Shown: piece after piece, positions 1 through 35,545 of the stretch | How positions within the stretch are numbered: position 1 is the stretch's first letter | Layout: each line of letters starts with the position of its first letter | Assembly: GCA_017479645.1 (NCBI GenBank) | Contig: JAFVBZ010000249.1 | Coordinates: 1-35,545, forward strand | Length of the DNA: 35,545 nt | Direction of reading: 5' to 3' | Origin: Ruminiclostridium sp. | Lineage (GTDB): Bacteria; Bacillota; Clostridia; Oscillospirales; Ruminococcaceae | Position numbers and translations under genes: made by a program | The notes under the pieces: model-generated | Databases searched by the model: none | What the model saw: the letters and a program-made list of their open reading frames with translations, nothing else | Told to the model about the DNA's origin: nothing

Positions 1-6
1 CATACA

Positions 7-138
7 GAAGATTTCCAAATGCGTGCATGGACGCACGCATTAAAGAAATCTTCGAGAAAGCGTATTTTTAAGGCTTTCCGAAGTCCGCTTTGCGGATTTC
101 GGAACAACAACTGCCAAAAGGCAGTTGTTGAGGACACA
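7..138 (-). repeat. Hairpin-rich intergenic repeat, truncated by the window edge
   Basis: No gene is visible here. There are three palindromes. At 7-53 a nested hairpin has an outer 9-bp stem (GAAGATTTC/GAAATCTTC) and an inner 8-bp stem (ATGCGTGC/GCACGCAT) with loop ATGGAC. At about 79-103 there is an imperfect stem around CTTT. At 105-130 there is a perfect 11-bp stem (CAACAACTGCC/GGCAGTTGTTG) with loop AAAA, flanked by AGGACACA. Read on the minus strand, the last hairpin plus flank (TGTGTCCTCAACAACTGCC) recurs at 24975-25008. The element probably continues left of the window. Confidence 0.7.
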
Positions 139-141
139 TTA

Positions 142-264
142 CTTATACTGAATCAGTATCTATCCGCAGACATAATCAAGAAATTTCGTCACGATTCAGA
201 TATGCGCGCAGAGCGCGCTCCATAATTGTGCATTGTGCATTGTGAATTGTGCATTTGTATAGTA
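142..264 (-). repeat. Stop-codon-adjacent repeat with ATTGTGC tandem units, copy 1
   Basis: The minus strand of this stretch matches 29014-29138 at roughly nine bases in ten. Shared parts in order are TACTATA directly after a stop codon, a run of about four 7-bp units (ATTGTGC on the plus strand at 223-256), a GCGCGC/GCGCGC mini-hairpin, the phrase ATCTGAATCGTGACGAAAT, and a TATAAG box. In both copies the repeat begins right after the stop of a gene: here the small gene ending at 265, there the MMPL gene. The function is unknown. Confidence 0.75.
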
Positions 265-462
265 TTATATAATGCTGCCGAAGCCCGCCATACTGCGGAC
301 GAAGTTCCGGAGCTCGGTGCGGGAGCTTATGGTGTTGGTATGCTCAATGACCTCGCGCTGCTTTTCGGCGGAAAGCTCGGAGAAGTATTTGAGGGCTCCG
401 GTATTTTCCGCGAGAGCTGTTCCGAGACCTACCGGAAGTTTCGGCTTCTCGGTTCCGTTCAT
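265..462 (-). CDS. Small conserved Firmicutes protein (65 aa), function unknown
   Basis: This 65-residue protein has the pattern LPVGLGTALAENTGALKYF, then LSAEKQREVIEHTNTISS, then a final RNFVRSM helix. Many short Clostridia proteins of unknown role share the GxGxALAxNxxAxxxF...L..E....I..T..I.S..E...FV layout, sometimes compared with the C-terminal region of YdeI/OmdA-type proteins; this comparison is from memory and not searched. The start ATG at 460-462 is preceded by AAAGGAAG at good spacing. That ribosome site lies inside a perfect 13-bp hairpin (469-503). The gene follows the membrane protein gene (stop at 509) by 46 bp and is likely co-transcribed. The stop is followed at once by a dispersed repeat. 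Confidence 0.6.
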   Translation of the reverse strand: MNGTEKPKLPVGLGTALAENTGALKYFSELSAEKQREVIEHTNTISSRTELRNFVRSMAGFGSII

Positions 463-468
463 AATATC

Positions 469-503
469 AGCTTCCTTTCGGTTTTATTATCCGAAAGGAA
501 GCT
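469..503 (-). promoter_or_regulatory. Perfect hairpin that would hide a ribosome binding site
   Basis: AGCTTCCTTTCGG (469-481) and CCGAAAGGAAGCT (491-503) form a perfect 13-bp stem with a 9-nt loop. It lies in the gap between the membrane gene (stop at 509) and the 65-residue gene (start at 462). On the minus-strand transcript the 3' arm contains AAAGGAAG, the only Shine-Dalgarno candidate of the small gene. No U tract follows in that direction, so an intrinsic terminator for the minus strand is unlikely; translational control or transcript processing is inferred. Confidence 0.55.
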
Positions 504-508
504 GTATT

Positions 509-1363
509 TTATTCTTTTTTCTTTTTTGAATTTTCTTCCTCGTCCGCAAGCGGGATAATGTCCTTCTCTTTCTTTGTGAAGAAGAGCACGAACAGGAATG
601 TGCCGCTTATGAGAGCCGCTGCGGCGATGTCCATATTCAGCACTGCGAACTGCTTTGCGCCCTCGCTTCCGAAGAGCATTGCAAGCAGATCGGAGATCGT
701 GTGTGCTGAAGAGGGGAGGAATGCGATACCGGCGGCGAGTATTTCGCGCATACGCGAGCTTTTTGTTTCAAGCCGTGAGTAGAACCGTGCCGACGAAGCG
801 AAGAAGAATGTAGCTGCCGTATATGAGAGCAGCACGATAAGGTTCTCCGCGTGGTTGAGCACTGTGAGATCGGAGTTGAAGAATGACGCTGTGCGAAGGA
901 AAAACGCGAGCGAGCATACGAGCATCAGATGCCCGGTGATCTCCGGCGGAACTATACGTCCGAGCAGTATGAATCCAGATACCAGCAGGCACAGCGCGGA
1001 TACGATTATCGCTGCGATCTGGATAGGTTTGTTGCTGCCGCCGAGTATCTCCGACGCTATCATAAGTCCTCCGACGAACTCCGCTATGCCGAGAAAGCGG
1101 GTGGCATTGCTTCCCATTCCGTCTGACGAGAGTGAGTATGCCGCATCGCCTTTCTTTGCGCCGATAACAGCGAGGACGATGAATATTGCCGCGGACAATG
1201 CGAGCGCGATATATATCAGTATTCCGCCGAACTCGGAGCCTTTAAGGAACCAGCCGGTATTCAGATCCGTGAGCGAAGTTATCTGGAAAAACCGGATAAT
1301 TCCGCATATAACGGCTGTCACCGCGGCTATTATTACTATCAGTTTATTTGATGTTTTTTTCAT
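509..1363 (-). CDS. Multi-pass membrane protein, function unknown
   Basis: The 284-residue protein has about eight hydrophobic segments: residues 8-26, 44-66, 86-104, 113-133, 140-158, 170-190, 205-228 and 240-262. It ends in a charged tail (KKEKDIIPLADEEENSKKKK). There is no signal peptidase site and I see no catalytic motif or transporter signature, so I assign no function. The start ATG is supported by AAAAGGAAG about 6 bases upstream. A consensus promoter lies at 1407-1435. Downstream, 46 bp away, is a 65-residue conserved gene read in the same direction, with an intervening hairpin that could set the ratio of the two products. Confidence 0.75.
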   Translation of the reverse strand: MKKTSNKLIVIIAAVTAVICGIIRFFQITSLTDLNTGWFLKGSEFGGILIYIALALSAAIFIVLAVIGAKKGDAAYSLSSDGMGSNATRFLGIAEFVGGLMIASEILGGSNKPIQIAAIIVSALCLLVSGFILLGRIVPPEITGHLMLVCSLAFFLRTASFFNSDLTVLNHAENLIVLLSYTAATFFFASSARFYSRLETKSSRMREILAAGIAFLPSSAHTISDLLAMLFGSEGAKQFAVLNMDIAAAALISGTFLFVLFFTKKEKDIIPLADEEENSKKKKE

Positions 1364-1406
1364 TTACGTCTTCCTTTTGATATTGTGATCTGAAAATGCA
1401 ACTTTT

Positions 1407-1435
1407 ATTATAGTATATTTTCCCGGATTAGTCAA
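1407..1435 (-). promoter_or_regulatory. SigA-type promoter for the membrane protein gene
   Basis: On the minus strand TTGACT and TATAAT are separated by exactly 17 bp. The -10 box lies about 44 bp upstream of the ATG at 1363. The divergent SpoIID-like gene starts at 1472, so the two genes share a short control region; no equally good plus-strand promoter is visible. Confidence 0.7.
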
Positions 1436-1471
1436 TATAATTTAGTGATTATTTTTCAAAGGAGAACCAAA

Positions 1472-2434
1472 ATGAAGGACATGCTCATAATACTTCTGAT
1501 GTTTGCGGCGCTGATATTCGGATTTCCGATGCTGCTGAACGGGATCCCGGTGCAGCAGGCGGAGCCGGGTGAAGCAGCGCCGGCTCCCGTGTTCCCGGAT
1601 ACAGTGAACATCTTTCTTACAGCCTCCGGCGAGGTGAAAAGCATAACTGCCGAGGAATACATAGAAGGCTGTCTTGCATCGCAGATAGCTATAAATTACG
1701 AGCCGGAGGCGCTCAAAGCGCAGGCTTGCGCCTCCGCGACTTACGCACTCCGGCTCATGGGTGAGCTTAAAGGGAGCGGGGAACTGCCCGAGGGCGCGTA
1801 TATATCCGACGACAGCCGCACCTGTCAGCCGTATTTCACCCCGGAGCAGCGTGAAGAGATGTACGGCGGCAGCTATGAGCGATACGCCGCGAATATCCGC
1901 GAAGCTGCCGCATACGGCAAAACGCACATACTGACGTATGAGAACGAGCCGATCTGCGCGGTGTATCATGCGGTCAGTGCGGGGAGCACCTGTCCCTCCG
2001 AGTATGTGTGGGGAGCAGCACTTCCGTATCTGCGTGCGGTCTCCAGCCCGGCGGATAAGGAGTTTATCAATTTCGAGTGCGTGAACGAGATGAAGTCCGA
2101 GGAGATAAGGCAGGCGCTTATTGCCTACGACTACGGCATCGAGATCCCTGCGGATCCGGCGCGCTGGTTTACGGATATGAGTGTGAATGAAGACGGGTAT
2201 GTGATATCCGTGAAGATAGGGAAGAACACATTCTCCGGCGGTGACATCTGGCGGATGCTCGGTCTGCGCTCAACGGCATTCGCGGTGACATACGCCAACG
2301 GCATCTTCACCTTCACCACCAAAGGCGCCGGTCACGGCGCCGGGCTGAGCCAGTACGGCGCGAACGCCATGGCTCTCGCCGGCAGCAAAGCCGAAGATAT
2401 ACTGCACCATTACTATCCGGGGGCGCAAGAGTGA
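1472..2434 (+). CDS. spoIID: SpoIID/LytB-domain protein, possible lytic transglycosylase-like
   Basis: SpoIID is a peptidoglycan lytic transglycosylase that acts with SpoIIP during forespore engulfment. This 320-residue protein has an N-terminal membrane anchor (residues about 4-22). The SpoIID core follows, with ITAEEYIEGCLASQI, EALKAQACASATYAL, the SAGSTCPSEYVWG segment, and the C-terminal GAGHGAGLSQYGANAMA motif. Start ATG 1472 is chosen because AAAGGAGA lies 7-8 bases upstream; an in-frame GTG at 1445 has no ribosome site. In typical family members the segment reads GVxxxEM, with a glutamate reported as essential. Here the aligned residue is Gln71, so activity may be reduced or lost. It stands alone rather than in a spoIID operon, so it may be a SpoIID paralogue. 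The stop codon abuts a hairpin-rich repeat. Confidence 0.85.
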   Translation: MKDMLIILLMFAALIFGFPMLLNGIPVQQAEPGEAAPAPVFPDTVNIFLTASGEVKSITAEEYIEGCLASQIAINYEPEALKAQACASATYALRLMGELKGSGELPEGAYISDDSRTCQPYFTPEQREEMYGGSYERYAANIREAAAYGKTHILTYENEPICAVYHAVSAGSTCPSEYVWGAALPYLRAVSSPADKEFINFECVNEMKSEEIRQALIAYDYGIEIPADPARWFTDMSVNEDGYVISVKIGKNTFSGGDIWRMLGLRSTAFAVTYANGIFTFTTKGAGHGAGLSQYGANAMALAGSKAEDILHHYYPGAQE

Positions 2435-2790
2435 GCGCGCACCGCGCGCGAGAATAGGCGCGCACCGCGCGCAAGACTGGGGGCACCCCTTTTTGTGAAT
2501 CGAAGTTTTCTGTGTGGCGCGCATCGTGCGCGCTTTTGGAAAACTTCTCACCACTTCCGTGCGGTTCAAAAGGGGATTCCCCTACGACAGGAAGTCGTAC
2601 AGAAGGTTTCCAAAACGCCGCAAGGATGCGGCGATAATAGAAACCTTCGACAGACCCCCTCCTTATGGCAGGACGCCATAATTGTTTTCCCAGGGTGCTG
2701 CACGATGCAGCACCCTAAGAAAACAAAAAAGACTTTTAATCGCTTCGCAGCTAATGGGGAGAGACAGCGGAACAGATCGAAATCATGAAA
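2435..2790 (-). repeat. Composite hairpin-rich 3'-end repeat, variant with nested stem-loops
   Basis: This gene-free stretch is almost entirely palindromic. It holds two GCGCGC-ACC-GCGCGC units (2436-2472) and then a long-range stem of GGGGGCACCCCTTTTT with AAAAGGGGATTCCCC. Nested hairpins lie at 2502-2547, 2602-2648 and 2682-2726. Small hairpins lie at 2583-2599 and 2663-2681, both with AGGA in the loop. The edge at about 2728-2775 matches, on the minus strand, the segment with TAACTGCGGAGCGAT of the repeats at 6380-6759 and 31411-31830. It is therefore a divergent member of that family, oriented so its distal end abuts the SpoIID-like stop codon. Confidence 0.75.
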
Positions 2791-2806
2791 GCAGGCAGGC
2801 AACCGT

Positions 2807-2835
2807 TTGACAATAAGGAGGGGATATGATATAAT
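2807..2835 (+). promoter_or_regulatory. Consensus promoter for the ABC exporter operon
   Basis: TTGACA (2807-2812) and TATAAT (2830-2835) with a 17-bp spacer, both perfect consensus. The ABC start codon at 2865 leaves a leader of about 22 nt with GAAAGGAAG as the ribosome site. Confidence 0.8.
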
Positions 2836-2864
2836 ATTATCCGCTGTTGAAAGGAAGACGGATA

Positions 2865-4598
2865 ATGGGAAAAATGCTGAAATATCTGACCGGAAGATAT
2901 ATGAAAGAAACAGTGCTCGCACCGCTTTTCAAGTGCATAGAAGCGGTGCTTGAGCTTTTTGTGCCGCTTATTGTGGCGGATATAATAGATAAGGGCATAG
3001 GAAACGGCGATAAGAGCTATGTGATGCTTATGTGCGCAGGGCTCGTCGGACTCGGCGCAACAGGACTTGCATTCTCGATAACTGCCCAGTTCTTCGCCGC
3101 AAAAGCAGCCGCCGGCTTTTCAAAGACTGTCGGCAACGCGCTTTTCCGGCATATACAAAAGCTTTCATATTCGGATATTGACGAAATGGGAACATCAACG
3201 CTGATAACGCGTATGACAAGTGATCTCAATCAGGTGCAGACAGGTGTGAATATGACGCTGCGTCTGCTGCTGCGATCGCCGTTCGTGGTTTTCGGCGCAA
3301 TGATAATGGCGTTTACCATAGATGTAAGTTCAGCGCTGATATTTGCGGCTGCAATCCCCGTTCTTGCAGCTGTGGTTTTCGGGATAATGCTTGCAGGTAT
3401 GCCGCTTTACGGCAAGGTCCGTTCCGGTCTGGACAGGCTTCTCGGCAGGACCCGCGAGAATCTGAGCGGTGCGAGAGTGATACGGGCGTTCTGCATCGAG
3501 GACAGTGAGATAGAAGCATTCGGCTCCGAGAATAAAAAGCTGACCCACGATCAGCTTACTGCCGGACGCATTTCCGCGCTGATGAACCCGATAACGTTTG
3601 CGCTGATAAATCTTGCAATAATCGTGCTTATCTGGACAGGCGCCCTGCGCGTTGATGCGGGCGAGCTTACACAGGGACAGGTCGTTGCGCTGTACAACTA
3701 TATGTCGCAGATACTCGTGGAGCTGATAAAGCTTGCCGGGCTTATAATTACGATAACAAAGGCGGCTGCCTGCGGAAAACGCATACAGTCCGCACTGGAC
3801 GGCGGCAGCGGAATGGCTTCCGGAAGCGAGACTGAGGGAGTACAGGATTGCACATATTCCGTTGAATTCCGCGGTGCCGGATTCAGATACCGGAACGCAT
3901 CGGAAAACTCGCTGACGGGTATAGATCTTAAGGCGGAAAAAGGCTCTGTTATCGGTATTATCGGCGGTACAGGTTCCGGTAAATCCACGCTCGTGAACCT
4001 TATCCCGCGTTTTTATGACGCAACGGAAGGCGAGATCTTCATCGACGGAAGAAATATAAAAGAGTACGACACCGAGGCACTGCGCGCAAAGATAGGTGTT
4101 GTTCCGCAGAAGGCGGTGCTTTTCAGCGGGACTTTGCGTGAGAATATGCAGTGGCGGGACGGAAATGCATCGGACGAGGATATCATGCGGGCAGTGGAGA
4201 CTGCACAGGCGAAGGATATCATAGACAAGAAAGAGAAAGGGCTTGACTGCCGGGTAGAGCAGGGCGGCACCAACTTCTCCGGCGGTCAGCGTCAGCGTCT
4301 TACTATCGCGCGGGCTCTTGTCGGCACACCGGAGATACTTATACTCGACGACAGCTCCTCCGCGCTTGATTTCGCCACGGACGCCGCATTACGGAAGGCT
4401 CTGCGTTCGCTCTCCGGAACTACTGTATTTATAGTCTCCCAGCGCACCTCGTCGATAATGCACGCGGACAGGATAATCGTGCTTGATGACGGAAAAGCTG
4501 CCGGGATAGGAACGCATGACGAGCTGCTGAAGACCTGCGAGGTTTACCGCGAGATCTACGATTCGCAGTTTAAGAAGGAAGGGGGCGCTGCCGTATGA
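2865..4598 (+). CDS. ABC exporter half-transporter, degenerate ATP site subunit
   Basis: This is a 577-residue fused permease/ATPase of the multidrug and lipid exporter class (type IV fold). The six-helix membrane domain covers about residues 15-305 and the nucleotide-binding domain about 330-577. Walker A is GGTGSGKS (367-374) and the signature is FSGGQ (471-475). Walker B is LILDD, with Asp496 where the catalytic Glu normally sits, and the H-loop histidine is replaced by Gln526. This pairs with the canonical sites of the next gene, as in heterodimeric exporters such as BmrCD and TM287/288, where one ATP site is non-hydrolytic. Start ATG 2865 is preferred over TTG 2847 because GAAAGGAAG lies just upstream. 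The stop overlaps the next start (ATGA), so translation is coupled. The substrate cannot be predicted. Confidence 0.9.
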   Translation: MGKMLKYLTGRYMKETVLAPLFKCIEAVLELFVPLIVADIIDKGIGNGDKSYVMLMCAGLVGLGATGLAFSITAQFFAAKAAAGFSKTVGNALFRHIQKLSYSDIDEMGTSTLITRMTSDLNQVQTGVNMTLRLLLRSPFVVFGAMIMAFTIDVSSALIFAAAIPVLAAVVFGIMLAGMPLYGKVRSGLDRLLGRTRENLSGARVIRAFCIEDSEIEAFGSENKKLTHDQLTAGRISALMNPITFALINLAIIVLIWTGALRVDAGELTQGQVVALYNYMSQILVELIKLAGLIITITKAAACGKRIQSALDGGSGMASGSETEGVQDCTYSVEFRGAGFRYRNASENSLTGIDLKAEKGSVIGIIGGTGSGKSTLVNLIPRFYDATEGEIFIDGRNIKEYDTEALRAKIGVVPQKAVLFSGTLRENMQWRDGNASDEDIMRAVETAQAKDIIDKKEKGLDCRVEQGGTNFSGGQRQRLTIARALVGTPEILILDDSSSALDFATDAALRKALRSLSGTTVFIVSQRTSSIMHADRIIVLDDGKAAGIGTHDELLKTCEVYREIYDSQFKKEGGAAV

Positions 4599-6379
4599 AG
4601 AACAAAGGAACGCTCCGGAAGATACTTCGCTATATAAAACGGTACATCGGGCTTATGGTGCTTTCGATGATACTTGCGGTGCTTACGGTTGCAGGCGCGC
4701 TTTATATCCCGATAATCATAGGGCAGGCGATCGACCTGCTCGTACCGGGACAGGCTCCGGTAAGCTCATTGATAGCGCAGGAAACGATTGATCTTGCATC
4801 TGTGCTTTCATTGCTGGTGCAGGTGGGTATCGTTGCGGGGATCACAGCGTTTTTGCAGTGGCTCATGGGCGTGATAAACAACCGTATCGCATTTGATATT
4901 GTCCGTGACATACGGAATGACGCATTCCGGCATATAGAGGAACTTCCGCTTTCGTATCTTGATACAAAGAGCACCGGGGATATCGTGAGCCGTGTTATAT
5001 CTGATGCCGACCAGTTTGCGGACGGACTGCTTCTTGGTTTTTCGCAGCTTTTTACAGGGGTTGTGACGATACTCGGAACGCTGGTTTTTATGCTGATGCT
5101 TGACCCGTGGATTACGCTGGCGGTAGTTGTGCTTACTCCGATATCGCTGTTTGTGGCGCGGTTTATTGCGAACCACACATACAGCATGTTCAAGCTTCGC
5201 TCGGAGACTCTCGGCGAGCAGACCGCCTGCATAGACGAGGTGATCGGCAATCAGAAGGTGGTTAAGGCATTCTGCCGCGAGGACGAAGCGACAGAGAAGT
5301 TTGAGGAGATAAACGAGCGGCTGGAGAAATGCTCTCTGCGTGCGACATTCTTTTCTTCTCTTACAAATCCGAGCACTCGTTTCATAAACAGCCTTGTTTA
5401 TGCGGCGGTAGGGCTTTTCGGTGCATTGTCGGTCATTGACGGGAGCGCATCGGGAACCGGGATCACGGTAGGCGAACTGTCCTGCTTTTTAAGCTATGCG
5501 AACCAGTACACCAAGCCGTTCAATGAGATCTCCGGCGTTATTACGGAGTTACAGAACGCATTTGCCTGTGCGGCAAGGCTTTTTGAGCTTATCGAGGAAC
5601 CTGCCCAGTCTCCCGATCCTGCTGACGCGCTTGTACTGAATGATGCGAAAGGCGGCATAAAGGCTGAAAGAGTAAGCTTTTCGTATGTGCCGGACCGCAA
5701 GCTTATCGAGGATTTCAATGTTGACATAAAACCGGGGCAGAAGGTAGCGATCGTAGGACCTACGGGCTGCGGAAAGACGACATTTATCAATCTTCTGATG
5801 AGGTTCTATGATGTGACAGGCGGAGCGATACTTGCGGACGGAACGGATATAAGGAACATCACGCGCAGAAGCCTGCGCTCGTCGTACGGAATGGTGCTGC
5901 AGGAGACACGGCTCATAACGGGTACTATCCGCGATAACATTGTAATGGGGAAGCCGGACGCAACGGACGAGGAAGTTATAGCCGCCGCGAAAGCCTCGCA
6001 TGCTCACAGCTTTATCAAGCGTCTCCCGCACGGCTATGATACGCCGATAGGCGAGGACGGAGGCACGCTCTCACAGGGTCAGAAGCAGCTTCTCTGCATA
6101 ACGCGTATAATGCTGTGCCAGCCGCCGATGCTGATACTTGACGAAGCGACATCGAGCATAGATACGCGCACAGAGCTTAAGATACAGGACGCGTTCTCGA
6201 AGCTTATGAAAGGGCGCACAAGCTTTATTGTAGCCCACCGCCTTTCAACTGTCCGGGACGCTGATGTTATTCTCGTAATGAACAACGGCTCGATAATCGA
6301 GCAGGGTACCCATGAATCTCTCCTCTCCCTCGGCGGCTTCTACGCCAGCCTCTATAACAGCCAGTTCGCAGATGCGTGA
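4595..6379 (+). CDS. ABC exporter half-transporter, catalytic subunit
   Basis: This 594-residue partner of the preceding gene overlaps it by 4 bp. The membrane domain covers residues about 15-325 and the ATPase domain about 355-594. All catalytic elements are present: Walker A GPTGCGKT (388-395), Q-loop in VLQETRL, signature LSQGQ (492-496), Walker B LILDE with Glu517, D-loop SSID, and H-loop His548 in IVAHRLS. Together the two genes encode an asymmetric heterodimeric exporter in the cytoplasmic membrane. The family exports drugs, lipids or peptides; no neighbour indicates the substrate. The stop codon at 6377-6379 is followed directly by a dispersed repeat, which separates this gene from the convergent gene ending at 6757. 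Confidence 0.9.
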   Translation: MKNKGTLRKILRYIKRYIGLMVLSMILAVLTVAGALYIPIIIGQAIDLLVPGQAPVSSLIAQETIDLASVLSLLVQVGIVAGITAFLQWLMGVINNRIAFDIVRDIRNDAFRHIEELPLSYLDTKSTGDIVSRVISDADQFADGLLLGFSQLFTGVVTILGTLVFMLMLDPWITLAVVVLTPISLFVARFIANHTYSMFKLRSETLGEQTACIDEVIGNQKVVKAFCREDEATEKFEEINERLEKCSLRATFFSSLTNPSTRFINSLVYAAVGLFGALSVIDGSASGTGITVGELSCFLSYANQYTKPFNEISGVITELQNAFACAARLFELIEEPAQSPDPADALVLNDAKGGIKAERVSFSYVPDRKLIEDFNVDIKPGQKVAIVGPTGCGKTTFINLLMRFYDVTGGAILADGTDIRNITRRSLRSSYGMVLQETRLITGTIRDNIVMGKPDATDEEVIAAAKASHAHSFIKRLPHGYDTPIGEDGGTLSQGQKQLLCITRIMLCQPPMLILDEATSSIDTRTELKIQDAFSKLMKGRTSFIVAHRLSTVRDADVILVMNNGSIIEQGTHESLLSLGGFYASLYNSQFADA

Positions 6380-6759
6380 GAGGTCGCTTGCGCTCGAGAA
6401 GGTCGCGCACGGCGCTCGAGATCGGGGGCAGACCCTTTTTGAAAAAAGGGTCATTCCCCCGAACCCCCTTCCCTAAAAACTTTATTCGCTCCGCAGTTAA
6501 GGGAGAAGGTTATCACAACAGAATGAAAGACTGCTGAAACTTATAAATCTCAGCAGTCTTTTCTTGTATTCAGATGAATATAACTAACCGAGGCGGCGCA
6601 CCTGTCAATAGAAGAATGTCGCTACGCATCAGTTTAGGGGGTCAAGCCCCCTTTTCCAAAGGGGGCTTGCGGGGGGGTTGGGGGGCAGCGCCCCCTCTCT
6701 CCGATCTCTCAAATCTCTCCGATCTCTCAAATCTCTCCGATATCTCAAAATCTCTCTCA
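6380..6759 (-). repeat. Composite 3'-end repeat between convergent genes (copy 1)
   Basis: Read on the minus strand this stretch matches 31411-31830 nearly throughout. It runs from the stop of the gene ending at 6757 to the stop of the ABC gene at 6379. Order on the minus strand: a GAGAGATxT tandem array (6695-6760); a G/C stem GGGGGCGCTGCCCCC; an AAGCCCCCTTT/AAAGGGGGCTT stem; a constant block with GCGTAGCGACATTCTTC; a 12-bp terminator-like stem (6526-6561); TAACTGCGGAGCGA; a GACCCTTTTT/AAAAAGGGTC stem (6431-6452); and two TCTCGAGCG units. No ORF in it looks real. It probably serves as a bidirectional terminator. Confidence 0.8.
6526..6562. terminator. Bidirectional terminator-like hairpin inside repeat copy 1
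   Basis: AAAGACTGCTGA and TCAGCAGTCTTT form a 12-bp stem around a short A/T-rich loop. T-rich sequence follows on the plus strand (TTTTCTTG) and a run ending in TTTCATTC follows on the minus strand. It lies between two convergent genes, as expected for a shared terminator. A near-identical hairpin is at 31583-31618. Confidence 0.6.
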
Positions 6760-9700
6760 ATACTTTCGGAAGCCTTGGATAAAGAGCATGATGAGGAGCC
6801 AGAGGAGGTTCCAGCCGATGATCGCTTCGGGAGTAAAGACGGCGGTGATCGGCGAGAACGCGAGGAAGATCATAAACAGTGCGCCTATGATAAGTCCGAG
6901 AATGAGTGAAACACGGGACATACTCACGTCTTTGAGCAGCTTCTTCGATGCGTTGATGCCCTTGGCGAGAGATACGAAGCTTCCGGTGCCGGAAAGCGCT
7001 CCGCAGCCGTTTGCAGTGTACGATGTACACTCGTTATACAGCCCGTGCAGACTTGAACCGATTATCCTTACGCGCTCCGGGTCAACATCGAACAGGTCGG
7101 TTATCCTTCCGATCGTTATGAGTGAGTCGGTAGTCTTTATTATCACCGATGTTCCGCGGCTTGTGAGTTCCTTTATCTCGGAACGCACGGACGGATTTGC
7201 CGTAAGCCTTATAAAGAATATGACCGCAAGCTCTCCGCCTACTGCAAGATATACGCTGTCGGAACCGTTGCGCGAGTACTTCGCTATCGCGCTCATCTCC
7301 GGTATCTTTATGCTGTGATGCTTCATGTGCTCACGGCTTCCCATGATGATGCGCTTGTTCTCGTACCAGCCCATAACGCCCATGTTGTCCTCATAAACAC
7401 AGCCGTCGATCTTGAGCAGCATTTCGCGGTTCGCACCTATCATCTCGAAGAACAGCCCGGAAAGTACCGAGTTGCAGTTCACCGCAAGGCTTGCCGCAAG
7501 TATTATCGCCATATCCAGCGAGATGTTGTTTATCGAGTTCTGGAGCTTGCACGGCTTTATGTTGGTGCATTCGATAGCCGATTTCGGGAAAAGTGTGGCT
7601 GCATCAACAAGTACCGAGTTCGCTTCTCCGAATTCCTCCGCCGATGTGTAGCCGAGAAGTGCGCTGCCGTGTTTGAGCAGAGCCCTTGACGCACGCCTGA
7701 ACGGGTTGTTTACAAGGAACATCATCGAGAAAGGCGACAGCAAGCAGACAAATGCAACAAATACCGAGGTCGCCCAGTAGATATTGTTATTGAATACCTG
7801 CACTCCGTTGACTTCGGTGGTGTTGGGGATAAAGTAAACGAGAAGCCCCATTATCATGCCTGCCGCAAGGGATATCGGTACAAGCCGTTTTGCGATCCTG
7901 TCTGCCATATCCTCGCAGTAGCTCTTCTTGAGGAAGTCTGTGAAAAGCTCGGTCTTGCGCATTGTCACCAGATACGGAAGCTCGGAAACAACGCCCTTTG
8001 TGAATGCAGACGCTTCACTCTGACCGTCAACGATCTCCGCGCAGTACTTTGCAGCATCGGACTGCATGAAGTGGTAGTTTTTCTTCGCGCGCTTTATCAT
8101 GCTGAGCTTTCCGACTGAATTAAGCAGCAGTCCGAGAAGCGCGGCGGGGATATAGATAAAGGCTCTGCCTTGCTGGAGATCGTTGGTATCAATAAGGTTC
8201 AGGACGGAAGCCAGCAGCGAGACCGTGCAGCTTACCGCACAGACGCTGTCGCAGTCTGCCTTGCCCTTGAATATCTTTCCGAGACCGCTTATCATCACCG
8301 ATGAGCAGAGTATCATTCCCAGCACGCCGCCGATAAGGTTCGCAAAAACGATGCCGTCGTTGCTGAGTATGCCGAGCTCGTTGCCGAACATACCGATCTT
8401 CTGATATATGAATACCTTCTGTATAATATCTATTGCAAATACCGCGGCAGTCACAATGAACAGGAGCACGAAACGGAGCCGCAGGCTCTTCTGGGTCTCA
8501 ACGAGGTCTGTCCAGATGCCGGCTTCGTCATCTTCATTGACTTCTCCGGCAGAGTCGTCGTAGTAATCGAGATCATCGTCCGAGATATCTTCAAGCACGA
8601 AGTTTGAAAGGCGGCGTTTGCGCTTTGTGGCAAGCTCTTTGAGCTTCTGTTCCGCGATCTCCGGATCGTGCATCGGTATTTCGCCTGTGTGGAGAGCTTT
8701 ATTGACATCGGCTTCGTACTTGAATGTGTTCGTCGGGATAACGATCTTGTCAAAAGGACCGGTGTCGTATGCGGAAGCGGGATTCGTGTCATGAATGTCG
8801 GAGAGGCGCTTCTGCTCGATCGTGTTGTTTATCGAGCGCAGCAGGCGTTCTTCTTCCTCGGAGTGCTTGCGTACTTCCTTGGTATCGCTTTTCGGAATGA
8901 ACTCCTTGATATCATCATTTATCTCGAATGTCTTGTCGAGGTTTATCGCATAACCGGAGGTTTCCGGTTTTTCGATATCCGGCATTATGCGGGTATCTCC
9001 GCCGACGATGCGCTCTATTGAACGTGTATCCTCCACCAGCGGATCAGCCGCGTTTGACTTTGCCAGCTCCTTGAGCAGTATCGCGTCAACGCCCATTGTA
9101 TCGCCCGCCATCTGCTCGGCTGTAAGGGTTTCGATCTGCTGTGTGTATTCGGATTTTTTGGAGAAATCGTAGGGATTTATAGCTTTGAGGAAATCGTCGG
9201 GATCCTCAAGGGCTGTTTCTTTAATAAGCAGTTTCTGTGAGTCGATCTCGATCTTCTGCTGGCGCAGCACCTTTTCGAGCTGTATTTCCTCGGTGGTGGG
9301 TTCAGCCTGATCTTGTCCGGAATCCTTGCCTGCATTACCCGGCAGTTCGATCGGAACGTCCTGGACGATCACACTCTTGGTAGCGAACCGGCGTTCTTCT
9401 TCTTCAAATTTTCTGCGTTTCAGCTCTTCTTCCTGCTGACGCATTCGTTCTTCCGCGCTGAGACGTTCCTCGGATGCAGGAGCGCCGTTTTGGGCGTTCT
9501 CTGTTTCAGCGGAAGGCTGAACAGCTTCGGCCGCTGCCGGAATGTCGGATCTCTGCGTTTCCGCGGACTTCTTTGCCTCTTCTTCGGCAAGTCTCCGGGC
9601 TTCTTCCTCTTCCTTGCGCTTGCGCTCTTCCTCTTCTGCGATGCGTCTGGCTTCGGCTTCCGCACGGGCGCGTTCTTCCGCGATCCGGAGCTCTTCCTCT

Positions 9701-10194
9701 TCCTTGCGCTTACGCTCCTCTTCTTCCGCACGAGCCTGTGCTTCCGCAAGCCGGCGCTCTTCCTCTTCTTTGCGTTTGCGTTCTTCTTCCTCGGCAATAA
9801 GCTTCGCTTCGGCTTCGATCTTTTCAAGCTTTTCCTTTTCGGCACGCTTGCGTTCTTCGGCTATTCGCTGTTTTTTTGCAAGTTCTTCGCGTTTCTTATC
9901 CTCGGCAAGCTGCTGCTTTTCCTCAAATTCGGCGCGCCGCTTTTCAGTCTGGAGTCTCTTTTCTTCGGAGCTTGCAAAAACAAGAGGATCGCCGGATTTT
10001 GAGCGGTTCTGTTTTTGTTCGCCGAATATGCCTATGTAAGGATCCTCCGTCTGCTCCTTTTCACCGCTTTTATGCGGCGATGAGCTTATTCCGAGTATAT
10101 CGTTCAATATGTCATCAACGTCTTCGGACGAGCTTTTGCCCCCGTCTTTATGACTGTACTTGTCGAGTATATCGTCAAGTGAAAAATCTGACAT
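6757..10194 (-). CDS. Coiled-coil arm fused to a P-type ATPase-like membrane protein, probably inactive
   Basis: This 1145-residue protein begins MSDFSLDDIL. Residues about 75-270 are a highly charged coiled coil of repeated EEERKRKEEE and AEARRIAEEE type. Residues 270-560 are acidic and low in hydrophobicity. Membrane segments follow at about 574-594, 610-636, 651-668, 680-696, 772-794 and 806-828, with two more at 1094-1116 and 1120-1140. Between them is a soluble region resembling the P and N domains of heavy-metal P-type ATPases (GVMGWYENKRIIMGSREHM; LAVGGELAVIFFIRLTANP). The DKTGTLT phosphorylation motif reads DAATLF (Asp864), TGD reads TTD, and GDGxND is not found, so pumping is unlikely. 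Start ATG 10194 uses AAAGGAG 11 bases upstream; GTG 10206 overlaps that site. It follows rlmB by 36 bp and is probably co-transcribed. Confidence 0.75.
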   Translation of the reverse strand: MSDFSLDDILDKYSHKDGGKSSSEDVDDILNDILGISSSPHKSGEKEQTEDPYIGIFGEQKQNRSKSGDPLVFASSEEKRLQTEKRRAEFEEKQQLAEDKKREELAKKQRIAEERKRAEKEKLEKIEAEAKLIAEEEERKRKEEEERRLAEAQARAEEEERKRKEEEELRIAEERARAEAEARRIAEEEERKRKEEEEARRLAEEEAKKSAETQRSDIPAAAEAVQPSAETENAQNGAPASEERLSAEERMRQQEEELKRRKFEEEERRFATKSVIVQDVPIELPGNAGKDSGQDQAEPTTEEIQLEKVLRQQKIEIDSQKLLIKETALEDPDDFLKAINPYDFSKKSEYTQQIETLTAEQMAGDTMGVDAILLKELAKSNAADPLVEDTRSIERIVGGDTRIMPDIEKPETSGYAINLDKTFEINDDIKEFIPKSDTKEVRKHSEEEERLLRSINNTIEQKRLSDIHDTNPASAYDTGPFDKIVIPTNTFKYEADVNKALHTGEIPMHDPEIAEQKLKELATKRKRRLSNFVLEDISDDDLDYYDDSAGEVNEDDEAGIWTDLVETQKSLRLRFVLLFIVTAAVFAIDIIQKVFIYQKIGMFGNELGILSNDGIVFANLIGGVLGMILCSSVMISGLGKIFKGKADCDSVCAVSCTVSLLASVLNLIDTNDLQQGRAFIYIPAALLGLLLNSVGKLSMIKRAKKNYHFMQSDAAKYCAEIVDGQSEASAFTKGVVSELPYLVTMRKTELFTDFLKKSYCEDMADRIAKRLVPISLAAGMIMGLLVYFIPNTTEVNGVQVFNNNIYWATSVFVAFVCLLSPFSMMFLVNNPFRRASRALLKHGSALLGYTSAEEFGEANSVLVDAATLFPKSAIECTNIKPCKLQNSINNISLDMAIILAASLAVNCNSVLSGLFFEMIGANREMLLKIDGCVYEDNMGVMGWYENKRIIMGSREHMKHHSIKIPEMSAIAKYSRNGSDSVYLAVGGELAVIFFIRLTANPSVRSEIKELTSRGTSVIIKTTDSLITIGRITDLFDVDPERVRIIGSSLHGLYNECTSYTANGCGALSGTGSFVSLAKGINASKKLLKDVSMSRVSLILGLIIGALFMIFLAFSPITAVFTPEAIIGWNLLWLLIMLFIQGFRKY

Positions 10195-10230
10195 CTGAGC
10201 CGTCACTCCTTTCCCGCACTTTGCGGTGAG

Positions 10231-10959
10231 TTATGAATGCCTTCCGCGCACGATCTCATACATTAGTATCCCCGCGCTTACAGATGCATTCAGTGAATTT
10301 ATCTTTCCGTACATATCTATCGAAAGTATCATATCACAGTTCTCGCGTACAAGTCTTCCGAGACCGTTGCCCTCCGAGCCTATGACCAATGCCGCGGGTC
10401 CGCTCAGATCGGCTTTCCGGAACGGTTCGCCGTCAGCTTCCGCCCCATAGATCCAGATGCCCTTTGCTTTTAACTGCTTCATCGTCTCCACAAGATTAGA
10501 TACCCTTGCAACTTTTACCCAGCTTGCCGCTCCTGCGGAAGTCTTGAATACAGTCGAGGTGAGACCTGCACTGCGGCGCTTCGGGATTATTACTCCGTCT
10601 GCTCCCGCCGCTTCCGCAGTCCTTATTATTGCGCCTAAATTGTGGGGATCCTGTATCTCGTCGGCAATAATTATGAACGGGGGAGTGCCTTTTTCTGCCG
10701 ATACCGCAAGGATATCTTCAACGTCCGCATACTCGGCTGCCGCAGCTATCGCCGCTACGCCGCCGTGCTTTCCTCCCGCCGACAGTTCGTCGAGCTTGTC
10801 CGCAGACGCGTCCTTAACTACTGCACCCGCTTCTTTTGCAAGCGCGATGAGCTTTCCGAGTCCGCCGGCTCCTCTCTGAACATATACCGTATCAATGGCG
10901 CTTCCCGAGCGGAGAGCTTCCATTACCGCGTTCCTGCCGTAGATGATCTGTTCTTCCAT
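10231..10959 (-). CDS. rlmB: TrmH/SpoU-family RNA 2'-O-methyltransferase, RlmB-like
   Basis: RlmB methylates the ribose of a guanosine in domain V of 23S rRNA using S-adenosylmethionine. This 242-residue protein has the small N-terminal substrate-binding domain (IIYGRNAVMEALRSG, residues 5-19). The SPOUT knot domain follows, with NLGAIIRTAEAAGADGVII (motif 1), LVIGSEGNGLG (motif 2) and INSLNASVSAGILMYE (motif 3). Start ATG 10959 is chosen because GGAAAG precedes it at suitable spacing; an upstream in-frame ATG at 11013 has no ribosome site and would add 18 atypical residues. A promoter is at 11019-11048. The next gene follows in the same direction. Exact target nucleotide is inferred from family membership; it could be another TrmH-family rRNA or tRNA methylase. 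Confidence 0.88.
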   Translation of the reverse strand: MEEQIIYGRNAVMEALRSGSAIDTVYVQRGAGGLGKLIALAKEAGAVVKDASADKLDELSAGGKHGGVAAIAAAAEYADVEDILAVSAEKGTPPFIIIADEIQDPHNLGAIIRTAEAAGADGVIIPKRRSAGLTSTVFKTSAGAASWVKVARVSNLVETMKQLKAKGIWIYGAEADGEPFRKADLSGPAALVIGSEGNGLGRLVRENCDMILSIDMYGKINSLNASVSAGILMYEIVRGRHS

Positions 10960-11018
10960 AAATACACTGCTTTCCAAGCATATTGAATGCTGTCCGTACA
11001 GACAGTTATTCATTTTTT

Positions 11019-11048
11019 ATTATATCATATAACATACATAAATTACAA
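11019..11048 (-). promoter_or_regulatory. Probable promoter of the rlmB operon
   Basis: On the minus strand TTGTAA and TATAAT are separated by 18 bp. The leader to the ATG at 10959 is about 50 nt and contains a small perfect hairpin, CTGTC/GACAG, at about 10990-11005. Confidence 0.6.
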
Positions 11049-11087
11049 TAGCTTTTTGAAAAATTTTAAAAAATGTGGTTTTTTCTA

Positions 11088-11116
11088 TTGATTTTTCGGC
11101 GGTAGTATGGTATAAT
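11088..11116 (+). promoter_or_regulatory. Promoter of tRNA-Ala
   Basis: TTGATT (11088-11093), a 17-bp spacer and TATAAT (11111-11116), with TATGG before the -10 box. The tRNA begins 13 bp downstream of the -10 box. Confidence 0.75.
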
Positions 11117-11128
11117 ATTTCCCGTTAA

Positions 11129-11204
11129 GGGCTCGTAGCTCAGCCGGGAGAGCGCCGCGTTCGCAACGCGGAGGTCAAGGGTTCGATCCCCTCCGGGTCC
11201 ACCA
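11129..11204 (+). tRNA. tRNA-Ala (CGC)
   Basis: The 76-nt cloverleaf has acceptor strands GGGCTCG and CGGGTCC, a D arm with GCTCAGCCGGGAGAGC, and an anticodon stem CCGCG/CGCGG enclosing loop TTCGCAA (anticodon CGC). The T loop is TTCGATC and the CCA end is encoded. The acceptor stem contains a G3-U70 pair, the classic alanine identity element, which agrees with the anticodon. A strong promoter precedes it and a hairpin terminator follows. Confidence 0.95.
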
Positions 11205-11226
11205 TCTTTACAAGACAAAAAGTATA

Positions 11227-11285
11227 TACAGCCCACAAACGGCATAAACAAGCCGATTGTGGGCTGTATTACTTTTGTTTTTGAA
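11227..11285 (+). terminator. Intrinsic terminator after tRNA-Ala
   Basis: TACAGCCCACAA (11227-11238) pairs with TTGTGGGCTGTA (11257-11268). An inner CGGC/GCCG pairing lies within the loop, and TTACTTTTGTTTTTG follows. Confidence 0.85.
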
Positions 11286-11320
11286 AATTCCGGCCGGTGT
11301 ATATTTTCGACGGGGATTCA

Positions 11321-11488
11321 TTGGGTGGAGGGATTTGAACCATAATTTATATCACTATAAGTTCAATTGTGCATTATAGCGGTGGAACCTCGGTTGACAG
11401 CATCGTTAACAAGGTCGATACTATTGTGAACCACGCAGACGAGTTCATCAGCACAGGACTTGAAATGAACAAAGATAGAAAATGCCGT
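11321..11488 (+). pseudogene. Gene scrap of unknown origin beside a tRNA fragment
   Basis: One plus-strand frame reads GGTSVDSIVNKVDTIVNH, then ADEFISTGLEMNKDRK (11381-11476). It has normal protein-like composition but no start codon with a ribosome site, and it runs straight into a tRNA 3' fragment. Just upstream, 11321-11340 read on the minus strand resembles the 3' end of another tRNA (GGTTCAAATCCCTCCACC). I do not recognise the protein. The stretch looks like a scar from deletion of a mobile element or gene. Confidence 0.25.
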
Positions 11489-11519
11489 GTGAGTGGTTCG
11501 AGTCCGTTCACCAGCTCCA
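11489..11519 (+). pseudogene. 3' fragment of a tRNA, probably tRNA-Thr
   Basis: The T-arm GTGGTTCGAGTCC is followed by TTCACCAGCTCCA, which is a T arm, 3' acceptor strand CACCAGC, discriminator T and CCA. The matching 5' acceptor strand GCTGGTG, the D arm and the anticodon arm are absent upstream. From memory, Clostridia tRNA-Thr genes have this acceptor sequence. A terminator typical of tRNA genes follows at once. This is what is left when an element integrated at the tRNA 3' end decays. Confidence 0.55.
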
Positions 11520-11526
11520 ATTGAAA

Positions 11527-11563
11527 GCCCGTCTAACAAGATTGTTAGGCGGGTTTTGTTTTT
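11527..11563 (+). terminator. Intrinsic terminator behind the tRNA fragment
   Basis: CCCGTCTAACA (11528-11538) and TGTTAGGCGGG (11543-11553) form a stem with loop AGAT, followed by TTTTGTTTTTGG. It was presumably the terminator of the original tRNA gene. The stretch from here to 11778 shows nothing I can name. Confidence 0.75.
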
Positions 11564-11778
11564 GGATTGCGAACATATTATCCATTTACGATAAATCACG
11601 CTTTGCCGCAAACGCAAAATGCAGTCCTGTAACGCCATGGATTATTAAAAATTCGTGAAAAGAATATCAGATCAGGTATGCTTAAGCATTATTGCACCAC
11701 CTAAAGTGCCTTTCACCGACAATATTTTTCAGAGAGACCTATATCAGATATCTACAGAATTTTATAGCATCAATTCTA

Positions 11779-11831
11779 TTGACAAATGCCGACGCTCATG
11801 ATAAAATATCTATCAAATATAGAAAATAGAT
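11779..11831 (+). promoter_or_regulatory. Promoter and likely operator of the TetR-family gene
   Basis: TTGACA (11779-11784), a 17-bp spacer and TAAAAT (11802-11807). An inverted repeat overlaps and follows the -10 region: ATCTAT (11808-11813) and ATAGAT (11826-11831), 12 bp apart. TetR proteins commonly bind such palindromes to repress their own gene, so this is a candidate operator; the assignment is inference. Confidence 0.55.
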
Positions 11832-11852
11832 TATCAAAAGGCGGGTAACTGT

Positions 11853-12500
11853 ATGTGGAGCAAGGAATTTGACGCGGAAATAATGGCTGCAAAGCGAAAC
11901 GTTCTGCTTGAAAAAGGATTTGAGATCTTTACAAAGAGAGGCATAGAGTCCGTATCTATGCAGAATATCGCTGACGCGGCAGGCTGCGGAATAGCAACAC
12001 TTTACCGTTATTTCGATAAAAAACAGGGTTTTGTGATCGAGGTAGCTACAAAAAAATGGAATGAGATCCGGGAACTGGACAGCAAGAGGCGTGAGGAAGC
12101 AAACATTGCCGGCATGACAGCGGCGGAAATGCTCGAATTCTACCTTGACGGATTTCTGATACTGTACCGTGAGAAAAAGGATCTTCTGCGTTTCAATCAG
12201 ATGTTCAATATGTATGTGGAAGGGGCAGGGATAGAAAAAAACGCTCTTGAAACATACTATGGCATGATAGATAATTTCGGAGAGTACTTCCGTCTGATAT
12301 ATGAGCGGGCAAAGACGGATAAGACAGTCCGCACCGACATTTCGGAAGCGGAAATGTTCTCAACAACGCTTCATCTCATGCTTGCGGCGGTCACAAGATA
12401 CGCGGTGGGGCTTGTATATAAGCCGGAAACGGGATCTGACGATATGAAGGAGCTTGAAACGCTCAAAGCTATGATGCTTGCGATGTACAGGCAGGTATGA
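11853..12500 (+). CDS. TetR-family transcriptional regulator
   Basis: This 215-residue protein has an N-terminal helix-turn-helix at residues about 15-62. It contains GFEIFTKRGIESVSMQNIADAAG and CGIATLYRYFDKKQGFV, which is the TetR DNA-binding pattern. The remaining 150 residues are helical and would form the ligand-binding and dimer domain. The start ATG at 11853 has only a weak ribosome site (AAGGCGGG). A strong promoter with an inverted repeat lies just upstream, fitting autorepression. It sits 94 bp before the large c-di-GMP signalling gene and points the same way. It could therefore control that operon, or itself be carried along; the ligand is unknown. Confidence 0.88.
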   Translation: MWSKEFDAEIMAAKRNVLLEKGFEIFTKRGIESVSMQNIADAAGCGIATLYRYFDKKQGFVIEVATKKWNEIRELDSKRREEANIAGMTAAEMLEFYLDGFLILYREKKDLLRFNQMFNMYVEGAGIEKNALETYYGMIDNFGEYFRLIYERAKTDKTVRTDISEAEMFSTTLHLMLAAVTRYAVGLVYKPETGSDDMKELETLKAMMLAMYRQV

Positions 12501-12594
12501 AACGTGACAGTTCAGGAGATATTTATGTAACTGCATGACGCAGTAAAGAAGGCTCCCGAAACAGACAGCAGCTTGTTTCAGAAAGGATCGCTAT

Positions 12595-14955
12595 ATGGAA
12601 AAGTGGGTAATAGTTGTTGATGATGACATCTTAAATCTGAAGGTAGCAGGATATATACTAAGCCGGAACGATATGCGCGTTACGTCTTTGAGCTCGGGCA
12701 AGGAGCTTCTTGACTGCGTAGCCGTGAACGGAACACCCGATCTGATACTGCTTGACATAAGCATGCCGGAAATGGACGGCTTTGAAGCACTCGAAAAGCT
12801 GCGCGAGACTGAAAAGGCAAACGGGTGGGAGGAGACCCCGGTCGTTTTTCTTACCGCTGCCGAGGGTGCAGACGCCGAGACTCACGGATTTGAAGCCGGC
12901 GTATCGGATTACATAAAAAAACCGTTTGTTCCGGAAGTTTTTCTGCGCCGCATAAACAATGTCTTATCAAAGCAGGAAAAAATGCTGAACTTTAAGAACG
13001 AGGCGACGATCGACAAACTCACGGGCTTTCTGAACAAGGGAGCTGCCGGCGTGGAATTTTCACGGCTGTGTTCATCGGAACCGGGCTGTATGCTGATGAT
13101 CGACCTTGATTCGTTCAAACTTGTAAATGATATCTACGGTCATGAGACCGGCGATGAGGTGCTGATAAGCTTTTCGCGGATAGTTTCCGCCGCTCTTCCG
13201 AAAGAGAGCAGGGTGGCAAGGTTCGGCGGCGATGAGTTTGTTTCATTCTGCCCGGAAAAGCTCAGCCATGAAAAGCTTTCGGAGATCACGGCGAAAATAA
13301 ATGAGGACATGATCAGAGACGCAAAGAAGCTTATGGGCGAAGATATGCAGATACCTATCGGCGCGTCGATAGGAGCTGTGGCGGTGCCGGATCACGGCAA
13401 CGACTATGATTCTCTTCTGAAGCTTGCGGACAAGGCGCTTTACAGCGTAAAGCGGCACGGAAAGCATGGCTGTGCGCTGTACAGCGCAGATGATTTCCCG
13501 GACGATGAAGAAAATGATATCCTTGATATCCACAGTGTTTCGGAGATACTCGGCGAACGCTCTATACCGAATGTCGCATTGCAGCTCGACAGCGAATCTT
13601 TCGCGTATGTTTACAGATATGTTATGAGGTACATCATACGCAATAACCGGACAGCCTGCAAAGTGATGTTTACGCTGTCCCGGAACGCGGGTACTGATGA
13701 GGACGAATACAAGGAGCTTTGTACCGAATTCGGAAATCATATAAGGGAATCTCTCCGGAAATCCGACATTTTCATGCGAAACCGCTCGGACAGGTATTTT
13801 GTGTTTCTCACAGATGTCCGCAGGGAAGCGACGGAAAAGGTCATCGGCAATCTTCTCCGCAGCTGGTGTGAGCTGCACGGCGACAAGCTCCTTGCGTCGT
13901 TTGAAACGGAGTTCGTCGGCAGCACGGACGATCATGTAAAGCATTCCGACAAGATCAGCATAGCTGTTGTTGATGACGATTACCCGAATCTGCGCATGGC
14001 AGAACATATACTGAACAAAGCAGGATACGGTGTCACCACGCTCAGATCCGGTCAGGCTCTGCTTGATCATGTCGAAAAAAGCATTCCCGATCTTATTCTT
14101 CTCGATATAATAATGCCCGACATGGACGGATTTGAAACAATTAAAAAGCTCCGCAGCATGGAGCGGGAAATATCGGAGATACCGGTAATATTCCTTACCG
14201 CCGATGATAATACGGAGTCGGAGAGCAAAGGTCTTTCCCTCGGCGCTATGGATTTTATCAAAAAGCCGTTTGCTCCGGAGATCTTTCTGCTCCGTGTAAG
14301 GCATACTATTGAGCTGACTACCCTTCAGCGCTCTCTTAGCGCTGAAGTGGAGCGCAAAACCGGTGAGAACAGAGCTTTGTTTCTGCACGTTGTAAAGTCT
14401 CTTGCCGACGCGATCGACGCAAAGGATACCTATACAAACGGACATTCCGGCAGAGTCGCGGAGTATTCAATGGAGATAGCAAGGCGCGCGGGATATCCGG
14501 CGCAGCGGCAGAGCGACATCTATATGATGGGACTTCTGCATGATGTAGGCAAGATAGGTATTCCCGACGCTGTGATAAACAAGCCTGCTCGTCTCACAGA
14601 CGAAGAATATGAGATCATCAAGACCCACCCGGTAATGGGCGCACGGATACTGAAAAATATACAGGAGATGCCGAAGCTTGCGACAGGTGCAAGGTGGCAT
14701 CATGAGCGCTATGACGGCAGAGGCTATCCGGACGGTCTGAAAGGCGGCGATATTCCCGAGGAAGCAAGGATAATCGCAGTAGCAGATGCTTACGATGCTA
14801 TGACGAGCCGCAGAAGCTACCGTGGCGTGATGTCTCGGGAAAAAGTCCGCAGCGAGATCGAAAAAGGAAGGGGTACACAGTTTGACCCGAGGTTTGCGGA
14901 CATAATGCTTGCAATGATAGACGAAGATGTGGATTATAAAATGAGAGAGGTATGA
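12595..14955 (+). CDS. Bifunctional c-di-GMP response regulator: REC-GGDEF-(degenerate GGDEF)-REC-HD-GYP
   Basis: This 786-residue cytoplasmic protein could both make and degrade cyclic di-GMP. Receiver 1 covers residues 3-125 with phospho-acceptor Asp54 (LILLDISMPEMDG). A GGDEF domain covers about 135-298 with intact GGDEF at 211-215 and no RxxD inhibition site at the usual spot. A second GGDEF-like stretch at about 325-440 has RSDRY (397-401) in place of the active motif. Receiver 2 covers 454-575 with Asp504. An HD-GYP phosphodiesterase domain covers about 595-780, with HD at 649-650 and HHERYDGRGYP at 702-712. The ribosome site GAAAGGAT is 7 bases before ATG. The next kinase gene starts 3 bp after the stop. 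Two receivers suggest input from two phosphorelays, probably the Hpt-bearing kinases downstream. Confidence 0.9.
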   Translation: MEKWVIVVDDDILNLKVAGYILSRNDMRVTSLSSGKELLDCVAVNGTPDLILLDISMPEMDGFEALEKLRETEKANGWEETPVVFLTAAEGADAETHGFEAGVSDYIKKPFVPEVFLRRINNVLSKQEKMLNFKNEATIDKLTGFLNKGAAGVEFSRLCSSEPGCMLMIDLDSFKLVNDIYGHETGDEVLISFSRIVSAALPKESRVARFGGDEFVSFCPEKLSHEKLSEITAKINEDMIRDAKKLMGEDMQIPIGASIGAVAVPDHGNDYDSLLKLADKALYSVKRHGKHGCALYSADDFPDDEENDILDIHSVSEILGERSIPNVALQLDSESFAYVYRYVMRYIIRNNRTACKVMFTLSRNAGTDEDEYKELCTEFGNHIRESLRKSDIFMRNRSDRYFVFLTDVRREATEKVIGNLLRSWCELHGDKLLASFETEFVGSTDDHVKHSDKISIAVVDDDYPNLRMAEHILNKAGYGVTTLRSGQALLDHVEKSIPDLILLDIIMPDMDGFETIKKLRSMEREISEIPVIFLTADDNTESESKGLSLGAMDFIKKPFAPEIFLLRVRHTIELTTLQRSLSAEVERKTGENRALFLHVVKSLADAIDAKDTYTNGHSGRVAEYSMEIARRAGYPAQRQSDIYMMGLLHDVGKIGIPDAVINKPARLTDEEYEIIKTHPVMGARILKNIQEMPKLATGARWHHERYDGRGYPDGLKGGDIPEEARIIAVADAYDAMTSRRSYRGVMSREKVRSEIEKGRGTQFDPRFADIMLAMIDEDVDYKMREV

Positions 14956-14958
14956 CGT

Positions 14959-17016
14959 ATGCGCGGCAGGGATCTTGAAACATCATTTCACATGATCTTA
15001 CTCGGTATGTTTTCCGTGTTGACGGTGCTGTTTGATATAATAATCGTACTGTCACAGTGGGAACTTCCGGCTATACCCATCATAACCGGTGCGTGCGCTT
15101 TATGCTGGGTGATGCATTTTACGGACACGGGAAAGCCTGCGGTCAGGCTGTACCTGTATATCATCGTCATTCTCGGAGTTCTGATGTTCTATGCTCTTCA
15201 CGGCATACCCATAACCGATATACCGATATTACTGTGCCTGCTTATAGTTATACTCTCGCGGCAGAATGACATCAAGCTTGTTCTGCTGACGGCTCTGTCA
15301 TACCCTATATACATCGCCGTGAATATTTTTATAACCGGATATCTGAATGCCGATACCCCGACTACGGTCTATTCAAGAATAGCTCTCGGGATCTTCTGCC
15401 TTTCGTTCGCGGCAGGGATAGCCGTATATTTTATCCGTATCGGCCGCAAGGACGGGAATGAAAAGAACGAACTGCGGCAGGAAGCGGCAGACGCTAAAAA
15501 TGATACAAAGCAGTTTCTTGCCAATATGTCCCACGAGCTCAGAACGCCCATAAATGTTATCTGCGGACTGAGCGAGCTGATGCTTGATGCCGATCTTCCG
15601 GAAAAATACGGTGACGACCTGTACGCACTCTACAGCGCGGGAAAGCGGATACAGCGTCAGATAAGCGATATACTCATATTCTCCGAATTGCAGACCGACC
15701 GTTTCAGGCTTGCGGAAGGCGAGTATGAGCCCGAATCGGTATTATATGATACGATACGAAGTGTATTCACAAGAACATACATAGGCGCGGATTTTGCCGT
15801 TGATATATCTCCCGCTGTCCCGCGTGTGCTTATCGGCGATGCAAAGCGTATCCGGAAAATACTCGAATGTCTGCTTGACAACGCGGTGAAATTCACGGAA
15901 TCCGGCGGCGGATATCTGTATGTCAGCGCACGTCCGCTGGGAGATGAAATAAATCTGAACATTGATGTGTATGATACCGGCGTCGGTATCGAGCATAAGT
16001 ACAAAAACCGTCTGTTCAGCGGAACATTTGCGGCTGACGACAGCACCGAGCGCCGCAGAGGCGGGCTTGGTCTGGGACTTGCCATAGTCCACGGGATAGT
16101 GCGTTCAATGCACGGTTTTATAAAACTTGAAAGCAGCGGCAATGGGACTCACGTTCACGTCACCGTTCCGCAGAAGGTGGCTGACCGGACTTGCTGCATA
16201 GGCATCTCCGGCGCGGGCAAATATCATGCGGTATGCTGGTTTGACCGCTCGAAATATGCACGCCGGGAGGTCGGAGAATACTACTATAAAACCGTGGATC
16301 ACGTCCATGAGGAACTGGGCGTGGACGTTACCGTGGTAACTTCGCTGTCACAGCTCAAAGAGCGGGTGGAAAAGGGCGGCGTAACGCACATTTTTATTGC
16401 CGAAGCCGAATATGGCAGTGACCCGTCATATTTTGAAAGGATCGCAAAGCAATGCTGGGTATGCGTATTTTCGGGCGGTCAGTTCACGCTTCCCGCCGAC
16501 AGCTCAGTCAGCATAATCAGAAAGCCTGTGTATCTTCCGGCGGTAGTGGGCTTCTTAAAGCGGTCCGGTCCCGGAGCGCAGACCGCAAGAATGGACGTTG
16601 AGACCGAAGAGGCACTGTCCCGTCTGCCGTCCGGTAAGAAGGCTCTTGTGGTGGACGACGAGCCGATGAACATAATGGTGGCAAAGGGTATGCTGCAAAG
16701 GTTCGGGCTCAGCGTATTCACGGCAGAGAGCGGTCCGGAGGCTATCGGTATATGCAGCTCCGAGAACATTGATATCATATTTATGGATCACATGATGCCG
16801 GATATGAACGGTACGGACGCTATGAGAGCGATACGTAATCTGAGCGGCGGCTATTACAGGCACAGACCGATAGTGGCGCTCACCGCCAACGCCATGAGCG
16901 GCGCGAGGGACAATTTCCTCAGTATGGGCTTTGACGGATTCCTTTCAAAGCCGGTATCAATGAAAAATATGCACAGAGTTCTGGAACAATTTTTGCGGGA
17001 GGACACAGATGAGTGA
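14959..17016 (+). CDS. Membrane hybrid histidine kinase with a pseudo-receiver and a receiver
   Basis: This 685-residue protein starts with five to six membrane helices (residues about 12-160) and no recognisable periplasmic sensor domain. A HisKA domain has the phospho-accepting His192 in FLANMSHELRTPIN. The ATPase domain spans about 260-405, with N-box ECLLDNAVKFTE, DTGVGI and GGLGLGLAI. Residues about 411-535 resemble a receiver fold without the acceptor Asp. A true receiver spans 558-680, with Asp610 in IIFMDHMMPDMNG and Lys in SKPV. There is no Hpt domain, so the phosphate must leave through another protein, perhaps the Hpt domains encoded downstream. Its start lies 3 bp after the stop of the c-di-GMP enzyme and its end overlaps the next gene by 8 bp, indicating coupled translation. 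Confidence 0.9.
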   Translation: MRGRDLETSFHMILLGMFSVLTVLFDIIIVLSQWELPAIPIITGACALCWVMHFTDTGKPAVRLYLYIIVILGVLMFYALHGIPITDIPILLCLLIVILSRQNDIKLVLLTALSYPIYIAVNIFITGYLNADTPTTVYSRIALGIFCLSFAAGIAVYFIRIGRKDGNEKNELRQEAADAKNDTKQFLANMSHELRTPINVICGLSELMLDADLPEKYGDDLYALYSAGKRIQRQISDILIFSELQTDRFRLAEGEYEPESVLYDTIRSVFTRTYIGADFAVDISPAVPRVLIGDAKRIRKILECLLDNAVKFTESGGGYLYVSARPLGDEINLNIDVYDTGVGIEHKYKNRLFSGTFAADDSTERRRGGLGLGLAIVHGIVRSMHGFIKLESSGNGTHVHVTVPQKVADRTCCIGISGAGKYHAVCWFDRSKYARREVGEYYYKTVDHVHEELGVDVTVVTSLSQLKERVEKGGVTHIFIAEAEYGSDPSYFERIAKQCWVCVFSGGQFTLPADSSVSIIRKPVYLPAVVGFLKRSGPGAQTARMDVETEEALSRLPSGKKALVVDDEPMNIMVAKGMLQRFGLSVFTAESGPEAIGICSSENIDIIFMDHMMPDMNGTDAMRAIRNLSGGYYRHRPIVALTANAMSGARDNFLSMGFDGFLSKPVSMKNMHRVLEQFLREDTDE

Positions 17017-20000
17017 AGAAAGGGAACAGACCCATATACTGATAACCACCGACAGCGTTTGTGACCTGCCTCAGGAACTTATCAGGGAATATTCGGTAAA
17101 AGTCCTTCCCAACATTGTCAGGACACGGGACGGGCAGTTTCTTGACGGCGTGGAGATAAGCCCCGACGATCTTCTTGATTATATGGAAACAACGGACGAT
17201 GTTGTTATGTCAGACGCTGCTTCGGAAGAGGATTATCTGAGTTTTTTCAGAGAAAACATACGCGGCAATACCGCGATACTTCACATAACAATGGGGCGGT
17301 ATGCGAGCAAGGGCTACGATAATGCGGTAAAAGCGGCTGAAAGCGTACCCGGCGTATATGTTCTCGACTCCGGACAGATCTCCAGCGGTCTCGGACTTGT
17401 CGTTCTCAGGGCGGCGGAGCTTGCAAGAGAAGAGCATAATATGCAGCAGCTCCGCGCGGAGGTCAGTGAGTACGCTTCAAGGGTATCATCGACATTCATA
17501 GTGCGCGAGCTTGAGTTTATGAACAGGAACGGCAGACTCAGCAACGGTATGCGCAAGCTGTGTGAAAGAATGCTGCTGCGTCCCATGCTTGTGATGAAGA
17601 AAAGCAGGATCGCCGTAGGCGGTATGGTGTACGGACTTCACGAAGCGTCGATGCGCTCCTATATACGCGGACAGCTGCACGGCAGGAATGACATTGAGAC
17701 CGACACGCTTTTCATAACCTATGCGGGACTCGATGACACCGAGCTTGGAAAAATAGCGGAGACAGTCCGGAAATACGCGATATTCCGCAATATTTATTTC
17801 GTGAAGGCTTCCTCGGCAGTAGCCTGCAACTGCGGCAGGGGCTGCTTCGGTCTGCTCTTTGCGTACAGTCCGAAGGAAAAGAGCAGGAGGGGAACGGAGC
17901 ATATCCTCTCAAAGCGCTTCAATTATGCGCTGCTGGCGGTGTTCACTGTTGCTATGAGCGTGGTGCTGATGTTCAATTTCAGGCTGTTCTACTCGATGAT
18001 AAGCGGGCAGGCTGATGCGATAGGACGCGCACAGCTTGAATCGGTATCGGGAGACCTTGAACAGACACTGTACGAAGCGGAGATACTCACGAGACAGATA
18101 GCGTCGGGACTGGAGCTGCTCTACAAGGAAAACGCTTCGGGAGACGAGATCGACGCCTATCTCAAAACAAACAAGGACTACAATTCCGTCGGAAGCTGCA
18201 CGAACGTCTATGCCGCGGGCGAGGACTGGTACAGCATTCCGGATTTTGTGATGCCGGAGGATTTTGACCCTGTTCAGCGCGACTGGTACAAGGGCGCACG
18301 CAAAAAGGGAAGCGGCAGTATCTATTATACTGCCCCATATCTTGATCTTGCGTCGGGAGAAATGTGCTTCACGGTTTCGGAGCTGCTGTCCGACGGAACG
18401 ACTGTAGTCGCGCTCGACTTCAACCTGACAGGCTTGCAGGAGAGCGTTTCAAAGATAAGTATTGCGGGCGGTGACGCTCTTATTGTCAGCGGGAGCGGTC
18501 AGATAGTCGGTTATGCCGATGTTGCTGCGGTAGGTCAGCCTATTTCCGCAGCTCTGCCGCAGTACACCGCCGTATTCCAGAGAATACTTTCCTCCGGTGA
18601 GAGCTCACTTAATTTCCATACAAAGATAAGCGATACCGACAGCGTTGTCTTCTACAATCGTACCGCGAATGAATGGTATCTGCTGTCCGTAGTCAGCCAG
18701 ACCGCTCTCTACCGGAACAATATGACAGGTATCATCGCAAATACGGCGGTAAATCTCTGCCTTATTGCGGGAATGATACTGCTGTACATTTTCAGCATAC
18801 GTTACAGGAAAAGGATAGAGCAGCGCCTTAAATATACCGAAAGCGCAGTCAGCGGCGCGGTCGCCAGAATAAGCGCGCCTATGGAAGACATAGTAAAGCG
18901 CAGCGATTACCGCCTTCTCCGGTCAAGCGACGAACCGGAAGTCTATATGGAGCGTCTGCGTGAGTCCTCGCTCAAAATGAAATCCGCACTTGCCTCGCTT
19001 TATACGGTAGATACCGATGCCGGCAAAAAGGAGAATGAGAGCGGCAGGATAATAAAAGACGTACATGCCGATTCGGACATCTCCGACCGCACCAACAAGC
19101 ATGCCTGCGCCGGTATCATAGCGCTGCTCACGGTAACGATGATACTGTGCATCGCGATATCGACGGTACTTATGATAAACAGGGGCAATACCCGTATGGA
19201 AAAGGAAACGGGAGATTACACATCGGAACTTGAGTCGTGGATAGTCGAGCAGAAAAGCGTACTGGATATGTTTGTGAGCTTTATTTCCGCTGAGCCGGAA
19301 ATGCTCGGTGATTATGACAAATGCGTTGAATGGCTGAACGATATCACCGTGCAGTATGATGATATCTCGGTATCGTACATGACCGACCCCCGCGCGGAGC
19401 ATACAGTTATTATGAACAACGGCTGGGAGCCCGATGATGACTGGCACGTTGAGGAAAGACAGTGGTACATAGATTCCATAGAGTCGGAAAAAGAGGACGG
19501 CTTCTCCGTATCCGCCCCGTATTATGACGAACAGATAGGAGCTTACTGCGTCACATTCAGCAAAAGAGTATATGACAAGACCGGCAATTTCTTAGGAGTT
19601 TTCGGAATAGATTTCTTCCTTGACAAGCTTACCGGCATACTTGATTCGAGCTATACCGATGAGGGGTATGCGTTTCTTGCGGACGCGGACGGGCAGATCA
19701 TAAATCACCCCGCTCCGGAGTATCAGATGTCGGAAAGCAACGTGGTAACACTTGAACAGGCAGGTTATCTTGATGCGGTGCTCGCCGGGGACACTGTCGT
19801 CATCAAAGACTATGACGGCGGCTACAAAGCCTTTTATGCAGTACCCGACCCTACCTCCGGCTTCACTATTGTCTGCGCGAAAAACTGGAATGTGATATAC
19901 GGCAGTCTTGTAAGCTACATCATTGTTTTCATAGTGATATTCGGCGCGGGTATAGCGATAACAGGCTCACTGCTCCATATGATGATCGTGTGGCAGAAGC

Positions 20001-21673
20001 GGGTGCGGAAAACTCTCGAAAATTCCGCCGCGGAAGCCGAAAAAGCAGGTCAGGCAAAATCGCAGTTCCTTGCGCAGATGTCGCATGAGATACGCACCCC
20101 GATAAACGCAGTGCTCGGTATGAACGAGATGATAATGCGCGAGAGCAGCAGCGATGATATCAAGGAATACTCTGAGAACATACAGAACGCCGGAAGGACG
20201 CTGCTTACGCTGATAAACAGCATTCTCGACTTCTCCAAGATAGAGGACGGAAAAATGGAGATAGTTCCCGTCAGCTATGACACTGCGTCAATGATAAACG
20301 ATCTTGTCAATATGGTGCTTGAAAGAGCTGAACAGAAAAATCTTGAATTTAAGACAGAGATCGACAGGAACCTGCCCAAAACGCTGTACGGCGACGATGT
20401 GCGTATCAGACAGATAATCACAAATATCCTCACCAACGCGGTGAAATACACTCCCAAGGGCAGTGTGACCCTGCGTATGCTTATAGCGGACAGAAACGGC
20501 GACAAGATAACTCTTCGCACCGAGGTTCAGGACACCGGTATCGGTATCCGCCCCGAGGACAGAGATGCGCTTTTCGAGTCGTTCAGAAGGCTTGACAGCG
20601 AGAAAAACCGTGCCATTGAAGGCACAGGTCTCGGTATCTCCATTGTTCAGAAGCTGCTCGTTATGATGGGAAGCGAGCTCCAGCTCGACAGCGTTTACGG
20701 CGAGGGCTCACGGTTCTGGTTCGATATAGTGCAGGAGGTCGTTGACGATGAGCCTATCGGCGACTATGAGGAGCATCTGCGCCTGTCCCGTCACAATGAA
20801 AACAGCCGGGAGTATATCTACGCTCCCGATGCGAGAGTTCTTGTCGTAGATGACAACATGATGAATCTTAAAGTTGCGAAAGGACTTCTCAAACGCACAG
20901 GCATAAAGGTCGATATCGTTGCCGGCGGCAGCGACGCTATAAAGGCAGTCTCGCAGAACAGGTATGACATTATCTTCCTTGACCACATGATGCCGGACAT
21001 GGACGGACTTGAAACGCGGAAGAATATGGAAACGGCAGGTCTGCTGGACGAGAAGACTGCGGTCATAATGATGACTGCGAATGCCATAGTCGGCGCTAAG
21101 GAGGAGTACATTGCGGCGGGCTTCACCGATTATCTGTCCAAGCCGATTGAAGTCAGAAGCCTTGAAACTATCCTTAAAAAATATCTGCCCGCCGAAAAGA
21201 TAGGTTATAGGACTGCTGACGGCGATAATAAAGTAAGAGAACCCGCTGCTGCCGATACTGCGATAGCGGAGCAGCCTGCTCAGAACCCTCCCGAAACGGA
21301 TATTACCGAGGAACAAGCAAATGCCGGAAATGAGCGGCACATCAGCATCTCTGCCGGAATGGGATTTTGCATGAATGATACGGGATTTTACAAAGAAATG
21401 CTCGGCACATTCATCAGTGAAAGCCCGGTCAAGCGTGAACAGCTTGAAGCTGCCCTTAAAAGTGAAGATACAAAGCAATATACAGTGCAGATACACGGGC
21501 TTAAAAGCACTTCAAAGACGATAGGCGCTGTCATGCTGCCGGATATGGCGCTTAAGCTCGAGCTTGCCGGAAAAGAGGGACGGTTTGATGATATAAAGCT
21601 TGGTCACGCCGAGGTAATGAAGGAGTATGAGGCTGTCCTGTCCGCGGCGGAAGAACTGATAAAGACACTGTAA
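17009..21673 (+). CDS. DegV domain fused to a dual-Cache hybrid histidine kinase with receiver and Hpt
   Basis: This 1554-residue protein has an unusual layout. Residues 8-290 are a DegV (fatty-acid-binding EDD fold) domain, with TTDSVCDLPQELI, VLDSGQISSGLGL and ELEFMNRNGRLSNGMR. A membrane helix (305-325), an extracellular dCache-like domain (330-572) and a second helix (575-597) follow. A cytoplasmic linker, helix 3 (700-722), a second dCache-like domain (725-962) and helix 4 (965-992) come next. HisKA has His1026 in FLAQMSHEIRTPIN. The ATPase domain spans about 1090-1245 (TNILTNAVKYTP, DTGIGI, GTGLGISI). The receiver has Asp1325 (LDHMMPDMDG) and Hpt has His1496 (QIHGLKSTSKTIG). DegV proteins such as FakB bind fatty acids, so this end could report cytosolic lipid while the Cache domains sense external ligands. 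The DegV LSGT motif is altered (GRYASKG) and cysteines replace part of the HxGPG motif. Confidence 0.9.
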   Translation: MSEEREQTHILITTDSVCDLPQELIREYSVKVLPNIVRTRDGQFLDGVEISPDDLLDYMETTDDVVMSDAASEEDYLSFFRENIRGNTAILHITMGRYASKGYDNAVKAAESVPGVYVLDSGQISSGLGLVVLRAAELAREEHNMQQLRAEVSEYASRVSSTFIVRELEFMNRNGRLSNGMRKLCERMLLRPMLVMKKSRIAVGGMVYGLHEASMRSYIRGQLHGRNDIETDTLFITYAGLDDTELGKIAETVRKYAIFRNIYFVKASSAVACNCGRGCFGLLFAYSPKEKSRRGTEHILSKRFNYALLAVFTVAMSVVLMFNFRLFYSMISGQADAIGRAQLESVSGDLEQTLYEAEILTRQIASGLELLYKENASGDEIDAYLKTNKDYNSVGSCTNVYAAGEDWYSIPDFVMPEDFDPVQRDWYKGARKKGSGSIYYTAPYLDLASGEMCFTVSELLSDGTTVVALDFNLTGLQESVSKISIAGGDALIVSGSGQIVGYADVAAVGQPISAALPQYTAVFQRILSSGESSLNFHTKISDTDSVVFYNRTANEWYLLSVVSQTALYRNNMTGIIANTAVNLCLIAGMILLYIFSIRYRKRIEQRLKYTESAVSGAVARISAPMEDIVKRSDYRLLRSSDEPEVYMERLRESSLKMKSALASLYTVDTDAGKKENESGRIIKDVHADSDISDRTNKHACAGIIALLTVTMILCIAISTVLMINRGNTRMEKETGDYTSELESWIVEQKSVLDMFVSFISAEPEMLGDYDKCVEWLNDITVQYDDISVSYMTDPRAEHTVIMNNGWEPDDDWHVEERQWYIDSIESEKEDGFSVSAPYYDEQIGAYCVTFSKRVYDKTGNFLGVFGIDFFLDKLTGILDSSYTDEGYAFLADADGQIINHPAPEYQMSESNVVTLEQAGYLDAVLAGDTVVIKDYDGGYKAFYAVPDPTSGFTIVCAKNWNVIYGSLVSYIIVFIVIFGAGIAITGSLLHMMIVWQKRVRKTLENSAAEAEKAGQAKSQFLAQMSHEIRTPINAVLGMNEMIMRESSSDDIKEYSENIQNAGRTLLTLINSILDFSKIEDGKMEIVPVSYDTASMINDLVNMVLERAEQKNLEFKTEIDRNLPKTLYGDDVRIRQIITNILTNAVKYTPKGSVTLRMLIADRNGDKITLRTEVQDTGIGIRPEDRDALFESFRRLDSEKNRAIEGTGLGISIVQKLLVMMGSELQLDSVYGEGSRFWFDIVQEVVDDEPIGDYEEHLRLSRHNENSREYIYAPDARVLVVDDNMMNLKVAKGLLKRTGIKVDIVAGGSDAIKAVSQNRYDIIFLDHMMPDMDGLETRKNMETAGLLDEKTAVIMMTANAIVGAKEEYIAAGFTDYLSKPIEVRSLETILKKYLPAEKIGYRTADGDNKVREPAAADTAIAEQPAQNPPETDITEEQANAGNERHISISAGMGFCMNDTGFYKEMLGTFISESPVKREQLEAALKSEDTKQYTVQIHGLKSTSKTIGAVMLPDMALKLELAGKEGRFDDIKLGHAEVMKEYEAVLSAAEELIKTL

Positions 21674-21691
21674 AACGGAGATGATGAAGAT

Positions 21692-24304
21692 ATGGGAATT
21701 CTGTTAAGTGCTGCGCTTATAATAATGGGAACCGTATCGACCGTATATGGCGTACAGTTTTTCAGACGTGAAAAGTCAGCCGGATATTTCCGTGCGGCTA
21801 TACTGCTTATGGGACTTGCAGTCGGGATATGGGGATTCGGATATGGTTTTATCGGTATATGCGGCGATTTTGCCGTTTGTTCGCATCTGCGCCGTGCGGG
21901 CTTGTTTGGCGTCGACATATTCCCCCTTGCGGAAACGATAGTGGCGCTGCACAAAGCCGGAGTAAACCGGAAAATACAGAATATAGTCCGCTTCATTCTG
22001 ACACCGCTCGCATTGACAGACTGGTGGCTGTTTTCGGGAGAAAAGGTCGATGAATTTGTCCGTGTCGGAAACTGGACTACGTGGCAGGCGGTTGATTGCC
22101 CGGAGAGGACTTTCCATTGGATCTATACGGTGGTCATTTTCCTTTCGGCGCTGACTTCATGGATAGTCTGGTACGGCAAAGTAAGGCTGAAGCGCGAAAA
22201 GGCACTGCTGCTCCGCATACTTGCCGCCAATCTTACGCTGATGCTCTGCTCCGGACCGGATACATTCCTGACAGCCGTTACGGGAGTTGTATATCCGACA
22301 TCGGGTCTTGGCGCGGGACTTGCATTTCTGATATGGATCATTGCCGTTGTAAAATACAACACCTTTACAGTCTCATCACGGGCTATGGGAGATTATGCAC
22401 AGACGGTAGTGAATGTCGGTCTTGTTATATTTGATGACAGTTTCCTTGCGATGGAAATGAATAATTTCGCAAGAAAAGAGCTGGATATGGTGCCGGGCAG
22501 GCATCTCACCGAGCTTGTGCGCCTGCATCAGAGTGAAGAGGAAATATTCGGACGGGTGATCGCAGATGACAGATATACATTCAAGTGCATTTCCGCAAGC
22601 GGAGACAAGACCTGTATAGCAGATATGATCACGCTTCGAGACAACTATGATGAAGCATACGGATATATCATGACCGTAACGGATATTTCAAAAGAAGAAC
22701 AGCTTATAGCCGAGGCAAGGCGGGCAAATGAAGCAAAGAGTGAGTTCCTTGCAAATATGTCTCATGAAATACGAACACCGATAAACGCCGTACTTGGTTT
22801 TGATGAGCTTATCCTGCGGGAGACTAAGGAAGAAACAACAAGCGGTTATGCGGCAAATATCAAGCACAGCGGTGAGACTTTGCTGTCACTGGTAAACGAT
22901 ATACTCGATTTTTCCAAGATAGAAAGCGGAAAGATGGATATTGTGCCCGTAAGCTACGACCCTGCGCAGATGTTCGAGGATCTCATCGTTATGATAACTC
23001 CCCGTGCGGAGGCAAAGGAGCTTGCGATAGAATACGATATTGCCGACGATATCCCGGCACAGCTTTTCGGAGATGATATGCGTATCCGTCAGGTCGTGAC
23101 CAACCTGCTTACAAATGCCGTAAAATACACGGAAACCGGCACTGTCACACTTTCCGCGTGCATAAAGGAAAGGCGAGCCGGTGCAGTTATTTTGCATATT
23201 TCTGTCAGAGATACCGGAATAGGGATAAAGGACGAGGACAAAGCGCACCTGTTTGAATCGTTCAGGCGCGTCGATATCAGCCGCACCCGCAATATAGAGG
23301 GTACCGGACTCGGACTTTCCATAACACTGCGCTGCCTGGAGCTTATGGCCAGCAGTCTTGAGCTCGACAGCGAGTACGGCAAAGGCTCGGATTTCTGGTT
23401 CGATATAGAGCAGAAGACCGAAAGCAGCGATACGATCGGTTCCTTTGCGGAAAGAATGTCTCTCGCCCGCAGAAATGTCAGCGTTTCCCGGGAATCGTTC
23501 ACTGCACCCGGAGCAAAGGTGCTCGTAACTGATGACAACCTTATGAATCTGCAGGTGTTCAAGGGTCTGCTCAGAAAGACGGAGATAGATATAACTTCTG
23601 TCATCAGCGGGGCTGAAACGATCACCGCATTGGAGAAGCAAAAATATGATATTGTATTTCTTGACCACATGATGCCGGAAATGGACGGTATCGAGACATT
23701 GGAGAAAATAAAGGCAAGCCGGATCATCGACATACAGGGTACGCCGATCATCGCTCTCACTGCCAATGCCGTCTCCGGCGCAAGAGAGATGTATCTGAAC
23801 GCGGGATTTGACGACTATCTCACAAAACCGATAAGATACGACAAGCTTGAAAAAATGATCCTTAAATATCTTCCCGAAGAGAAGATAATGTACAATAAAG
23901 CGGAAGGCACCGCCGCGTCACAGGCGGCTCACGACAGTCCGGAACCGGAAAACACGCTGAACGAAGAGATAAATGATCTGATAGATAAAAAAGTCGGGCT
24001 GGAGTATTGCATGAATGATGAGAACTTCTACCGTGAGATGCTTGACACATATATCAAGGAAAAGCCGGAAAAGCTCGCACAGCTTGGATCAGCATTAGAA
24101 AACGGGGATATAAAACGATATACCGTGCTGATACATGGACTCAAAAGTACATCAAAGATGATAGGCTCGGTTAAATTCTCCGAACTTGCTTATGAACTTG
24201 AGCGTGCAGGAAAGGAAGGGAGACTTGATGATATAAGGAAAAAGCATAATTATGTTATGAAAGTTTATGGGTGGGTCATAAAGGAAGCTCAAAAAATGAT
24301 ATAG
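21692..24304 (+). CDS. 7TM hybrid histidine kinase with PAS-like region, receiver and Hpt
   Basis: This 870-residue protein has a seven-helix N-terminal region (about 1-225) of the 7TM histidine kinase sensor type, then a PAS-like segment (about 232-335, ending VTDISKEEQLIAEARRANE). HisKA has His358 (FLANMSHEIRTPINAVLGF) and the ATPase domain spans about 425-575 (NLLTNAVKYTE, DTGIGI, GTGLGLSI). The receiver has Asp658 (FLDHMMPEMDG). A C-terminal Hpt has His815 (LIHGLKSTSKMIG). It lies 18 bp after the DegV-kinase gene with its own ribosome site (GGAGATGATGAAG). Its kinase, receiver and Hpt parts resemble those of that gene closely, so duplication of the core with exchange of the sensor is likely. 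It is the last gene of the signalling cluster. Confidence 0.9.
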   Translation: MGILLSAALIIMGTVSTVYGVQFFRREKSAGYFRAAILLMGLAVGIWGFGYGFIGICGDFAVCSHLRRAGLFGVDIFPLAETIVALHKAGVNRKIQNIVRFILTPLALTDWWLFSGEKVDEFVRVGNWTTWQAVDCPERTFHWIYTVVIFLSALTSWIVWYGKVRLKREKALLLRILAANLTLMLCSGPDTFLTAVTGVVYPTSGLGAGLAFLIWIIAVVKYNTFTVSSRAMGDYAQTVVNVGLVIFDDSFLAMEMNNFARKELDMVPGRHLTELVRLHQSEEEIFGRVIADDRYTFKCISASGDKTCIADMITLRDNYDEAYGYIMTVTDISKEEQLIAEARRANEAKSEFLANMSHEIRTPINAVLGFDELILRETKEETTSGYAANIKHSGETLLSLVNDILDFSKIESGKMDIVPVSYDPAQMFEDLIVMITPRAEAKELAIEYDIADDIPAQLFGDDMRIRQVVTNLLTNAVKYTETGTVTLSACIKERRAGAVILHISVRDTGIGIKDEDKAHLFESFRRVDISRTRNIEGTGLGLSITLRCLELMASSLELDSEYGKGSDFWFDIEQKTESSDTIGSFAERMSLARRNVSVSRESFTAPGAKVLVTDDNLMNLQVFKGLLRKTEIDITSVISGAETITALEKQKYDIVFLDHMMPEMDGIETLEKIKASRIIDIQGTPIIALTANAVSGAREMYLNAGFDDYLTKPIRYDKLEKMILKYLPEEKIMYNKAEGTAASQAAHDSPEPENTLNEEINDLIDKKVGLEYCMNDENFYREMLDTYIKEKPEKLAQLGSALENGDIKRYTVLIHGLKSTSKMIGSVKFSELAYELERAGKEGRLDDIRKKHNYVMKVYGWVIKEAQKMI

Positions 24305-24330
24305 CACATCACTCTCAATATAAAGGCAAC

Positions 24331-24408
24331 TAATACTATTTCACCAACGGTGAGATCGAGCTTACTTATTCGGCGACACTTACTGATGAAGATCTGTCAT
24401 CGCTATAA
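24331..24408 (+). pseudogene. C-terminal scrap of a lost gene
   Basis: One frame reads YYFTNGEIELTYSATLTDED then LSSL and two stop codons. The composition and double stop look like the end of a real protein, but there is no start or ribosome site and the frame is closed just upstream. I do not recognise the parent protein. Confidence 0.25.
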
Positions 24409-24414
24409 TAATAA

Positions 24415-24462
24415 AAGCAGAGGATTTATTTCAAAAAAATCTCTGCTTCTGTATATTTTATA
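24415..24462 (+). terminator. Likely terminator of the signalling operon
   Basis: AAGCAGAG (24415-24422) pairs with CTCTGCTT (24441-24448). GATTT and AAAT extend the stem with one bulge, and a weakly T-rich tail (CTGTATATTTTAT) follows. It lies 110 bp after the last kinase gene, behind a gene scrap. Confidence 0.6.
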
Positions 24463-24538
24463 CAAAGTCTAAATTGTTTTTTGTCTATTGGGTACACTTT
24501 CCCGTATTTTCTGACATTTATGCTGAAACGGTGGCTGA

Positions 24539-24685
24539 AGGAGAAATGATTCTGTAGACAGAAATAAAATCAGCGATATGCTTAAATTATCAAATACTCA
24601 ATGCAAATATGTCATTGATACAAAAGGAAACGTTTATGACCGTTTACCGGAATATGGCAAAGGGCGGCATCGTCCCGCCGGGTGA
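24539..24685 (+). pseudogene. Possible gene fragment overlapping a small ORF
   Basis: A frame without a proper start reads NDSVDRNKISDMLKLSNTQC, then KYVIDTKGNVYDRLPEYGKG, and stops at 24685. KYVIDTKGNVYD looks protein-like, and the frame overlaps the start of the small gene at 24636 in another frame. Either it is a decayed remnant joined to that gene, or the similarity is chance. Confidence 0.2.
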
Positions 24686-24836
24686 TGAGCGCAGGCTTAT
24701 GGAATACGGCAAGGATATGTACCAGTTCGCCAAGACTGCGCAGATGATGGCTCAGGTCGCGGAGCGCAAAAAACACAAGTCTGAGTGGGACGAGGACGAA
24801 GAACGGGAATACCGTGAAAAGCAGAACGCAGGGTGA
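24636..24836 (+). CDS. Small charged protein (66 aa), function unknown
   Basis: The predicted product starts MTVYRNMAKGGIVPPGDERR and ends in a strongly charged helix (SEWDEDEEREYREKQ). It has no membrane segment. Start ATG 24636 is chosen because AAAAGGAAA lies 5-7 bases upstream; an in-frame ATG at 24609 has no ribosome site. It overlaps a second small frame (24814-24930), an arrangement common in phage and plasmid cassettes. I do not recognise the family. The surrounding gene scraps suggest that this is part of a worn accessory insertion. Confidence 0.45.
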   Translation: MTVYRNMAKGGIVPPGDERRLMEYGKDMYQFAKTAQMMAQVAERKKHKSEWDEDEEREYREKQNAG

Positions 24837-24930
24837 AGCTGTGGCGGAGATAATGAGATCCGCAGGTCTCAAACCGCGGATAATAAAGGATCATTCCGGG
24901 CTGGACAGAGTGGTTCTCGGGGAAAGATAA
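24814..24930 (+). CDS. Very small overlapping ORF (38 aa), function unknown
   Basis: A GTG start at 24814 overlaps the end of the preceding small gene by 23 bp. The product runs MKSRTQGEAVAEIMRSAGLK and ends RIIKDHSGLDRVVLGER. It is basic and without a membrane segment. The tight overlap and protein-like composition favour a real, coupled gene, but there is only a weak ribosome site and I do not recognise it. Confidence 0.35.
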   Translation: MKSRTQGEAVAEIMRSAGLKPRIIKDHSGLDRVVLGER

Positions 24931-24942
24931 CAGATCCGGATA

Positions 24943-24971
24943 TTGCAAAAAACAAAGTTATATGGTATAAT
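24943..24971 (+). promoter_or_regulatory. Promoter of the structured leader and FnIII protein gene
   Basis: TTGCAA (24943-24948), a 17-bp spacer and TATAAT (24966-24971), with TATGG before the -10 box as at the tRNA-Ala promoter. Transcription would start near 24978, about 175 nt before the FnIII protein start codon. Confidence 0.7.
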
Positions 24972-24974
24972 AAT

Positions 24975-25080
24975 TGTGTCCTCAACAACTGCCGTCTGGC
25001 AGTTGTTGTCCCGGATCCTGTTTTACAGGATTTGGGATCGCTGCAAAAACGCGCCTTCGGCGTGTTTTACAGCGGACACA
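24975..25080 (+). ncRNA. Structured leader or small RNA with a closing TGTGTCC/GGACACA stem
   Basis: TGTGTCC (24975-24981) and GGACACA (25074-25080) could close a multi-branch structure. Inside are an 11-bp hairpin (CAACAACTGCC/GGCAGTTGTTG, 24983-25008), a hairpin GGATCCTG/CAGGATTT with loop TTTTA (25013-25033), and a third around CGCTG/CAGCG with an inner CGCC-TTC-GGCG. The first hairpin and TGTGTCCT flank are also present near the left edge of the window (105-138, minus strand), so this is a repeated element and not unique to this gene. The predicted transcription start falls within the outer stem, so the closing helix may not exist in the RNA. Confidence 0.4.
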
Positions 25081-25153
25081 TTCCTTGATGTCAAGCTCAT
25101 TTCGCCCTTCGTGCGAACAGACATTAATAAGAAAAAACAAGGAGGATCGTCAT

Positions 25154-26098
25154 ATGAAAAAGCTCGTAAAACTTCTCGTACTTTTCTTAACGGCTGCGGC
25201 AGCCGTTGCTTCTATGTGTGTTGTTTCGGGAGCCGCGTCTGTTCTCCCCGCGCCGACAGGTATAGTACTTACTGCTTCGGACACATCGGTAAAGATAGTA
25301 TGGGACGAGGTCAGCGGTGCCGACGCGTACAGGGTGTACAAGTACGACAGATCGCTCGGCAAGTTCAAAAAGTATAAGAATGTTTCCGGTACGGTATGCA
25401 ATGTCATCGGTCTTAAAAAGTCCACGGAGTACAGGTTCAAGGTAGCCGCGCTGGTGAAGAAGGAAAACATCTATACAAAGCAGACGATCTCGGACGCGTA
25501 CAAGGTAAAAACATTCGAGCTTCCCGCGCCGGAGAACATAAGTAAGTTTGAATTCAGCGACGGAGACGTTATCCTGCAATGGAATAAAATGTCCGGCGCA
25601 GACGCGTACAGAGCCTATATTCTTGACAGCAAAAGCGGCAAATACAAAGTGTATAAAGATGCATTTACGAACAATAGCGTAGATATAAGCAGCCTCAAGG
25701 TCGGAAAGACCTATACATTCATAATAGCCGCGCTCACCAAAAACAGCGACGGAAGCTATAAGGAACAGACAAGATCGGCACCTGCCGACATAAAACTGAC
25801 AGCAAAGCTTGACAAGCCGGCAAATGTCAGAACAAAGGTGACCGGATCGACGCTCACTATAACATGGAGCAAGGTAAAGGGAGCCGCAACATATACCATT
25901 GACGGTCGAAGCGGCATCTACTCGTCCGACGGAAATGTTTACAACACTTATGTTCCCAACGGATCGGGAATAAAAGGAACATCTTACAGCTTTTCCGTGA
26001 AGAAAGGCAAATATTTCCTTAAAATATGCGCAAATCCCGGAAAAAACAGTGACTATGACGCAAGTGAATGGTATAATTTCGATGTGACTGTTAACTGA
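25154..26098 (+). CDS. Secreted protein with three fibronectin type III-like domains
   Basis: This 314-residue protein has a signal peptide (residues 1-28, MKKLVKLLVLFLTAAAAV, cleavage near SGAAS). Three FnIII-like modules follow. Module 1 is at about 32-120 (PTGIVLTASDTSVKIVWDEV), module 2 at about 126-222 (WNKMSGADAYRAYIL) and module 3 at about 226-314 (NVRTKVTGSTLTITWSKVKG). There is no sortase motif, lipobox, dockerin or enzyme domain, so it is likely a free extracellular or cell-surface binding module. The start has an excellent AAGGAGGA ribosome site. A hairpin-rich leader of about 175 nt precedes it and a strong terminator follows, so it is a one-gene unit. FnIII modules of this type are common spacers or adhesive parts in gut Clostridia. 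Confidence 0.8.
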   Translation: MKKLVKLLVLFLTAAAAVASMCVVSGAASVLPAPTGIVLTASDTSVKIVWDEVSGADAYRVYKYDRSLGKFKKYKNVSGTVCNVIGLKKSTEYRFKVAALVKKENIYTKQTISDAYKVKTFELPAPENISKFEFSDGDVILQWNKMSGADAYRAYILDSKSGKYKVYKDAFTNNSVDISSLKVGKTYTFIIAALTKNSDGSYKEQTRSAPADIKLTAKLDKPANVRTKVTGSTLTITWSKVKGAATYTIDGRSGIYSSDGNVYNTYVPNGSGIKGTSYSFSVKKGKYFLKICANPGKNSDYDASEWYNFDVTVN

Positions 26099-26163
26099 AT
26101 TATCAGACAAACGACCCCTTGCTGCCCAAAAATCGGACAGACAAGAGCGCGGTGCCAAAATTT

Positions 26164-26228
26164 CGGTCAGTTTACCTTACCGTGTATGAGATTTGTACAC
26201 GGCAGGGTGAACTGACCGTTTTCTTTTT
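26164..26228 (+). terminator. Strong intrinsic terminator after the FnIII gene
   Basis: CGGTCAGTTTACC (from 26164) pairs with GGGTGAACTGACCG (to 26218) with one bulge. An inner CCGTGTA/TACACGG stem lies above it, and TTTTCTTTTT follows. Confidence 0.85.
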
Positions 26229-26278
26229 GCCCGAACGATGATATACTATGGATGTAAACAGAAACAGGGGGCGATGAT

Positions 26279-26875
26279 ATGATGAGATCGGTAACACCTA
26301 TGAGGACCGCAAAGGCAGGCTACATTGCAATGTCGGTCATTCTTATGGCGGCAGGAGCAGTTCTTATCGCCGCGCCGGACACACTGGCTTCCGCAATGTG
26401 CAGTGTGCTTGGAGTAGTTTCCGCGGTATTCGGCGGAGTAAAGATAGCAAGCTACTTCTCAAAGGATCTGTTCAGGCTTGCTTTCCAGCATGACCTTGCG
26501 GAAGGCATTCTGCTGATGATCCTCGGAGTAACGGCGGCAGTAAAACCGGAGCTGTTCCTCGGATTCATCGGCGTGATATTCGGGGTATGCGTACTTGCGG
26601 ACGGATTGCTGAAAATACAGACGGCGATCGACGCAAAGGTTTTCGGGGTAAGCAAGTGGTGGCTGATACTCGCGGCAGCGATCGCGGCGGATATCGCAGG
26701 ATTCTTCCTCATAATCAATCCCGTTGACAGCGCGGCTGTAGTTGCGGTGATTCTCGGCGTGACGCTTTTAATGGAGGGTCTGCTGAACCTCATCACCGTT
26801 CTGGTGGCGGTAAAGATAGTAAAGAACCAGCTTCCGGACGACATTATCACGGTAAATCCAGTGAACACTCACTGA
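26279..26875 (+). CDS. DUF308 (HdeD-like) membrane protein
   Basis: This 198-residue protein has about six membrane helices in two repeated halves: about 13-31, 37-55, 72-92, 95-113, 127-146 and 152-178. Each half carries the SVLGVVSAVFGGVKI or VILGVTLLMEGLLNL type segment typical of DUF308/HdeD proteins. HdeD is linked to acid resistance in enteric bacteria; in Firmicutes the role is unknown. The start ATG follows a GGGGGCGATGAT leader, and a second ATG directly after it is also possible. The MMPL gene follows by 26 bp with its own ribosome site. The two are likely one transcription unit, starting after the terminator at 26164-26228. Confidence 0.82.
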   Translation: MMRSVTPMRTAKAGYIAMSVILMAAGAVLIAAPDTLASAMCSVLGVVSAVFGGVKIASYFSKDLFRLAFQHDLAEGILLMILGVTAAVKPELFLGFIGVIFGVCVLADGLLKIQTAIDAKVFGVSKWWLILAAAIAADIAGFFLIINPVDSAAVVAVILGVTLLMEGLLNLITVLVAVKIVKNQLPDDIITVNPVNTH

Positions 26876-26901
26876 TCAGAAAAAAGAAAGGGTATGATAA
26901 G

Positions 26902-29013
26902 ATGAAATTCGCAAATGCGGTAGTTAAATACCGCGTGCCGATCATTATAGTAAGCCTTGTGCTTATGGTGCCGGCACTGCTCGGTATGATCGGAACAAGG
27001 ATCAACTACGATATGCTCGACTACCTGCCGTCGGACATGGACACAGTAAAAGGACAGGAAGAACTGATGAACGAATTCGGAAAGGGAGCCTTCTCCTTCA
27101 TAGTCGTGGAGGATATGCCGGATAAGGACGTTGCGGCGATGGCGGAGCAGATAAAGACCGTCGAGCACGTCGATACCGTTCTTTGCTGGCAGGATATGGC
27201 GGATATAACGATACCGAAGGAATTTCTTCCCGAAAAGATATACTCGGCGTTCAACAACGGAAATGCGACAATGATGGCGGTATTCTTCGACAGCTCCACA
27301 TCGGCTGATGTTACAATGGAAGCTATCAGGAATGTCCGTTCGATAGCCGGAAAACAGGCGTTTGTTTCCGGAATGTCCGCACTCGTTACAGACCTTAAAG
27401 AACTGTGCGAAAAGGAAGAGCCGATCTACGTCGGCATAGCGGTAATACTTGCCTGTGCGGCGATGATGATCTTCCTTGACAGCTGGCTGGTGCCTTTCGT
27501 TTTCCTTGCAAGTATCGGTATGATGATACTGCTGAACCTGGGAACCAACTACTTCATGGGCGAGATCTCATACATCACCAAAGCGCTTTCGGCAGTCCTC
27601 CAGCTTGCGGTAACAATGGACTACTCGATATTCCTCTGGCACAGCTACAATGAGAAGCTTGAAAAGATAAGCGACAACAAGCAGGCAATGGCAGAAGCGA
27701 TACACGAAACGCTCACCAGCGTTCTCGGAAGCTCGGTCACCACGATAGCCGGATTCATAGCCCTCTGCTTCATGTCGTTCACTCTCGGCGCAGACCTCGG
27801 AATAGTAATGGCAAAGGGCGTTCTTCTGGGAGTCATAGGCTGTGTTACAGTCCTCCCGGCGCTGATACTTGCGCTTGACAAACCCCTCCAGGCAACAAAG
27901 CACCGCTCGCTTATCCCGGATATGAGCAAGCTTGCGTCCGGTATAACAAAGGTGTTCCCGGTATTTATCGCGGTGTTTGCGATACTTGTATTCCCGGCTT
28001 ATTACGGGTACTCAAAGACGAATGATGAAGTTTACTACGATCTCGGCGAATGCCTGCCGGAAGATATCGACTATGTGATCGCAAACTCAAAGCTCCGTGA
28101 TAATTTCGATGTAGCTTCGACTCACATGCTCCTTGTTGACGCGGAGACTTCTTCAAAGGACGTCCGCTCCATGATAAATGAAATGAAGCAGGTTGACGGA
28201 GTAAAGTATGTTCTCGGACTTGAGAGCGTTGTCGGCTCGGCGGTGCCGGAAGAAGTGATACCGGACAGACTGAAGGAAGCGCTGGTAAGCAACAAATGGG
28301 AGCTTATCCTCGTGAACTCGGAATACAAGGTAGCAAGCGATGCCGTAAACAGCCAGCTTGACGATCTTAACGCGATACTGAAAAAGTACGACAAGGGCGG
28401 AATGCTCATAGGCGAAGCGCCCTGCACGAAGGATATGATAGAGACTACCGGTCACGACTTCCGGGTAGTAAGCGCAGTTTCGATAGTAGCGATATTCGTT
28501 ATAATCGCGGTTGTTGAGAAGTCGGTATCCCTGCCGTTCATACTGATAGCGGTAATAGAGCTTGCGACATTCATCAACCTCGGACTCCCGCACTACATGG
28601 GTCAGTCGCTCCCGTTCATTGCTCCTATCTGCATAAGCACGATACAGCTTGGCGCGACAGTCGATTACGCGATACTGATGACCACAAGATACAAAACGGA
28701 GCGTATCGGCGGTGCCGGCAAGCTCGACGCAGTAAGAACAGCACTCACGACATCTATCCCGTCGATAATCGTCAGCGGTATGGGATTGTTCGCAGCAACA
28801 TTCGGAGTTGCGGTATATTCCGATATAGATATAATCAGCTCGATGTGCATGTTAATGGCAAGAGGCGCAGTGATAAGCATGATATGTGTAATATTTATCC
28901 TGCCGGCGCTTCTCTTGCTGTGTGACGCGCTGATAAGACATACGACGCTCGGAATGAGCGGAGAAGGCAGCGACAGCCGCAGACATACCGGCAGACTGCT
29001 GCACAGCCGTTGA
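26902..29013 (+). CDS. MMPL/RND-family membrane transporter
   Basis: This 703-residue protein has two repeats of the RND/MMPL fold. A helix at 11-30 is followed by an extracytoplasmic loop (about 35-170) and five helices (about 175-330). A second helix (about 345-365), loop and five-helix bundle follow. The two halves carry TMDYSIFLWHSY (Asp240-Tyr241) and TVDYAILMTTRYK, matching the conserved Asp-Tyr proton-relay motif of MMPL proteins. Such proteins export lipids or lipid-like compounds using the proton gradient. It lies 26 bp after a DUF308 gene. It precedes a gene for a YhgE-like secreted coiled-coil protein, an association often seen in Firmicutes (from memory). The stop codon is followed at once by a dispersed repeat. 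Confidence 0.88.
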   Translation: MKFANAVVKYRVPIIIVSLVLMVPALLGMIGTRINYDMLDYLPSDMDTVKGQEELMNEFGKGAFSFIVVEDMPDKDVAAMAEQIKTVEHVDTVLCWQDMADITIPKEFLPEKIYSAFNNGNATMMAVFFDSSTSADVTMEAIRNVRSIAGKQAFVSGMSALVTDLKELCEKEEPIYVGIAVILACAAMMIFLDSWLVPFVFLASIGMMILLNLGTNYFMGEISYITKALSAVLQLAVTMDYSIFLWHSYNEKLEKISDNKQAMAEAIHETLTSVLGSSVTTIAGFIALCFMSFTLGADLGIVMAKGVLLGVIGCVTVLPALILALDKPLQATKHRSLIPDMSKLASGITKVFPVFIAVFAILVFPAYYGYSKTNDEVYYDLGECLPEDIDYVIANSKLRDNFDVASTHMLLVDAETSSKDVRSMINEMKQVDGVKYVLGLESVVGSAVPEEVIPDRLKEALVSNKWELILVNSEYKVASDAVNSQLDDLNAILKKYDKGGMLIGEAPCTKDMIETTGHDFRVVSAVSIVAIFVIIAVVEKSVSLPFILIAVIELATFINLGLPHYMGQSLPFIAPICISTIQLGATVDYAILMTTRYKTERIGGAGKLDAVRTALTTSIPSIIVSGMGLFAATFGVAVYSDIDIISSMCMLMARGAVISMICVIFILPALLLLCDALIRHTTLGMSGEGSDSRRHTGRLLHSR

Positions 29014-29138
29014 TACTATAGACAAATGCACAATTCACAATGCACAATGCACAATTGTGGAGCGCGCTTTGCGCGCATATCTGAATCGTGACGAAATTAC
29101 TTGATTTTGTCTATGGACAGATATCAATTTAGTATAAG
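29014..29138 (+). repeat. Stop-codon-adjacent repeat with ATTGTGC-type units, copy 2
   Basis: This copy runs TACTATA, GACAAATGCAC, several GCACAAT-type 7-bp units, the GCGCGC-TTT-GCGCGC hairpin, the ATCTGAATCGTGACGAAAT phrase, and GTATAAG. It is the reverse complement of 142-264 with about one mismatch in ten, and like it begins at the stop codon of the preceding gene. It lies in the 179-bp gap between the MMPL gene and the YhgE-like gene. No terminator with a U tract is visible here, so the two genes could still be co-transcribed. Confidence 0.75.
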
Positions 29139-29192
29139 ATCGCAGAAAAAACAGTAAAAACCGACATAACCGGATCAGAAAGGAAGATAACT

Positions 29193-31424
29193 ATGAAACA
29201 GTCACTTATAAAGAAAATATCATATATTTCCTGCTGCACAATGCTTGCAGGTGCCGTAGGTGCAACAGCAGCCTATGCGGTAAACGAGAATACTTCCGCA
29301 GATGCGGAAGAGATACAGCCGGAGACGGCTGAGGAAGAACAAGCCGTAACAGATGAACCGCAGAAGGACGAGACAGTATATGTGCTTGCAGACGCGAACG
29401 GCAGCACAAACAAGGTCATCGTAAGCGATCATCTTATGAATGCGGGAAGCGATAATATCATCACGGAAGAGTCTTTGCTCAGCAATATCGAGAATGTAAA
29501 GGGCGAGGAGACATTCACCGAGAACGGCGGTAAAAGAACATGGAATGCAGGCGGAAACGATATCTACTACCGCGGAACGACAAATGAGCAGCTTCCTCTC
29601 GGCATAGCGGTAAGCTACAAGCTGGACGGAAACGATATCCCGGCAGATGAACTTGCCGGAAAGAGCGGAAAGGTCACGATCAGATTCGACTATACAAACA
29701 ACAAGTACGAAGATGTGACAATAAATGGGGAGAAGACTAAAATATATGTGCCTTTCGCTGCGATCACCGGTATGCTGCTGGATAACGAAAAATTCCGCAA
29801 TGTCGAGGCGGTAAACGGCAAGATCGTGAATGACGGTGACCGTACATTCATCGTGGGAACCGCATTCCCGGGTCTTGCCGAAAGTCTTGGCACCGAGGAC
29901 AGCGGGAAGATAAAGATACCCGGATATTTCGAGGTCACAGCTGACGTTACCGATTTTGAGCTTATGAACACGGTAACCATAGCAACAAATGAAGTATTCA
30001 GCGATATCGATCTTGATCTCGGGGATTCCGAGGCAACGCTCACCGAATATATCGACAAGCTCAGCGACGCTATGGATCAGCTTATCGACGGTTCCGGCAA
30101 GCTTCACGACGGTCTGAACGAGCTGCTTGAAAAGTCGTCTGCTCTTACGGACGGCACAGGCGCGCTTTACGAGGGCGCGGGTCAGCTGAACAGCGGTATT
30201 TCCGACGCGAACAAGGGTGCCGCACAGCTCTATACCGGTTCCGACAAGCTTTCCGCAGGTCTCGATCAGCTCACATCGAACAATGCAACTCTCACAGCAG
30301 GCTCCGAGCAGGTGTTCAACTCGCTGCTCGATATGGCGAACACACAGCTTGAAGCCGCCGGTATCACGGGTTACAAGCTGACTATCGAAAATTATGGCGA
30401 GACGCTTGATAAGATCATAGCTTCTCTGGACGGGGACAACGCTCTGAAAATGGCGCAGGAAACCGCAAAGAAGCAGGTAACGGAGGCTGTTGAAGCCAAT
30501 CGCGCGACAGTAGAAGCGGAAGTTACCAAGGCGGTAAAGGCGCAGGTCAGCGAAAAGGTGAACGAGACGGTAAAAGCAGCCGTTACGGAGAAGGTAAATG
30601 AGGGCGTCAAGGCTAAGGTGCTTGAGGGCATTCTTGCAACTCAGAATATGACTGTTGAGCAGTACACACAGGGCATTGCGGCGGGCGTAATCGGCGCTGA
30701 CGTTCAGCAGAAGATCGAAGCTGCGGCAGAAATGCAGATGCAGACAGCGGAAGTGAAGGCACAGGCTGATGCGGCACTTGAACAGCAGATGCAGTCGGCG
30801 GAAGTAAAGGAGCAATCGGAAGCGGCACTCGAACAACAGATGCAGAGTGACGAGGTCAAGGCGATAATTGCGCAGACGACCGATGATAAGATAGCCGAGC
30901 TTATTGATGAGAATTACAAGTCCAAAGACGTACAGGACAAGATAAAGGAAGGCGCAAAGACGGCATCTGCCGGTGCTGCAAAGCTTATTGAGCTGAAAGC
31001 GCAGCTTGACAGCTACAACACGTTCTACACCGGGCTTGCGGCATATACCGAGGGAGTAGCGCAGGCAGCGGACGGCGCAAAGCAGCTCAAGGGTGGACTT
31101 AATGAGCTGAATGCAGGCACACAGAAGCTTGAAGCCGGCTCAAAGCAGCTTTACGACGGCATTTCCGAGCTTAACGGAAGTGTACCGGCGCTGATAGACG
31201 GAATAACGCAGCTTGATGACGGTTCCGCACAGCTCTCTGACGGCTGCAGGGAGTTCAACGAAAAGGGCATCACAAAGCTGATCGACATAGTTGACGGCGA
31301 TCTCGGCAGCCTCGTTGACCGCTTCAAGGCAGTATCCGACGTATCGAAGGACTATGAGACTTTCACCGGCGGTTCCGGCTCTGTCAAGTTCATCTACCGC
31401 ACAGACGCGATAGAGAGATCTTGA
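29193..31424 (+). CDS. Secreted YhgE/Pip-like protein with heptad repeats
   Basis: This 743-residue protein has a signal peptide (about 1-29, SCCTMLAGAVGATAAYA). Residues 60-290 form a beta-rich domain. Two regions of Leu-x-x-Gly heptads, typical of YhgE/Pip-type proteins (LHDGLNELL, LYEGAGQLNSG, LYTGSDKLSAG), lie at about 300-370 and 620-700. Between them is a long helical region with a three-fold repeat of the QMQSAEVKxQ / AALEQ type (about 510-560). There is no C-terminal membrane segment, unlike YhgE. The ribosome site is AGAAAGGAAG. YhgE-like proteins often neighbour MMPL transporters and may act as an envelope-spanning accessory; this is inference. The last codons (AIERS) and the stop lie inside a GAGAGATCT tandem repeat, which may have replaced the native C-terminus. 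Confidence 0.78.
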   Translation: MKQSLIKKISYISCCTMLAGAVGATAAYAVNENTSADAEEIQPETAEEEQAVTDEPQKDETVYVLADANGSTNKVIVSDHLMNAGSDNIITEESLLSNIENVKGEETFTENGGKRTWNAGGNDIYYRGTTNEQLPLGIAVSYKLDGNDIPADELAGKSGKVTIRFDYTNNKYEDVTINGEKTKIYVPFAAITGMLLDNEKFRNVEAVNGKIVNDGDRTFIVGTAFPGLAESLGTEDSGKIKIPGYFEVTADVTDFELMNTVTIATNEVFSDIDLDLGDSEATLTEYIDKLSDAMDQLIDGSGKLHDGLNELLEKSSALTDGTGALYEGAGQLNSGISDANKGAAQLYTGSDKLSAGLDQLTSNNATLTAGSEQVFNSLLDMANTQLEAAGITGYKLTIENYGETLDKIIASLDGDNALKMAQETAKKQVTEAVEANRATVEAEVTKAVKAQVSEKVNETVKAAVTEKVNEGVKAKVLEGILATQNMTVEQYTQGIAAGVIGADVQQKIEAAAEMQMQTAEVKAQADAALEQQMQSAEVKEQSEAALEQQMQSDEVKAIIAQTTDDKIAELIDENYKSKDVQDKIKEGAKTASAGAAKLIELKAQLDSYNTFYTGLAAYTEGVAQAADGAKQLKGGLNELNAGTQKLEAGSKQLYDGISELNGSVPALIDGITQLDDGSAQLSDGCREFNEKGITKLIDIVDGDLGSLVDRFKAVSDVSKDYETFTGGSGSVKFIYRTDAIERS

Positions 31425-31582
31425 GAGATCTGAGAGATCTGAGAGAAGGGGCGCTGCCCCTGTAACCCCGCCAGCCCCCTTTAAAAAAGGGGGCGGCGGA
31501 CGCGCCGCGGCGAAATGCGTAGCGACATTCTTCTATTGACAGGTGCGGCTCCACGGTTAGCTATATTCATCTGAATACAAGA

Positions 31583-31618
31583 AAAGACTGCTGAAATTCG
31601 TTAGTTTCAGCAGTCTTT
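31583..31618 (+). terminator. Terminator-like hairpin inside repeat copy 2
   Basis: AAAGACTGCTGAAA (31583-31596) and TTTCAGCAGTCTTT (31605-31618) form a perfect 14-bp stem with loop TTCGTTAG, followed by CATTCTGTTG. The stem begins with A and ends with T residues, so it can act in both directions. Confidence 0.6.
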
Positions 31619-31721
31619 CATTCTGTTGTGATAGCTCTCTCCATTAACTGCGGAGCGATCAAAGTTTTTAGGGAAGGGGGTTCGGGGGAATGACCCTTTT
31701 TTCAAAAAGGGTCTGCCCCCG

Positions 31722-31825
31722 GTCTCGAGCGTAAGCGACCAGTCTCGAGCGAAGCGACCACTCTCGAGCGAAGCGACCACTCTCGAGCGCAAGCGACCCT
31801 CTCGAGCGGCAGCGATCTTCTCGGG
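31722..31825 (+). repeat. Tandem array of 19-20-bp units
   Basis: Five units follow the pattern TCTCGAGCG, then 0-1 variable base, then AAGCGACC plus one or two bases. The fifth is degenerate (TCTCGAGCGGCAGCGATCTT). There are no unique spacers, so this is not a CRISPR array. Two similar units are at the corresponding end of repeat copy 1 (about 6383-6420, minus strand). Confidence 0.75.
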
Positions 31826-31837
31826 AGATTTTTATCA

Positions 31838-31866
31838 TTGACAAGCAGGAACGGACATAGTATAAT
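31838..31866 (+). promoter_or_regulatory. Consensus promoter of mntP
   Basis: TTGACA (31838-31843), a 17-bp spacer and TATAAT (31861-31866), both perfect. The leader before the coding region is only about 30 nt, too short for a manganese riboswitch of the yybP-ykoY type. Confidence 0.8.
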
Positions 31867-31902
31867 GTTAGATATGTTATAAACTGCAGGGAAGGGATAA
31901 AG

Positions 31903-32487
31903 ATAGATATTTTCGTATTTGTTATCAACAGCATACTGCTCGGTGTGGGACTGGCAATGGACGCGTTCTCGGTATCGCTTGCAAACGGTCTGAACGAGCC
32001 GGCAATGAAGCGCGGAAAACAGCTGCTTATCGCCGGAACTTTCGCGTTCTTCCAGGCTTTTATGCCGATGACCGGCTGGGTCTGCGTGCATACGATAGTT
32101 ACGCTGTTTTCTTCTTTTGATAGCTTTGTGCCGTGGATAGCGCTCGTTCTGCTCGTGTTCATAGGCGGTAAGATGATATGGGACGGCGTTTCCGGCAAGG
32201 ACGAGAGCGCGGAGAATGCCGGGGTAGGCTTCGGAGCGCTGGTTTTGCAGGGAATTGCCACGTCGATCGACGCTCTTTCCGTCGGATTTACCATTGCCGA
32301 TTACGAGCTTCCGTCCGCGCTTGCGGCTTCGCTTATAATCGCCGCAGTCACCTTTATTATCTGCACGGCGGGACTTGCAATAGGCAGAAAATTCGGCACA
32401 AAACTTTCCGGAAAAGCGCAGATACTCGGCGGTGTGATACTTATTGCTATCGGTATCGAGATCTTTGTGAGCGGACTGTTGAAGTAG
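31903..32487 (+). CDS. mntP: Manganese exporter MntP, start codon uncertain
   Basis: MntP is a six-helix inner-membrane manganese efflux protein. The sequence has both family motifs, GVGLAMDAFSVSLANGL near the N-terminus and GIATSIDALSVGFTIAD in the second half, each with the conserved Asp in a helix. The family is about 180-195 residues long. The first ATG/GTG/TTG-type start is GTG at 31945, which would delete half of helix 1 and has no ribosome site. In frame upstream, GGGAAGGG (31889-31896) lies 6-7 bases before ATA at 31903. The resulting frame reads (M)DIFVFVINSILLGVGLAM, which fits the family. I therefore place the start at the non-canonical ATA; ATT at 31909 is an alternative, and a base-call error in an ATG is possible. 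A VanZ-like gene follows 7 bp later. Confidence 0.78.
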   Translation: MDIFVFVINSILLGVGLAMDAFSVSLANGLNEPAMKRGKQLLIAGTFAFFQAFMPMTGWVCVHTIVTLFSSFDSFVPWIALVLLVFIGGKMIWDGVSGKDESAENAGVGFGALVLQGIATSIDALSVGFTIADYELPSALAASLIIAAVTFIICTAGLAIGRKFGTKLSGKAQILGGVILIAIGIEIFVSGLLK

Positions 32488-32494
32488 GTGTTGA

Positions 32495-32959
32495 ATGAAG
32501 TTAAGGACGTTTATTCTGTTAATGGCAGCGGTTCTGCTGTTTATCTGGGGGCATTCCCTCATACCGCGCTCCCACTCCGCGGAGGAGAGCCTCGGAATGA
32601 TGATATTTTTGCAGAAAATACTCGATTTTCTGCATATCCCGTTACAGCTCACCGATCATCTTGTGCGCAAGCTCGCTCACTTTGCCGAGCATGCAGTGGC
32701 GGGTATAATTCTCGGCTGCTACTTCTTCCCGGAAGTAAGGGATGCCGTGAACAGAAAAGAAAAGATCGTAAAAGCTGCAATTCCCTTTGCAGCGGGATTT
32801 TTTATAGGCTTTATCGACGAGACCGTCCAGCTTTTCTCCGGAAGGGGAGCGGCTGTTGCCGATGTCTGGATAGACTTTGCCGGGATATGCTGCGGAGCGG
32901 CAGTCACCGGACTGGTGATATTTGTGATATATACCATAAATAAAAGGAAAAATGCGTAG
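32495..32959 (+). CDS. VanZ-like membrane protein
   Basis: This 154-residue protein has about four membrane helices: residues 5-22, 62-80, 92-112 and 125-147. It carries the VanZ-family signatures RKLAHFAEHAVAG and FIDETVQLFSGRGAAVADVW. In enterococci VanZ gives low-level teicoplanin resistance; most VanZ-like proteins in Clostridia have no demonstrated role. It starts 7 bp after the mntP stop, with AGTAGGTG as a modest ribosome site, so the two form an operon. Its stop codon lies within the stem of the terminator at 32948-32985. Confidence 0.85.
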   Translation: MKLRTFILLMAAVLLFIWGHSLIPRSHSAEESLGMMIFLQKILDFLHIPLQLTDHLVRKLAHFAEHAVAGIILGCYFFPEVRDAVNRKEKIVKAAIPFAAGFFIGFIDETVQLFSGRGAAVADVWIDFAGICCGAAVTGLVIFVIYTINKRKNA

Positions 32960-32985
32960 GCGTAATGGAGCGCCTGCGCATTTTT
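32948..32985. terminator. Bidirectional terminator between convergent genes
   Basis: AAAAATGCGTAGGCG (32948-32962) pairs with CGCCTGCGCATTTTT (32971-32985) with a single G-T pair and loop TAATGGAG. The A and T ends give a U tract in both directions. It serves the VanZ-like gene and the GH130 gene, whose stop is at 33010. Confidence 0.85.
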
Positions 32986-33009
32986 CAGAGGTATTATTAT
33001 GTGTCGTGA

Positions 33010-34017
33010 TCAGACTGAAGAGTGGTTCTTTACATACTCAACTACTTCGTCAACTGTGCAGAATGCCATAGATACGCATGTATCGGCACAGCCGTAGTAG
33101 ATAGCGATGCGTCCGGTATCGCCGTCGCAGAGAGCAGCGCAGGGGAATGTAACGTTCTGAACGTCACCTACGCACTCGTAGATCTCACGAGGATTGAGGA
33201 GGTATTCTGCACAGCGGTACTTTACCTTCCAGGGCTTGTCGATGTCAAGAATGCAAGCGCCGAAGCTGTAAACGAAGCCGTTGCAGCTCTCAAGAACGCC
33301 GTGATAGAATACGAGCCAGCCTTCGCTTGTCTCGATCGGGATAGGACCTGCGCCGATCTTCTTGGACTCCCAGCCTCTGAGCGGCCCCATAACGTGTCTG
33401 TGGTCACCCCAGTATCTCATATCGTAGGACTGGGAAACGTACATGTCGCCGAAAGGAGTATGACCGCTGTCGGAAGGACGGCTGAACATAACGAACTTGT
33501 CATTTATCTTTCTCGGGAAGAGGACGCCGTTTCTGTTGAAGGGGAGGAATGCGTTCTCGCACTGGTGGAATTCCTTGAAATCCTTTGTCCAGCCCACGCC
33601 GATCGTAGGCTTCCAGCCGTAAGCGTTGCACCATGTGATCCAGAATCGGTCCTCGATCCATACGCAGCGGGGATCGTAGCCGTACTGCCACGGATTTGCC
33701 TCTGCGGTCTCGGGATCGTCGTTGATCCAGTCAACACGCTTTTCGTTGATGTCCCAGTGGATCCCGTCCTTGGAGAAACCGGCATGGATAGCCATATTTC
33801 TCTCTTTGTCGTCAACTCTGAAAACGCCTGCGAACTTGTAGTCGCCGCACTCGAAGGGAACTACTGCGCTGTTGAAGATGGAGTTGCTGGTGGGGAGGAG
33901 GTCTCTCGGGATTATCGGGTTAGCGTCGTATCTCCAGATAACGTCCTTGCAGTTTGCGGGCTTGTCCTGCCACGGGATATTGGGAAGTGAGGGCTGGTTA
34001 AAGATCTTTACGTTCAT
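33010..34017 (-). CDS. GH130 beta-1,4-mannoside phosphorylase
   Basis: GH130 enzymes cleave beta-mannosides with inorganic phosphate, releasing mannose 1-phosphate. This 335-residue cytoplasmic protein has no signal peptide. Family features include NPIIPRD (33-39), FNSAVV (48-53), a YGYDPR segment with Asp115 (in the region of the proposed catalytic acid), [25 protein letters not shown] and the C-terminal [12 protein letters not shown]. Its length and sequence pattern resemble the mannooligosaccharide phosphorylase RaMP2 of Ruminococcus albus rather than the longer mannosylglucose phosphorylase RaMP1; this is from memory. The ribosome site AAAGAGG is 9 bases before ATG. A consensus promoter lies at 34102-34130. 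No mannanase, epimerase or sugar transporter is adjacent, so it is a lone gene. Confidence 0.88.
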
Positions 34018-34101
34018 TGGCTTTTACCTCTTTCTTTCACTATGTTTGTTTCATTGCGTGCGCAGCGCTTGAAATGCCGGATACGCGCGTTCTGTAATAA
34101 T

Positions 34102-34130
34102 ATTATATAATATCGGAGCGCGGGTGTCAA
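34102..34130 (-). promoter_or_regulatory. Consensus promoter of the GH130 gene
   Basis: On the minus strand TTGACA and TATAAT are both perfect with a 17-bp spacer. The -10 box lies about 85 bp upstream of the ATG at 34017, leaving a leader of about 78 nt. No clear catabolite-control (cre) site is seen. Confidence 0.8.
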
Positions 34131-34201
34131 TCGTTTTTTGAAGAAATAGCAAACAATTTTTGCGCCTTCCTTTAGGTAATTATCACATATAATTTACTTA
34201 A

Positions 34202-34254
34202 ATTAGCCGGCGGAAAAGCTAATAAAAATAAAGCTGTTAATTATCCGCGGATAA
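34202..34254. promoter_or_regulatory. Palindromes in the divergent region, possible regulator sites
   Basis: TTATCCGCGGATAA at 34241-34254 is a perfect 14-bp palindrome, with a related half (CGGATAAT) at 34264-34271. ATTAGC/GCTAAT at 34202-34223 is a further inverted repeat. They lie between the GH130 and GspF promoters. No regulator is identifiable from them. The rest of the 473-bp region (34018-34490) is A/T-rich and shows no gene. Confidence 0.35.
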
Positions 34255-34370
34255 AGCATTTCACGGATAATACCATTATAATAGAGAACGCAACCGGACT
34301 GTAACCGAGTTCGTTATAGAATTTTCATTTTTATACAAATAATGCGGTGAAAATTTGTAATTATACACTA

Positions 34371-34399
34371 TTGTGATATAACGACTTTTATGTTATAAT
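34371..34399 (+). promoter_or_regulatory. Promoter of the GspF/PilC gene
   Basis: TTGTGA (34371-34376), a 17-bp spacer and TATAAT (34394-34399). The leader to the ATG at 34491 is about 85 nt and ends with GGAGGG as a strong ribosome site. Confidence 0.7.
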
Positions 34400-34490
34400 T
34401 GTATCGTATACAAGTGTGCGTATGGGGATAGTGCGCTCTGCATCCGTCCATCCGCATGAGTAAATAAAAATCAACGAATGGAGGGTTTAC

Positions 34491-35545
34491 ATGGCATACT
34501 ATTCTTATGTTGCCACAGATGTCAACGGTTCCACGGTAAGAGGAAAGGAATACGCAGACGATTACCTCGACCTGAATGAGAAACTCCGTGCGAAAAATCT
34601 TTTCTGCACCGAGTATTCCGAGATCCAGGAGAAACAGTCCGACGCGAAGTACAAGTTCAAGACGAAGGATCTTGCATTTATCTGCCGTCAGCTCGCATCA
34701 ATGCTTACTGCAGGTATAAGCCTCGTAAGATCGCTGCATATCCTGTACTCGCAGGAAGAAAACAAAAAGGCAAAGGCGGCGCTTCTCGAGATCTATGAGG
34801 ACGTTCAGAAAGGACGTTCTTTCGCGGAAGCTGTACAGGCAAGACCGGGCGTTTTCCCGCTCCTGTTCGTCAGCATGGTCGCAGCCGGTGAGGCTTCCGG
34901 TAACCTCGACGTTATCATGACGCGTGTTGCCGACTACTACCTCAACCAGAACAAGACCAACAACCAGATAAAGAGTGCGCTTATCTATCCTATCGTACTT
35001 TTGTGTCTGCTCATTGCCGTATTCTTCGGTCTGTTTATCTTCATCATGCCGATGTTCCGTGACCTTGCGGGTGACGATCTTCCTCCGCTGTCGGCAGCGA
35101 TGTTCGCGATAAGCGACTTCCTGATCCCCTACTGGTGGACGATAATCCTCGGTGTCGGAGTGATAGTGCTCGTTATCTACTTCCTCAAGAAGACTCCGTG
35201 GTTCGCACTATGGTTTGATGAGATGAAGGTCAAGATGCCTAAGGTGGGTCCCCTCCTTATAGTCATCTATACCGGACGTTTCGCAAGAACAATGGCTAAC
35301 CTTTACGCTTCCGGACTTCAGATGGTCGACTGTATCGAAAAGTCCGCAGATACGCTTAACAACCAGTACATATCGAACCTCTTCCATGAGAGTGTCGTAG
35401 AAGACGTAAAACACGGTGAGGCGCTTTCAACGGCGATCACAAAGATAGGTATTTTCCCCGGCGTATTCACGTCGATCATAATGGTCGGTGAGGAATCCGG
35501 TGCACTGGACGATATCCTTAACAAGTCCGCCGATTACTACGAAGA
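34491..35545 (+). CDS. GspF/PilC-type inner-membrane protein, cut by the window edge
   Basis: GspF/PilC proteins are the polytopic platform of type II secretion and type IV pilus machines and contact the assembly ATPase. 351 codons are visible and the frame is open to the end of the window. The product begins MAYYSYVATDVNGSTVRGKE. Two T2SSF domains are visible: residues about 62-190 (RQLASMLTAGISLVRSL; MVAAGEASGNL; membrane helix about 163-188) and from about 262 (GRFARTMANLYASGLQM; IMVGEESGALDDIL), with another helix at about 215-235. The ribosome site GGAGGG is 5 bases before ATG. It is probably the first gene of a pilus or competence-type operon lying to the right, or it may follow a separately placed ATPase gene. 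Confidence 0.9.
   Translation, partial: MAYYSYVATDVNGSTVRGKEYADDYLDLNEKLRAKNLFCTEYSEIQEKQSDAKYKFKTKDLAFICRQLASMLTAGISLVRSLHILYSQEENKKAKAALLEIYEDVQKGRSFAEAVQARPGVFPLLFVSMVAAGEASGNLDVIMTRVADYYLNQNKTNNQIKSALIYPIVLLCLLIAVFFGLFIFIMPMFRDLAGDDLPPLSAAMFAISDFLIPYWWTIILGVGVIVLVIYFLKKTPWFALWFDEMKVKMPKVGPLLIVIYTGRFARTMANLYASGLQMVDCIEKSADTLNNQYISNLFHESVVEDVKHGEALSTAITKIGIFPGVFTSIIMVGEESGALDDILNKSADYYE

Follow-up and report, generated by a model that had tools for sequence, protein, structure and literature searches.

A FakB-like DegV domain in a dual-Cache hybrid histidine kinase of Ruminiclostridium and its relatives in Clostridia

The DegV-kinase gene of the window

The window, by which we mean the whole 35,545-nucleotide stretch of Ruminiclostridium sp. 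DNA that was analyzed, contains a row of genes encoding a TetR-family regulator, a response regulator and three hybrid kinases (Table 1). The second of these kinases is encoded by an open frame of 1,554 amino acids at positions 17009 to 21673 of the forward strand. Its ATG overlaps the stop codon of the upstream kinase gene by 8 bases and has the motif GGGAGGA 5 bases ahead of it.

Table 1. Features of the DegV-kinase locus (window positions; residues are those of the DegV kinase)
Feature	Position	Strand	Basis
TetR-family regulator heading the cluster	11853..12500	+	Pfam TetR_N
Response regulator, REC-GGDEF-REC-HD-GYP	12595..14955	+	Pfam
HK1, partner hybrid kinase, TM-HisKA-HATPase-REC without Hpt	14959..17016	+	Pfam
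Shine-Dalgarno-like GGGAGGA of the DegV-kinase gene, within the end of HK1	16997..17003	+	Sequence
DegV (FakB-like) domain, residues 10-285	17036..17863	+	PF02645, residue mapping, structure model and PDB matches
TM1, residues 304-322	17918..17974	+	Hydropathy scan
First extracellular dCache, residues 330-560	17996..18688	+	Pfam dCache_1
TM2, residues 579-597	18743..18799	+	Hydropathy scan
Cytoplasmic stretch between Cache domains	18836..19048	+	Inference and comparison with L047, L070
TM3, residues 703-721	19115..19171	+	Hydropathy scan
Second extracellular dCache, residues about 722-970	19172..19918	+	MCP-like_PDC_1 at 774-875, second dCache_1 stretch, own orthologue profile
TM4, residues 971-989	19919..19975	+	Hydropathy scan
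HisKA, residues 1016-1081, SHEIRTP with His1026	20054..20251	+	Pfam
HATPase_c, residues 1128-1240	20390..20728	+	Pfam
Receiver domain, residues 1277-1389, Asp1325	20837..21175	+	Pfam
Hpt, residues 1463-1525, His1496; sole Hpt found in the HK1 and DegV-kinase pair	21395..21583	+	Pfam
Third hybrid kinase, HisKA-HATPase-REC-Hpt	21692..24304	+	Pfam

A first-pass annotation had read this gene as an unbroken frame joining DegV, two dCache, HisKA/ATPase, receiver and Hpt domains, and Pfam placed every one of them above its cut-off (DegV, two dCache stretches, HisKA, HATPase_c, receiver and Hpt). The DegV match, at residues 10 to 285, lies near the span of 8 to 290 given in that annotation; PF02645 was matched at 134.7 bits (cut-off, 27) over profile positions 2 to 278 of 280 and TIGR00762 at 148.8 bits (cut-off, 99.7), and a structure model with its PDB matches also gave the DegV fold. 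The dCache_1 family was matched at 110.6 bits (cut-off, 45) in two stretches, with extracellular dCache lying between transmembrane segments, of which there are four in total. From the four hydrophobic segments and their flanking charges, including a Lys/Arg-rich stretch ahead of TM1, the DegV domain is predicted to be cytoplasmic, with both Cache domains outside the cell. The phosphoacceptors of a hybrid-kinase phosphorelay are all present (His1026 in HisKA, Asp1325 in the receiver and His1496 in Hpt), together with the HATPase domain.

Among the best 25 of 140 NCBIfam families, the best named-equivalog match was to TorS, at 361.8 bits against a cut-off of 676.5, and the equivalog cut-offs of TorS, BarA and ArcB were not reached. 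Like these kinases, the window kinase has a HisKA-HATPase-REC-Hpt core with its residues intact; unlike them, it scores far below the family cut-offs and has a DegV module in the cytoplasm, a tandem pair of dCache domains and an Hpt domain apparently common to a second kinase. An anti-phage role was rejected, as PADLOC matches were confined to the kinase and receiver parts. Also rejected was a second HisKA-like segment between the Cache domains, which was detected in relatives only: a HisKA-like helix pair lacking the histidine was found in this stretch in L047 (15.3 bits) and L070 (19.5 bits), and it was not detectable in the window, where the stretch scored 0.1 bits versus -1.1 bits for a control stretch.

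Frames of the window type were identified in 6 of 72 genomes of the genus, among them the source genome, and in six named Clostridia records (L055 to L060), two of which came from water-deer rumen or omasum; the two sets overlap, L058 being the G024 contig and L059 the G002 contig, and the contig of L057 ends after the second Cache domain. For the DegV part of the gene, dN/dS was 0.13 against L045, 0.19 against L060 and 0.13 against L044, values indicating that the domain is under purifying selection. The source genome is a draft of 275 contigs with 4.28% contamination, which would favor an accident or artefact of one assembly, yet the layout recurs in five other genomes of the genus and six named records (overlapping sets), and this recurrence, the ribosome-binding site and dN/dS values well below 1 leave the artefact reading, a missed stop codon included, virtually no chance of being correct. 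The fusion itself, as first annotated, is thus genuine.

The TetR gene has orthologues in the equivalent place in L044 (94% identity) and L045 (88%). The third hybrid kinase is also found downstream in L045 and, in part, in L056, L059 and L060, and none was present in the 2.2 kb behind the DegV-kinase gene of L055.

Layouts, spread and partner kinases of the DegV-kinase family

A profile built from 12 kinase-linked DegV domains was run against the contigs of 84,980 species and gave 500 matched stretches, of which 447 encode relatives; the best 80 yielded 79 named loci. In all 79, which are the best scoring of the 447 relatives, DegV lies in one frame with two-component domains (for the contig-cut, window-type L057, fusion to two Cache domains only was counted). 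The fusion therefore belongs to a widespread family as one of several types and is not the singular protein that it had first appeared to be, and uniqueness was rejected as a ground for novelty. Domains of proteins other than those run through Pfam were called with small profiles built from the Pfam-mapped proteins of this study.

In 72 of the 79 loci, 7 of which show the last domains only, DegV is C-terminal after the receiver; six loci are of the window type and one, L100, encodes DegV-Hpt. The commonest complete form is 6TM-HisKA-HATPase-REC-DegV with a partner hybrid kinase alongside, and it also occurs in the named strains Schaedlerella arabinosiphila DSM 106076 and Acetatifactor muris DSM 23669. 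Another genome encodes a version ending in Hpt (L155, 6TM-HisKA-HATPase-REC-DegV-Hpt). Rarer forms are DegV-Hpt, REC-DegV-Hpt, the DegV-dCache-kinase of the window and a stand-alone DegV gene directly behind a hybrid kinase; as the named loci are the best scoring of the 447 relatives, these rarer layouts are undersampled. Sampling of the genus gave fused frames in 21 of 72 genomes (27 proteins; E 1e-58), that of the class in 9 of 391, counting the source genome (E 1e-62), and that of the phylum in 3 of 398, all three from the same class (E 1e-68); because these cut-offs are strict, the counts are lower bounds.

In B. subtilis, degV neighbors degU; a search of the open-access literature found nothing on this neighborhood. 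As far as was searched, the parts of the DegV kinase are known and the combination is undescribed: no description of a DegV kinase was found in the open-access literature, and the novelty first proposed for the protein holds to that extent. Such fusions may well have been annotated automatically. The passages on DegV in PMC3146951 have the genes adjoining hemolysin III genes and do not place them in kinases.

Most of these DegV genes are immediately preceded by a gene for a second hybrid kinase, HK1. Of the 82 kinases encoded just ahead of a DegV gene, 75 have a membrane part of the HK1 type, versus 1 of 23 other kinases at the same loci, using a profile built from the HK1 proteins of the window and L035, both of which are among the proteins counted. 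Each of the 82 distinct kinase and DegV pairs has exactly one Hpt domain, none having two or zero. It is carried by the upstream kinase in 74 pairs and by the DegV protein in eight, which fall into three layouts (the six of the window type, L100 and L155). The 82 pairs include the stand-alone DegV of L138; they exclude two pairs sequence-identical to others and loci without an upstream kinase frame within 300 bases, namely, loci with a cut contig or a broken frame and L156, whose Hpt-bearing HK1 is about 500 bases away. Among six kinase and stand-alone DegV pairs identified later, Hpt was on the kinase in five, and in L204 no Hpt was found on either the DegV protein (6544-7407, reverse strand) or the kinase (7388-9544, reverse strand); an HD-GYP gene follows this pair. 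The counts from the 82 pairs fit two kinases feeding one shared Hpt domain, and L204, an exception to the one-Hpt rule, stands against it.

A response regulator gene lies beside 73 of the 82 distinct units and none was found beside the other 9. The regulator has GGDEF and/or HD-GYP domains in 29 units and is receiver-only in 44, these last having no c-di-GMP domain visible to our own profiles. In several genomes of the genus, a small lipoprotein-like open reading frame of about 270 to 280 amino acids lies between the 6TM-kinase-DegV gene and a REC-GGDEF gene (L035, at 5617-6420, and L036, L042, L034 and L037). In L037 the 6TM-kinase-DegV gene itself is in two frames of 210 and 682 amino acids (2606-5283), reflecting either a split gene or an assembly fault.

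Pocket residues, stand-alone relatives and phylogeny of the DegV domain

Residues were compared between 91 fused copies (89 distinct) and 21 stand-alone DegVs using the FakB1 numbering given in PMC8892158, with the A121I mutant chain of 6mh9 as the reference string. Ser68, Ser99, Arg176, Tyr208 and Asn274 of the window kinase align with FakB1 Thr62, Ser95, Arg173, Arg205 and His270, respectively. At the Thr62 position the fused copies have Ser (88) or Thr (3) and the stand-alone proteins Thr (20) or Ser (1), and Ser95 is conserved in 87 of 91 fused and all 21 stand-alone copies. The Arg173 position is more variable in the fused copies (Arg 59, Gln 17, Lys 9, His 5 and Leu 1) than in the stand-alone ones (Arg 20 and Lys 1). 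Arg205, described in PMC8892158 as the key FakB1 residue for FakA binding, is absent from all 91 fused copies, where Met, Phe, Ile and Tyr predominate, and present in 19 stand-alone copies, the other two having Lys and Ile. At the His270 position all 91 fused copies have Asn, as opposed to 20 His and 1 Asn among the stand-alone proteins.

By these counts, the hydroxyls that hold the carboxylate have stayed in the fused DegVs and the FakA-docking Arg and the His are gone. In the window DegV the latch and catalysis residue Arg173 is retained as Arg176, and the carboxylate network reads Ser68 for Thr62, Ser99 for Ser95 and Asn274 for His270, so that the FakB carboxylate site is partly kept. As His270 is replaced by Asn and Arg205, the FakA-binding residue, by Tyr, the window DegV is not a normal FakB, and it differs at both positions from S. 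aureus FakB1 and FakB2 (PF02645). The source genome has its own FakA and two stand-alone DegVs, both with Arg205, and the fatty-acid job is therefore covered elsewhere in that genome.

The stand-alone exception in the residue comparison (G004, L138) lies between a gene for a hybrid kinase with Hpt and genes for REC-GGDEF and REC-HD-GYP proteins. Ahead of the kinase, the L138 locus also encodes two successive PnrA-like (Bmp) substrate-binding proteins (9888-12120, reverse strand), which hints at a nucleoside-type ligand as a further input there.

The neighborhoods of 32 stand-alone DegVs were then compared, comprising all 25 from the genus survey, whose rows were recovered with a kinase-type profile, and 7 others. 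All seven that lack both Arg205 and His270 lie directly behind a hybrid kinase gene, within 22 bases or overlapping, stop to stop, and none of the 24 canonical ones lies beside a two-component gene. L138 was known before this rule was drawn, and the other six kinase-adjacent DegVs were new in both residues and neighbors; for some canonical DegVs the residues were known earlier and the neighbors alone were new. Because of their kinship, the seven represent fewer than seven independent events. The remaining, mixed stand-alone DegV is from the source genome (L140, at 3977-4864 on the reverse strand of C103); it has Asn at the His270 position, retains Arg205 and Arg173 and is not adjacent to a kinase, and Asn270 alone was accordingly rejected as a mark of the signaling type. 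One kinase-adjacent DegV, L215 (6397-7281, reverse strand), has Ile62, Ile173, Leu205 and Ile270 and retains Ser95; it may be a strongly divergent version or one that binds no ligand.

In trees of 127 and 60 DegVs, all the two-component-linked DegVs tested, fused or stand-alone, formed one clade (100/100) with a long stem, separate from the canonical stand-alone DegVs and FakB1/FakB2; bootstrapping of the 127-sequence tree had not settled. On this phylogeny, the two-component-linked DegVs descend from a single FakB-like lineage. These signaling DegVs thus differ from FakB/DegV carriers in being covalently or genomically tied to hybrid kinases and in forming a separate clade. The window type was sister to the DegV-Hpt protein L100 (98/93 and 97/96), a join flagged as two long branches meeting. 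A clade of all fused copies to the exclusion of the stand-alone ones was weak (81/36) and was rejected.

Proposed role of the DegV domain and additional observations

The established role of DegV/FakB proteins is to carry fatty acids for membrane building. From the residues and gene neighbors described above, the DegV domain of the window is probably a FakB-derived lipid-sensing module that has been uncoupled from fatty-acid kinase and tunes a phosphorelay. Most likely, the domain would hold an acyl-chain ligand in the cytoplasm and would no longer dock on fatty-acid kinase; its occupancy would represent the internal lipid state and would tune a relay made up of HK1, the DegV kinase, whose two Cache sensors are external, and the one Hpt domain that the two kinases would share. 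The relay would phosphorylate the adjoining response regulator, which has c-di-GMP-making and -breaking domains and is a possible output via c-di-GMP. It is plausible that the window kinase integrates a putative internal lipid with two external ligands.

Several points stand against this reading. His270 is part of the FakB1 carboxylate hydrogen-bond network, and its loss could point to a different ligand or to the absence of one. Arg173 is not shared by the whole clade (Arg in 59 of 91 copies), and DegV follows the receiver in most relatives, the usual place of an output domain; the clade counts are not independent events. Also counting against it are the loose REC-DegV tether of the model described below, the Hpt-less pair of L204, the 9 of 82 units with no response regulator gene found alongside and the 44 with a receiver-only regulator.

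The first two of these points bear on the possibility that the sensed ligand is not a fatty acid, the DegV pocket having been remodeled with Asn for His270 and a changed entrance. The invariant Asn of the 91 fused copies and the replacement of Arg173 in 32 of them favor such a ligand, as do DhaK-fold relatives that, by their PDB titles, bind the small hydroxylated ligands dihydroxyacetone and glyceraldehyde, and we consider it fairly unlikely. By PDB titles, the distant solved relatives of the DegV fold include a DhaQ co-activator and a DhaR-DhaK complex, which are precedents for the proposed signaling role; the kinship of the window DegV with the DhaQ type was seen at the level of the fold. 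The DhaQ-DhaS (L. lactis) and DhaK-DhaR (E. coli) systems likewise use DhaK-fold regulators, with a ligand that differs from the putative one of the DegV kinase, and they act on transcription factors, not kinases.

The position of DegV after the receiver, seen in 72 of 79 named loci, suggests that it might instead be the output, with the phosphorelay controlling fatty-acid uptake or release and so feeding or starving membrane lipid synthesis. Retention of the carboxylate hydroxyls agrees with this arrangement, but the FakA-docking Arg205 is absent from all 91 fused and all 7 kinase-adjacent stand-alone copies, and DegV can precede the membrane and Cache domains, as in the window, or be a separate gene, making such an output role quite unlikely. 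In a second model, REC and DegV were joined by a loose tether (pTM, 0.65; linker pLDDT, <50), so that no fixed contact between them is supported, and a fixed REC-DegV interface was set aside. It is improbable that DegV binds no ligand and works as a docking or scaffold domain to bring together the kinase, its partner and the Hpt: pocket residues are conserved across the fused clade, against which stand the near-constant adjacency of HK1, the one-Hpt rule and the mostly hydrophobic residues at the polar pocket positions of L215.

Should the lipid-sensing reading be true, the clade that moved into two-component systems would apparently equip bacterial kinases with a dedicated lipid-sensing module in the cytosol, its hosts being gut and rumen Clostridia that face changing fatty-acid loads. 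Held more tentatively, at a little under an even chance, is the wider claim of an undescribed class of intracellular lipid sensor, in which a freed FakB lineage, now a plug-in part of phosphorelays in gut Clostridia, would gate transfer around the REC/Hpt step and membrane lipid would set c-di-GMP and behavior. In a bolder form, the DegV module may respond to acyl-phosphate itself. The double loss of Arg205 and His270 and the near-constant one-Hpt rule would be simple predictions for any genome. A further precedent comes from S. aureus, where SaeRS, a two-component system, is subject to inhibition by free fatty acids, according to the abstract of PMC5539427. As proposed for the DegV kinase, an intracellular fatty acid there alters a two-component system; unlike in the DegV kinase, the effect is indirect, via the free fatty-acid pool, and the abstract names no kinase DegV domain.

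Two long open reading frames of the window, at 6757-10206 (reverse strand; 1,149 amino acids) and 29193-31424 (forward strand; 743 amino acids), have no Pfam match at E 0.001. Genes for an MMPL-family transporter (26902-29013) and a DUF308 protein (26279-26875) lie downstream in the window. MMPL proteins often move lipids; no open reading frame of the length of the MMPL gene was present in the 4.3 kb behind the third kinase of L045.

Two loci, L046 (5562-10112) and L047 (4280-8773), encode a window-like kinase body with a different hydrophobic N-terminal part replacing DegV, which in L047 has a weak HisKA_7TM match. Between the window gene and those of L060 and L044, dS is 0.05 to 0.11 from DegV through the second Cache domain, a short linker excepted, and 0.3 to 1.3 from the kinase core onward, a jump inside the gene that suggests recombination between species.
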